A stretch of DNA of 64,000 nt from Aphelenchoides besseyi (taxonomy: Eukaryota; Nematoda; Chromadorea; Rhabditida; Aphelenchoididae). The stretch spans positions 6,510,001 to 6,574,000 of the forward strand of contig JAMPIQ010000003.1 in NCBI GenBank assembly GCA_024699855.1. The letters are read 5' to 3'. Below the pieces are notes generated by a model that was not told the DNA's origin, did no database searches, and saw nothing but the letters and a program-made list of their open reading frames with translations. How positions within the stretch are numbered: the first letter of the stretch is position 1; every line of letters starts with the position of its first letter. Shown here piece after piece: positions 1 through 64,000 of the stretch. Both the position numbers and the translations under genes were made by a program.

Positions 1-1325
1 CTAATGGATTTTTTCGCGCCCCAAACCAGTTGGCTGAAACAGTTCTTTCGTATATGATACTTACGTAACAAACCAACTAGTACGCTTACAAAACTCGTTA
101 CATTCCTGTACTGCAAATCAATTTGATCTCTAAAGTTAGTTCGACCAATCAGTTCGAAAAGCGACCCGGAAACCACGTGGTGAAATTTTTACTAAGAACC
201 GCGGTCGCTCGAGATTCCAACTCTCGGTCCTCTACGAGTCATCACGATTGCTTTCTGACCGCCGGCTATAGCAGTCGGGAAGCAGCCAAATCGGGACGCG
301 TTTCATATTTGCGAAAACGTCGTCGCGGGTGTCTTCTTCCTCGTTCTGCAACACATCTGTTGATCCGGTTTGAAAAGCGTTGGGGTGTTAATGACAAAAA
401 GGTCAACAAGTCCGCGGTAGTTGTTTTTCAGTGAACCCTTTCGACAGCTTCGGGTTGTTTTTGAATCAGTGTTGTTGGCCGAAAGACAAGCGAAAAGGTC
501 CACTGAAGAGTTTGTTGATCGAATTGCGTAATTTGTGTTTGAGTCATCCGTGCATAAAAACAACTCTTTACGATGATTTTCGCTTTTTAATTGTGATTAT
601 CAATCGAGTTGTTGATTCTTTATCAGCGAAATGAAACGGTTTTAGAGTCTCGCAGAGAGCGTTGATTGGAGAGAGTTACTGCAACGATCAAACAACTTTT
701 CTTGTCTGCGCTTTTTGAATGTAAATCTTAGCTTTCGTTTCAACACTTCTAATCGATTGTTGAAGTTCTGTTGAAATTCTAGTATGAAACACGGTGAAGC
801 TATTAATCATTTGCCGACACTAATTACTCTGCTTAAACGACCACTACGCGGTTTCCCGCCAAATTGCGCGACCCATTACAACGTTTCTTTAACCGCAGTT
901 TCCGAATGACCAAAAACAAAGCAGTGAATCCATTCGTTTTCGTTACACGTTTACGATTCTTTCGCACAACAACTACAAGGGTACCTCATGCGAATTCTTT
1001 GATTATTGTCACGGGTGTGCAATTTTCGCTACTTCTCCAATCTGCTCTCCGGATTTCACTTTCGTTGACCTGAAGCGTCGGACGCCTTTCACGATCGTCG
1101 CTTTCACCTCATCCGCACGCTTCGCCGTTTGTACGGAATCCAATTTTAAACAATCCGCCAAACATTGCGCCCAAATTCACGATGTTTTGCGCGTGTGATC
1201 GAAGCGAGGAATTGCACAGCATCCTCCGCTCTATCCGTTCAAATTTGTCTGCAACAAAACTTTCAATTAGTTCAACAAAATCCGAATAGGACACTTATGA
1301 TCTCTTGTTCATTGTTTATTTTCAG
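1..1325. other. Upstream region of SPSB gene A, no supported gene
   Basis: No open frame here gives a recognisable protein. Overlapping short frames on both strands between 120 and 640 lack known motifs and lie in a locally GC-richer patch, which could be 5' UTR or promoter of the plus-strand SPSB gene. A polypyrimidine run ending in CAG at 1321-1325 looks like a splice acceptor, so at least one further upstream exon of that gene probably lies in this interval. I cannot place it. Confidence 0.4.
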
Positions 1326-4137
1326 CGTCACCGGAGAGTTCAGACGGAGTGAACTTAATCAACGGCCAATGGCACGTCGAACCATCGACATCAACTAATC
1401 CAACGAATCTTTCCTTCCTGTCGAACAATCTACTTCAAAACAAGGCGGAGATCGCTGGCCAACAAACCGCCAATTTGAACGATCCAAACTTCGGAACTTC
1501 GAATCGACACTTTGTCCAATCCCCTTCTGTTGTTAGCAACGGCACTCTACCTTCCGAACATACGTTAAATCAACAGACCGCAGTTTTTCACAACCTTATT
1601 GTCGGTGGAACTAATTTTGCCGCCACTTCGGCTCTCAATGGCCAACCGATTGCTCAAAGTTCACCAATCCAACGTCGCGGTCGTCGTTTCTCTCATCATC
1701 AATCAGCAATTGCACAAGCAAACGGGTCGCCATTAAGTTCCGCTCTACAACAATCGGCAAGTGCGAATTCGACTCCGCACCGTCAGAAAGCAGCTGGACG
1801 AACTCCAACTCTTCAGCAGGTAAGAAATAAGCGGTTTTGTTTAACAAACGTAACCAACTTGTTCACTTGACATATTTGAACCTTTTGACTGTTCGCTCAA
1901 TTAAAATCAGGTGTAAATGAAAAGCAAAAAGTCAACATGATCTCAGAATGTGATCACTTAAATTTGAGTCCGACTCTTGATAAGATAGGAAGAGGTTTCG
2001 AGAGAGCGTTCTGTTTAATCGAGTGGTCATAAATGCAAGTTGGATTGACGTTTTTATTGTTCTTGTCGTCCAATTTAAATTGAACTTTGCGTACTCACGA
2101 TAACGACGATGTTTGGCACCAAAACCTAAACAATCGCATTTTTGATCATTCAAGAAAAACGCTCCGATAAACGCGATCTTGACCCGCGGTTTCAATGTCA
2201 AGATCACGACTATCCGTTGACCTTAAACGTGAAATCGGGACTCACTGCAAAAATCGCTTCCGTTTCCGATGCACATCGTTCACGACCCGTGTTGATAAGC
2301 GGCGCAGATGATCGTGAGTCCGTTGGGGCGACAGTTCGATTTTCTACGCCCCAATTTGCTCGTCACTATCAGTTGATCGGTTTTTGCTCTTCACTTGTTT
2401 TTTTGTTGTGTTCCATACTTGCGTTTATAATCCGCAAGTCGAATTGTGAAACGCCAAGTCAACTAACTTCTATTTTCGACCACTTCCCAACGTCGATTCA
2501 AATGGCAACACCTTGCGTATTCTTTCTGGCTACAACAATTCTCACCACCTCGATTATTCTCGTACGTTTCACATTCTGCAGACAAACACGTTCACTACGA
2601 AGGAGCGTGTGATCATTAGTGTTGTGATCGAAACAGAAGAATTGAAAAACAAAAAGAATGATGAATTCAAAACTTTCGGATTGTCAAGCAGCATCGATCT
2701 CAGACGGAAAACAGCGGGAAGCTAAAAGCAAAAAAACGACGTCAAGTGGTAATCATATAAACTTATTGGCTAGAAAACTTCTTGAATTTGTCTTCAAACC
2801 CCGAAGATATTTGTATTCGATTATTGACACTAAAATTTTAGATTGGTCGAAATCTGATCGAATTCGCTCGTGCAAGTACTCCGCGTATTCAACGACGAAT
2901 GCAGACGAGCAAACCGGACGGCGAATCGACTTCCACCCACTCGGTTCCACTTCTGTACGGTCACAACAACGGTGCTTCAATGATCGCTGGATCTCGTCGT
3001 ATGCCGTTACAACAACAACACGCAAACAACTCGCCGATTAAGTCCCAATCGTTGGCCAATGAAACCGCTGGACGAATCTCGCCCGCACATCCCACGTTTC
3101 TGAACGCCGACTTCTTGGATGAGGGTCAACGGCCGAGTAAACTAGATGTTCTGCTTCAAATGAACGAACCAACGGCACGAGAAATGGAAAAACACGCGTG
3201 GAATCCCGACGATCGATCGCTGAATATCTATGTCAAGGAAGACGATCGTTTGACACTTCATCGACATCCGGTCGCTCAAAGCACCGATTGTATTCGAGGT
3301 CGTGTTGGTTACTCACGCGGTTTTCATGTGTGGCAGATTGTTTGGCCTCATAGACAACGTGGAACTCATGCGGTTATTGGCGTTGCAACAAAACAAGCGG
3401 GTCTTCACGCTCCGGGTTATTCGTCACTAGTCGGTTCGTCGGGAGAAAGCTACGGTTGGGATATCAGTAAGTCTATTAGAATATTAAACACAACATTATT
3501 TCTCTCTATTTAGCTCGAAATCAATGTTTGCATGATTCGAAGAATACGAGTCCGTGGGTTTATCCCAATCCGAATCTTGTCGGAGATCGTTTTACAGCAC
3601 CAGAAAGGCTGTATTGTATTCTGGACATGGATGAGGGATATTTGGCTTTTGCTACCGAAGATCGTTATCTGGGAGTTGCATTTAGAGGAATTCGTGGTCA
3701 GATCTTGTATCCCGTCGTCTGTGCTGTTTGGGGTCATTGCGAGATTACGATGCGATATTTGGGTTCATTAGAACGTAGGTTTTTGGTTTTTACTTCTTTC
3801 ACTTTTGTTTCCACTAGCATGAAGAACAAATTTCTTACGTAGGTTAGAAATTCGCTTACGAGTGGCCGCGTTGTTGTGTTGCGACGTTTGCCGCTTGTGA
3901 GCTCAATAGTTTTTCGCTCAAATGTCAAAACTTGTGAATTTGCATTTATGTCGATTGATGTTGATGCTCAATTTTCTAATCGTTTCAATTTCAGCCGAAC
4001 CACGGGGTCTTATGGACATTTGTCGACGAACCATTCGACTGAAAATGGGACCGGAACGAATCAACCAAGTGGATTCGTTACATCTCCCAACTTCACTCAA
4101 AGACTACGTGTTGTTTCGCCAACGCTATCGATTCTAA
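1326..4137 (+). CDS. SPRY domain-containing SOCS box protein, SPSB1/4 (gustavus) family, copy A
   Basis: SPSB proteins are substrate receptors of Cullin-5/Elongin BC ubiquitin ligases; the SPRY (B30.2) domain binds the target and the C-terminal SOCS box binds Elongin. Readable exons are 1326-1819, 2842-3466, 3514-3774 and 3995-4137; they join in frame. Exon 1 is Gln/Asn/Ser-rich and has no family match. The SPRY domain runs from about 3195 to 3774 with family signatures [38 protein letters not shown] and [10 protein letters not shown]. The SOCS-box part follows (MDICRRTIR, then [13 protein letters not shown]) and ends at the stop at 4135-4137. The second exon keeps a motif (GRNLIEFAR) shared with copy B at 57-58 kb. 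The true start is not certain because exon 1 begins at an acceptor and opens in phase 2. Confidence 0.85.
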
Positions 4138-4607
4138 ATCTCGTGCGTCATCTCCAAAGCATCTCGGTTATTCGACCAATCAAAGTTGCCTTTCACTCCA
4201 TGAACTTTCACAAATTTTTACTTTTTTTTGTATTACTTTTTTCCCTTGTTTTGATTGGTTTTATAGTGCAACGATTGCCTTCTACCCAAACTCAGGTCCT
4301 ACGAATTCTCACTTCTAGTTTGCCGCTTTATCCACTTCATTTCTTGAGTTGGACTAAGAACGTCTCCTCCGTTCGAATTCCGGTAATATTGTAATTGACT
4401 CTTGTTTTCTTGATGTATTGCTAACCTTCTATCCTTTTTTGAAACGTAAATCAGCGTGTCTGATGGTCGATCGCAAAATAAAGAACCAACGCTACTTACT
4501 ATCCAACATAAACATTCATCCAAACAAAACAACTTTTTATTCAACGAACACATAATTTCGATTAAAAACAGAAATCTCATTCGAAAAGAATTACACTACG
4601 CATGTAC

Positions 4608-5731
4608 TTATGTAAACGAGACCTTGTCTGCAGGCAAATGTCCAATATCTCCAATAGAACGAACTGATACATGGCCGTTAGGACGAATGACAATCCAAGT
4701 AATACTTGAATTACCCAATGACATTCGAAGCCAACCTTCAGGTGGAAATTGCATTGCTCTGAATTCGTATTCAATTACTAGTTCAGTGATTATGTCCCTT
4801 ACCGACAAATGAAATAGCGAATTACATTTGCATGACAAACCACAAGTTCGTAACTATCTTTTTGTTGACGTGGTGAAGCCCGATGAATGTAACGACGAAA
4901 AGCAGCTTCAATTCGCGCGCTGTCAGTAGCAAACTTCTCAAATCAACGTTTTTCTTGGTAAGTATCTATCGAACAATTACCTTGTATTGTGGACGCCAAT
5001 GATGTACGGGAGGTTCTGGAATATATGGAGCACCTAAAATGGGATACCTGTTGTTCACTTGTTTATTAAGCTTATTACCTTCTTCTAACAACGAGTCACT
5101 TTTCGATTGAATGGGAGCCATCTGTTCCATCATAATGTTGGCCGTTTCTGTAGCACGTGTCATTGTGGAGTAGATCACGTTATCAAACTTTTTCTCGTCC
5201 ATAGCAATTCGTTTTCCCAATAAACGAGCTTGTTCACGACCTGAAGTTTAAATTGAAAATGATTTACAACTATCACTTACCCAAATCGGTTAAATGTTTG
5301 GTCTCCGATTCCAAATGATACTTAAAAAGCAATCGATTTTAAAACCTTAATAGAAATGGATTACCTGTCCATGGCGAATCAAAAAGATGTGACGAGTTGC
5401 CGTTGGTTTAGCTTCTTCCAGAAGTTTTTTTCGAGTTGCTTCGTCAGCTTTGTTGTAAGCGTCTGCCTCAACAACGCATAAAGGATCACGAAAATCCCAA
5501 TTGTAGTCCCTGTAATACTTCTTCAATGCTTATAATAACCATCCTATAATACCATGCACGTCGTGGAAACATGTCTGTGTCATGGCCAGCCGCTATTGAA
5601 CTGTAAGCTGGCGGAGGCTCGTTGATAAGCTGAGCAGCTCGAACTCGAAGATCATCTCGATAATAAACAGCACTACCAGCAACCAAAGCGACACCAACAC
5701 CACTACTGTACTTGACAATACGTGCAAACAT
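4608..5731 (-). CDS. PGAM5-type mitochondrial Ser/Thr protein phosphatase
   Basis: PGAM5 is a histidine-phosphatase-fold enzyme of the mitochondrial membrane that dephosphorylates protein Ser/Thr/His. Exon 1 (from ATG at 5731) starts with a hydrophobic, probably membrane-anchoring segment ([13 protein letters not shown]). The catalytic RHG appears in HIFLIRHGQ near 5380-5400, immediately before an intron. Later exons give the [18 protein letters not shown] and [11 protein letters not shown] segments, the [12 protein letters not shown] motif, then [16 protein letters not shown] and the C-terminal [14 protein letters not shown] and [17 protein letters not shown] segments. All match PGAM5 in order over about six exons with introns near 40 nt. 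It is tail-to-tail with SPSB copy A and head-to-tail behind CHERP. Confidence 0.9.
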
Positions 5732-5889
5732 AACAACTGCAATCTGTTATCGTTCATTTCGTATGTTTATCCAAAATAATCACTTTCAAAAATGGCTTAT
5801 GACCATGAAAAAGATAATCAAGCGTTTGTATATAACCAAGATTTAATGTTTAAAAAATAACAATAATATACAATAATACGATTAAGGTA

Positions 5890-8133
5890 TTAATCCAAAC
5901 CAAATCTCGATTGACCCGTTTGTTTCAATAGCGCAAATCCCGATGATTTCGGATGTTGATCCATCAACTTTTCGTTCTCATCGTCTCTACAACAAAAATT
6001 GAATGCCAAAAGAAACATAAAAACTTACTCTTCCATCTGAACTAAAACTTCCACCTTGCCAACCCATTTTTTTCATCAAATGAGCTCCACGATTATCGTC
6101 TTTTTGTAACGACATCTCCGACTTCTTATGGTCGTTTGCTCCGAAAGGTCTAAACATCAGAAATATTGCTGCTTATGTTTAAACAACTCACTTAAAGAAG
6201 CCGGATGTTGCACCAAAACTCGGGCGAGAATCTGGAGACGGAGAACGAGATCGACTTAGTGGTCGACGTGTTCTTGTTCGACTCTCATCTTCTGGTGACA
6301 ACGATGGTGAAGAACGAGCTGAAGAACTGCTATCTGATGGTGGCCGAAGTACTCTGTCAACTTCCAGTGGCTCTTGAAGTCGATTGGTGATTGCGTCTTC
6401 GAACGTTTTGCCATCAGCTTTCATCTGTTCAATCAGTTTATGTTTGTACTGATGCTTAAGAGCGTAAAAGTCAGCGAGTCCGTTAATCTCCCATCCATCG
6501 CTAAATCAATTCAATTTTCTGAATTCAAATTAATAGAATCAACCTGTCAATGTTGCTTATGTGCGCATTTTGTTGAAACGCGTAGAACCGTTCGAATGCT
6601 GTTTTTAGTCTCTCAGTTATGGCAGTTGGAACCGGAAGTCGGAGATTGTTGGGATTCAGAGGCTCAAACTAAAATTATTTATTTTCGTAGATAATTTGAC
6701 CATTACCTTAACACTTTCTGGTGGAATTAATGGAACCATCATTCCGGCAGGAAGTTCGTAGTACGGAGCTTTCGGAATGAATTTTTCTTTGGATAACTGA
6801 TTTCCGAGTCGTGAACGTTCAGCTCGTAATTCTGTATTTTGAGATTAGAAAGTCCTGACAGATAACTGACCTTTAATGCCATTAATTTGTCTTTGCAAAT
6901 TTGCAATCTCAGCAAGAATATGATTTTCGTACTCGAAATGTTGTCTTTGATAGTTCGTGTACGTGGTTTGAAGTTCATTTTCCACCTCGTTGACTATTTT
7001 GATCTTTTCAGCGGCTATTGTTGCTTCCTCTGTGGCCATAACACTCGTGTGGTCTGCAAGTTGCTAAAATAAAATATATTTGGTTAATCAAGATGTCAAT
7101 TACTTTGTAACAATGTTCGTCGAAATACTTGTATTTCTCCCAAACAGCAACCAATTTTTCCAACTTGTCCGAAAGTGTTTCAATGACCGCAGCATGACAA
7201 TAAAGTTTAGGAACGTAGCGCGAAAGCATTTGTCGTGTGCTATCAAGACGTTGTCTTTGACTGAATATAATATTAAAAAGAAACAACGAAATCAAATTAC
7301 CAAAAATAAGCCCAATCATTGATGAGGTAAAGAAGATGAAGTCGAAGATTACCGGGCGTTTCATCGATCCGACATCTAAAATCAACATCTAATCACTAGC
7401 ATACTGAAGGACTTACCGATGTAACAAGTAAGAAAGAATGATCTCTCGTTTTTGGTCGGTATCACAATTCTCGGAAATCCAATGTTTACATTTGCTGATA
7501 TGCTCTTTGCTTCCACTGATTGCCAAATGATCGATCATTTGCATGAAAACGTCGTAATTCAGTCCAACACGATTCAACATCGATACGATTTTTTCGGTTT
7601 CTTGTAGTTGAAAAAGTTTGTCTACTTGTTGCTGAAGACAATAATCAGGCGGATTCGATAAACAGAAAACTTACTCGCTTTGAGTCCTTCATTGAATCGT
7701 GATGAGCTTGCAAATTTTTTTCGCTTTCTGCAATTTGATTCCGAAGAGTTTGGATTTGGCTTTCGATTGCTTCGATTTCCGGATCCGGCTGCGATGTTGA
7801 AGCGGGTTGATGGCCTTGACGGACATTCATTTCAGCGGGAGGTGCAGATGTGTTAGCTGATTCAGCTAATTTTCTGACTGCAAAGAAGAAGATAACGAAA
7901 AATTGATTGCACTTACGATTGTTAATCTCCAAAGCCAGTCGATCTTTGTAGTAAAAGTGACCGACTCCACCAAACAAAAAGCTCATGCGCGGATTACCAA
8001 CGTTGTTGCGTCTTGTAGCCTCCTCAGCGTTGGGTCCGTTGCTTGCTAAAAAGCTCAACTATGGGCAACAAAGCGGATTTGGACGCCTACCGACGAAAAC
8101 GGCAAACCGATCGATCGCCGCTCTCAATTCCAT
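5890..8133 (-). CDS. CHERP-like splicing factor (SURP, CID, SR-rich tail)
   Basis: CHERP is a spliceosome-associated protein of the U2 snRNP/SR140 group, despite its name (calcium homeostasis endoplasmic reticulum protein). The start is ATG at 8131-8133; an intron follows after 16 codons. The SURP module reads NPRMSFLFGGVGHFYYKDRLALE. The CID follows at 7600-7080, with MFMQMIDHLAISGSKEHI-like and LVAVWEKYKYFDEHCY segments. A coiled coil (7060-6850), a PYYELPAGMMVPL motif near 6760, a PNNLRLPVP segment and WEINGLADFYALK are all in the order seen in animal CHERP. A short RS-rich stretch lies near 6190-6340. The terminal G-patch is reduced: LMKKMGWQGG is present but the following glycine-rich core is not recognisable. 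The protein is much shorter than vertebrate CHERP because the long Pro-rich centre is missing. Confidence 0.85.
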
Positions 8134-8397
8134 ATCTAAAGCTTTTGATTGAAAACAACGGATATTTTTAGACATTACCTTCAGGTGCATTGCTTTGAAA
8201 AGACATCGTCCATTCGAGGAACAAAAACTAAAATTTTTACTCAGCAGCTAATGGAAATTTTCGCGGAGTTTTCGCAGCAAACAAGAAAAATCAACATTGG
8301 GAAACTGAGTGCACATCAAATTTCAAATTTCGTGTCGCCTTTCAATTTCGCAACTAGTTTTACATTTCAATCAGTTTTGAAAAACTAGTCGTGAATA

Positions 8398-11300
8398 ATG
8401 TCCAATTACTTTTTTCCAAACGAGTCACAGGACACTCAATTGGCAAGACAGAGTGTGAGCTTGTCGTCGCGTAAGGCGGCTCGCGAGTTTCATTTCTCGA
8501 CTTTGTGCAATTTTCTCAACGATCATGAAGGAAAAGTACGGCAAAAGGAGTTTGACGAGTTGATTAGAAAATTCAACAACACCATTGACGTGAGTGATGA
8601 GACGCCGGAACAGAAAAAAGATGCTGGACAATCGTATTCTCCGTTTCTTTTGGTTCGCTTGTTAATTCCGACTTTCGATCGACGAAAACCTTATATGACA
8701 CCAGTAAACTTATTACTATCATCTTTTTAATTGTCTCAAATTTTCAGCGTTATTTGCGAAAACTATTGGAGAACTTTGTTCAAGACGCATTCCCGGTAAG
8801 TGGTCGACTTTCAATCACATTTTTTTCTTAAAGGTTAAAGAGCTTTCTGCCGAAGAGTATGCAAAATTTGTCTCAAAAAACTATCCCGGCACATCGAAAG
8901 GTCTTACCATTGACGACATTAACAAGGAACTCGATTCGTTGGCGTTTGATCGCCCGAAACGTAAGCAACAGCTCACTCGAACCTCTTATAGATCTTGTTT
9001 TTAGGAGCTGCAACTATGGAATATTTGTGCAAACATATGTCCAGTGTTGAATTGAAATGGTTCTTTTATCTTTTGTTCAAGGAAATTTCGGACAAGATTG
9101 TTGGTCAAGTTAAAGGAGCAAGTATCCTCTTGAACTATTTGTCACCAAAAGCTAGACAGCTCTATCAAGCTGGAGTGAATTTAATGTCCATTTGTATTGG
9201 CGCTTTCCAAGCTGGTGATTCGAAAGAAGCAATGGTCAGCAGTGTGATTCTTGGAAAACCGGTCTTGCCGATGCTCTTGGCGAAAATCACGTGCGACGAG
9301 GAAGGAACTTTAAAGGTGTGAAATGGATGGTTTTGATTTATATTAGACTTTAGATTATTAAACATTGTGGTCGTCCGTTTTACTTGGAAACCAAATACGA
9401 TGGTGAACACTTTTTGGTTCATCGTATCTGCGGAGAAAACTACTCGTATTTTACACGCAAAGGAAATGACTACAGCAAACACTTTGGCGTGAATTCGAGT
9501 AGCGGATTCTCCGCTCGTTTGCATCCATGCTTTCTCGACGATGTCGAACAATGCGTTTTGGACTGTGAACTTGTGGTTTGGGATCGAGAGAACAAGCGTA
9601 TTCGTAAGGAATCTGCATTGTTGTTTTAAAGTACAGTTTCAATTTTAGATGGAAAGAATCGTGAAACGGAGACACGACGAGTGATGGACGTGAAATTTCT
9701 GGAAGACAACGATCCACGATTTCAACGGGCCATTGTAGTACTCGACGTTCTTCTTTTGAATCACGAGAGTTACTTCGACGAGCCGCTGGAAAAACGGTTG
9801 GAAATTTTGAAAACGCGAGTCTTTAAAGACAATTTGGATTCTTCTACAATTCAGATCTCTAAACAAATCGAATGCTCAAAAATGTGAATCAAATAAGTGG
9901 ATTTGTGTATCTATTGAATTGCTTTCAGCGAACAATTTCGCAATTTTTACACTGAACATTTGAAGAACGGCGAAGAAGGAATTGTAATCAAAGTGAGTAT
10001 GAAAGCGTTTGGCATATAAACAGTATTCTTCCTAGGGTAAGAATACGACCTATCATTTCGGCGAGCGAATGGCTCGTCACGGATGGTTCAAAGTGAAGCC
10101 GGATTATGGTGCACGATTGACTTTGGATCTTGCGGTTGTTGGTGTTCGATATGAGAATATGGAACGACAGAAATTTCGATCGTTTCTCGTTGCCGCTCTC
10201 ACAAGTTGGTTTTCCTTTATCGCCATTCATTAATTGTTTCCTTCAGACGACGAAAAATACCGTATAATTGGTGGTATTCAAGCCTCACTCAAGAAGACCG
10301 AATTGGAGCGTTTGTTCGATCAATTGCAAGTCAAAGAGATGGGACTCGAACAGTGTCCCGTTTGGCTGGAAGGATACACAAATAACCGCACAACTCTCTA
10401 TGTCAACTGGGAATGTATAAGTGTTGTTGAAGTCAAAGCCTCTGGTCTCATCAACGGGAAATTGCAATTCCCGGCGATCACAGGGCTTCGATTGGACAAA
10501 TTTAACAATGAGATTAGTTTATATTCAGAAGTAATGTCCTATGAAGGAGTAAGTTCGTTCTTGTTCGATGTCCACGAAATGTTTCTTTAGAAATTGCGAG
10601 AACGTAAACGTTTCCAACCACAAGATTTTTTCGTTCTACAACGAACGAAACGTCGACGTGCGGTTTTAGCTGCGGGTTTGTCCAAATCCGCGGCAATCTT
10701 AAGAAAGAAATATGCACATACTCAACTGAAAGGAATTCGTGTTGTTGTTTTCGATGATACGCCAAAAAGAAAGCTTTTGGATCAATGTCGATTGAACGTT
10801 AGGGAGTTGGGTGCCGAATTAGTTGAAAATTACGGTAAACAAATCAGTCTGTTGGTTCTCCATTTTGTTTTTAGTTGATGGAGTGAAATTTGCGGTATCG
10901 GTGAATCCAAAGGGCCTTACAACGAAAGCTTACATTCAAAAAGACGTCTTGCACATTGTCTCCGGTTCATGGGTGCAACGTTGTGTTGATGCCAAGAAGA
11001 TTTTGCCATGGTGTGTTTTCTTGTGGAAATTCATTTGATGAAGAACGTTTAGGCAAGAAGATGAAATGATTCACAATTGTGTTGGAGCAGAATTTGACTT
11101 GTTTACCGTCAACGACGAAGGAACATCCCTTTTAACTACGGATCAAGACCAACACGAAGATCAGCCGGCAGTCGTTCCAACAGTTCAACAAACAACTGCA
11201 ACAGAACAACCGATGAATGAAGTAGAAACCGCAGTCGAACGGGAACTTTTGATCGATCAAACACCTGATGCGGAAATTCAACTCGCCGTGAAAGATGAAT

Positions 11301-11799
11301 ACGACGATCGTCTTCAGTCATACGCTGTGGACGGTGAGCCATTTGTCAACGATGATGAAGAAGACGATGCCACTCGATCGACAACTAGCAATGGAATTAT
11401 TGGCGCATTTGATCGTCAATCGTTAGAAGATGAGTTTCCAGCACCTGAAGATGATGCTCTCTTTGACGGCTTACAATTTTACTCACTTGGACACACGAGC
11501 GCAACAATGGACGCGGAATACAAGAAGAAGATTTTGACGAACGGTGGTGCCTTGGTCGATCAACTCGACGATCGCATTACTCATCTCTTCTTTGAGGAAA
11601 AGTGAGAACAATTGGTCGTAGAACATAAGTGCAAATACTTTTCAGATACGATTTCGACGCCGATCCGCATGAATTAATGCCGTGGTTAACAAAACACCAG
11701 TGGACATGGGTCTTCACAAACCGCCACTGGGTGGATCGGGCATTGGAAGAGAAGGAACGGTACTTGGAACCGGTTCCAATTTTAGAACTCAAAATCTGA
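8398..11799 (+). CDS. lig4: DNA ligase IV
   Basis: ATP-dependent DNA ligase that seals double-strand breaks in non-homologous end joining with XRCC4. Start ATG at 8398; about ten exons. The N-terminal DNA-binding domain (8400-9320) contains KWFFYLLFKEI and AREFHFSTLC-type helices. The nucleotidyltransferase core starts near 9360 with the active-site lysine in YLETKYDGEHF (KxDG motif), followed by CVLDCELVVWDR (motif III), then EEGIVIK (motif IV, near 9970) and ARHGWFKVKPDY (motif V, near 10070). BRCT 1 lies at about 10690-11010 (SGSWVQRCVD), an acidic linker at 11060-11500, and BRCT 2 at about 11510-11790 ending WVFTNRHWVDRALEE. Two BRCT domains after the core distinguish LIG4 from LIG1/LIG3. 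A polyadenylation signal (aataaa) lies near 11877. Confidence 0.92.
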
Positions 11800-12111
11800 T
11801 CGATGAACCGGTCTGACATTTTCGGATTCTCCTACGGTTACCAAGCTATGCTCATCCTTAATTTGTAGTATTCTCAAATAAACTCATTACGGTTCTAATA
11901 TCAGCAATCTAATAAGAAGAGAAACCGAATTGCCAAAATCTTTCCGCTTCTGAATCTCGACGCTCGTTCATTTGCCGGGCAAGTTTTGAAAGTGTATTTT
12001 GGCATTCTGTTTCATAAGCATTGCTTGGCTCGTGAACATAGACTCCAGTTTTGTTTGCGAACTGAAGACGCAGCTTCTGCGTTCACAGCTGTCAAGATTC
12101 AGACCCGACGC

Positions 12112-14032
12112 ATGGAACGCATCAAGACGGAGGAAGTCGACGAGGACGATGGAGAGCTGATCGACGTCAGCGGCATCGATTCGTCGGTCCAAACTCCCGC
12201 ACCGTCTATTGTTCGTGGCAGTCGCTTGAAACGTCCGGCACGAGCCGTAAACTTACGACCACGACGTCAAATGGAGCCGGAAATTGAAGAGGAGTTGATC
12301 GAAGAGTTGAACGTCGAAGAAAATCCCGAGGACGTGGTCTACGAGCCGGAAAACGATTTGGAAATGGAACTCGAATCAGATGTCGCGTTGGTCAAACGAG
12401 CACGCATTCGACGGTTAGTTTTAATCTCAAAACTCAAATTAGACGACTTGTTGATAGAAAAATTCTAATCGAGTTGTTTTGTGTCATGTCTTCGAACATA
12501 CACGAAGAGCTAAGTCTCGCTATTTTTCTAATGTTGGAGACTTCTGACTCGTTTGTCTTGTGTTTTCCCGTCTGTTTGAGTGGACTTGACATCAACTGAA
12601 AAGTAAACTTGTCAACCGTAAATTTTGTTGCGATTACAAGCAATTTGCCAAAAAAAGCGTTTGTATTTCAACTTTCCTTAAAATTATCGATTTTTAGCAC
12701 AAGCAAAAGTCACGAGTTTGCCGACCACGGTCCCGTGGAGTTTCGTTTCGATTCGACACAACGCAAAAAACAAGTGATCGTCTACAATTCAATACGCTTT
12801 CCCGGCCGTGCATCTGAGTGGTATTTTGCGAGAAAAAACAATACGACACACAATGAGACCTATCGATGTGTTCAGTGCCGTCGATACCGAGAAGAAGCCA
12901 AACGTCGTAAACGTGAGGGAGTACCCGATCGTCCGGAGGCTCGTATCATCGTTCAAATGGACCGTTTCCTCACCGATCCGGACGAACCGCTTGGAGAACA
13001 CATTTGTAATTTCGAGCACAATGAGCGGACGTTGCTTCACGCCGTTTGGCTTCGACGTGCATTGAACAAAGCGAACTCGGAGTTACGATTAAATCCTGCA
13101 AAGCCGAAAGTCAAGTTCGACCAGTTGGTAGATGACATTCGACACGGAAACGATTATGGTGCGTTTCATTCTTTTCACAATCATTTCAAACCGTCTGTTT
13201 AGCTCATTTGTCCGACGAGGTTCGCGAAAAGATTGTATCGGATTTAACAACACCAGATGGAGATCCAAAAAAAGGCTTCGCATCACGTCGTCGAAGTTTT
13301 GCTCGTAACAATCGATTTGCGGTCTGTTCTTTGTGTAAAATATGAGTTCAAATTCTTTGTTTAGCATCAAGCGAATGCCAAGAAGGAAGATGACGAGGAG
13401 AATATGGATACCCGCACTTACTCCAAGGGCTCAATGACTTATGTCTGTGGAATGACTAACTGTAACAAACGATTTCTCAATCCGGAAGATCGACAGGCAC
13501 ATCGTTCAAGTGCTCATCCGGCAGTTTATTTCATCGACACTCCCGAAGATTTGAAACTCTATCAGTAAGTTTCGTATTTCAGTTTTACAACTCTTCATTT
13601 TGTTTAGATCATATCGTCAGAATGGAAATATGATAAGCGCTGAGGAACTCATTGTTGCCGATGAACAAGTGATTTCCGAGGAAATGCGCAGCGATATGAT
13701 TGACGGTGGGGAATACGATTACGTGGTTCGCGAGCAATTGGAACCCGAACAAGAAGAAGTTTTGAATCAGTTTGGATGTTTCCAAGAAGTATGATTAATC
13801 CTTTCGATTTCTTTGATGTCTTTTTTAGCGTATTCGGCAAGAAATGGAAATCGCTCTTAGCAATCCCAAGCAACGAGAAGCCATCCTTCAGTTTATGCAG
13901 GAAGCGGTGGTTAAAATCGAACAGTCGCGGGAAGAGCTGATGCCTGATGTTAAGGTCTATCACGAGGGAGAAGTTGAAGAGCCGGAAACCGGCGGGTTGG
14001 AAGGACGTGAAGACGTTGATGTCGAGATGTAA
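12112..14032 (+). CDS. C2H2 zinc-finger protein with FLYWCH-like Cys/His segment, function unknown
   Basis: I do not recognise an orthologue. The frame is open upstream to about 11,986, but the first well-placed ATG is 12112. The N-terminal third is acidic with basic patches (EIEEELIEELNVEE). A second part (12,700-12,890) reads like a FLYWCH/transposase-derived module: basic DNA-binding-like sequence with WYFARKN, then CVQCRRYREEAKRRKR. A helical Arg/Lys-rich middle follows. Near 13,440-13,530 there is one C2H2 finger (YVCGMTNCNKRF, then HRSSAH). The C-terminus is Glu-rich (EQLEPEQEEVLNQF, then EVEEPETGG). At least five exons with introns of about 45 nt; the first intron, about 230 nt, is longer. 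A nuclear DNA-binding role is an inference. Confidence 0.6.
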
Positions 14033-14040
14033 ATTCCATT

Positions 14041-14456
14041 TGTTCTCACTCTTTTTCCTTTTTATTGAATTTTATTTTTAAATTGATAATTGTCTGCTGT
14101 AGTCGTGTTGTGTAATCATTAACAATAAACGATTAAATAACCGCAATCATTAAACTTGTTGTTGTTTTGTTTGTCTGTGGTTTTTGGTTCCAATCTCCGT
14201 TCTTTAGTATATCGACAGCTCAAGTTAAGGACGCCGAATTTAGAATGCGGTTGTAGAGTGCTCTAAATGTTTTGGTGTATGAACACCGTTGCAAACATAA
14301 TCAAACCTCAATTTAGTACTAAATCGATCTCACTACTGTGTTAGTTGATAGCTGACTGATTTGCTTATTTCTCATCTTGCAGTTTCTCGTAATTTTGCTA
14401 GTACTAGAGGCCGCAAGAAGTCTACTCCAATTGCTACCTTTCCACCGACAAATTCG
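14041..14456 (+). other. Spacer and probable 5' leader/exon of TOP3A
   Basis: This stretch contains the 3' UTR of the zinc-finger gene (aataaa near 14126) and the leader of TOP3A. A pyrimidine-rich acceptor-like site ends near 14382 and the frame downstream is open to the conserved start at 14457, encoding a basic Ser/Arg/Thr-rich stretch (VSRNFASTRGRKK). TOP3A orthologues have a mitochondrial isoform with such a leader, so an upstream start is possible, but no ATG in frame is visible here. Confidence 0.4.
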
Positions 14457-16609
14457 ATGAGACGAAACATTCTGTGCGTGGCAGAGAAGAACGACGCCGC
14501 CAAAAGTATCTCGGCGATCATGTCGAATGGTCGTTCGCGAATACGACCTGGACCGGCCAGATTCAATAAACTGTACACCTTTGACATGTTTCTGTTGTCT
14601 CAACAAGCTTCTATCGTCTTCACAAGTGTGAGCGGTCATTTGATGGAATTGGAGTTTCAAGACAACTTGAAAAATTGGCGTGCAAATCCTATTAACATCT
14701 GCTTCTCTGCACAATTAAGATGTCAAGTCTCAAATAATATGAAAGAGATTGAACAGCAACTGATGTAAGTAACAATCACACTTGGATTAAACAAAAAGAA
14801 TGTTTTTAGAATTGAAAGTCGTAACGCTCACACGTTAATCATTTGGACTGACTGTGACCGTGAAGGTGAGAATATCGGTGGCGAAGTTGTTAAAGTTTGT
14901 CGCGGTGCTAATCCAAGTATTCTTGTCTATCGTGCTCGTTTCTCCGAAATCACTCCCGGTTCTATTCAACGGGCTATTGCAAACTTGCAGCAAATGGATC
15001 AACGACAAATCGACGCTGTGGATTGTCGTTCTGAATTGGATTTGCGAATCGGTATTTTATTTTAATTGTCTTCTGACATCCCATGAGTTTTAGGCGCGGC
15101 TTTTACTCGTCTACAAACACTGTACATACAAACCGCATGTCCAAATGCTTTGGATCAACTACAAGATAAAGTAGTCAGCTATGGGAGTTGTCAATTTCCT
15201 ACCATGGGCTTTGTTGTGGATCGGTTCTGGGAGAACGCCAATTTTGTTACTGAAACGTTTTGGACGTTAAAAGGACGCGATGAGGAAAAGAAAGTGGATT
15301 TTATTTGGTCAAGAGATCGACTTTTTGATCAGGATGTTGTAGAAGTGAGTTGTTGTGAAATTGAATATGCAAACGTCTAATCTGTAGATGTACCTCGACA
15401 TGTGTAACGCTCATTCAAATGCTACTGTCATTTCTATTGAGAAAAAGCCGAAAAGCCGATGGCGTCCACAACCGTTGGATACCGTTGAATTGGAAAAACT
15501 GGGCGTAAAGAAATTGAAGATAACAGCTAAACGAACACTAGCGGCGGCCGAAAAACTGTACATGAAGGGTTACATTTCATATCCACGGTAAGTAAAAATG
15601 GATCGTCTAAGAATAAGTAGATATTTGCAGTACCGAAACAAACATGTTTGCTACGGACATTAATTTGAATAATTTGATCGCTCTGCAAGCAGCTCATCCG
15701 AGTTGGGGTGCATTTGCGTCCGAGATTCCACAACGAGGAGGTGCTAACCCACGAAACGGAAGAAAATCTGACGCTGCTCATCCTCCAATTCATCCGTTGA
15801 AATCAGCCACAAAGTTTGTTTTGACTCATTGATGTCTTTAGTTCAATTCGTACAATTCAGTTTGGAGATTACACAGGCGGACGAATGGAGAGTTTACGAG
15901 TTAGTTGTTCGACATTTTCTTGCTTGTTGTTCACGTGATGCCAAAGGTCAAGAAACGAAAGTGATGGTAAAATAGCCACTTCTAATTGCTTACTATTGTG
16001 ACTGTTAAGATAAAAATTAATGGAGAGATTTTCTATTCCAGTGGACTCATAATCGAAGATCTGGGCTATTTGGCAGTTTATCCGTACGATAAATGGACAG
16101 ACAAATTTCTCCCATCGTATCGGGAAGACGAAGTACTTTCAAATTTTACGGTCACAATACGCTCCGGACAAACCACGGCGCCTCCACTTCTAACTGAAGC
16201 AGATCTTATTGCGCTTATGGATAAACACGGTATTGGCACAGATGCGACACACGCGGAACACATCGAGAAAATTAAGTCGCGAAATTACGTTTGTTTGAAC
16301 AACGAGAATCGTTTTCTGCCAACATACATGGGTCTCTCTTTGGTCGATTGCTATCGTCTGATGGGACAACCGCAGTTCAGTAAACCACAACTTCGCGCAG
16401 ATCTTGAGCGTCAACTGGTCGATATTTGCGAAGGTTTGTGAACATAACTTCTCAGGTTGTAAGGTTGTTTAGGTCGTCGAAATAAACACGATGTTCTTCG
16501 CGAGCAGATCAGGATCTATCGTTCAATTTTCGATATTGCTGAACGTGGAATCAGTGCACTTTCACGATCACTTAACCATTACATGAACCAAATGCCACAA
16601 GCTCAATAA
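14457..16609 (+). CDS. top3a: DNA topoisomerase III alpha (type IA), C-terminal zinc region absent
   Basis: Type IA topoisomerase that, with BLM and RMI1, dissolves double Holliday junctions. The Toprim domain begins at once (ILCVAEKNDAAKSI; IIWTDCDREGENIG near 14,840). ARFSEITPGSI and LDLRIGAAFTRLQT follow, then YGSCQFPTMGFVVDRFW. The catalytic tyrosine lies in YISYPR, split by an intron from TETN at 15,590-15,630. AHPPIHPLKSA and LLTEADLIALMDKHGIGTDATHAEHIE confirm the alpha rather than beta class. The protein stops at 16607-16609, just after the topoisomerase core, without the GRF/zinc-finger tail of animal TOP3A. About eight exons. It lies 3' of the zinc-finger gene on the same strand as LIG4. 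Confidence 0.92.
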
Positions 16610-16881
16610 TAAATGGTCTCCTAGACTCCTCATTTCTTTGCAATTATCCTTCCGATTGTTTCAAGATTGTTTTCCTTAAGTTTAGTATTAAATACCATTT
16701 ACGCAATCGAATCACAGAAACTAAATCGATTGTCGTAGAAGTTAGCATTTAAGAGGGAAGTTTGAATAAAATGAGATGATTGTTTGCCTTCAATTTTGAT
16801 CATTTCGAGAAATTTTTTGTTCGAAAGCAGTCGCATTGCAAGCCGAAGTGATCTCGTTAACAATTAGGACTTCGAAATACA

Positions 16882-17661
16882 ATGGATAGAAAGATACCAG
16901 TTTTAAGAACGGCTCGTTTGGTATGCTTTATTTCCATCTAAGGTCCGTATTTTTGTCTAGGGTCAACAATCACCTAAGAGTCGTTTTAACTATTTGATTC
17001 TTGCCGCATACTTGCTGATTGTATCGCCTTCTGTTCTTTTGCATCCATTCATCATCACGTCTCTGTCCGGGCGTTGGAGTTGGATCAAACAACCCGATTT
17101 TGCCGTCTACATTCGAAACTTCAATAGCAATTTGACCGTCGCAAATGCCGTAAGTTGTACATTGTCGATCATTCGTTCTCTTTTTTAGACTCAAGTTAAG
17201 GCGTTCAATCGTCTAGCTAATCATCATCACCAGTTAATGTATGCACTACTTCTCATCATTCCGGTCAACGTGTTTGTCACTTTGTGTCTCGCATTTCGAT
17301 TTACTCGTAATGGTCTTCATATCACCGTTGCGGTTGCCCACTTTCTTCTCGCTGCATTCAACTGCGCGTTAATCATTTTTGTTGGCGTTTCGTCTATCGT
17401 TCAGGTGAATGGGCATTGGTGTAAGTATCTTGTCTTCTTCTACAGAAAGCAGCGGACAAGCAAAATGAACGATTTGCCTTAACTCCACTGTACTTGATAG
17501 TCGCCTACGTGGTTATGGGTGTCTGCTGTTTCATTCATATCGCTTTGGGCATAACTCATATTGTGCGTCGACAAATCCGAGTTCGAGAAAAACGAGAGTT
17601 GGAACTGAAACAATTAAACAAAACGTCAGAACAAAAGAAGTCAATGAAGAATGCGGAATAG
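16882..17661 (+). CDS. Predicted four-pass membrane protein, unknown function
   Basis: Spliced from about four exons. Start ATG at 16882 opens a short cytosolic exon (DRKIPVLRTARL), then four hydrophobic segments: YLILAAYLLIVSPSVLLHPF, YALLLIIPVNVFVTLCLAF, VAVAHFLLAAFNCALIIFVG and YLIVAYVVMGVCCFIHIALG. A highly charged tail follows (KRELELKQLNKTSEQKK). The loop between segments 1 and 2 contains WSWIKQPDFAVYIRNFNSNL. The topology resembles claudin-like or tetraspan proteins, but the tetraspanin CCG and claudin W-GLW-C-C signatures are missing, so no family is assigned. A polyadenylation signal lies shortly before the gypsy insertion. Confidence 0.6.
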
Positions 17662-17785
17662 TAAGTGATGTGTGAGTTTGTTTGCGACCTTTAAATTAAG
17701 AGAACGAAGCAACGATTAGTCAATAAATTGCCTTTACAAATAAACGTTATGTTCAAATTTGATTGTCCTTTTAAATTTGTAGAAC

Positions 17786-17790
17786 GAACT
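17786..17790. repeat. Target site duplication of the gypsy element, left copy (gaact)
   Basis: The 5-bp sequence gaact directly precedes the left LTR and is repeated at 39824-39828 after the right LTR. Five-bp duplications are usual for Ty3/gypsy integrases. Confidence 0.9.
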
Positions 17791-17986
17791 TGTTCGGTTC
17801 TGTTGCTCAAACTGGGGTTTATGATTTATTGGTGAACAATACGGGGGTAAATAGAAGTCCAATCAGAGAGAATCACACACGAGTCGTCTCTCCAGAACCG
17901 AGTGCAAAACAGGGCAAACTACAGGGGGAGAGAGGATCGTGGCGGGATTGAGTCGCTAAGAGAACGCGGATTGCGAGGTCCGCACA
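17791..17986 (-). repeat. 3' LTR of the gypsy element (left)
   Basis: Begins tgttcggttc and ends ggtccgcaca on the plus strand, and matches 39628-39823 without any difference that I can see over 196 bp. On the transcribed (minus) strand it is preceded by a purine-rich tract at about 17987-17998 that would serve as polypurine tract. Confidence 0.93.
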
Positions 17987-18165
17987 TCCCTCCCGTGTTT
18001 TAGAAAAGAAAAACAATAAAAAGATACCAAATTAAGTTACAGAGAACACTTGAAGGCAACTGATCGCTTTCGCGATGATAACAATTGAGCAGGGAAAAGG
18101 ATTGAGAACGTCACGCGGGAAAGACAGGCAAGCTATCGGACGATCGTCTCTTTAGCCTCCAAGGT

Positions 18166-18606
18166 TCAGACAGCGCAGTTCCTCGCGAGATCAGTGGACG
18201 GGTCGTCGGACTGGCGGCGATGAAGCTGATTTCGATGTCGAGTCACGATTTGTTGCTCTTCGGTTTGGAGTTTGACGAGAGCTCGACCCATGAATGTGAG
18301 GATTTGTCCACGAACGCGACGATTCGGGTTGATTTGGATGGTCACGTGGTCACCGATCTCGAACTTGCGGTCTTGAGTTCCATGATGACGATTGAACTTC
18401 GCGGCTTGTTGCTCGTTGCCGGAGTTCCCAGTGCTGTCGACGGTTGACTCTTGAGTCGACGGTTTGAACGCATGGAGCGGCGTTCTGAATTCACGCTTGA
18501 AAAAGGCGGTGGCTGGACTTGCGGATTGGGGTGTTGAATCGGACGGCAAGTAGTTGCACTGGTAGATGATCTCGTGAAGATTTGCGAAGCCTTTCCCCCC
18601 TTTTGC
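18166..18606 (-). pseudogene. Gypsy integrase C-terminal fragment, cut off by the Polinton
   Basis: This minus-strand open stretch continues the integrase interrupted at 35601. It reads LHEIIYQCNYLPS, then SPATAFFKREFRTPLH, typical of the gypsy integrase segment after the DDE core, then a GDHVTIQINPNRRVRGQI beta-rich domain and a basic tail. The frame continues artificially into Polinton sequence at 18613. The gene cannot make an intact integrase while the Polinton is present. Confidence 0.85.
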
Positions 18607-18612
18607 CAAAGC
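18607..18612. repeat. Polinton target site duplication, left copy (caaagc)
   Basis: caaagc immediately precedes the first AGT of the left TIR and is repeated at 35595-35600 after the right TIR. Six-bp duplications are the rule for Polinton/Maverick insertion. The duplicated bases belong to the gypsy integrase gene. Confidence 0.93.
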
Positions 18613-19678
18613 AGTAGTATGTGAGGGTCGAAGAGTCACAAAATCAATAAAAATCCCATAAATCATTCTGCGCTTAAACCTGTCACTTTTGGCTAATACC
18701 TGTCACTTTTTGCTTATATCCATCAAAAATCGTCAGGTATAGTCCTATATAAGGATTTTTTGTACAAAAATACAGTAACCGTACAAAACATCTTAATAAG
18801 GTACAAAAATACAGTAACTGTACAAAAACACAGGTATTGACCATAAATGGGAAAGTGCCGACACAAGGCGCGTGACGTCGCGCAATCACATGCACAGGTA
18901 ATGCATGAAAATACAAAAGTCTCCAAAACTGTAAAAAATTGGTATCATTCAACTCCGAATTTTGTCACGTGAACAGAAATCACACTTTCACGTTAATTAC
19001 GTGTAATAATTAATGCATGAAAAATACAAAAGTCTCCGATTCGCACAAATTTGGTATTAATCGTCTCCAAATAATGCTAGGAGCATAGAAATCACACTTT
19101 TATTACTGTTCACAGGTAATGAACAAAAAAGTGGACAACAACACTCACTCTCTTACTTGCGTGTAAACGAAAAGTAGCAACAAAAGTTGCGCTTTTGATC
19201 GAACAAATGACACGGAATTTTGATCATAATTCCACTATGACGTGGACCAATCTCCATGGCTGGAAAAGAGAAGAAGAATTGTGCGTTGTTGCCGTTGGAA
19301 GGTGTTTGTGAGCGCGAATCATGACTGCTCTCGGAAGCATCGTAGTTCAAAGGACGTTGCGCGTCTTGTCCCGACTGAACACAAACTCAGGTTTTTTTAA
19401 TCGGGACGACTTATCATCATCGACTACGAAAAAAAGAAGTCAACCAACTGTTCGGCTCAGTGACAAATGAAACCGGCACCAGTTGTTTCGAAATCCGTGA
19501 CTGTTGCGAACTAATCGAAAAAGTATTTCGAAATCGCGAAAACTCATCAATCATCCACCTATCACTTTTTATTACCTTTGCGCACCAAAAACAATTGTTC
19601 ATTTTGTAAGAAAATTTCGAACTCTTTATGCTTAGGCTATACAAAGGCTTAGGCTTACAAGACGTTGACATAAAAATA
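18613..19678 (+). repeat. Left terminal inverted repeat of the Polinton (about 1,066 bp)
   Basis: Inverted match to 34528-35594, with scattered single-base differences (roughly one percent by eye). The outer part holds short repeats: two copies of acctgtcactttt (18680-18715), a TATA-like tatataagg (18750s), two copies of a gtacaaaaatacagtaac unit, and two diverged tandem units of about 110 bp (18901-19012 and 19013-19117), each with an atgcatga start and an agaaatcacactt core. The inner half carries a small gene. Confidence 0.93.
19153..19602 (-). CDS. TIR-borne small gene, left copy, unknown function
   Basis: Mirror copy of the gene in the right TIR. It runs outward toward the element tip. 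A model consistent with both copies is a 9-codon first exon (ATG at 19602, starting MNNC), an intron of about 200 nt ending in ttcag, and a second exon of about 74 codons containing QRPLNYDASESSHD, then FFFSFPAMEIGPRHSGIMI and CYFSFTRK at the stop. Total about 82 residues, no signal peptide or known domain. The first exon is an inference; the second exon frame is clear and related to the gene at 33986-34477. The two TIR copies differ at only a few residues. Confidence 0.5.
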
Positions 19679-19936
19679 ACCCAAACCTTTCTTACGAATG
19701 CGTTACATAGCTCAACGTTTTTAATAGGCTTACTGCCCCGTCCTCGTGGACGAACAACGCACATTAGCTGTGTAACGATTGAAGGCGAACAGCCGGTTAT
19801 TGAGATTCGCCGACGACCGGAACGAAAGTTTGTTGCATTTTTCACGGCCAAATTGAACACGAATGACTTGAAAAATGATTTTTGGCGTTTCATTGAAATT
19901 ATGCAAATTTTGTTTATGTCAATTCGTTTGGAATGA
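19628..19936 (+). CDS. Small unknown frame inside the left TIR boundary
   Basis: A 102-codon frame starting within the TIR and ending just before the protease stop. Only its second half (IEGEQPVIEIRRRPERKFVAFF, from about 19,780) looks protein-like, with alternating hydrophobic residues similar in pattern to the C-terminal strands of the small genes at the other end. It may be another diverged member of that family or non-coding. No recognised domain. Confidence 0.25.
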   Translation: MLRLYKGLGLQDVDIKITQTFLTNALHSSTFLIGLLPRPRGRTTHISCVTIEGEQPVIEIRRRPERKFVAFFTAKLNTNDLKNDFWRFIEIMQILFMSIRLE

Positions 19937-19945
19937 CCGATTGGA

Positions 19946-20383
19946 TTACAAAAGTTTATTTATCAGTTTAAAAACATTAACATCTGAATTATGCAAAGTT
20001 CGCAAGTGGGAAACAATACGCTCCATAGATATTCCCAATGATCTTAGAATACAAAAAAATAAACAGTAGTGTCCGCAGACTTCGCTGGTGTCTTTTTGGA
20101 AACAAAACTTGTTGGTTTTAACGGTAGAAAACTTGTTCAAAAAATCGGCGATTGGTTTTGGAGGTTTGGCCGCAAAACTATCAAAATACTCGGCCTTTGA
20201 AGGCGACGCAACGTAAATAGCACACCAATGGCTTCCAGGTAAATAGTGCGGATCGTGGTTGAGAACGAACAAGTGGGGATATTTACGGCTCCGCGGTATC
20301 TGATCGATTGGATGGCAACCCAAAAATATTCGGCGGGTTGGAGGCAGACGACACAACAATCTTTCCATCGTTAGTTCGTTCAT
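19946..20383 (-). CDS. Polinton adenovirus-like cysteine protease (PRO)
   Basis: Ulp1/adenain-type cysteine protease thought to mature capsid proteins in Polintons. The 145-residue product has the family layout: GCHPIDQIP near residue 23, the catalytic His in GSHWCAIYV (about residue 52), an acidic residue in EYFDSF, and the catalytic Gln/Cys region QKDTSEVCGHYCLFF (about residues 96-110). It begins inside the 3' end of the upstream membrane-protein frame, overlapping it by about 100 nt in another frame, and ends near the left TIR. Confidence 0.88.
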   Translation of the reverse strand: MNELTMERLLCRLPPTRRIFLGCHPIDQIPRSRKYPHLFVLNHDPHYLPGSHWCAIYVASPSKAEYFDSFAAKPPKPIADFLNKFSTVKTNKFCFQKDTSEVCGHYCLFFCILRSLGISMERIVSHLRTLHNSDVNVFKLINKLL

Positions 20384-20555
20384 TGTCTCGAAACAGTTTG
20401 TTATGTGAAGGCAACAACGCCAGAATAGATCGGCACAAAACTCCGAGAATCAACAGAATAGCGCCAATAAAAACGTATAATAGGCACCGTAAAATTCCTT
20501 CGTGAGTAATCAGATTAGAAGGATCGCAAAACGGCAACGTGTCGTTAACGTCCAT
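20283..20555 (-). CDS. Small single-pass membrane protein of the Polinton
   Basis: A 90-residue product with one long hydrophobic helix (CLLYVFIGAILLILGVLC, about residues 25-42), a short N-terminus and a polar C-terminus. The start codon lies 3 nt from the end of the major capsid gene and the tail overlaps the protease gene. No family recognised. Small membrane proteins are common in virus-like elements, but entry, egress or assembly roles are conjecture. Confidence 0.6.
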   Translation of the reverse strand: MDVNDTLPFCDPSNLITHEGILRCLLYVFIGAILLILGVLCRSILALLPSHNKLFRDNERTNDGKIVVSSASNPPNIFGLPSNRSDTAEP

Positions 20556-20558
20556 TTT

Positions 20559-21907
20559 TCAAATAATGAGGTCCGAGCTCGCTTGCCGAAACTTATCAAT
20601 AGTTAGAATAGCGTCGTATTCGGCATAAATCAAGAGAACAACCCCGCCCGCCGGAATCGCTTTTCGAAACTTCATTTGTAGGTTTGTTGGCGAATGACGA
20701 ATCAAATCAAAAGTAGCACTGGTGCTCGACAACGAGGTCGTCAAATCGAAACAGTAAATGTTCCAACCGGATTCAAATTGCTTAAGCGAAATGGCGTTAG
20801 AGGAATCGTTGAACGCGTAACCAGTGGCCATTAGCATGTCGTGATAAGCTCTCACATATTGTTGACCATCATCGTAATTCATTTCGTATGGAACCTAAAA
20901 AAGAATTACGAAAAAAACGACCAATTCGAACAAACCGATGGATGATCGATTCCGGCCGTTGTTATGGTAATATCACGTACGTTGTACGGCTTGAAATTGA
21001 ACGGGTTCATCGACTGTGCGCCATTGAACGCCGCTGTTGAAACCATGGCCAAAACGATACGCCGTGGACATTGATCGCCGAAAATGTTCGCGTGAAAATC
21101 TGTTCGACCCTCGGTTATGATGAGATGCTTCATTTGTGTTCGACGAAGCGGGTATTTCGCCGGAGTTTGTTCCAGCTGTGCATGCATTGTCAACGATAGA
21201 CTGTCTATGAGATTGAAAAATTTGCAATACAAAGGACATTTCGTTATTTGCAGCTTGTAAGTGGAGTCGGCGGCAGCGCCCGGATTAAAAATACAAAAGT
21301 CATCAGAGTTCGGTGTCAAGAAAATGTCCATTTCGGCACCGTTTACCAACAAAAGATCCTGATTGAACACGTCGGCAGGTACTTTGCTAATCAGTTGACA
21401 CGGTTTGCTTAAAGCAAAAATGTTGCGGCTTGAAATGAGACCCGAATCCGTTTCGCTCTCTGCATCGGCGTACGGAAAATAGCCGACCTCACTGAGCGAA
21501 TATGTTTTGGCTTCGTGTCCATTCGACAATAACAGATCGAAATACGATTTGTACGAACTCAATCCGTTTCCCGAATAGACCTCACGACCACCAATCAAAA
21601 CTCGACAGTTTTTTATGAAAGTGCTTCCTATTGCTTGAATAGCCGCCGGTGTGTCTTTGGCTTCCAACGTTTTGCCATTGGATTTTGTTATGCGGAATTC
21701 GGTAACAAAGTAACTGTCGTTAAGACTAATGTAACTGTTGCCGCTGAGAACTTTGAAATGAAACGGAAACTGTTCAACGCTGTTCGTCGCAAGTATTTCA
21801 CGGTAGAAAGCGGATGAAAAACTGACATCCGTGGTGGGTATGGTAAATAGATTCAAAGCCGATGTAATGGTTTTGGGACTATCGCCGTCGATCGTTTTGA
21901 ACAACAT
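20559..21907 (-). CDS. Polinton major capsid protein, double jelly-roll
   Basis: Two exons: 20936-21907 and 20559-20894, joined across a 41-nt intron (20895-20935), giving 435 residues. Family signatures of nematode/animal Polinton MCPs are present: FHFKVLSGNSYISLNDSYF near the N-terminus, NCRVLIGGREVYSGNG, SYKSYFDLLLSNG, then PRRIVLAMVSTAAFNGAQ followed by NPFNFKPYNVRDI, and a C-terminal strand-rich part (VVLLIYAEYDAILTID). In other Polintons this protein has the double jelly-roll fold that forms trimeric hexons. It stands 2 nt from the pX-like gene and 3 nt from the small membrane-protein gene, a compact virion cassette. Confidence 0.88.
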
Positions 21908-21909
21908 GA

Positions 21910-22383
21910 TTAGACAAAAATATCACGTCGCCGTTTAGCCGCAATATTCGCCGGAACCGACCGTCCACGGAGACGTTGCGTAGATGAAATGACGGTACGC
22001 CGTTTTCGTCCTGAACCTTTGAGCGAACGAGACGCTCTATCCGCCAAGTTTGATAAGCCGACACGTGAGTGTTCTTCGATGACATTTGTGGGCGGTTTAC
22101 CTTCGGCCAAATCGTTGAGAATACGTGAACCAACGTGCAGACCTTCACGTCCAATGACTTTGCCGGCCGTTTTTGCCATCGGAATCAGCCGTCGCCAAAG
22201 TGCCTGTAACAGATCGGCAAACCCGGCGCCGCTCTGCGCTGTTCGGCCAAATCCACGCATAAACGGCTGTCCGGCAAAATAGTCGTACGTCAACGAGCCG
22301 CCGCCTATTTGCTGCATGTTATCAAACTCGCGAAAAAATCGAACATAATCGACGGTATCCGGATCGAACAATGTTTGAACCAT
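21910..22383 (-). CDS. Polinton pX/pVI-like minor virion protein
   Basis: 157 residues. The centre resembles the glycine-rich membrane-active or core peptide of Polinton PX and adenovirus pX/pVI: FAGQPFMRGFGRTAQSGAGF, then LLQALWRRLIPMAKTAGK and VGREGLHVGSRILNDLAEG-type helix. The tail is very basic (KGSGRKRR, PANIAAKRRRD), fitting DNA binding or nuclear localisation. A GSGR stretch could be a protease site, as such precursors are usually cleaved by the element's own protease; that is an inference. It lies between the two capsid genes. Confidence 0.75.
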   Translation of the reverse strand: MVQTLFDPDTVDYVRFFREFDNMQQIGGGSLTYDYFAGQPFMRGFGRTAQSGAGFADLLQALWRRLIPMAKTAGKVIGREGLHVGSRILNDLAEGKPPTNVIEEHSRVGLSNLADRASRSLKGSGRKRRTVISSTQRLRGRSVPANIAAKRRRDIFV

Positions 22384-22438
22384 TATTTATTGGAAAATAC
22401 AACAACCGTTCAATGGAACGCAAACAGAAGAATGTGAG

Positions 22439-24065
22439 TTAGAAAATTGGAGCACGACGGAACATAAGAGTCACTATCGTATGTCCGTATTGTATGGGCA
22501 ACAGTTTTCCGGCCAACGTGCGCAACTCAATATCTATTGTGTTGACTTCTTTTACGGCAAGCGGATAGAAAGTTGGTTGTTCGAAATAGCACTCCGCCGA
22601 TTCGCCTTGATTTCCGGAAACATTGACTACCTGTAAAACGGAAACCATTTTGTCGCCCAAAATAGAAGGCTCGATTAGGCCGGGAGCATAAATGACAAAA
22701 TGTGAAATGCCTCCTGAAAAAATCTTGCATTCAATAGTAGTCGATGTTATCACCTGTTAGATCGCAATCATAATGAGCAAAACTGCCGTGAACCAACAAT
22801 CTATCCTTCTCGAACCCCAGCGTGTATGCCAACTGTTCAGACAACTGAACATATTCAACTTTTGAGTCTAAATACAGGCGAAAACGTCTTCGCATATTGT
22901 CGAAAACAAAGCCACTTCCGGGTGGTATCTTTTCCGTAAACGGGATGTCTTCAACGTTGTTAAGCTCGTTCAATATGGCGATTTGCTCATCGTACTCGCT
23001 CATATTCTCGGGAGCCGGTGGCTTTTCAGGCGTAGGTGTTGTGTCCATTTCTTCATCTTCCCTGTTCGTTTCTTCAACTGACAACATTTCTTGGTCGTTC
23101 GCTCCAATGTCGTTTTCTTTCGCTAACGCCGCTTCTTCTTCTCTTTTCTTTTCTTCATCTGACAACGTATCTTCTTCCGCAACAGCTGATTCTTCCATCG
23201 TTAACGCCTCTTCTTCATCTTTTCTGTTCGTTTCTTCAGCTAACAAAATTTCTTGGTGGCTCGCTGCAATGTCGTTTTCTTTCGCCAACGCCGCTTCTTC
23301 TTCAGCTGCTTGAGCGTCGAGAACGCCTGCACTTATTTGCTGTTCGTTCGTGTTGTACTTGGCATACAGTGCATTGAGAGCATTCAAACTATTCGTAGCG
23401 TCTTCACGGGCAATTTGGATAAGATCGTCTTGGGACGCCACGGCCGCCACCAGTGTTTTCAAATGTTCTTCATCGTCGGCAATCTCGTTGCTCAGTTGCT
23501 CTAATTGAAGACGTTTTTCCTCGAGCACTGCCAGGTCGCCGTCGTTCTTTTCGAGTGACTTTATATCGGTCTCCAACGCATCGCGATTGCGTGTCTTTTC
23601 AGCCAATTTTACATTCGCTTCGTCGACGGCTCTTTGTTTTTCACGTATAGCCTCCACTTCATGATCGTACGCTGACTTATTGATACTCCATTCTTGCTGA
23701 GCTTTTTCGATTTGCGTATTTTGTTCATCAGTCAATCGGACAGAACGTCGAATACGCGGCGTTTGTACGGCGGTCATAATGCTTGTCAAGTGTTGAGCCA
23801 TATGTTCGACTGTATGAAATGTTGCCGCATCGACCTTAAGAGTTACAATATTGCCCGTAGTATCCCTCATTTTTATCCATTGAGGTGTTTCGGAGTCTAT
23901 GGTCGTCCAACTTTTGGTGTAGAATATGCTACGCAGACCCACTTGCCAACTGCCATCGTAAAAGTGCAGAGTTTTTGGGAGTTGAACGCGAAAACTGTTC
24001 GAGCGGTTCGCGTAACCAAAAGTGTTCGACGGTAAAATAACTGTGAATCGCTGGTCGAACGACAT
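22439..24065 (-). CDS. Polinton minor capsid (penton) protein with large coiled-coil insert
   Basis: Two exons, 22754-24065 and 22439-22713, separated by a 40-nt intron, give 528 residues. The start at 24065 is chosen because it opens directly on the family N-terminus (FTVILPSNTFGYANRSN; YDGSWQVGLRSIFYTKSW) and avoids overlap with the integrase. The penton jelly-roll resumes after about residue 385 (MRRRFRLYLDSKVEYVQLSE; LAYTLGFE) and ends with APGLIEPSILGD and TIDIELRTLAGKLLP. Between them lies an insert of roughly 280 residues: a long heptad-like coiled coil (about residues 105-240), then acidic repeats with two copies of EEEAALAKENDI, then a Pro-rich linker. I know of no such insert in typical Polinton penton proteins. 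Confidence 0.85.
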
Positions 24066-24099
24066 GCCGTTGTGAAGGAAATAACAAAACTGGAAAACT

Positions 24100-25210
24100 T
24101 TACACCAAATCGCTTTCATTTATCCAACAGTTTTCCGACGGCGAATGATTCTTCCATTGAACGTACAGTTGACGCCGACCATTCAACGTACGCGTCCGCA
24201 GAACGCGTTCTATCCGATAGGTTGGTTCGGCCGCCGTTTTCGACAGCTCCGGGGCGTAGAAACGGCCGGAAAGAGGTGTGCCGTTAAGATCGCATAAACA
24301 AAATGTTGGCGGAGTTGTGGGCATCTTTTTCGTAATACGAAATATTTCATCGGTCCACGCAGCGTGATAACCTTTCGCAAACGCCGCTTTCCATTTCGAA
24401 ATACGAACATGATCACCGACTTTCAAGCGCACGCGTTTAGAAGATGCGTTGTAGGCGTATAGGCGGTTCCAAACTTGTCGCCAATTGCGCATATTCACGT
24501 CAATTGGGCGTAGACCAAGTGTTCGGTTGTGCGAATGATTAATGGCTCTAGTCAACGGGTCGAGAGCATCTATCCACTTATAAGTGCTCTTTTCACTCAT
24601 GTATTTGTACAGACGTCTAAAACAGAGCTCAAGTTTTTCATCTGTTGCCTTACTGTTTCAGGGTTCGTATCATTCGTTCGGCTAGCGCCGCTTTTGTTTC
24701 GGTGTTGTGGGCGAGTTTGTGGGTTATTTCCAACGAATTCAAAAACCTTTTGACTTTTTGGTTGTCGAACTCTTTACCCAAATCCGTGAATATTGACCAG
24801 AACAAATAGTCGACCTCGCGAAACATGCTCTTCAGTGCGTCGATAATCTCTTCGGGTTTTTTGGTTCGCAACGGCTGGGTGAAAACTCGTCGACTCAAAC
24901 TCTCCACCAAAACCAAAACGTAACGAAACCCGTTGTTCCATTTGTGAAGCTCCGGCATGAACATCAAGTCCATGGAAGCGTCCGTGAAAAACCCCGCCGG
25001 TCGCACTTTCAAACGTTTGAATCTTAGTCGACGTTGTTTGTGAAGAGAAGCGGTTCGATCGTCTTCGAGCACTTTTCTTATCGCATCGCTTCCAATGTTC
25101 TTCGACTTTAGCGCACGCCTCAAGTTACCAACGGACGAATAGGCGGCCGACGAGTCCAAGGAACGATAGGCGTCGAGAATAAGTTTACGTTGCCTATTCG
25201 TAACCGCCAT
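24100..25210 (-). CDS. Polinton retroviral-like integrase with C-terminal chromodomain
   Basis: Two exons, 24654-25210 and 24100-24616, with a 37-nt intron (24617-24653), give 357 residues. An N-terminal helical region is followed by the DDE core: first Asp in ASMDLMFMP, second in IFTDLGKEFDN, Glu in ALAERMIRTLKQ just before the intron. The core ends YKWIDALDPLTRAINHS and NRTLGLRPIDVN. An SH3-like segment (VGDHVRISKWK) and a chromodomain (RIERVLRTRTLNGRRQLYVQ; NCWINESDLV) close the protein. It inserts the element and makes 6-bp duplications; the chromodomain may bind methylated histones. Confidence 0.93.
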
Positions 25211-25334
25211 GAAGAGGAAATATTCGACCTGACACCGCCGATTATTGGCTATGAGAATATCGACAAACTCTACTTTCTTTTGTGCTTGTTTATTATCTTA
25301 TTGCACATACAAAAAAAGATGAAATGCACACGAT

Positions 25335-26117
25335 TTACAAAACAGACAAACGAATCATTTCGCGGAAATCAGCGCAAACAGGATAATGAACACTAACAAC
25401 AGCTGTGGAATTTTGGCGACCATTCAACGATTTACCGCCGTCGTTGTCAGCGTACAATTCTTTCAGCGGATCACGATACCAATTGGAAGCCAACTGAGCA
25501 TCGTCGTCCGTAACAGCGTAATGATACGAGACATAGCCCCACAGAGTGTGCTTGGTTTGAATAACATTTTTGTGCGAACTTGCCGACAACAACGACGTAT
25601 TCATTGATTCATTTTTGTTCAAAAAGGAAACAGACTCATACGTAAAAATACAATCATCGAAAAATCCCGCCCAAAGACGAAGCTCGCTTATGGAACAAAT
25701 CTGCCCGCAAAGAACAATGTGATCCAACAGGTTGAGAGATTCCAAAGCCCAGAGACAATTGTAGGCAAACTCGGGAACATCCAACGCGTTAATGCGCAAC
25801 ATACGAAGACGCGTTAGTTCAGCGAGAACACGAAACTCGGACAAAAACATCTTCAACGCGTGTTTGTGATGGCCAAAAAATACAAAAATGGTCTTCGTAT
25901 CCCAAGCTCCATCGTCCATGTGCTCACACTCGTCCACTCCCACTTCTTCAAATGGTTGTATGCGAACCTCCGACTGCTCAACGAACTGATGAAAACGATA
26001 GGCAGATCGAAGGTTGCCACCGAACATGTCAAAGCCGTAGACACGAAGCGAGTAGACAACCAAATCATTCGACGGCATGTTCGCATGGTCAATGGGACGA
26101 TTCACACCGTTCGCCAT
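25335..26117 (-). CDS. Polinton cargo protein of unknown function
   Basis: 260 residues from ATG at 26117. I do not recognise it. The middle has a leucine-rich, alpha/beta-looking stretch (FRVLAELTRLRMLRINAL, WALESLNLLDHIVLCGQI, SISELRLWAGFF) that recalls the substrate-side repeats of nematode F-box-associated proteins. No F-box, signal peptide or membrane helix is visible. It lies between the integrase and the gene at 26230, on the same strand as the core. It is not one of the standard Polinton core proteins, so it may be a lineage-specific or host-acquired accessory gene. Confidence 0.6.
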   Translation of the reverse strand: MANGVNRPIDHANMPSNDLVVYSLRVYGFDMFGGNLRSAYRFHQFVEQSEVRIQPFEEVGVDECEHMDDGAWDTKTIFVFFGHHKHALKMFLSEFRVLAELTRLRMLRINALDVPEFAYNCLWALESLNLLDHIVLCGQICSISELRLWAGFFDDCIFTYESVSFLNKNESMNTSLLSASSHKNVIQTKHTLWGYVSYHYAVTDDDAQLASNWYRDPLKELYADNDGGKSLNGRQNSTAVVSVHYPVCADFREMIRLSVL

Positions 26118-26229
26118 GTTGCGTATGTCGATGAGCGTTTGAAGTGACAGTACGTTTTGATGACAAGTCGCGGAAAACTAAAAAAGTCATCATCATCACA
26201 ACGAAAACTTACCATTTTTTTGTAAAAGT

Positions 26230-27066
26230 TCAAGTCCAAACAATTGGTCGGAAGCTTTTGCGATTCGAATCTTGCAACACCCTTCTCTCGGAATCGTTGA
26301 TCAACAATTTGGGTGGTCTTCGAGTGCTGTTTTTTGCTACGGTTTTAAAGCGCATCAAGCCGCTTCCTTTCATTGCCGCAGATTTTGATTTACTGATCGT
26401 CTTTTTTGACGGAGACTTCACCGGCAAGCCGGGTGTCAAATCACGAAACTCATCGATATTCTCCAAATGTTTCAGCCACGTGCGAGTGCCAGTTGGCGTT
26501 TTGGCGCCGCTTGTGTTGTTGTTCAAAAGATGTGCCAACGATTTTCGCGCATCACTGCCGACAATAGGGTTGAGTGTTCGCGAGTTCAAAACACGATTAC
26601 GCTCATCCACACCGTAAGCCGACGGGTTCTCGCTTATCTTCCGCCAAAGTTGGTCGAATTTTGATTCGCCCAAAGGTACGGTAGTGGCCGGTTCCGTAGA
26701 GGTTTTTGGCGACTTCTTGCGTTTTTTCGGTGGCGGAGCTTCGACGGCTGTTTCACGAGGAACATTGTCGTGATCTCGCAACTCTGGCTCGGCGGATTTT
26801 ATTGTTGTCGCCTGTTGGCCGGAGTCGTCGCTCACAGTGACCGCAATCGGTTTGTTTTCCACGGCTTTCCATTGTTTCAAATAGCTAACAAGCGCCTGAT
26901 TCAAAAGTAAACTTCGTTGACTGGTTGAGAGTTTCTTGTCGTTGTTGATTTTATCGAGCATTGTCATAGCGTTCAATAAAAAGTTATCCGTCGTTTTTCC
27001 GTCCAACATTTCGACTTTCGAGTCGCGAATACGTTCGGGTGGAACGAGAACAAAGGTACGAGCCAT
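26230..27066 (-). CDS. Polinton-associated protein, Lys/Pro-rich, possibly PY-like
   Basis: 278 residues from ATG at 27066 (MARTFVLVPPERI). The N-terminal part (to about residue 80) is helical (NFLLNAMTMLDKINNDK; QALVSYLKQWK) and resembles a conserved Polinton hypothetical found near capsid genes. The middle is Pro/Lys-rich with a likely nuclear localisation signal (PPPKKRKKSP). The C-terminus is basic with a GSGLMRFKTV motif that might be a protease site. Its stop is 21 nt short of the next gene's frame end. The assignment as PY-like is tentative. Confidence 0.6.
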   Translation of the reverse strand: MARTFVLVPPERIRDSKVEMLDGKTTDNFLLNAMTMLDKINNDKKLSTSQRSLLLNQALVSYLKQWKAVENKPIAVTVSDDSGQQATTIKSAEPELRDHDNVPRETAVEAPPPKKRKKSPKTSTEPATTVPLGESKFDQLWRKISENPSAYGVDERNRVLNSRTLNPIVGSDARKSLAHLLNNNTSGAKTPTGTRTWLKHLENIDEFRDLTPGLPVKSPSKKTISKSKSAAMKGSGLMRFKTVAKNSTRRPPKLLINDSERRVLQDSNRKSFRPIVWT

Positions 27067-27087
27067 GGGAGCGCAAAACACAAGCAA

Positions 27088-27450
27088 CTAATCGGTACGC
27101 AGTGACGTCAACAAATGAATCAAAATCGGAGTTATCAAAGGCAAAACGCCCGCAAGTCCGGCACCCGTTTGCACCAACTTTCGAGCCGATCGTTCACATC
27201 GAACACGTGCCAGTTTTCGTACGAATGGTGCGTGAGGCTTCAATCGATTGAGTTCGTTTCGTTTCAACGGAAAATGCGCGTGCAAAACGTTGTAGGCAAT
27301 CTCAACCAGCGCCAAAAGCTCGTCGGCAGTTGCGTCGGCTATCAGTTCACGACGCTTCACATCCGTACGTGTTCGTTTCACGCGTTGAAGAAACGACGAA
27401 AAAGGCAACAGTCGTTTATTAGCCGAAAACGCAACCACCCGTTGAGACAT
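27088..27450 (-). CDS. Small basic Polinton protein with C-terminal hydrophobic segment
   Basis: 120 residues from ATG at 27450. The pattern ATADELLALVEIAYNVLH, then KPHAPFVRKLARVRCERS and a hydrophobic end (GAGLAGVLPLITPILIHLL) matches a small conserved protein seen in many Polintons and related adintovirus-like genomes, where its job is unknown. The last helix could be membrane-active. It lies directly before the 26230-27066 gene in the same transcriptional direction. Confidence 0.6.
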   Translation of the reverse strand: MSQRVVAFSANKRLLPFSSFLQRVKRTRTDVKRRELIADATADELLALVEIAYNVLHAHFPLKRNELNRLKPHAPFVRKLARVRCERSARKLVQTGAGLAGVLPLITPILIHLLTSLRTD

Positions 27451-27604
27451 TGCAAATGACAATTGAGTCAAAGTACACACAATCGGTAATATATTTTTTT
27501 CAACTCTCTGACTTTTCTGTTTCTATTCGGTCATTTGCCCACGCATTTTTTAACAAAACGGTTTATCGAGGGCCCATAATACAACAACAACAATATTCGA
27601 TGGG

Positions 27605-28006
27605 TCAGGGCTTTGGAGTATGATTCTCTTTGCCGTTGACACAGTGCCGACAACTGGCTACCATCTTATCCCGGGTCATGGAACCCATGGAGAAGAACAA
27701 AACGTCTTCGGTGTTATCGATCGGACGGCGAAGATTATACCAACGGTAGTGTTCATCGGGTTTCAACGACTCCAACACATCGATTGAGCCTTCGAAACCC
27801 AAAACGGTCATCTCTTTCGTTTGACCGCTCTCTTCCGTTTCAATGACAACACGAATGACTTCGCCGCTTGCGCACTTGTAACGGTGACCAACAGCCATAA
27901 CGTGTGCGTCAAAAGTTCTAAAACAGTTCCAAAAAAAGAACAATATCACTTACTCCATCTTCACGGTTTTTGCTTCTTCCTTGTTGATTTTGTTGAACGG
28001 TGCCAT
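27605..28006 (-). CDS. Small beta-rich Polinton protein, possible OB-fold
   Basis: Two exons, 27954-28006 and 27605-27917, with a 36-nt intron, give 121 residues starting MAPFNKINKEEA. The body alternates short strands (VMAVGHRYKCASGEVIRVVI; EMTVLGFEGSIDVLESL; HYRWYNLRRPIDN) and ends with CRHCVNGKEN. The strand pattern would fit a single-stranded DNA-binding OB-fold that could assist the polymerase. This is a guess from pattern only; no family is recognised. Confidence 0.55.
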
Positions 28007-28269
28007 GGGGCTTTTTGCGAATGTCTAAAAATATGCGAGTTAGTGGCAAACGAAAAGACAACGACCGAGTGAAAGAAAACGGCAAACAAGTTTGAATGAA
28101 AGTTCAAGAGTTGTCGGTCAATTTGGGTGATGGACCACCCACTTAGTGTAATGGTCGTTAATCACGGCAAACCCGTAAGATTGCGTTTCGGACTTGACAC
28201 AAAGACAAACAGCCGTCTCAATTGTTGCGGCTCTTTTATGTACCGAAAACCACTTTTCCTCACCTCTCA

Positions 28270-28935
28270 CTACTGTCGGCCACCGTTGGCTGGTAGAAAA
28301 GCGCGAACCGGCTGTTCGTCGGGAAAAATATTGGAGCGTAGGCGAAGAAGCGGATTGCTTTGCGGATGCATGTCGATAAGCAAATAGCCAAAGGAACGCG
28401 ATTTCACGGCACTCTTGAACGCGTCCATAAAATACTTTAGATTGCCGGTAAACAGTTGAGTTCCGATTGTTCGTAGAGAGAGTTGAGCGTTTGGCGATGA
28501 CATTAAACAAATGTAATGTGAGTTTATGCGCGGTACTCGCACACTTTTATCGAACAGATTTTGCACAACCATCACAAGTCCAATGTTTTCGTGATGCGAA
28601 ATCTTTATGAACAAATCCTCCAAAAACTTGGAGTCAATGCTTCCCATAAGATCGTCGAGAACGAGTACAAGTGGTTTCGCAAGCCGTTCAAGTGTTTCAA
28701 CGGACGGTACGCCTTCGTGGACGTTGAATTCGTCGCCCATTGCATCGATCTGCTCCACTTCGGGCGTATAATGACCGTAGCAATACAAATAAGTCAACGG
28801 CGTCGGAGTGACCATTTGTTTCGAGTTTCTCAAGAAGCGCATAAGCCATTGCGTTTTACCCGACGACGAACTTCCAGATATAATCGCATTGAAGGGCAAA
28901 CGAAAACACAAATCCTCTTCATTCACACACAACAT
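28270..28935 (-). CDS. Polinton packaging ATPase (FtsK/HerA type)
   Basis: The product has Walker A GSSSSGKT about 25 residues after the start, Walker B LVLVLDDLM near residue 90, and a sensor-like MVVQNLF segment, all typical of A32/FtsK-HerA genome-packaging ATPases in Polintons and related viruses. Start at 28935 (MLCVNEEDL) gives 221 residues; the frame is open to about 29031 and a ttgtctcttag acceptor precedes the start, so a short upstream exon is possible. The 3' end is close to a converging antisense frame that is not credible as a gene. Confidence 0.88.
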   Translation of the reverse strand: MLCVNEEDLCFRLPFNAIISGSSSSGKTQWLMRFLRNSKQMVTPTPLTYLYCYGHYTPEVEQIDAMGDEFNVHEGVPSVETLERLAKPLVLVLDDLMGSIDSKFLEDLFIKISHHENIGLVMVVQNLFDKSVRVPRINSHYICLMSSPNAQLSLRTIGTQLFTGNLKYFMDAFKSAVKSRSFGYLLIDMHPQSNPLLRLRSNIFPDEQPVRAFLPANGGRQ

Positions 28936-29269
28936 ATCCCTAAGAGACAACAAACAAACGAATGATTGTTTTTTCCGCAAACAGTCGAATGTTTGCGAAG
29001 CGGTATGTGTTATCACTCGATCGTCTTTCACTTGTTTCGGCTTTTGGCGTTTTCGATAGTTTCAACGTTGAAAACTCATCGGCGATGCAATTTCGTGTAG
29101 CCGTTTTCCGGTGAGGCTACTGTTTACGGCGACAACACGCTCATTGGTTGCTGTCCGATTCTACTCATATTCGACTCTCTGTTGCGGTCGGACAAACTGC
29201 AAAAAGGAGGCGGAGTGTTTGGCGATATGTTTTGATTTGATTCCGTAATTTTTCCCCCATTCAACACCA

Positions 29270-29692
29270 ATGGCTGCTCCGCGAATGGACTGTTCGAACG
29301 CGCGTTTGTTTCTCACCGGATCGACTTACGGAAGTTTGGTTCAGTTTTCCAACAACAACCGCAACAACTTTCGCAACTTTCTCACAAGTTCGATGGAAAG
29401 TGCGCGAATTCTCTACGCGGATCGACAATTGAAACGAGTGTCTTTGACCGCTTGCACCGCTTCCATCGCTACGACACTGATGTCCGTTGGTCGTGCGCGA
29501 GGACAATTGAAGAACGAGGTGGCGACGTCCAAACGCCAAACGTTTTTCGCCGACCGCACAAACGAATTGGACCAAAACGAACAGATGGCTGACAAACTGT
29601 TGAGTGTTCTTCCACCCGATTTCGACTTTTCCAACGGTTCGCTTCTTTTACTCATCAAGTTTTTTCCTCGTTGGAAACACATCAAAGCATAA
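29270..29692 (+). CDS. Unknown Polinton protein on the opposite strand
   Basis: 140 residues, ATG at 29270. It is the only clear plus-strand gene in the interior of the element. The sequence is hydrophilic, Asn/Arg/Ser-rich at first (FSNNNRNNFRNFLTSSMESA), then helical (DRQLKRVSLTACTASIATTL; RGQLKNEVATSKRQTFF) and ends with KFFPRWKHIKA. No known domain. It converges on polB; the two stops are only about 55 nt apart and aataaa/tttatt-type signals for both strands lie between them. It starts about 330 nt from the ATPase start, so the two may share a divergent promoter. Confidence 0.6.
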   Translation: MAAPRMDCSNARLFLTGSTYGSLVQFSNNNRNNFRNFLTSSMESARILYADRQLKRVSLTACTASIATTLMSVGRARGQLKNEVATSKRQTFFADRTNELDQNEQMADKLLSVLPPDFDFSNGSLLLLIKFFPRWKHIKA

Positions 29693-29749
29693 CAAATGAA
29701 AGTGTATTATGGCTTTTCAATATTGTTCAACAATAAACAACAACAATAT

Positions 29750-32700
29750 TCAGTTTCTATCAAATTGGTATCCAAATGGATACACTTTAAGATCGTCGTC
29801 GATGACTCCTTTCGAATAGAAGCGTCGGTAGGAACGGGGCACTTGTTTTGTGACCACCGTTCCGCGCTTATCGGGCATAATCTTGCGATACGTGCACTGA
29901 ACGCCTGTGTTGTCATCGTAGTTCAGTGCGATTCTTTTAAACTCTTCGTACGTGAGCATTGATGCCACTTCCTTGTCGAATGTTATTCCACGAATCTTGA
30001 TAGGAGTCGTTACGATGGAACTATCGATTAACGACCGGCACATCATCGCGTACTGTTTATTGCCAGCGATCACGACCTGAAACAAAAAAAATGAACGTAT
30101 TGTTGGCAATGTCCGATACCTCCAAAATCTCTTTATCGGGCATTTCCTTTTCCATCATTCCAAGACGATCGCCAACCTCGAATGGCAACGTCACATTACG
30201 TGGTTTCGTGAGAATGACAGAATCTGAAAAACAACAAATGAACAAAACATCCAAACTCACCGGTGTCGGTGTAGATCAACGAGAAGCCGGGTGTTTCGTC
30301 GATAGCCTTCATGATTCGGTAGAGCTGAATACGTGCACACGATGTTGTAAGTGCCGCGTAAACCAAATTCGAGGCGGGTCCCGCTTTCACGTACTCGGCT
30401 CTTTTCGTGAAGACTATGAGCACACATTTCTCGGTGAGAAACTCGCATCGATCCACTTCCACTGTTGGGTCTTGGAAGATGTTGATGACTTTGGCAACAT
30501 CGGTAGTCACATCCGTTTGCGACATACGGTTTCGAATACCGAAACGGCCCTGAAAAAAACGAGTTGTCAGTGTGTGAACCGATCACTTACCCAATGCGAG
30601 TTGAGACAAAGCTTCGAAACGGTGCGTCGTCCGGGATTGTTCTTCATATCGGCGGTGTTGATTTCGATTTGCAAATGCTCGAAAATCTCGCGCTCAAAGC
30701 TGGATCGCTGCGCGGGATTATCGTACTTGCACTTTTTGCTCTCCATCTTGGCTTTCAAAAATTGGCGAACGTAGGGCTTGAAAAGCTCCGTTGACCATTC
30801 GTTGTAATGCCATGCGCGAAAGAAACGAATGACCTGATAGGAGTTGGCGAGCGCCTCGGCCAATTCGAAAGTCGTGCCTTCGAATACGAAGGATCGTTGA
30901 TGTACGGTGTGTCGACAGTTACGCGCTTTTTCCTTGTTCGGATTCTTCGTCTGCTCGTATGCACATGAACGGCAGAGTGCAAAAACGAGAAAGTCGCCAA
31001 TTCGCATCGGAAGAACCGGAAGCCTAAGCCTTTGCGGTGGTAGAACAACACACTTGATGAGTCCCTTGTACGGAATGTCGTCGGGTTTTGTCCATGGTCG
31101 CGACCGCAAATCCTCTTCTTTCACAACAACCATGGGATGATGAAGCGGAAACTCGGCAGTGAACTGCTGATAGGGATACCTACGGAAAATGATCATGTGC
31201 TTCAACTTTTAACTTACATTGATTGAATATCGTAAAACACAATCTCCGTATTTTCATCGGCTTTGGCGTACATTTGAACCGGTCCACAGCGTCCACCTGC
31301 AACAAATAAGAAAACACCGAAAAACAATAGACTAACCGAAAAAGGCGTTACGCGGTGCTATCGGACCTTCGTCGAAACACTCGGAAAAGAAGGATCGCAT
31401 TTGAGTGTCTTTTTTCAATTGACGTTCAATCTCGCATGTCCAAACAACACGAACCTCGTAGACTTGGCTCAACGTTTCCAAACGTTGCTTTTCTCTTTTT
31501 TGATTGGCCATAACTGTTCGACCGTTGGGCAGCACATCCGTTTCCTCGTAGCATGCAGAGTGTCCGTGAAATCTAAAACAAAAGTTTTATCATAAGACGC
31601 TCAAACTTACAAACATCCGTTGATTTCCAAAACCAACGGTTTTTCGTTGGTGCCACGATCAACAACAGCGTCCAAACTGTACTGCTTGTACTTTATTTCA
31701 CCACCTGCGGAGTCACGATGTCGAACTGTGAACTGGGGATTGCAATGCGCGTACCATTTGATGTACTTCAAAGCGATGGACGATTGTCGAGTTTGCTGTT
31801 CATAGCCTGTTTCCGGAACAACTGCTATGGTCTTTTCTTTCAGGATGTTGGTGCGAAAATGAAGCATACACGCCGAAGCAATGGTGGTGGCGTTTTGAAT
31901 CATGTCGATCGATGTTTCGTGTAGAAAGATTTTACGAAACTCAACCACTGCATGCATGAGAATGTTGACGTCGTTGCGGCCATATTCCTCCAACTGTACC
32001 TTCAAATCAAACGGTGTGTTGAACTCTTCTTCATAGTATTTTAGGAATTTGGCGTATTTTTCTGTTGTCATGCAATCTGTTGAGTAGTATTCCATTGGCG
32101 GCAAATGAGGCAACGGGTTGTTGTAGTTGCATCGTTTATTCCACAAATATGGAAACCATTGTTTCTCTTCGACGCCCAAGTTGAAGGTCTGTGGTAGCGC
32201 GGAAAGCGCGAGTGGAAACAAAAGATACGAGTCCTTGAAGATCAGCATTCCACCGTTTCGATGTTTCACGACAACTTGAAAGACCTTGTTACCGTTTGCC
32301 ACAAACTTCTTCATGTCGATGTTTTGACGAACCAGTTCGCCGATAATCAGAATAAGATCGAAACGAGCGGCGAAATGCGCGATCGCGTAGAGACGGACGT
32401 TCTTCTCGTTGGACAACTTGAGCAACCATGAAACAAATTTCCTCAAAGGCTCATCACATCCTGTGGCTTCGTTCCAGCTGTTCATTCGTTTGTAGGTAGC
32501 GCAACACGTGCGAAATCCATCCGTTTTCCATTCGCCATTGTCCAAACATTTGGTGCATGAAGAATAAGCGGCCACGTAGTTGACTTCGTGTTTCAATGCA
32601 CAATTAGACAGCAGATCTTCTTGACGTGTCTCAAAGTCGTAGCAAACGATGCGCGATGGAACGGTGCTTTTCATCGGTTTAACAGTCGTGATGTAACATT

Positions 32701-33933
32701 CGTCCTCGGCGTGTACGGTTTTGCATGTGAAACACAACTGCTCACCGCAATTATGTTCTCCACGTTTCGCATTGTAGCATTTGCCGCATTTGATGCAAAT
32801 GTGGTAGAGTCCACAAATATCGCGTTCGACATGCGATTGGAAACAATCAAGATTCGGAAACGTCTTGTTGCATTTTTCGCATGGATATTTGATCCACTTT
32901 CCATCTTCATCGTATTCTTTTTGGCACGGCCGATCGATTCCCATTCGAAAGCAATAATTGCATCGACGTTTACATTTGACTTGATGGGTCAAGGCATTCG
33001 TAAACGGCGAACAACAGTCGATGCAAAAAACTTTTTGCACGCCGAAAAATTTCCGAAGACTCACGATGACATCGCAATGAGCATCATGATAGTACAGGAG
33101 AAGTTCGTGCGTCGGGTTGTTCGTTTTCCCCTGATAGAGCGGCTTGTAGTCGGTTCGCGATTGAAAGACGCTGATACGAATTCTGCGCAACACAATTTCG
33201 CCTCTGTCGTTTTGTAGACGCCCGTACTTTTTGTTGTAGAAGGCTTCGAGCAGCGGCAAAAAATGCATCAGATCGTAGGAAGCGCTACCGTTCGGATACT
33301 TGAAGTCGCATCGAAGCTCGCCGAGAAGCTTATCGACACGATTGGGGTTTTGGCGAAGATAAGATCGTTGTTTTTTTGAAGTCAAATCAGTGAGCACAAA
33401 AACGCGTGCAACTTCCGCCGCTCGAAACAAACATGCTCCGTCGGGAGAGAAAATATGGAAAACGCCAAACTCATCTTCTTTATGTGCCATCGGATCGTTG
33501 CCAAGTCCAGCCCTTCTGGTTCCATAAACCGTAGCGGCAAATTCGATGCGAGTTCGGTAGACGTTAAGTTCGCGATGTGATTGTTCAATCTGAAAAAAAA
33601 GGGTTTTTCCATTTTTTTGGACCCTCAAACCTGCTCCCACGTATTCATAAGCGCGTCGACGCTGTTTTGCTCCAGCGATCGAAACGGTACGTAGAGTGGA
33701 TTCTCCAGGCCTTCAGCGTTCATAGTGAATCCGATTTTTGTCGGTTGAATTCCTCGTTCTTCGGCGTTCTCTATCGCGCGGTCAACAACGCTTCGAACTT
33801 GTGCACGCATAACGTCAAGAGGATTCTCACCATCGTCCAAATCAATCAACGTCGATTCTTCACGATAGCGAAGAAGCACGGGAAATCGTTCCGAGTATTC
33901 GGTTTCACGCGAGTGAACAGCGAAATTCGGCAT
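29750..33933 (-). CDS. Polinton protein-primed family B DNA polymerase (pPolB)
   Basis: Eight exons (33631-33933, 31611-33589, 31337-31572, 31218-31296, 30591-31179, 30271-30549, 30120-30233, 29750-30076) separated by 37-43 nt introns, all in frame, give about 1,301 residues. After an N-terminal domain comes a Cys/His-rich part (CNYCFRMG, CEKCNKTF, CIKCGKCY, CFTCKTVH). Exonuclease motifs: CYDFET, AHFAARFD and YGRNDVNIL. Then EINGC-FHG and GGRCGP. Polymerase motifs: A DIQSMYP, B KLCLNSHWG, C YTDTDS; A, B and C each fall across or beside an intron. The C-terminus reads YPFGYQFDRN. This is the replication enzyme of the element. Start ATG 33933; the frame is open slightly upstream. Confidence 0.93.
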
Positions 33934-33985
33934 TTTTTCAAAAAAGTACGGTAACAAAAAAACGTTTGATCGTCGACACGTACAA

Positions 33986-34477
33986 ATGAGCAACTGTGGT
34001 GTTGCCACAAGTTGGTGTGAGATTTCGGCAAAATTATTTATCTTTCAATTGGCCGGTCAATCGAGTTTTAGCGCAACCGACGGACCACCCGCTTTGAAAT
34101 TTCGGGGCCAATTGATTGTGGCGCTAAAAACCGTTGCCTTGTCATTAATCTTATTGTTCGGTGATTTCTTCTTTTGAAGGTGCAAACTTGTGGCGTATTT
34201 GATTCTTTTGGCAAATCAGGCGCAAGTTTCGTGTGATATGGTAAGTTCTTGGGGCACTAAACATTTTCACTTTTTTTCGGCAAACGAGTTTCCTCAACGA
34301 CCTCTGACATACGATGCGTCGAATAGTTCGATGGCGGAAAGCACACATTCGTTGGTTTCTTCACCGTCAACATGCACTGTTCAAGACGAAAAAAACGGTG
34401 TTGTTATTTCCATTCCTACTCAATTCGTCGAACGTAATAAAAGTCTCGGCGTTTACATTTCATTCAATCGTAAATAA
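33986..34477 (+). CDS. Diverged paralogue of the TIR-borne small gene
   Basis: Lies just inside the right TIR and starts 52 nt from the polB start on the other strand. The downstream part (34190-34477) carries QRPLTYDASNSS, a Ser/Thr-rich middle, GVVISIPTQF and YISFNRK at the stop, matching in order the second exon of the TIR gene (QRPLNYDASESS, GIMIKIPCHLF, FSFTRK). An ATG at 33986 (MSNC) resembles MNNC at the start of the TIR copy. The splice joining the parts is unclear: no good acceptor is seen just before the matching block. A polyadenylation signal is near 34491. Confidence 0.45.
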
Positions 34478-34527
34478 TTGTTGATTGCAAGAATAAACAT
34501 TTGAACAAAAAAAAGTCTTAGAATTGC

Positions 34528-35594
34528 TATTTTTATGTCAACGTCTTGTAAGCCTAAGCTTTTGTATAGCCTAAGCATAAAGAGTTCGAAATTTTTCTTA
34601 CAAAATGAACAATTGTTTTTGGTGCGCAAAGGTAATAAAAAGTGATAGGTGGATGATTGATGAGTTTTCGCGATTTCGAAATACTTTTTCGATTAGTTCG
34701 CAACAGTCACGGATTTCGAAACAACTGGTGCCGGTTTCATTTGTCACTGAGCCGAACAGTTGGTTGACTTCTTTTTTTCGTAGTCGATGATGATAAGTCG
34801 TCCCGATTAAAAAAACCTGAGTTTGTGTTCAGTCGGGACAAGACGCGCAACGTCCTTTGAACTACGATGCTTCCGAGAGCAGTCATGATTTGCGCTCACA
34901 AACACCTTCCAACGGCAACAACGCACAATTCTTCTTCTCTTTTCCAGCCATGGAGATTGGTCCACGTCATAGTGGAATTATGATCAAAATTCCGTGTCAT
35001 TTGTTCGATCAAAAGCGCAACTTTTGTTACTACTTTTCGTTTACACGCAAGTAAGAGAGTGAGTGTTGTTGTCCACTTTTTTGGTCATTACCTGTGAACA
35101 GTAATAAAAGTGTGATTTCTATGCTCCTAGCATTATTTGGAGACGATTAATACCCAATTTGTGCGAATCGGAGACTTTTGTATTTTTCATGCATTAATTA
35201 TTACACGTAATTAACGTAAAAGTGTGATTTCTGTTCACGTGACAAAATTTGGAGTTGAATGATACCAATTTTTTACAGATTCGTAGACTTTTGTATTTTC
35301 ATGCATTACCTGTGCATGTGATTGCGCGACGTCACGCGCCTTGTGTTGGCACTTTCCCATTTATGGTCAATACCTGTGTTTTTGTACAGTTACTGTATTT
35401 TTGTACCTTATTAAGATGTTTTGTACGGTTACTGTATTTTTGTACAAAAAATCCTTATATAGGGCTATACCTGACGATTTTTGATGGATATAAGCAAAAA
35501 GTGACAGGTATTAGCCAAAAGTGACAGGTTTAAGCGCAGAATGATTTATGGGATTTTTATTGATTTTGTGACTCTTCGACCCTCACATACTACT
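34528..35594 (-). repeat. Right terminal inverted repeat of the Polinton (about 1,067 bp)
   Basis: Inverted copy of 18613-19678, ending CATACTACT before the duplicated caaagc. Roughly a dozen base differences from the left arm by eye. Confidence 0.93.
34605..35054 (+). CDS. TIR-borne small gene, right copy, unknown function
   Basis: Proposed exons 34605-34631 (MNNCFWCAK) and 34833-35054, joined in frame over a 201-nt intron with gtaata at the start and gtgttcag at the end, giving about 82 residues. The intron is five times longer than the others in the element, so the first exon is an inference; an alternative is that the intervening frame (open from 34605 to 34790) is itself translated. Because it lies in the TIR, each transposition copies it twice. 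Confidence 0.5.
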
Positions 35595-35600
35595 CAAAGC
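35595..35600. repeat. Polinton target site duplication, right copy (caaagc)
   Basis: Direct repeat of 18607-18612 next to the outer end of the right TIR. Confidence 0.93.
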
Positions 35601-38600
35601 AGATTTCACGATACCTACGGCTCGTTCCGCCCTCCCATTGGACTGAGGATGATAAGGCGGAGAAAGGAGATGTTTAATGCCCCGCTTACAACAAAATTGA
35701 GAGAATAAAGAGGAAGTAAATTGAGGGCCATTATCACTCACAAGAGAATATGGAAATCCCAATTGACAAAAGATCTCTTCCAGTTGATTGATCGTTTTCT
35801 CGGTTGTTATCTTGAGCATTCGCTTCGCGACGATGAAGTTCGTTTTTGCATCCACCACAACCAAAATCCACGAGCTTTGAATCGGGCCCGCGAAGTCGAT
35901 ATGCACACGTTCCCAGGGGTTCCTTCGGTTCCGGCCACGGTTGGAGCGGCATCTTTTTCGGAGCGGGGGCCATTTGAGCACACGAGCTGCATTGATTCAC
36001 GACTGATTCGAGGTCCCGATTGAGTCCCCGGCCAAAACACGTGTTTTCGCGCGAACTCCTTCATTTTCCGGATGCCGGGATGTCCTTCGTGCAGTTTTTG
36101 CCGTAACCACACTTCGCAGACCCTCGGGAATGACGACTCGATTTTTGAAAGAACACGGTCCCATTCGACGCGTAAAGGTCACGACGGAGCGGATAGAAGA
36201 TGCCAATGAGCGGATCATGCCGGTCCGCTTCTTTCCAACTCGTTTGAAGTCGCTTCACGAGTGCTTGCATCGTTGGATCGCTAAAAGTAGCCGAATTAAT
36301 TCCAAACCCCTCTGACCTTTTGAATTCGCCCTCGATTTGTTGGATCATTGCTTGTTCTTGGTCGTTTTCGAATTGCAGCAGGCCCACGACCTCTTCCATT
36401 TCCGCATCGGATGAGTCGCGATGTTCTTGGATCAGACGCGAAAGTGCATCCACGTATCCAAACGCGTGTGTGTTCACGTACTCGATTTCAAAATCGAACC
36501 CAAGCAATCGCAGTGCCCATCTCGACAATCGGCTTGCGGTTCGTTGACCGAACGCTTTCGTGTTGTCCGTTCGCAACAGCGCAAGGAGCGGACGATGGTC
36601 GGTCTGAAGCACGAATTTACGCCCGTAAACAAACCTCTTGAAACGCTCGACGGCCAACACGAGCGCCAAGGCTTCGCGCTCGATCTGCGAGTAGCGTTGT
36701 TGTGTTTCCGTGAACGACTTGGCCATGTGAAAAACGGTCGCGATTGTGCCATCGGCTGCTCGTTGCATCAATGTTCCTCCCATTCCGGTTGGACTTGCAT
36801 CCGCGGCCACGATCAGCGTTTTCGTCGGATCGAAGTGCGCGAGAGCGAGGGGACCCAGAAGAAGTTCACGGATGTTCTCGAATGCTTCTTGATGTCGCTT
36901 CGACCACGCGAATTCGACTCCTTTGGCTGTCAGCTCTTCGAATGGCTTCTTCAAATCGTGCAACTTTGCCACGAATTTGCCGTAGTAGTTCACGAGGCCA
37001 AGAAAGGCACGAACTTCGGACACGTTCACCGGCGGTCGAAGTGTGCGCAACGCTTCGGTTTTTCTTCGGGTCGGGTCGAATTCCCGATTCATCGACGATC
37101 GAACCTAAATAACTCACAAATTTTTGGCCGAATTTACACTTCGGCAACTGCAAACGGAATCCCCGAGTCTGTAGTCGGTTGAGCACGATTCTGAGTTGTT
37201 TGTCGTGCTCGCTTTTCGTCGGTGCATGAACGAGGACGTCGTCTAAGTAAACAATCACCCCATTAATCCCCGATACCACCTGATCCATGCATCTTTGGAA
37301 GATCGCGGGCGCGGTCTTCAGCCCAAAATTGAGGCGTTGATACTCGAACATGCCTTTGTGGGTGCTGATGGTCGTCAATTTTCGCGATGTTTCGTCCAAT
37401 TCCACTTGGTGGTAGGCATCCGAAAGGTCGAGGATCGAAAAGAATCGACTTCCCGAGAGTTTCGCGAAGAGGTCTTCGACTCGCGGCAGCGGATAGCAAT
37501 CATCTGAGAGTGCCCGATTCAATCCCGTGGAATAATCGGCACAAATTCGGATCTTTCCTCCCGGCTTCTTTGCAATCACGATCGGTGTCGCCCATCGCGA
37601 CGTGTTGACTCGCGCCAAGATCCCCATCTTGACCAGTCGCTCGAGTTCTGCTTCGACCAGCGGTTCGTAAGCAAGAGCGATTGGACGGGGCGGCAGATGA
37701 ACGGGTTTGACATCTCGCGAAATGTGCAATTCGGCCTGCAACAGGTTGCATTTCCCGAGCCCCTCCCCAAATAACATTGGAAACTTTCCTTCCAACTCAC
37801 GCTCTTCGATGGCGTTGACGGTTTGGTCCCGGTTGGTTTGGCTCACATCGACTCCGCTATTGACGCCTTCTTTCCAATCGGCCATCCTCCACTTCTCGAT
37901 CAGCGGTGCTCCTAAGAGCGCAACGCTGTTGCGACGCAGCACGAGGAATGAGGTGATCGCCTCTTGTCCTTGCCATTCCACTTTGGAATCGAACTCACCG
38001 ATCACTTCCAAGGTCTTCTCGTCTGCTCCAACAACGCGAATGTTCGTTTCTCGCAGTTTCGGCTGTCCCAGTATTTGAAACTCGAGGGTTCCGATCACGT
38101 TTCGATCGGCTCCGGTGTCGAGCTGGAAATGGAGATTAAGGTTACCAACCTTAATTTCGGCTGATCGGCGGAATTCGAATCTCGAATTGATAACTGTAGT
38201 TCGCGAATTGACCAAATTCACTCGTTCGATCGTTCCGACTTCCACGGTTTTCGCCTCGACTTTTTTGGTTTTGCACATCGCTTGTAAATGTCCCGTCTTG
38301 TGACAAGAGTAGCACTCGCTGTCCTTGTACTTGCAGGTCTTCGGGTCATGCTTCTGTCCACAACGGAAGCACTTCGGTTCTTCCTTTCCGTTTTTGTGTT
38401 CACGATTCTCCGACTTTTTGCCATTGGATCGTTTGGGGTATCGCGGTTTGTACTGAAATGAGTTCACATTAGTCTCACTTTCAACCTGATACACGGCATT
38501 CGCTTTGCCGCCGAAGTTCGACACTTGCTGTCGATCTTTCGCTTGATCCAACACTCTTCGACATCGTGCAACCAAATTCTCAACGGTCGCCCTTGGGTTG

Positions 38601-39457
38601 GCACCGATTTCTTGCAAGGCGGCTTCTTGGTAAGCTCGATCGCTCGGTTGTTGTAGTCCAATCACGAACAGGAGCGATTTGAACTCATCGTCCGAGAGTT
38701 CCGACCACTTTGCATACGCGAACGTCGCGTTGAACCGCTCCGCCCATGTTTCGAATGACTCGCCCGCTTCATGTCGAAGCGTTAGCACTTCCAATCGTCG
38801 CTGAAAATCAGTTTTAATCGAAGCAAACTGCCCTTTTAAGGTCTCGACCAGTGTTTCGAACGGCGTTTCCTCCGGTTTGTTCGGCATCAGTTTGTTCGCG
38901 AGTCGTTGGTACTCATCCGTTCCCAACGCAGTGAGCAAGATCGATCGATGATTCTCGATCGATAGAGCGGCATCCTTGATAATCCCACTGTAGCGATTGA
39001 ACCACAACTCGAAGGTGTAATCGATCTCCGGCCGATACACAAACTGTTCCACTCGCGATTGGATTTTCGCCATGATGTCCGCAACATGAGTCGCATGTTG
39101 ACTTCCCGTTGCAACAAACGTTGCTGGGGGTTCGCGATTGGTCGACAGTGCTGTTTTGATCAGGCGAATCTCCGCGTTCGCTTCGTCCCGAGCATCATCG
39201 TATCTGGCGCCCGATTTCCCGTACTCTTCGAGTGCGTCCAGGTCGCCTTCCTCGATCCATCGGCTTTCGTATCGTTCGATGATCTCGATTTGCGTCTCCA
39301 ATTTGCATTGGATCCCTTGCAATTTCTCGATGTTCGCCGCGGACACACCGGTCAGTCGGATCTTCGCTCGTTCCGCGAGAAGCGCCGTGATTTTGTTCGT
39401 CGATTTTGTCAACTGCTGCCGGCACACACGATCGTCGAAAGTGGTTACGTCGCTCAT
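35601..39457 (-). pseudogene. Gypsy gag-pol, broken by frameshifts and by the Polinton
   Basis: One long frame from ATG at 39457 carries gag, two zinc knuckles (CFRCGQKHDPKTC and CYSCHKTGHLQAMC, about 38250-38370), an aspartic protease (LDTGADRNVIG near 38120) and reverse transcriptase (LDLSDAYHQVEL; VIVYLDDVLVHA near 37230). A one-base shift in an A-run near 37063 moves the frame; RNase H follows (VVAADASPTGMGG, LQTDHRPLLALL). Further one-base shifts occur near 36150, 36115, 36025 and 35930, each at or close to a short homopolymer. Integrase then reads HIDFAGP, SDNGPQFTS and HPQSNGRAERA (DDE) before being cut by the Polinton at 35600. The remaining end is at 18166-18606. Not functional as it stands. 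Confidence 0.88.
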
Positions 39458-39627
39458 TTCGTACCTAAAAAGAAGAGCAAAGCAGCAACGGCGGAAAAAA
39501 TTACGAAAACTCGGTTACTTTCTCCCTTTTTGATTTTTTAACTCCCGAAAATTTCACGAAGTTCTGCCAGAAATCGCAAAATACTCACCGTTATTTTTGG
39601 TTCGTTTCGAAACCAGTGGTCGCCAAT

Positions 39628-39823
39628 TGTTCGGTTCTGTTGCTCAAACTGGGGTTTATGATTTATTGGTGAACAATACGGGGGTAAATAGAAGTCCAAT
39701 CAGAGAGAATCACACACGAGTCGTCTCTCCAGAACCGAGTGCAAAACAGGGCAAACTACAGGGGGAGAGAGGATCGTGGCGGGATTGAGTCGCTAAGAGA
39801 ACGCGGATTGCGAGGTCCGCACA
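39628..39823 (-). repeat. 5' LTR of the gypsy element (right)
   Basis: 196 bp, identical by eye to 17791-17986. Gag starts about 170 nt downstream on the minus strand. The sequence just inside (complement of 39610-39626) starts TTGGCGACC and is the putative tRNA primer-binding site. Confidence 0.93.
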
Positions 39824-39828
39824 GAACT
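39824..39828. repeat. Target site duplication of the gypsy element, right copy (gaact)
   Basis: Direct repeat of 17786-17790 just outside the LTR. Confidence 0.9.
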
Positions 39829-42800
39829 CGTCACATTTATAGAAATTTGCTCAATTGACTTAAAGAGTCCATTGAGATCGATAGTGCCTATAAATCAATT
39901 TGAATTAGAACAGACGTTAATCGTATTCGCGTATGTTTTGCAGTTTGTACTCTTCGTGACGAAGGAGCTGCTACGAAAACCATAGCATACGAAACGAGTG
40001 ATTCATTTTGATGGAATTTGTTCGACCTGTCAATTGGTCACATTCGACCAAAATGCATTTTGTTCGTAGGAACACGACCAATCGCGTGTTTGGGTAATTT
40101 GTCAGACTTCACTTCCAAAACTGATGGATTGATAACAACGGGTGGGAGGAGAACTGAAAATACGCGATTCGGACAATCGCAAATTCGATGAATGGCATTC
40201 ACAGTTGTCTATTGAATGAGCGTTTAATGAAATCACTTTTTCTCACGATGACGTCGAGATCACGGTCCTTCATATGAATGTGTTTGACTTTTGGATTTGA
40301 CAGTTTTTGTTGTTTGCTTCTATTTAATTTGATCGGTTGAATTCTACGTCACAACCCCTTAACAGTTCTCGTAATTGCTATTATTGCGAAGGACCGATAC
40401 GATTAATTACTACAAGCTATAAAAGTACACTTTAAAGCCTGTATTTCAGATAAATACGTATTGACTTATTGTACTTCTTTTGGTACCGTATATCCTTTCG
40501 TTTCGTAGAATGATTGATGATGCACAACACAGATACGTCATAGCCGTCAAAAATTGTAATGACAACAATCTTTGATTTCTCGGAACCCCCGCCAACTAAT
40601 TTGGCAATGTTTCGAAAATACGATGAGTTTACAAAGAAGATCGCTAAATTCGTACAGTGGAACAGAAGTTGCGGAGCCTTGGAGTTTGAGTAATTAAACT
40701 CCTTGAAATATACCACGTCTATTGACTACATTTCCTTTCCCACGCGCAAATAGCCGTAAGCAAATTAATGAGCGGAAGAGGAGTTTCGGACGAAATAGTG
40801 GATCCCTGACTGTTTTTCTACTGACTGTTGACATTATGCGTTACAGTGCAGTTGTTTGATGTGTTTGTTAAACAACCACTGGAATATGGATTTCCAAATT
40901 AGGCCCCGATTGAATTCACCGAAGCAGGTGAAATTGATTTTATTCTGAACTTTGATTCCTAGCTGCCTCATACGTTTGCGCGTTGTTTTCTCTTACAGTA
41001 GCTCCCATAGTTGCGGTGATTTTGTTGTGTTAAATGACGTGCCGTCGACAACACTCGTATGTCCGATTGTTCGTTTAACAGAATCAATTGAAACATAATT
41101 CATTCGAAACATTCGGACTCTCGACTTCTTGTCCCAAAGGCCTTCACTCTACGCGACCGTTACTCCTACGTTAAAATCTAATTAGAGCTGCGAATTCCCC
41201 TGCTGTTCAAATTCTGTGGTTTTCAGTTCACACCCCCGTTCCATGCGCAAAATCTGTCATTCAAATCGAAATATGTTTTGCTTTTCGCGAACACAATTCT
41301 CTCTTACGGTAACTCTCGTCTCGAATTCGTGCTGTAATGACAGATGAATTTGGTGACGAAAGGTTTGCTACAACTTATCCAATTCGTTTCGATCATATTA
41401 AACGACAATTTCCGGCAACAAATTCGATTAGTTTTTTTGTTCTTTGAGCCGTGAAATGAAAAACGTGGACGATTATTTGGGCCATTTTCGTCTTCTGACC
41501 GTTTATTTTTAAGTTCTCGCTTGTTGACATGTTTCCGTTGCTTCAAATAACAAATTCGTGTCTGATCACTTGAATATTGATTGATGTGGATCTCGTCATT
41601 GCGATCGCTTTTCGAATCACGAACTTGTAGCATTGAACTTAACATTTTCTATTCAATTAAGGGTCTCACAATAAACTCGATTGTTCACAGCATACGGTGT
41701 TTTGGAAATTTGGTTTGAATTGAGCTTACTGAAATAATGTTTGTTTTATCTAGTGTTCGTTCGACAAATTTAAAATCAAAAAATTGCCGGAGACTGCGGT
41801 TTTAGTTCACAAAGAAGTAAATTTGATATGCAACGGTGAAATTTGCGTTATGTCTATCTGGAGGATATCGACTTGCACCTTTGTTTCTAATGTGGCTGTA
41901 CAAGTCGCTACAATGGTTCAATTTTTTCGGCCGACTGTTTTAAGGCTTCTCATTACTGAAACTAACTCTTTCGCTGTTAATATCCACACATGCTGATGAT
42001 GCATGGGTTTGTATTTGATGTTTCAAATTGCCAAAAACGTTTTCATCATGAAACTTTTGCTTATCAAATGACGTTGTTTGCATTATTCTCCATTACACTT
42101 CATGCATGTACTGTATTGCGCTGACCGCGACGCGTTAGTCGGAAGAGCAACAGATCTTTTTGGCAGATACTTTGCAAATCCTTCTCTTACAAACATCCCT
42201 CATTCTTCTTACGGTAACTGCGAATAAAAGACTGAGCAGTTGAAGCTAGACGGATGCTCTTGATGGTTGTTTACAAGGAACTAAAGTAAATGGTACGTTC
42301 AGGCTCATTGGTTTTTAATCAACTTGTTGCTGGTCTTTAAATGATTATACCCAATGGAAAGTTTGTTTGCAAATAACAATCTCGTCATTTTGGGTTTGAA
42401 TTTTCGAAATTCATTTAAACTGTACCATTGACAATGACCACCCTCTCCAAAAACACGAGTATCAGTTATTTTCGTAATCGGAGCACTGCAATCGGTCTTC
42501 TGTGTCTGACACATCACTCCGCCCCTTTTTTCAACGTATTAGCGCATTTACTTTACTTCAACTCATCCATACGGTCGACAATTTCATTTTCTATTTTGAC
42601 CTTTTAAATCGTTCAATTTTATCAGAAGTAGTTGATGTATCTGTTTTCTTCATCTTGCTAATTGGACAGAACCAATGATTACAAGTTCTACTTCATGTTC
42701 TATTTTTGGTCTCCGATGATTCTCAATTTTGCTCATCTTTTGTTTCTTGTTGTTCTGCTAACGATGTTCTTTGATTTCGCAGGCTATTTAAAGTTTCAAA

Positions 42801-43169
42801 TAACTTCCAAATACTGTAGTACGTATAGTGCATATTTCGATACGAAAATACATCACTCGTTAGCACTGGGAATCGGCTAGAATGCGTCAGTTTTACGGGC
42901 CAATTGATAAGTTTGGCCACGACGTTCGTTGTCTTGCAAAGTTTTCATTTTTCCTCGTCTATTGAACCATAAAATTCAATTCCACTGACGAACAAATTGC
43001 CAATGCTTCTTTAGTCATGCGTTTTGAATCATTGAACTAAGTTGTGATTTCATTTTCTTTCCCTCTCTCATCTTTCGTTTGCTAATGACGTAAATTACAA
43101 ACATTCGATTCGAATGGGTCAATACTCGATATTTGTTTAATCAAATACAAATCGTAAAATGTCTGTATA
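39829..43169. other. Gene-poor intergenic region
   Basis: 3.3 kb without a convincing gene on either strand. Short frames (for example 40432-40716 and 41304-41645, minus) have biased, low-information composition and no motif. A short element cttac(a/g)gta(a/g)ct, usually after a pyrimidine run, appears near 40995, 41305 and 42210. The stretch lies upstream of the secreted-peptide gene and may hold regulatory DNA, but nothing specific is proven. Confidence 0.5.
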
Positions 43170-43179
43170 CTAATGAGTA
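43170..43179. repeat. SINE target site duplication, left copy
   Basis: ctaatgagta occurs here and again at 43476-43485, exactly bounding the tRNA-like element. Confidence 0.8.
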
Positions 43180-43475
43180 GAGGACAGCGTGGTGCAAAGG
43201 TAACACGTCTGCACAGAGTTCGGTGGCTCCCAGGTTCAATCCCTGGTCGAGCTGTAATGCGAACTCCGCTGTTCTCGCCCCACCCAGGCGGTACCAATTC
43301 TGGAAGCCAATGGGTACCTTGAATTCAAGGGGAAGCACGGGGGCGCTGTTCAGAGCTGGCAACTCGCAACAGCAATGCCCTTACAATATGCCAAGACCCG
43401 AACATAATAGGGCGTTCGGAGCCTCTCCATCGCTTGCGATTGAATCAAAAGAGGGGATTTTTCGTGCTTTTCGTG
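43180..43475 (+). mobile_element. tRNA-derived SINE, about 296 bp
   Basis: The 5' end looks like a tRNA: an A-box-like segment (gtggtgcaaaggtaacacg, 43189-43207) and a B-box with a perfect T-arm (ccagg-ttcaatc-cctgg, about 43231-43247). The acceptor arm does not pair over seven bases, so it is not a working tRNA gene. A GC-richer unrelated body follows (ccacccaggcggtacc, then aagcacgggggcgctg), and the 3' end has a short tandem run of cttttcgtg. Perfect 10-bp direct repeats flank it. This is the standard layout of a SINE moved by LINE machinery. It does not match any family I can name. Confidence 0.8.
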
Positions 43476-43485
43476 CTAATGAGTA
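43476..43485. repeat. SINE target site duplication, right copy
   Basis: ctaatgagta, direct repeat of 43170-43179. Confidence 0.8.
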
Positions 43486-43643
43486 AGTCACGAAACCACT
43501 CCGTTCGTTTTCACCTGCTTAACAACTGAAATAACTTTGTCGCGGTTATTAAGATTTTCGATTTTAGCTTTTACTCTTAACCTTATCACGCCTTGCTTTC
43601 ATTCAACTGACCGTACCAACTTGTTTGCAGTTAGTCAATTGGA

Positions 43644-43984
43644 ATGATGGCAAATTTGAGCGGGTTCTCGATTGTGTTCAGTGTTCTTTTGATTCTTGTC
43701 TTTGTTAGCAGCGTATGCATGGCACGACCTTTGGATTATGACGTCTATTTGCGGACGTTCGTCAACTCGCCCGAAGTTGTTGAACCTTCAGCGTCGTTTA
43801 TCCAATTCAATGACGGAGGTGGATATCGAGGAGCAATTAAAAGACAAATGCAAGGTATTCAGTGTTCTTCTTAAGCTCTCAGCCTGACTCTAATGTTTCA
43901 GCATTCTCCGAGCCGACAGGAAACTTGGGCAAAGTGAAAGCGATGAGTATGCTTAGAGCAATGATAAACTTTCGTAGATACTGA
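43644..43984 (+). CDS. Secreted peptide precursor, neuropeptide-like
   Basis: Exons 43644-43854 and 43902-43984, joined in frame over a 47-nt intron, give 97 residues. A strong signal peptide (FSIVFSVLLILVFVSSVCMA) is followed by a short acidic/hydrophobic spacer, then GAIKR, a dibasic cleavage site. Downstream lies a peptide of about 30 residues starting QMQAFSEPTGN and ending in an amphipathic helix-like MLRAMINFRRY at the stop. The layout and the RRY end recall the NPY/NPF class, but there is no terminal Gly for amidation and no second Pro helix, so family membership is unproven. Confidence 0.6.
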
Positions 43985-44003
43985 GCGTTAAAACACCAAT
44001 CAA

Positions 44004-44700
44004 AGCTTGAAATGCCTTTTGATCTCATTGCAAAGTTCGACACTTCAGTGTCTCCGCATTCCAATACAAACATCTGCCCCTTACAGAGTTTTAGTTTTTG
44101 TTTTGTTTTATCGCAATTGTTTTAACCGACCACGTTTGCTCTATCTATCATTCCGTTGGAATTGAAGTGTATAAACGAATGTGAACAAAATCGAACGATT
44201 GAATCAAAGGAATACCGAGCTGAATTCACCAATAACAGAAGGGTCAAGTTTTCCAGAAATACTTTACACTCACCGTCATCACCTTGAGATTCTTGGTCTC
44301 AAATACAGAGATTTCGTTGCAGTAAACGATTATCGATTAGTCGTGTGTTGTCCCCGAAATACTTACAAGATTGTAAACTCTATCGTAATTTTAGACGGTA
44401 AGCGAGATCTTTATTTTGACGTATATCATTTCGTATCATCGGGTTTTCGTCATTTTCCACAAAGTTCATGACGAAATTAGAAAAAGAATTGTGCAACTGA
44501 CAGCCAGTCGTACTTTTGTCATTTACATTTCAATCTACTGGTCAGCGTGAAGAAGCGGAAGAGAGTGAATGCGACAGCTTTTGTTTTTTTGACCGTTGAT
44601 TAAACAGCAATGAAAACAGGTAGACAATAATCGATTGAGTTGAATTTACATTCAAAAACACGCAGCTGCTAAAACACGTTAACATTTCAATAAAAGCTAT
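44004..44700. other. Intergenic stretch, no supported gene
   Basis: A 96-codon plus-strand frame at 44181-44471 has no motif and unremarkable composition; I do not call it. The region holds the 3' UTR of the peptide gene and the promoter of the UPF0729 gene, whose probable untranslated first exon lies near 44690-44750 (gtaagc donor at about 44751, ttcag acceptor near 44790). Confidence 0.4.
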
Positions 44701-44794
44701 GAGGGTCCTTATGGTTATCAGTATTGTTCATTCAAAAAATGGGGATCTGGTAAGCATTTGATTTTTTTGTTTAGCTTATGCTTTCAGCCCAAGA

Positions 44795-45064
44795 ATGGTG
44801 TGTGTTCCGTGCATTATTTTGCCAATTTTGGTTGTCATCTACGTCCGTTTTATCCAGCCGTTAATTCTCCGATTTGTGCCCGATCGATGGAAAGCACGCA
44901 TCGATTCTGTTCTCTATCCCACGTGTCCTGTTAATCTCCGAGACAGACCGAGAGCAAAGAAGAACACTACCGAAGCAACAGCCGCTGATCCAAATTCAAC
45001 ACCGATAGCTGATGAAACGTGCGCATGTCCAGTTGCGAATGCAGAGACAAAGAAAGACAATTAA
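44795..45064 (+). CDS. UPF0729 family protein (C18orf32 homologue)
   Basis: 89 residues. The N-terminus MVCVPCIILPILVVIY, then RFIQPLILRFVP, is the signature of UPF0729, a small ER/lipid-droplet associated protein with paired cysteines next to a hydrophobic hairpin. The family's C-terminal tail is variable; here it is polar with a CACPV motif. The start follows directly after a splice acceptor that joins an untranslated exon. Function in the family is poorly known (NF-kB activation and GPI-anchor roles have been suggested in human cells). Confidence 0.8.
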   Translation: MVCVPCIILPILVVIYVRFIQPLILRFVPDRWKARIDSVLYPTCPVNLRDRPRAKKNTTEATAADPNSTPIADETCACPVANAETKKDN

Positions 45065-45125
45065 CTTAATCAACGTATAGTTCTTTTTGTTTATTGAACT
45101 TTCACGTATTCGATGTAAAATAAAC

Positions 45126-46552
45126 TTATAAGACAGTTTGATTTGTGTAATCAATTTTTGTTTCCTTTTCTGAGACATTGAAAAGACCGAACTCCAACCG
45201 CACGCTTATAATCCACGCCTTTTCATTGCCCATAATTACGTGATAGTAACCAGTTGACACGACCCTCGAAGTCCAAGTATCAATGGTAGGCAATCCCGGT
45301 CGTTCACAACCCGCAAAAAGAGACTCCGACATCTCGAGAAGTTCGATGGAGAGATTGCTTATTGACTGAAAGAAAAATGTTGTAAAAGAGATGTGAAATA
45401 ATGAAATTCACTTGTTTTGTTGGACTAAAGAAAACGTTCAGAGTTAGTTCTTGTTCATTTCGCAAGTAAAAGCGTACTCTATCGCCTTCAGTTAAATGAA
45501 ACGATTGAATCAACGATTTTCCTGAAAGCGTGTACTCAAATCTTCAGCTTCTATCTCACCAGCTGGTACAATGATCACTTCCAACTCCGTGCCAATAGGC
45601 GGAAAGATCGAAGGAACGTAACAAGGTGAAGGTCTGTTAGGTTCTAGTTTGCTTTGACCTCCATATTTCGACGGCAAAATACGAGGATCGACGTGCTTAT
45701 GAAGTTCCGCGTAATCGTTGTTATTTTGAATCAAATGCACTTTTTCCTACAAAACCTTTACAATAGGCAGATAAAGTGAACAAACTTTGTACTCTTTCGG
45801 AATAAATCCTGCACAGGCGGTCCATAGAAGATTCATAAAAGTCGGCGCATTGACGATTATAAATTTACGAAACAAAAACGCATATTGCTCCATAAGTGTT
45901 CCCCAGAAAATACGATACGTTCCTATAAAAGTCAATTAGATCGATTTACTCGGATCGGATTACCGGAAAGGAATCCAATCAAATTTGCCTGAAAACTCAG
46001 ACCCTCAAGATCGATGATCAAAATCGCACCACTCATTCGGCCAGTTTCTCGTTCAACATGTCGAATTTGTGCCAAAATTCGTTCCATTTGACGGAAACGG
46101 TTGAGCATAAACGACTGAGCTCGGATCTTTACCATCATTCCTTGTAGATCAAAACGACCGGACTCTTCAAGAAAAACCGGACATTTCGACTCGTTAATAC
46201 CAGTCTAAGGGTCTTTATTACAAGAACAATTTCTTATATTATCACTCACGTATCCGAGCATTGTAGTCGGGGCATAGCGTTCAGCCAACTCGTCAATTCC
46301 ATCGCTTTCGCCCATTTGATCAATTCGATTCAACTCCAAAATCTCTCTTATTCGTAAATGTCGTTTGTATTTACGAGTAGCATCATCCATATCTCCATTG
46401 TACGCATAACACCAACGCAGAATATTGAATCCGACTGAGTAGTCCGTCGATGAATTAGGTCGAATTGTTATTCCCGTTCGCCTCTCAACTTCGTTTAGCC
46501 ACTCAATTTCATCATCATTGAAAATTGGTGGAACGGATTCACAGCTCATCAT
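45126..46552 (-). CDS. SEC14-like lipid transfer protein (CRAL-TRIO plus GOLD)
   Basis: From ATG at 46552, about six exons. A CRAL-TRIO N-terminal helical part (EIEWLNEVERRTG; ILRWCYAYNGDMDDATRKY) leads to the lipid-binding domain: GAILIIDLEGLSFQANLI, FRKFIIVNAPTFMNLLW and ILPSKYGGQSK, the latter being the typical LP-EYGG end. A GOLD domain follows (SFHLTEGDRVRFYLRNEQ; VSTGYYHVIMGNEKAW). This order is that of animal SEC14L proteins and C. elegans CTG proteins, cytosolic phosphatidylinositol/lipid transfer factors acting at Golgi membranes. It is convergent with the UPF0729 gene; only about 60 nt separate the stops. Confidence 0.88.
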
Positions 46553-46805
46553 TCTGAGATTTGAATTACAAATATGCACAATGGAATAAAAATCCAACAA
46601 GTCAAAATTTATCTTTCAATCTCGACTTTCCATTAAGTGCGCAATCGACGAGTAGTCTCATTGATCTCCGACAACGATTAGAATAAAGAAATCGAAGAAA
46701 AATGTTTTTTGAAGTAAAATTCGAGATTTATTGATCAAGTAGCTCGAACAGAAACGAAGCGTTCTCGATTATGTAGTTGACTAAAAAACGAACACAACCA
46801 TCAGA

Positions 46806-48992
46806 TTACGAAGCAAATAGAAAGGATTGTTGTTGTCCGGAGTTCTGTCGGAAAAGCAAGTTTCGTATATTTTTGTGATCGTTCTCGACCTTCGCCCAAA
46901 GTTGATTTGACCACTTCGGAAACAGTTTTTTGAAGCCGGGAGTCTCTTTTCCTTGATGAACAACTTAAATGTATAAATGAGTAAACATTGATTGTTAGTT
47001 GCGGAATATCCACAAATCAAACTCAATTCAATTTCTGCTTTGTTGTGCCTTGGAATTGCATCTCCTTCGAGATATTTCTTCGCCGTTTCAGTTGCAGCAT
47101 CACGTTCGGCTTCGTTTGCTCCTGAAAATCCGATGGACTTTGTAACACGATTATAAACATACCTGATCCTATCCATATATGAATCTTATTCTTCGCATCT
47201 ACAAGCGTTGTATCTTCGGGATTTAGATCCTGAATTTGTTTACAAATCTTGCCATGTAATCGTTTTTACTTCTTGTGTAAAGTTCTCCACTTGCTCTATA
47301 GCCAGTTTGCCGGTTTGATTCGAAACGTTGAAAAACTTTGGTCGAAAACTCGTGTTCTTTATCTGCGCGTTCCAGTTGGCGAAGAACTGAGTGAATCTCT
47401 CAGGTTCAGCTCCCTCAAGTACTCGAATAACTTGCGTGAATGCAGGACGTTTCTAAAATTAATCTTTTTCTTCTTTGTATATCACACACTTACCAGTTGC
47501 TTGATGTATTCCGCTCCATAAATCTGAGCTTTTTTGCGTTCAGCGAGAGTACACTCTTTGCCGATCCAGACGAAAACGCCGCCGTTAACTGCATCGACAA
47601 TAAACGAATCATCGGAGTTCAAGAATTTGGTATCCAAAGCTCCGGAGTTGACTCTCGTTACCGTCATCTTGCCGCTTGCATCGGAAACCTTCCACAATGT
47701 GATTTTTTGACGATTCTCAAGCCAGTAATTTTCGTCCTGTCCGCCTTCAGCTGCACTCTTGATTCTTTTCGCATTCTCTTTTCCTCCAAAAACCTTCCAA
47801 AATTGGTTGTTTGTTTCCCAGTCCTCATCTAACACTTGGATTTTTGGTCGACCGGCACGTTCTTGATCACTGCAATTCAAGAATGTCGAGAGAAATTATG
47901 ATCGTTAGTTTTGACCGCCTTATAGGGTTCATTAAATCATTCTCTAATTCTATGGTATATAAAGGTGGGAAGTTATATCGAAAGCATTTTAGTGGTAATT
48001 TGAAAATGTAACTTTCATTACCGAATACTTTTTGCTTGATTCACGCCCTTAATTCTCTCTAGACGACCGGAATCAGGTGGACAGAACACGAGAAGTTCCA
48101 AACCCAAGTCTAAAATTGCCACATCGCCTCTATTTAAAGACGATAATTTGCAATCAACCTAAAGTAAAGTTCATAAGCACAAATTGTCCGAATAACTGAC
48201 TTCGGTACAACGAACATTACGTTTTCCTTTGCACATGAACAGGCGCGGTTTGTAGTCCTTGAACTCGCTAACTACGTGATTGAAACCACTTGCGTGTCCT
48301 CCTTTCAAATACCTATTTGCGATTTAAAACCCTAGTAGAAAGTACTCACTTGATTCCCGATTTGAAATACGAAAGAAACAACGCGCTTTCATGATCTTGA
48401 ATCTAAAAGAAAAACCCGTAGGATACGTTAATATCGTTCTTACTTCACGATACTGTACGGGCAACCCACCAAGCGAATCATCTAACTCAACGGTCTGAAA
48501 AGAAATTCTTGTTTTAACTCTGTTAATAAATGACCGAACATTCATCACACATCAAACACGTAGACATTCAAAATTGGACGCAAAACTCGAGTATAAAACT
48601 TAATTCACATTAACTCTAATTTTATACACAAAAGACATAATACCTTTATAGCAGCTGTTCCACGTTCATCAATCGAAGTTTGGGATCCACACCAAAAATG
48701 AATGTCCCATTCAGTTCCTTTAGTCTTAAAACACATCCAATTTCAAAATGTGAATGTCAATTTACGTTCAAAACAATGTACGAATCTCCAGTGTAAAAAC
48801 TGCCTAAAGAGAAGCGTGGATCAGTGAATGAAAATAAGTTTACCGAATTGTTCCGGCGGTACAACTTCCAAATCAAAGTTCTAAGCTACCGATGTTACCG
48901 CTCATTTCGACTCTTTCTTTTACTTTTATTCGCCAAATCTCCAAACCACGTTTTTTCCCCGCGTCCTTAAACTTCGGATCTACAACCGGCAT
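46806..48992 (-). CDS. Gelsolin-like actin-severing protein with four repeats
   Basis: Start near ATG at 48992 ([22 protein letters not shown]), preceded by an acceptor-like ttgcag, so a 5' exon may exist. The usual order is readable: [16 protein letters not shown] and [20 protein letters not shown] (repeat 1), then [32 protein letters not shown] and [12 protein letters not shown] (repeat 2), [14 protein letters not shown] and [19 protein letters not shown] (repeat 3), [20 protein letters not shown] (repeat 4), ending [12 protein letters not shown]. Four rather than six repeats is like the nematode GSNL-1 type. Calcium-dependent severing and capping is expected. At least ten short exons. Confidence 0.88.
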
Positions 48993-48999
48993 TTCAACT

Positions 49000-49620
49000 G
49001 TGAAGATCGCTCTGCAAAACCGTATCTTTTAAACACTTCGTTTATTTAGAGGAAATAAAACTGGAACACTTGTTCTGAATTGGTCTTTCGAGAAGAACAA
49101 AACGAACACCGCACCATGTGCTTTCGAATCGGAACTCTTGGACATTAATTGTTAGAAGCCGTTTGTTTTGAAGGCTACATCCTTTGTCCAAACGTTCCGG
49201 AGCTCAGCTGTCAACTCGAATAGCAATTTTGCCGAAACATTTATTGACCGAATCAGTTGGCCGTTTGAAGTTCGTGGGTATCGTCATTTGATGAATTGAT
49301 GTTTACGGGAAATGAGGTCATGATTACGCTTCGGTTGTTCGAACAACTCCAAATGCAACAGTTAACTCTTCTGTCAAATAAATTTGTTCACGAATCACCT
49401 GCACCATCTTTTAGTGTGCTTGTGTTTCTAAACATCAAACTAGTGATGTAACATAGAAAGAAATCATTTCGTTTGGCACATTTGTGAACTACTCGAGGTC
49501 TCCAAAATCCGCTTTCAAATGCCCGGGCACAAAGATTCCGTTCAGAAGTTTTGCTGTCAACTTTCTCGCAGGTTTGGGCGACGCCAATTTTTATTTCGTT
49601 TGCTTTTTTGTTGGTATTTT
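49000..49620. other. Divergent promoter region between gelsolin-like gene and pescadillo
   Basis: The two genes start on opposite strands about 640 nt apart. I see no gene, repeat or clear motif here, apart from AT-rich runs. Confidence 0.4.
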
Positions 49621-49629
49621 TGATTGAAA

Positions 49630-51483
49630 ATGAGAGCTAAACGTCCGGTAAGTGTTTTGAAATTGTGAAATTTGTGGAACCGTAAATTTCAGTATAAGTC
49701 GGGAACTGCCACGGCGTTCATGTCGCGAAGTCGTGCGATGCGAAAATTGCAGTTGACGTTGAAGGATTTCCGTCGATTGTGCATCATCAAGGGCATCTAT
49801 CCACGAGAGCCGTTGCATCGAAAGAAGGCGTTGAAAGGCGCCACGGACAACCGCGTTCTCTACTCCGTTAAGGACATCAAGTACTTGGCCAACGAGCCGT
49901 TGATCGACAAATTTCGCAGTGACAAGGTACTAACTGGAAACATTGTGAAGGGTGAATTTGCTTTTCAGACTTTTCTTCGTCGAATCAAAACCGCTCGTCG
50001 CAAGAAGGAGCCAGAACGAGCCGAACGACTTTTGGAAAATCGACCAGAAGTCAAATTGGATGGAATTGTACGCGAACGATATCCGACCTTCTTGTCGGCA
50101 GTCCGCGATTTGGACGATTGTTTGTGTTTGTGTTTTGCGTTTTCAGTTCTTCCACGTTCTCGTGTTGTTCGCCGCCAAACAATCGACTTATGCCGTCGAA
50201 TCACCGCCGAGTTCATGCACTACGTGATCGAATCGCATTCGCTGCGAAAAGTTTTCGTTTCCATCAAAGGTTGGATATTGAGTTACAAATGAAAGTGATG
50301 GTCCAAATTCAGGTATCTACTATCAGGCATCGGTTATGGGCGAAAAAGTCACCTGGTTGGTCGGACATGATCGTGGTGTGGGCCGGTTGGGAGACGTCGA
50401 TTTGCCCGTCATGACGACCTTCGTTCAGTTCTACACAACGATGTTGAAATTCGTGAATTTTCGCCTCTACAAATCCATTGGTCTCCACTATCCACCGAAA
50501 TTGATTGACGTCGAAGAAAACAATTGTAAGTGCGTTTAGTTGATGGTTTTTATTTTGCTTCGTGTGTTTAGACGAAGATGAAGAACTTCTGTCGGAACGC
50601 GTTTACAGTTTGGCCAAACCGTTAACTCGGGCCGCTAACTCCGAACCGGAAGCAACAATCGATTCCTTTGATGATCAGGAATCGAGTGAAAAGTTGGCGG
50701 AACGATTGCGAGAAGCTGAAGCGTTGCGTTCACTTTTTTCCGGATGCTTCTTCTATTTGAGTCGTGAAGTCTCGAAAGAATCGTTAGCGTTTGTTATTCG
50801 AAGTGCGGGAGGAACGGTTTCTTGGGATGAATGTCCGGCCAAAACATACGATGAACGAAGTTCGTTGATTACTCATTACATTATGGATCGACCATTGGAG
50901 AAGATCGATGTTAAACGGTATATTCGTATAAATTATTTAACTATTTTAACATATTTGCAGTGTATTCCTTCAACCTCAATGGGTCTTTGATAGTTTTAAC
51001 GCTCGACGTTTACTTCCGATCACTCACTACAAACCGGGCAGCAAGCTTCCACCCCATCTGTCGCCGTTCGTTGAAGAACGTTACGGTGATTATGTGCCAA
51101 TGGAACGTATTGAACAGTTGAAAGAAGACGGAAAAGGTAAATTCTAGAATCAAAGATCGTTCTTAACTTCCTTTCTAGACATCACTCATCTTTTGTCCGA
51201 AGTCGAAGAACAACCAAAGAAACAGCCCAAAAAACCGGAAGTTGTGCGAGCTGAAAATACGAAGACGGGAGTAAAGGTGAAGGAAGGAAATGTGCATAAG
51301 GTTCATCCGCAGCAAGTGCGTAATGAAGCCGGACAACAACTGAAACTCAAAGAAATGCTCATTGCCAAACGTCATCGTCGTGCTTACGAGAAGATCAAAT
51401 TTGGAGAAAAGCGAAAGAAGAAAGAACTCCGAAAATTGGTCGAGAAGCGTGATGCATTGGCCAACAACGATGCTGAGGAATAG
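49630..51483 (+). CDS. pes1: Pescadillo homologue, 60S ribosome biogenesis factor
   Basis: PES1 acts with BOP1 and WDR12 in nucleolar maturation of the 5.8S/28S rRNAs. Start ATG at 49630; six exons. N-terminal pescadillo domain: [89 protein letters not shown] and [22 protein letters not shown] domain covers about 50720-51000 ([38 protein letters not shown]). The C-terminus is Lys/Glu-rich with coiled-coil character ([20 protein letters not shown]), as in the family. One exon lies between every typical motif and the phases agree. Confidence 0.93.
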
Positions 51484-51665
51484 TTTCAAGAGTTGCCGTC
51501 TAATTAAGGCTGTTACTGTTATTTTTGTTGATTTACACTTGTTGTTAAACTATGATTTGAAATAAACGTTACTGCACAAACTTTCAGCTTAATCCCTATG
51601 TGATTCAAGTTTATTTTAGAGATAATAAATAATCAAACAACTACAATAAACAACTGTATTATCAT

Positions 51666-52278
51666 TTAAGCAACTCGACGAGCGGCTAAACGAGCGAAGA
51701 CTTCGTTGTCACTAAAATACAAAAGATAAGTCGGATTAGTGACCATAAGAAACAAACCTTGCAAATTGAGTTTTGAATGGTTCGTCGAATTTGCATCCAA
51801 CAGTGAAAGTGGCGGTGCTGTTAAGACATTTGCCCGATCGCCAGATGTACCATTCTTGTTCACGACGTTCGAGTTGATAGGTGTAGAAGTTGAAACACGC
51901 ACGGTGTCCTTGTTCGATGTGAGCGTTGAAAACGGTGTGTGCTTTCGGGCAAACCAAATCGCAGTAAACTCGTTCTTCTCCATTGACGATTTCCTAAAAA
52001 TCGAATTTCAAGAAGTTTTACACGAAACAACACACGGTAAAGCAGCCATCGCCTTCTGGAGCTGGACGTCCAGGCTCTTCACTTTCCAAGTCCTTAATGA
52101 TCATGTGGCATCGTGCCTCGTTGGGACCACCTTTCAATTGGCCATCAGGAGTCGCACATTTCAATTGACGGAATTCTTAAAATAAACTAATGAGTCGCAT
52201 ACAACAATGAAACCTACGAGGATGCGCCAAGCACAAAGCTGCAAGTCCAACAACACAAAGAATAAGTGATTTCGACAT
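51666..52278 (-). CDS. Secreted cysteine-rich protein, unknown function
   Basis: Start ATG at 52278 with a signal peptide (MSKSLILCVVGLAALCLAH) in the first exon. Later exons give QLKCATPDGQLKGG, ARCHMII, GDGCFTVCC, VYCDLVCPKAHTVF, HRACFNFYTYQL, SGKCLNSTATFTVGCKF and a final RLAARRVA. At least eight cysteines suggest a disulfide-bonded extracellular fold. I do not recognise a family; a nematode-specific secreted or cuticle-associated protein is possible. A TATA box lies about 55 nt upstream, suggesting strong, regulated expression. Confidence 0.65.
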
Positions 52279-52327
52279 TTTGGAGCAAGAAATGATTCTG
52301 CTTAGCATTCTACGTTCAATTGCTCGT

Positions 52328-52334
52328 TTTTATA
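52328..52334 (-). promoter_or_regulatory. TATA box of the secreted cysteine-rich gene
   Basis: tataaaa on the minus strand, about 50 nt before the ATG at 52278, within a short leader. It is the clearest core promoter in the window. Confidence 0.6.
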
Positions 52335-52339
52335 GTCGG

Positions 52340-53178
52340 AAGATTTGGGGACCGATGTCTATCTATGCGAGAGTGAGAAACCAGTTAGTTCCAAGACGAA
52401 AAGTAGAGCACGCCTTCAGGAGACCAAAACACGCATCTTAGGCGCATCATCTCACTGCGTCATAACCAGTTCTTCTCAAATCCATTGTTATCATATTGTC
52501 GAGATTGCGTAACAAAAAAAACGAATGAATATGTCACGAGAGATCTTGAAAGTTTAATATGGACAGGTTTGTTCTGATTAATGACTTGATGACACGAAAT
52601 TTATGGCGAAACATCGAAACTAAAACGGATATTAATTTGTCATCTTACTGAAAGCTGTTTGTCGAACTGCTTTGCGTGTTGGTCATTTTCGTCGCATAAC
52701 TCGCCATTCGTCTTCGACTTCACTACTTTCTATGAATCGGTTTGTTCGTAATGATCAAAAGTGTTTCGGAAGTATAAACAAATTTGATGCTTGAAGTTTA
52801 GTGTTTTCAATGTCAGTTGGAAACATCAGATCAACTCGACATGATCAATTGGATTAAATGAAATAAGTTCGTTAGAGTAAACGAAGTCAATCATTAACTT
52901 TCTATTTTAACTGAAAATCTGATTATGTTTAAGTGGCACATTGAACTTAGTTGACGAGTAGAGCATGTTGAATCGTCATTTAAAGTATTAAGATCTTTGC
53001 ATTAACGCCAATATATTTGACGTGTAATGCAACATAGGAACCTTCGTGACTACTTGGCAGGTAAGTTACAGTTATCAGTTTCTCTGGTTGACAATTATCT
53101 TTAGTAGGATTGCTTATTTTCGTTTGCGGAATAGTAATTCCCGCATGTTCATGAGCAGAAGTCGAGAATTTGCAGAGC
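52340..53178. other. Intergenic region, nothing recognised
   Basis: AT-rich sequence upstream of the secreted gene (minus) and of the GPCR pseudogene (plus). Short frames such as 52980-53180 (minus) have no motif. Confidence 0.4.
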
Positions 53179-55048
53179 ATGAAAAGTGCAGAAGAACATG
53201 AATTTCTTTATTCGATTGTGATGTGGATATTGGGGTCGATCTCTCTGTTACTCAACTGCTTAACCGCTTATTTGATTCTTTACAAAAACACTAGGGATAT
53301 TTCGGGATATAAGTTTTATCTGCTCAATTTTACGGTAAATCGTCTAATTATACACATGGCTTAGTTTTACCGATTCAAGATTACTGATATGTTGTTGGGT
53401 TTTGTTCTCAGCTTCTGCTTTCAACCAATTGCCATAGTTCCGGGTGGTGGAATACAAGTGGTTGGGTTGTTAAAAGGTTTTGGAGGTATCGGAGGTCATA
53501 TTCAAGTATGTTGATTGATTGACCAACAATAACAATCATCGTTTTAGTACACGATTGTTGCTCTTATTTTTGGTCATTCGGTTGTTGGTTTAAATTACTG
53601 TTTCATTTATCGATACGCAAGTTTGTGTGATATCGGAGCTCGAAGATTGTTGAACCAACGGTGGTTTTGAGTTGCGTTGATTGCAAGTGGAGAGCTGATA
53701 TGTTTTAGCATAGCGATCCTAATTCTTGACATGAAAGTGCCCGATCAAGTAAGTTGAGAAACGAAAGTACTTAGCCATGAAGTTTTTTCCAGTATTTCAA
53801 AGACAGAACTCTTAAACTGTTTCCTTATCAATTAGGTTTTTTTGAAAATACGGTAAATTTTAAGACGGTACAATTGAATGCTTCTTCAGACATTCTTTGG
53901 TTATGATCTATCAATCTCGCCGCATGCTGCGATTGTTGTCTCATCCATACTGCTGCTTACTCCATCCTCGTGTGCTATTAATTTCCTTTGTGCAACGCTT
54001 ATAGTTCAACGACTAGGCAAATACAAACACCAACTTACAAAAAGGACTTATCATTTACATTTAAAGTTGTTGATGGCTCTAATATTGCAAGTAAGTACAA
54101 CGACAGTTATTAAATCAACATTTACTCAACATCAAAGCTCCAACATAACAACAGTAAATCATAACAATTGGAGTTATTTTACTTCTTGCCCGCACCGACC
54201 TTCGATTTGGCCGTTCCTCGTACTTTCTTTTGACGGTTCTTACGTTCTTTACGTTGTTTGCGTCCGGCTTTCTCAACCTTTTCGCCGGTGTGCTAAAACC
54301 AGAAGTTGAAATAGCGATCAGAATTCGTTAACTTACGCGCCAAATGCGATGTTTGGGCTCAAACTTCTTGACGAAATCAGCCGAATCGTAGATACGAGCA
54401 AAACCAGTCGAACGGCCGCCACCAAAATGACAACGAAAATCGTGGGCGACGATCACGTCCGGAGTCGTGTTGTACATTTTGGCCAAACGTTCGCGAACCT
54501 CGTTCTTTGGCACGGACGCACGGTTTGGATGCAAAATTTCAACGACCTATAATCGTTATATCACCAACTAAAAATCGTTCTTACCATTTGTCGACGATTA
54601 AGCAAACGGTTGCCGAGAACCTTGCGAGTGCGAATAGTAACTGCGTCGCCCATTATGTAGAGAAGTAGTCTGAAGGTGGATCCTGCAAAACAGAAAATTT
54701 AATTCGACAACTACAGACGACATGTTTTAACACGCACGACTACTTTCAGACAACAATCCCCTTGTTTTTGTTCGTTCTACCCGTCACATACATTTACGTG
54801 GCCACCTTATACGATCTCTCTGGTCCTTTAACTGTAAGTTGAAAACAAAACAAACATAATCGTTGTTTTAGAATACGCTAACTCGTTATATCCCGATGGT
54901 AGTTCTCGCTCTACACCCCATAATCAACCCGTGCATAACAATTTCCTTCATCGAACCATACAGAAGAGCAATTTTTCTGCATTGTCTTTCAGAACGAACA
55001 ATTCATCCGGAGATTAGAACTACTAGCTTTGTAATGCAATTTCGATAA
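53179..55048 (+). pseudogene. Nematode chemoreceptor-type GPCR, pseudogene with in-frame stop
   Basis: Seven-transmembrane exons resemble the Str/Srh superfamily of nematode chemoreceptors: exon 1 (ATG 53179) has VMWILGSISLLLNCLTAYLI and YKFYLLNFT; later exons give ITDMLLGFVLSFCFQPIAIV, IVALIFGHSVVGLNYCFIYR, LIASGELICFSIAILIL, PHAAIVVSSILLLT, and the last exon (from about 54751) LFLFVLPVTYIYVATLYDL and NPCITISFIEPYRRAIF, ending at a stop at 55046-55048. A TGA at 53668-53670 lies where a coding TGG-like codon would be, in the middle of the fourth helix area, so the gene is probably dead unless RNA processing avoids it. One intron (about 54090-54750) holds the eS24 gene on the other strand. Confidence 0.7.
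54179..54653 (-). CDS. rps24: Ribosomal protein eS24
   Basis: Structural protein of the small ribosomal subunit. Exons 54585-54653, 54337-54546 and 54179-54292 (introns of 38 and 44 nt) give 130 residues, close to the usual 130-133. Signatures: [71 protein letters not shown] and the basic tail ([16 protein letters not shown]). It lies wholly within an intron of the GPCR pseudogene, in the opposite orientation, so it must carry its own promoter, probably at 54654-54750. Confidence 0.95.
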
Positions 55049-55539
55049 CAAACAACGCAAATTGAAGAGCAAACATCAAATTGTCTAAGAGCCGTTTTAG
55101 TTGAAATAAAATCGATTTAATCAAAAAGTCGATGGCTATGCTGATGCAAATCTGCGAATTAAAGAATTTAAAATTCATAGGGAAGTTGGATTCAAAAATC
55201 TAACCAATAAAAATTGAATACAAAAAGAATTTGAAAGCTTTCGAACAAGAAGAAAACGCGTCCGATTCCCAAAACTTTGAGCCTAAACGAACTAGTCACT
55301 TGAGACTCAAAGCGAAAACAATCGTCGCTGGAACAGGAAGCCAAAATTGGTCCTTGAAACGATTGGACGCGCGTTTTTCTTGATGATTATCGATGTTTTG
55401 ATTTAATTGGCCAAGTTGTCTTCAACCAGAGTCCCACACTGATTGGGCCAACAGAAACTGGTTACAAATCGAATTGTTTTTTCAAAGAATTCGCGAACTT
55501 TCTTCAAACTCTGATGACTAATCGCTGTTGCTTGTTTAG
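55049..55539. other. Spacer between GPCR pseudogene and TOM40
   Basis: No gene seen. It contains AT-rich sequence and the likely TOM40 promoter and 5' UTR. Confidence 0.4.
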
Positions 55540-56697
55540 ATGGCCGACGTAGCCTCTCAAGCGACGACCACTGCTGCCAGTGTAGCGGAATTGAATACGA
55601 CTGCTGATGTACCTCCACTTCCGCTGAATCCCGGTCCTTACGATGAATTGCATCGTAAATGTCGTGATGTCTTACCGATGTGTTTTGAAGGTGCCAAAGT
55701 CATGTTACAAAAAGGTTTGAGCAATAATTTTCAAGTAAGTCAATAGAACTTTGTTGATCTTTAATCGTTAATTCCCTCGTAGGTTACTCACACAATTAGC
55801 ATCTCGAAGGCTTTAATGGGATATCGATTCGGTGCGACATATGTCGGTGAGAAGCACATGGGTCCCGGAGAATCGTACCCGGTTCTATTGGGCGATATGG
55901 ATCCGAATGGCAATACCTCGGCAACCGTGATACATCAGTTCGGCAACAACTGGCGAGTGAAACTTCAAAGTCAGACGCAGGTAATCATTCAAATTGATTT
56001 GAAGATGGAGTTTACAAAACGATTTGTAGCAAAGCAAATTGGCTGCTGCACATTTGAATGTGGAACGTCGTGGTCGTTTCTCGACGCTGGGAATCACAAT
56101 TGCAAATCCAAATTTGGTTGCCAAATCGGGAGTTCTCGTCGGTCACTATTTGCGTCGTGTTACGGAAAAATTGGACATCGGCGCCGAGTTGGTTTATCAA
56201 CGGGATCGTCAAATTCCCGGTAATTTTCAACAGAATCTTCAGATCATGAATCGAACTTCTTTTAAGGCAATCAGTACAGTGTTTTGTCGTACGCACTCCG
56301 TTACTTCGCACAAAATTGGACTGCAACTGCAACTTTCAACAGCTCAACTTTACATGCTTGTTACTATCACAAACAAACCCCGAACTTGCAATTTGGTGTT
56401 GAGTTTGAGTCCAACTTCCGCGTTGGCGAATCGTGCACTACTCTTGCCTATCAAGTCGATGTTCCTGAAGCAGACATGATTCTGCGCGCTTCGTGCGATA
56501 CAAATTGGACTGTTGCTGCAGTCATGGAGAAGAAACTGTCGCAACAGGTAAACTCGATTCGCCAATAAACAACTTGGATAACCATCCACGATTGTTAAAC
56601 TGATTGCTTTCAGGTGCCATTCAGTCTTGCCTTATCCGGAATGTTGAATCACACCAAGAACGAGGGAAAATTCGGTATCGGATTTGTTGTTGGCTAA
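55540..56697 (+). CDS. tomm40: TOM40, channel of the mitochondrial outer membrane translocase
   Basis: Porin-like beta-barrel that admits precursor proteins into mitochondria. Start ATG at 55540; a Thr/Ala-rich N-terminal tail is followed by NPGPYDELHRKCRDVLPMCF and EGAKVMLQKGLSNNFQV, diagnostic for Tom40. Further exons have TISISKALMGYRFGATYVG, SYPVLLGDMDPNGNTSATV and FGNNWRVKLQSQTQ, then barrel strands (ACYYHKQTPNLQFGVEFESN; ASCDTNWTVAAVMEKK), ending FGIGFVVG at 56695. Four to six exons with introns of 45-60 nt. It is tail-to-tail with SPSB copy B. Confidence 0.92.
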
Positions 56698-57075
56698 TGG
56701 GCCCACGTCAAATTTACTGTGGACGATTGAATAGCCGAGGACCTGTGCCTCTTCATTTAGATCTGAATATTTTCTTAGTGTTTTCGTTTTTGTTTGTTAA
56801 GCAGTCGAAATAAACACTGCGGTTGTTTGACTTAACTGACACTTTTATTTTGTCATTAGTAGCAAAATACACAAGTTCTGTTTGAGAAAGAATAAATAAA
56901 TGAATAACCGATCTAAACAAAGAAATCATTTGTAACGAAAGAACAAGAGCCTTACAAAGACGATCGGTCTTAAATGATCTAATAAACCGATGAGGATCAT
57001 GAGAGTTCAATACAAAGTGCGAATTGACTGGTCGAATAACCGAGATGCTATGCGATGATAAACGGAATGACAAAT

Positions 57076-58259
57076 TCAATATCGTTGACGAAACAACACG
57101 TAGTCTTTGAGTGAAGTTGGAAGATGTAACGCATCCACTTGGTTGATTTGTTTCGGTCCCATTTGCAGTCGAATGGTTCGTCGACAAATATCAGTTAGAC
57201 GACGCGGTTGTGCTGTAGAACAGTTATAGACGTACCGAACATAAATGCTTACGATTTAATGAGCCTAAATATCGCATTGTAACCTCGCAATGACCCCAAA
57301 CAGCGGAAATAATCGGATAGAGAACTTTGCCACGAACTCCTCGAAATGCAATTCCCAAGTAACAATCCTCAGTGGCAAACGCCATATATCCATCGTCCAT
57401 GTTGAGAATACAATAAAATCGTTCAGGAGCCGTGAAACGACCTTGCACATATTCTGGACTGGGATAAACCCACGGACTTGTATTCTTCGAATCGTGCAAA
57501 CATTGATTTCGAACTAAAAAACAAATGTGCTAATGTCTATCAGTTGTGTACTCACTAAGATCCCAACCGTAACTTTCCGTTGACGAACCGACAAGCGATG
57601 AATAGCCAACATTGTGCAGTTCCGCTTCTTTAGTCGAAACTCCAACCACCGCGTGTGTTCCGCGTTGTCGAACCGGCCAAATGATTTCCCACACATGAAA
57701 TCCTATTGAGTAACCGACACGACCTCGAATACAATCGGTGCTTTGGGATACGGGAAGACGATGAAGGGTCAATGGATCGTCGTCTTTAACGTAGATATTC
57801 AGCGATCGATCGTCGGGATTCCAAGCGTGTTTTTCCATCACCTGAGGAGTCGGTTCGTCGGATTGCAAAATCAAATCGAAGTTGTTTGGTCTGATATCCT
57901 CATTCAAAAAGCCGTCGGGATGATAATCGGGATTTGACGGACAGATACGATTGATTCGAGGTGGTGATTGCGGTGATTGCGGTTGAACAAGTGGCACTTC
58001 GAGCGGATTCAGATCAACGGAAACACGCCGATCAACCATCGGACCATCAGGTGCCGTTGCATGCGGTCGTGTTTTGGACATTGGAGTTTGCCGTTGGAAG
58101 CGTCGAGTTCGCGCGAAATTCAACAGATTTCGGCCAAACTGTAATACAAAAACAATGAAATCAAATGTTGACAATCATATTTGAGTCGAAAACAATTATA
58201 CTAAAAAACTCACTAACCTTTGTGACCGCACTAATCACTCCAGAGAATTTCAACCGCAT
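57076..58259 (-). CDS. SPRY domain-containing SOCS box protein, copy B
   Basis: Paralogue of the gene at 1326-4137. Exon 1 58218-58259 ([14 protein letters not shown]) joins in phase 0 to an exon starting [14 protein letters not shown], a motif also seen in copy A at the same exon start. Then [49 protein letters not shown], a third exon ([37 protein letters not shown]) and a last exon with the SOCS-box part ([24 protein letters not shown]) and stop at 57076-57078. Intron positions in the shared part match those of copy A. Elongin/Cullin-5 ubiquitin-ligase adaptor by family. Confidence 0.88.
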
Positions 58260-58261
58260 GT

Positions 58262-59099
58262 CAAAATAAACGACAAAACTGCCAAGTCAATCGTCCGAAT
58301 AAACCGAAGAAAAACATTTGACTAACTGACCGCCTTATCGTAATCATTCGAATTTCCAGTTCACTCTAACGGCGGGAACTTTTCGTTTAAATGTTCGAAT
58401 CGAACTGTTGACTGCCGCGCTCTTACATCCAATACTCCACTCTGCGCTTATTTGTAATCTGTGCTCGTCGTCTTACAATGCGATATAAACTTTTATTGCA
58501 AAAAACCATAAAGTTACGGTAATCGAACTGCATCGGCAATCGTTTCAAAGGCAAAAAACAATTGGGAAAACAAGTGAGAAGAAACAGAACTGAGGAAAAG
58601 AAGACGTACTCGTAAGAGAGGACCAACAAAACAGAAACTAAACGGTACATACAAGAACTCATCGAAATAAATACAAGCAAAATGACGACTAATGACAAAA
58701 ACATCAACACAATTAGCCGATGGGCCAAATTCAACTGTTTCTTCTCAACCTTTCAGATTTCGAAGAAACACCTCCAATTTGTCCATTTAAGCAACTAAGA
58801 CATTGAAACAAATTCACAAAACACCACAAATCTCCACCACAACAACGTGGGTCGATGTGATAGAAAACGAAAAGTGAACGGAAAACACAATGCTCTTCAA
58901 ACACTGAACCCAATCGTTAGATGTGATGTCAGATCACCTCATTTTCTTATCTTTTAATCTTAGAATCTTGTTACAACACGATCGGATTCATTTGTACGCT
59001 AAGAAACATCAAACAAAAAATGAAACAAACTAAAAGTTAACGAAAACGGTTATCAATTCTCCGGTTAATATAACGAGATATGCCAAAACAAAGATGCAG
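58262..59099. other. Spacer with long 3' UTR of transportin or non-coding DNA
   Basis: Hydrophobic minus-strand frames at 58423-58734 and 58731-58913 lie just beyond the transportin stop. They are AT-driven and have no recognisable domain, so I regard them as 3' UTR or spacer. Confidence 0.4.
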
Positions 59100-62000
59100 T
59101 TACATTTCGTACAACGTCTGAAGCCGATTTCGAAGTTGTTCGGGAAATTGACCGACAAATTGATTCCAAATTTCAGTGCCGACTTGATTACGAAAAGCCT
59201 CCAGAATCTAAAATCCGTAGTAGTTAAAGCCGACGGGACGAAAACTTACTGATCGAAACATAACGCGAAGTTCAGTAGGTGGACTGTTCCACGAAGCCAA
59301 AGCATCACAGAAGAAAACGAAGTTCTGTACAACACCTTGAGGATTAGCATTGATCATGAAACAAACACCACGGAATGCAGATTCTTTCTCCTCATTATCG
59401 CGAATATTTCGCAATGACAAACACCATGGTTTAATGAAACTATGTAAATGCGGTGCCACAATTGACGAACAGTATAATCCGAGTCGTCCGAGAGTTATTG
59501 CTGAAATGGAATCTAGAGAAATCGATGTTAGTGAACAAACCGGTGTTTTCGAGCAACGTTCTGGTCATTCGTTCGCGATTCATTACATCGATAAGTGGAA
59601 CACAAATCAGTTGAGCATACGGTCGCATTTCATCACCCAATTTCAACGCAATTTCACCCAATGCCCAAATGGCGTTGTTGCAAACGGAAACGTTTTGCGG
59701 ATCGAGATTAGCAATTAAAATCGGCATAAATGAGTGAAGTTGAGGAAGAACATATGGGTAACAGGTTTTCACAAGATCACCAAAAAGCGCAAACGAACTC
59801 TGACGTACTTCTTTGTTACGATCCTAAAACAACAATTTGAATTAAATTGCCGTTATCAACAGACCTGAGCGCAAATGTACGTGTATTGAATGAGATGTGA
59901 TCTTTCAATGATCGGTGTAATTGCACCACGTACACCTTCGGTCAACTCGGAAATGAGATCCAATGCAACGACTAAAAAGTCTTTGTCGGCTCCACTCGAC
60001 GTTTCGCCATTCAAATGTGGATTGTCGGCAAGATTCGATTGTTCCAGAACGACTTGTTGTAACGTGTGATTAACAAGAGTAATACAACGTTGAAAAACCG
60101 TTTCGCAGTATTTAAAAAACTGGGGACCCATAGCATTTGCGACCGAAGAGATGCATTCGAGTAGAGGGAAAAGTTCAAGATCCTCATTACCCAACTGCTG
60201 ACATTTATTGAGCAGTGGTTTCATCAACATGTCCGAGTATTGAGGTTCGGCCAATTTGCTTCGTACGCTGTCAGCCAAAGTTCCGATTGCATCGTAAAGA
60301 ATTAGTAGATTCTTTGCCTAAATACAAGAGCATTAAGATTGTAAATATTTAAACGTACTTGATAACGACTGAATGCTTCGACAAATGTATTCAAAATTTC
60401 CGGCAAGTAAGGAACTAATTCGCTTGATGCTTCTTCTTCAAAAGTCGCAAAAGCCGAACACGCTGCTTCTTGAACACGTTTGTTTCGATCTAACACTCTG
60501 GTTAAGAGCTGAAAACGCTATTCAATTAGTGTGCAGTTAAACTAACAACCTGAGTTAGAAGGATCTTAAACATTTCGTACTGTGGTTGATAAACAACGAA
60601 ATGACAATATCGCGACAACGTCCAACAAGTGATAGAACGCACCAACGCGTGATTGTCGTTCAATTGACCAATCAGATATTGAATTAGTTCGGGAAGATGT
60701 GGTGTCATTCCGTTAACACAACCCTCCGAAACAGCGCCCAACGCCAAAATTCCACTTTCACGAACCTACAACATGAATTGAAATCAAATCTAGACTATGA
60801 ACGAGTACTTACAACCCAGTTTTCGTTCTGCAAACAATCTTTAATCAATGGAAGTAAGGGTTCGAGAAAAGCGTCGCCAAATATCCCGGATAACATGTCC
60901 AGTGAAGCAGCAGCACATTTTCGTAAACTCCATTCAATATACGACTCATCGTCATCATCTTCTTCATCGTCCTTTAATATCAAATGCTACATGAAGTAAA
61001 ACAAATGACATACACTTCCTTTTTCGGCCTCTCCACCCATTTGATTTCGCGTTTTGTGATGTCGCGGTCGAATGTTTTGAGCGTTATCAGGAACATTGTC
61101 GTCGTCTTCAATATCGGCCTAAAGCATCAGTCAGATCTTGTCTATTTATTCTAACTCACTCGTAATATCGATAAATCGACGGATGAGTATCGCATGCATT
61201 TAAGCAAAACCGCAATGAGTCGAGGCAAAATCGGAGCAACGACTTGTTTGCAGATGTCTGAATTCTCTGCCAATCCAAGCCAAAATTCGCAAGCTTCTTG
61301 AGCGATTTCCAAATTCTCATGTTGAGTTTTTTGCAGAATAAACTGAGCAATGTTGTCCAATTGTGGACTGATCTTCTCGACATAGCATTCGAGTAGAAGC
61401 GTCAATGATCGACACAACTCTTTTTGAATCTCCTAAAACAAAACTGGATCCTACAGTCGAGGACTACTTACTTCGACGGGATCATTGGCTAACTGGAACA
61501 GACGCTCAAGAAACGGGTCGATGATCGAAACAAAGGCTTCGTTTTGAACGAGCAGAATTGAATTGATCGTGTTCACGGACATTGTTCGCAATTCAACGGC
61601 TTCGGATTGAAAGAACGGAAGAACTTTTGAAACAAGAATCTGAACTTCATCGAAAATCAATCGATCAGCTGAATCTTCGCAAATTTTTTGCAAAGAACTT
61701 AACGAGCCCTACAAACAAAACATCAAGTAGCTATTCGATCTTCAAAAGCAACTTACCGCTAATTTATACTGATCGTTTGTTTCGAGCATCTGACATAGTG
61801 CGGGAACCAATTCTGGCCAGTGTTGACATCCTTCGTGTGTAAAGATCGTCGTAATTATGATTCCGACCGTTGCTCGCAAAAGCGGAGATTCTTCGCCGAT
61901 TGCCGTAAAACAATTTTGCTTCAGAAACTGGCGAATATTATTCGGAATTTGCGTCCAGTTTTGTCGTATCGAACTTTTCAACAACAAACCACTGAGTGCT

Positions 62001-62350
62001 CGCTGACTGACCTAAAGCGAAAACGTATGAATTTAAATCATGGAAACACATACTTCTGTGTCTCGTAATTCGCCGAGAATATACGATAGATAGCAATAAA
62101 ACTCGGGATGTCCATTCAATGAGTCGAGTCGCTAAACAAAAGAAACTCAAACAATGAACTACGAATTGATTACCTGCTGCACTTCAAATTGGATTGTATT
62201 GTCTTCGGATTGGGAATGTTGCAGAAGAGAAAGAATCTAAATAGAATACACTTTCCAAGGAACAAGAACTGTTGATCCTGTTACCTGCTCCAACTCATTC
62301 GGCGACGGATTCCATTGCCAACGTCCTTGTATCAATTGTGGCTCGGGCAT
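59100..62350 (-). CDS. tnpo1: Transportin-1 (karyopherin beta-2), nuclear import receptor
   Basis: HEAT-repeat importin that carries PY-NLS cargo such as hnRNP A1. Start ATG at 62350 ([13 protein letters not shown]) and stop at 59100-59102 after [17 protein letters not shown] end; about fourteen exons. Readable blocks: [28 protein letters not shown], [33 protein letters not shown], then [32 protein letters not shown], an acidic loop ([20 protein letters not shown]), [50 protein letters not shown], [34 protein letters not shown]. The order is that of transportin throughout. Confidence 0.92.
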
Positions 62351-62379
62351 AACTTTAGCTTAGAACCGAGAAATAAAGG

Positions 62380-63000
62380 AAAGTAAGTGGATTCGCAGTG
62401 TATCTTTAGCCAACACGTTCACTGTGATTTACAATCAAAAGAATGGAATAAGTTTACAATGAAAAGCCAATTTGTAACCAGCAAAATAACGCTGCTTGTC
62501 AGTTCATCGAAGCCGTTCGATAGAATCGCAATGCCACTCTGACTACCAATGCAGAATTCCAACCAGAACATAACTCGTGGCATAGAAGGTGAGTATAAAA
62601 GAATGTAATTTTGCTTGTTTGAAGGTTGCTAATTTAAACCGGAAATTGAGAAAATTATGCGATTTTCCAACCGTTCCCACTTTTTGTATTACCCTTTAGT
62701 TTTTATGAAATTTCCGTTTAAATTCTTTGATTTTTCTTTTCCACTACTTTGTATTGGAACTTCTAACGAGAGTTATTGGTTCCAACTGTTTTCCGCAAGA
62801 GTTTGACCTTCTAAACTCTGTTACTTGTCTTGTAGATCTTCACTTTGAGTAATCGGATTGCACGGCGATTTATGGACGTTGCTGTTGCTAGTGAACACAT
62901 TTGTAGGTTGCAACGAATTCTACGTATTAATCATTCGAAGTACAAGAATGTAGATCAGAATAAATATTTAATTAGGCACAACAACATGAATTGGAAAATC
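62380..63000. other. Intergenic region upstream of transportin
   Basis: No gene supported. A 75-codon frame at 62845-63072 (+) overlaps the VMA21 3' end in antisense and has no motif. Confidence 0.4.
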
Positions 63001-63008
63001 ACACTCGT

Positions 63009-63384
63009 TTATTTGTTCTTTGACTCTTCGTTTCGCCTCTCAATGTACTTTTCTTCGCGCCAAGCAATGTAAATGAAAGCTGCAATGATGAGGTAGACAC
63101 ATAAAACCCCAACGATTCCACTATACAGGATCGCTTGATCAGATGGCATATGGTATACGCCTAAAGACACGAAGGATAAACGACAAACCAATTAACTGAC
63201 CTTCAAAGACGAATTTGTAAAAAATGTACATTAAGGTGCCAGGAAGCGTAAACATCAGAATACTTCCGACTATGAGATTGTTCATAGCCGACGATTGAAT
63301 TTCCTGTGAAATAAGTTGGTTTCCATCTTCTTCCATCAACTGGTCGTCGCCAAGACCCTCAGCTGCCTGACAATCGTCCGTCAT
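63009..63384 (-). CDS. VMA21-like V-ATPase assembly factor
   Basis: Exons 63201-63384 and 63009-63160, joined over a 40-nt intron, give 111 residues. After a polar acidic N-terminus come two transmembrane segments: NLIVGSILMFTLPGTLMYIF with FYKFVFEG after it, and a second one in YSGIVGVLCVYLIIAAFIYI followed by AWREEKYIE. The two-helix layout with phrases like FVFEG and the AW-E end match VMA21, which assembles the V-ATPase Vo sector in the ER. A C-terminal dilysine-like end (ESKNK) fits ER retrieval. Confidence 0.8.
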
Positions 63385-63385
63385 A

Positions 63386-64000
63386 ATGAGCTGCAATCCA
63401 AAACAATCAGATGCAATAAATCCACGGATTAACGTAAATACACGTGATCACAACCAATATGTTAATAGATCGTGAATAATGAACATAAAATGAAAACACA
63501 AAAATCAATTTTTAGCCGCGCAAAAAAGATCGTTTGGACGTTAAGCCAACAAGCAAATCCTTTGTCCGAAACACAAAATTTGACGTCATTTGACCATTTT
63601 GATCAATTTTTAACGGAATTTCGCCCAAAACTTCTTAGCGTTTAGATCGAAAATGACACACAATCTCTTCTAAATGTACAATATTAAGTGCTACAATCCT
63701 AAGAAAACACTGATTGCGATTATTAGCCATATTACCTACTATTGTTCTTATCCTGTAGTTCGTGTGTGTAAACAAATTTTGTTCGATGATCGCAAAACAC
63801 GAATACAATCGGAAATGGTTATAAGGACGTTGCAACGTATGAATAGCGTTTGACTTTTAATCGAATATAGTTTAACCGTTACTTCTTCGATTGCAGATTT
63901 CGATATGATAGCGATAAACTTTCATTTCAACCAAAAATGTTGGCTCATAACACCGGAACTAAAACTGCAACTTTTGGTTGTTCACTCAAACGCTTCCCGT
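63386..64000. other. Right edge, no supported gene
   Basis: AT-rich intergenic DNA and probably the VMA21 promoter. Short frames such as 63635-63835 (minus) lack features. Confidence 0.4.

What the first reader, a model, noticed from the sequence alone, without database searches (positions are those of the whole stretch)
18607..35600. Complete Polinton nested inside a gypsy integrase gene, with exact junctions
Both boundaries can be read to the base: 6-bp duplication caaagc, AGT...ACT ends, and the gypsy integrase frame continuing on both sides (DDE core at 35.6-36.0 kb, C-terminus at 18.2-18.6 kb). The host retrotransposon itself has identical LTRs and a 5-bp duplication, so the order of events is certain (gypsy first, Polinton second) and both appear recent.
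Basis: seen in the sequence. Interest (0 to 1): 0.88.

Follow-up and report, generated by a model that had tools for sequence, protein, structure and literature searches.

The report
Capsid-swapped Polinton inside a gypsy integrase
A 17-kb virus-like Polinton lies, with exact 6-base duplications, inside the integrase gene of a gypsy retrotransposon in a genome that is likely from an Aphelenchoides nematode, and its capsid genes are near-identical to those of a different Polinton family there, so it likely took up a foreign capsid cassette before it jumped.

Summary
A 16,982-bp Polinton (18613-35594, 6-bp duplication CAAAGC) interrupts the integrase of a 5,045-bp gypsy element (identical 196-bp LTRs, duplication GAACT). 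Four near-identical uninterrupted gypsy copies in the same genome show the empty site; six of seven Polinton end-pairs tested have an exact 6-bp duplication. No other Polinton end tested (0 of 26) lies in this gypsy, so the target looks like chance. The more interesting point was missed: the element is a mosaic. Its capsid block (about 20.45-24.05 kb) differs by 2.3-3.3% from a second Polinton family, close to that family's own diversity, while the adjacent integrase differs by 28% and the protease by 19%. Fourfold sites agree (3/163 inside, 36/57 outside), and deeper lineages show that the capsid gene is not simply slow. The gypsy copy has 1 private substitution in 4,031 sites, so the 12 substitutions between the Polinton's terminal repeats, and probably the capsid exchange, predate the insertion. 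Module exchange is known in virophages and adintoviruses; a recent, breakpoint-mapped, independently ordered case in an animal Polinton is what this adds. Direction, donor and present activity are not shown.

The parts
17791..17986 (-). gypsy LTR, 196 bp, identical to the one at 39628-39823; 5-bp duplication GAACT at 17786-17790
18166..18612 (-). gypsy integrase, C-terminal side, cut off by the Polinton
   Evidence: frame continues in an assembled empty copy; no significant Pfam match
18607..18612 (.). target duplication CAAAGC, left copy
   Evidence: single copy in the empty sites
18613..19678 (+). Polinton terminal inverted repeat, left (AGTAGTATGTG...)
19946..20383 (-). putative cysteine protease of the window's own lineage (82% as protein to family A)
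   Evidence: weak, E=0.01; Pfam C48 below cut-off
20427..20469 (.). left breakpoint of the mosaic (last dense mismatch to element A at 20427, next at 20469)
20559..20882 (-). capsid protein, C-terminal piece
20906..21907 (-). major capsid protein, first piece (333 aa), 96-97% as protein to family A-F
21910..22383 (-). small basic protein (name as adenovirus pVI/pX-like recalled, not tested)
22731..24065 (-). coiled-coil protein of 444 aa, possible minor capsid protein (not shown)
   Evidence: poor model
24011..24086 (.). right breakpoint of the mosaic; likely start codon of the coiled-coil protein at 24065
24100..24657 (-). integrase, chromodomain end (PF00385)
24650..25297 (-). rve integrase core (PF00665); GT...AG stretch between core and chromodomain
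28270..28935 (-). A32-type packaging ATPase (PF04665, E=4.1e-5)
30196..33712 (-). family B DNA polymerase in pieces split by GT...AG stretches (PF03175)
34528..35594 (-). Polinton terminal inverted repeat, right
35595..35600 (.). target duplication CAAAGC, right copy
35595..35996 (-). gypsy integrase core (rve, E=3.7e-14)
36061..39514 (-). gypsy RNase H, reverse transcriptase, DUF7083
39628..39823 (-). gypsy LTR, second copy; GAACT at 39824-39828

Best explanation
A 16,982-bp Polinton with a 6-bp target duplication sits inside the integrase gene of a young gypsy retrotransposon, and because its capsid-gene block is 97.7% identical to element A of another Polinton family while its integrase gene is only 72% identical to that of A, it is likely a recombinant that took up a foreign capsid cassette and was then inserted, as the duplication would predict, by its rve integrase. 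Shown: both insertions and their order, the empty sites, the mosaic and its two breakpoints. Inferred: homologous recombination between two co-resident Polinton genomes (perhaps outside the chromosome); that it came before the insertion, since no assembled copy is close enough to be the donor of a later conversion; that the integrase made the insertion. Not shown: direction of the transfer, the donor, any virion, any activity today.
For: Duplications, ends and empty sites. Inside the block the window differs from A by 2.3% over 3,571 sites and from B, C, F by 3.2-3.3%; A, B, C, F differ among themselves by 0.0-2.6%; outside it differs from A by 27.7% (1,019 integrase sites) and 18.9% (438 protease sites), where A and B differ by 1.6% and 0.7%. 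Fourfold differences window-A: 3/163, 6/88, 15/140 inside; 16/42, 36/57, 27/50 outside. Protein identity to A: PolB piece 72%, ATPase 82%, integrase 75%, capsid 97%, protease 82%. Control: the deeper element G gives 48, 48, 44, 45, 38% for capsid, protease, ATPase, PolB, integrase. Capsid tree puts the window inside A-F (with D, 0.948), integrase tree outside A, B, C, F (0.959). Order: 1 private gypsy substitution in 4,031 sites against 51 of 3,499 block sites where the window alone differs from A, B and F and 12 terminal-repeat substitutions.
Against: One copy of the recombinant only; no reads to test the joins. The window alone differs from A, B and F at more block sites (51) than A (19), B (28) or F (36) do, so it is at the edge of the family there, not deep inside it. 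The capsid gene shows more fourfold change (15/140) than the coiled-coil gene (3/163), so the block may come from more than one event. The unrooted nucleotide tree of the block does not fix the direction. D and E cover only part of the block and have no integrase match.
Confidence: 0.8

Rival explanations
1. The capsid block was overwritten by gene conversion in place, after the Polinton had landed in the gypsy element.
For: Several family A-F copies lie in the same genome, so donors of the type exist; a tract of about 3.6 kb is possible in principle (inference).
Against: A conversion younger than the insertion should leave a donor nearly identical to the tract; the nearest assembled copy differs by 2.3%, and the gypsy clock allows at most about 0.14% per site since the gypsy inserted. 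A lost, polymorphic or unassembled donor would remove this objection.
Confidence: 0.12
2. There was no exchange: the capsid block only evolves more slowly than the rest of the element.
For: Capsid proteins can be constrained (general knowledge).
Against: Fourfold sites and the stretch 22384-22730 are as similar (99.4% to A) as the coding parts; element G shows capsid, protease and ATPase at like distances; identity changes abruptly at two points.
Confidence: 0.02
3. The mosaic is an assembly artefact that joins two Polintons.
For: No reads are available, and the gypsy copy carries six single-base length differences against four relatives but one substitution, so this assembly seems to hold indel errors.
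Against: Two independent false joins would be needed, and the block is not a duplicate of any assembled copy (2.3% from the nearest; 51 sites of its own against A, B and F). The outer ends and duplications are clean.
Confidence: 0.05
4. The Polinton is aimed at gypsy elements, for example through the chromodomain of its integrase.
For: The integrase has a chromodomain (PF00385).
Against: Of 28 Polinton ends whose flanks could be cut (29 tried, no end motif found for L015), only the window's own two lie in this gypsy; the other 26 show no match to it by blastn or tblastx. This tests this gypsy family only.
Confidence: 0.04

Closest known systems
Maverick/Polinton elements (adintoviruses) of animals
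   Same: rve integrase with chromodomain, PolB, A32-type ATPase, double jelly-roll capsid protein, long inverted repeats; AGTAGT ends and 6-bp duplications as given for intact vertebrate Mavericks (PMC8097293, passages) and the chromodomain as given for adintoviruses (PMC11071296, passages)
   Different: Genes split by GT...AG stretches, whereas the intact vertebrate elements are described as intronless; capsid block from another family
EMALE02 virophage and mixed-pairing adintoviruses
   Same: Capsid module paired with replication or integration genes of another lineage (PMC8547959, passages; PMC11071296, passages)
   Different: Those exchanges join distantly related groups; here the block differs by 2.3% from the nearest relative, both breakpoints are placed within about 45 and 80 bases, and a nested insertion orders the events
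Retrotransposons nested in Polinton-like viruses and virophages
   Same: Nesting of one element in another (PMC12220804 and PMC8547959, passages)
   Different: Here the other way round: the Polinton lies in the retrotransposon
Nematode Mavericks carrying a fusogen and cargo genes
   Same: Nematode host (likely), Polinton core genes (PMC10680173, one passage of a meeting report)
   Different: I noticed no fusogen or cargo gene among the translated frames, but ran no dedicated search for one

Membership tests
Polinton/Maverick | rve integrase (with chromodomain) | tested here: met
   PF00665 E=8.7e-8 (32.8 against cut-off 32.6) and PF00385 E=7.1e-6
Polinton/Maverick | family B DNA polymerase of the protein-primed type | tested here: met
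   PF03175 E=2e-15 and 4.6e-8 in two pieces; pieces not joined, priming not testable
Polinton/Maverick | long terminal inverted repeats with AGT-type ends and 6-bp duplication | tested here: met
   six of seven end-pairs exact, the seventh 5 of 6
Polinton/Maverick | A32/FtsK-type packaging ATPase | tested here: met
   PF04665 E=4.1e-5, 23.6 against cut-off 22.8
Polinton/Maverick | double jelly-roll major capsid protein | tested here: met
   some relatives named F54H12.2-like among 31 hits; model pLDDT 71 matches double jelly-roll capsid or scaffold proteins with E down to 1.5e-7, but TM-scores listed for PDB are only 0.28-0.44
Polinton/Maverick | adenovirus-type cysteine protease | tested here: inconclusive
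   Pfam C48 E=0.013 below cut-off; ASFV S273R E=0.01
Polinton/Maverick | minor capsid (penton) protein | tested here: inconclusive
   no informative homologue, model pLDDT 58
Polinton/Maverick | forms virions or moves today | not testable with these tools
   sequence only
Gypsy-type LTR retrotransposon | LTRs TG...CA with 4-6 bp duplication | tested here: met
   196-bp identical LTRs, GAACT
Gypsy-type LTR retrotransposon | order protease, RT, RNase H, integrase | tested here: met
   RVT_1, RT_RNaseH_2, rve in that order; aspartyl protease below cut-off
Gypsy-type LTR retrotransposon | primer-binding site and polypurine tract | not tested
   none

The most novel reading that the evidence does not exclude
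In this nematode the Polinton capsid genes behave as an exchangeable cassette: at least three Polinton lineages (the window element, family A-F, element E) draw on one capsid-gene pool while their ends, integrases, polymerases or proteases stay lineage-specific, and such a recombinant was still able to insert. Polintons here would recombine as co-resident viral genomes.
Probability: 0.45. Interest if true: 0.7.

Novelty: new variant of a known kind. Interest (0 to 1): 0.52.

Why it matters
Whether animal Polintons live as transposons or as viruses is argued mostly from gene content. A recent capsid swap between two families in one genome, in an element that was then inserted with a clean target duplication, would show that capsid genes travel as a unit and are kept intact by exchange, which fits a viral life. 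The nesting gives a second, independent clock: mismatches between Polinton terminal repeats can be carried in at insertion, so dating Polintons by terminal-repeat divergence can overstate their age.

Tried and rejected
Aimed insertion into this gypsy: 0 of 26 other Polinton flanks match it. Frameshift in the integrase: not needed, a GT...AG stretch lies between core and chromodomain in the window and at the same place in A, B, C and F. Slow capsid gene: contradicted by fourfold sites and element G. Age from terminal repeats: rejected; at 4 of the 11 substitutions compared (first 990 bases) both states occur in other copies, so these are shared variants. Structure of the coiled-coil protein: model too poor (pLDDT 58), so no fold search was run on it. 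PHROGs: only integrase-type matches and one E=0.032 match. Rfam and ARAGORN scans of the window: no hits. PDB sequence search of the ATPase: no hit at E<=0.1. A 2023 paper on nematode Polinton polymerases, seen only in a reference list, is not held, and the nematode fusogen work is known here only from one passage of a meeting report, so I do not claim that this capsid swap is unpublished; my ten paper searches listed no title that describes it.
Full report
Setting. The window is G000:C3:6510001-6574000 of a 47.4-Mb assembly in 31 contigs. The only relative found for the coiled-coil protein of the Polinton (96% identity over 99% of the query; only the 7,996 best candidates were scored) is named as Aphelenchoides besseyi. 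The three contigs seen in these calls measure 18.1, 17.8 and 10.0 Mb.

The nest. The Polinton runs from 18613 to 35594 (16,982 bp), with terminal inverted repeats of 1,066/1,067 bp (12 substitutions, 1 gap) and CAAAGC on both sides. It lies in the integrase gene of a gypsy element whose 196-bp LTRs are identical and flanked by GAACT. RT and DUF7083 lie in 36866-39514, RNase H in 36061-37104, the rve core in 35583-35996. A 63-base probe from the left flank finds five other gypsy copies. In four of them the 60+60 bases around the site are present without the Polinton, with 0+0, 0+0, 0+0 and 0+1 mismatches; the fifth is an older copy for which my ungapped count gave 33+2. The four young copies have LTRs 5.03-5.05 kb apart. 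Gypsy first, Polinton second is therefore shown.

Other copies. A 200-base end probe gave 31 matches, a lower bound. Seven end-pairs could be tested: six have an exact 6-bp duplication (CAAAGC, GTTTCC, AGCAAG, GCTGCC, CATCTT, GCTGCA), one matches at five of six. Of 29 ends tried, 28 gave a flank; only the window's own two lie in this gypsy.

Gene content, all on the minus strand. PolB in pieces between 30196 and 33712 and the ATPase at 28270-28935; integrase core and chromodomain within 24100-25297; coiled-coil protein 22731-24065; a small basic protein 21910-22383; the capsid protein 20906-21907 with its end at 20559-20882; a weakly supported protease 19946-20383. Some of the 31 relatives of the capsid protein are named F54H12.2-like; its model (pLDDT 71) matches double jelly-roll proteins of several viruses with low E-values but modest TM-scores. 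Frame changes in the integrase and PolB coincide with GT...AG stretches, which I read as introns, not as damage; there is no transcript to prove it. The gypsy copy shows six single-base length differences against four relatives but one substitution, which looks more like assembly noise than decay.

The mosaic. Letters: A (C3:2002438-2021113, 18,676 bp, duplication GCTGCA), B (C1:8.19 Mb), C (C1:3.91 Mb), D (C1:13.89 Mb), E (C1:0.42 Mb), F (C3:8.93 Mb), deeper G (C2:1.98 Mb); places. Against A, dense mismatches stop at 20427 and resume between 24011 and 24086. Inside, the window differs from A by 2.3% over 3,571 sites, from B by 3.3%, C 3.3%, F 3.2%; A, B, C and F differ among themselves by 0.0-2.6%, and D (partial) by 3.5-4.2% from these four. 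Outside, the window differs from A by 27.7% over 1,019 integrase sites and 18.9% over 438 protease sites, where A and B differ by 1.6% and 0.7%. Fourfold differences window-A are 3/163, 6/88 and 15/140 inside and 16/42, 36/57 and 27/50 outside. As proteins, window against A: PolB first piece 72%, ATPase 82%, integrase 75%, capsid 97%, protease 82%. Element G, at 48% capsid, 48% protease, 44% ATPase, 45% PolB and 38% integrase, shows that the capsid protein is not unusually slow. The capsid tree puts the window inside the A-F group, next to D (support 0.948); the integrase tree puts it outside A, B, C and F (0.959). D and E have no integrase match and cover only part of the block. The direction stays open: the nucleotide tree of the block is unrooted, and the window alone differs from A, B and F at 51 of 3,499 sites, more than A (19), B (28) or F (36). 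Element E agrees with the window at 94-99% per 100 bases in the capsid gene but falls to 68-84% below about 20645, which looks like another exchange with a different breakpoint. Probes across the two breakpoints find no second copy of the recombinant: the next-best matches are 85% (4 of 5 matches) and 71-87% (6 of 7).

Order and clock. Over 4,031 gypsy sites covered by at least two of the four young relatives the window copy has one private substitution. The Polinton is younger than this gypsy copy, yet its terminal repeats differ by 12 substitutions. Had these arisen after insertion, 12 of 13 events would have fallen on 2,132 of 6,163 sites (p=2.6e-5; with the upper bound of the gypsy rate p=6e-5). 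So most were carried in. By the same reasoning the capsid exchange, whose block differs by at least 2.3% from every copy compared, is most simply older than the insertion; a lost or unassembled donor would weaken this.

Mechanism and status. (1) Recombination between two Polinton genomes put the capsid block of the A-type family beside this lineage's ends, integrase and polymerase (mosaic shown; homologous recombination and direction inferred). (2) The recombinant was inserted into the gypsy integrase with a 6-bp duplication, as rve integrases of Polintons do (duplication shown; enzyme inferred). (3) The gypsy copy lost its integrase frame by that event (shown).

Prior work seen, passages only. 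AGTAGT ends and 6-bp duplications in intact vertebrate Mavericks (PMC8097293); capsid-module exchange in EMALE02 (PMC8547959) and mixed capsid/PolB pairings in adintoviruses (PMC11071296); retrotransposons nested in Polinton-like viruses (PMC12220804); network-like exchange among polintons and virophages (PMC3671162); exchange of modules between Polinton-like viruses and virophages (PMC11071308); Polintons as endogenous viruses (PMC10120064); Maverick among the widespread DNA transposons of plant-parasitic nematodes (PMC11118728). The kind is known; the recency, the mapped breakpoints and the independent ordering are what this case adds.

Noticed in passing
L086 (G000:C2:11391366-11396377): 5,012-bp element with the window's type of ends and a 6-bp duplication AGCAAG; inverted arms of about 1,850 bp, 100% identical in the segments found, around a 1.3-kb centre; no Polinton core gene hit is listed there. 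Looks like a non-autonomous, nearly palindromic Polinton derivative.
   Followed up: partly
L042 (G000:C1:420092-423757): Element E shares the capsid gene at 94-99% per 100 bases with the window but drops to 68-84% below about window 20645: a second, differently bounded exchange.
   Followed up: partly
G000:C2:959134, C2:11767295, C2:13183940, C3:5808281: PolB-like loci (69-72% to the window's PolB piece) with no capsid or integrase hit listed nearby; possibly capsid-less derivatives.
   Followed up: no
L028 (G000:C2:3809306-3812455): A Polinton end whose flank is itself Polinton terminal-repeat sequence: a Polinton nested in a Polinton, or a rearrangement.
   Followed up: no
window 3073-4131 and 57076-57949: Inverted repeats of 400, 276 and 140 nt (74-88% complementary) about 53 kb apart, outside the nested elements.
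   Followed up: no
window 17791-18612 and 35595-39823: The gypsy copy has six single-base length differences against four relatives but one substitution, a hint of residual indel errors in this assembly.
   Followed up: partly
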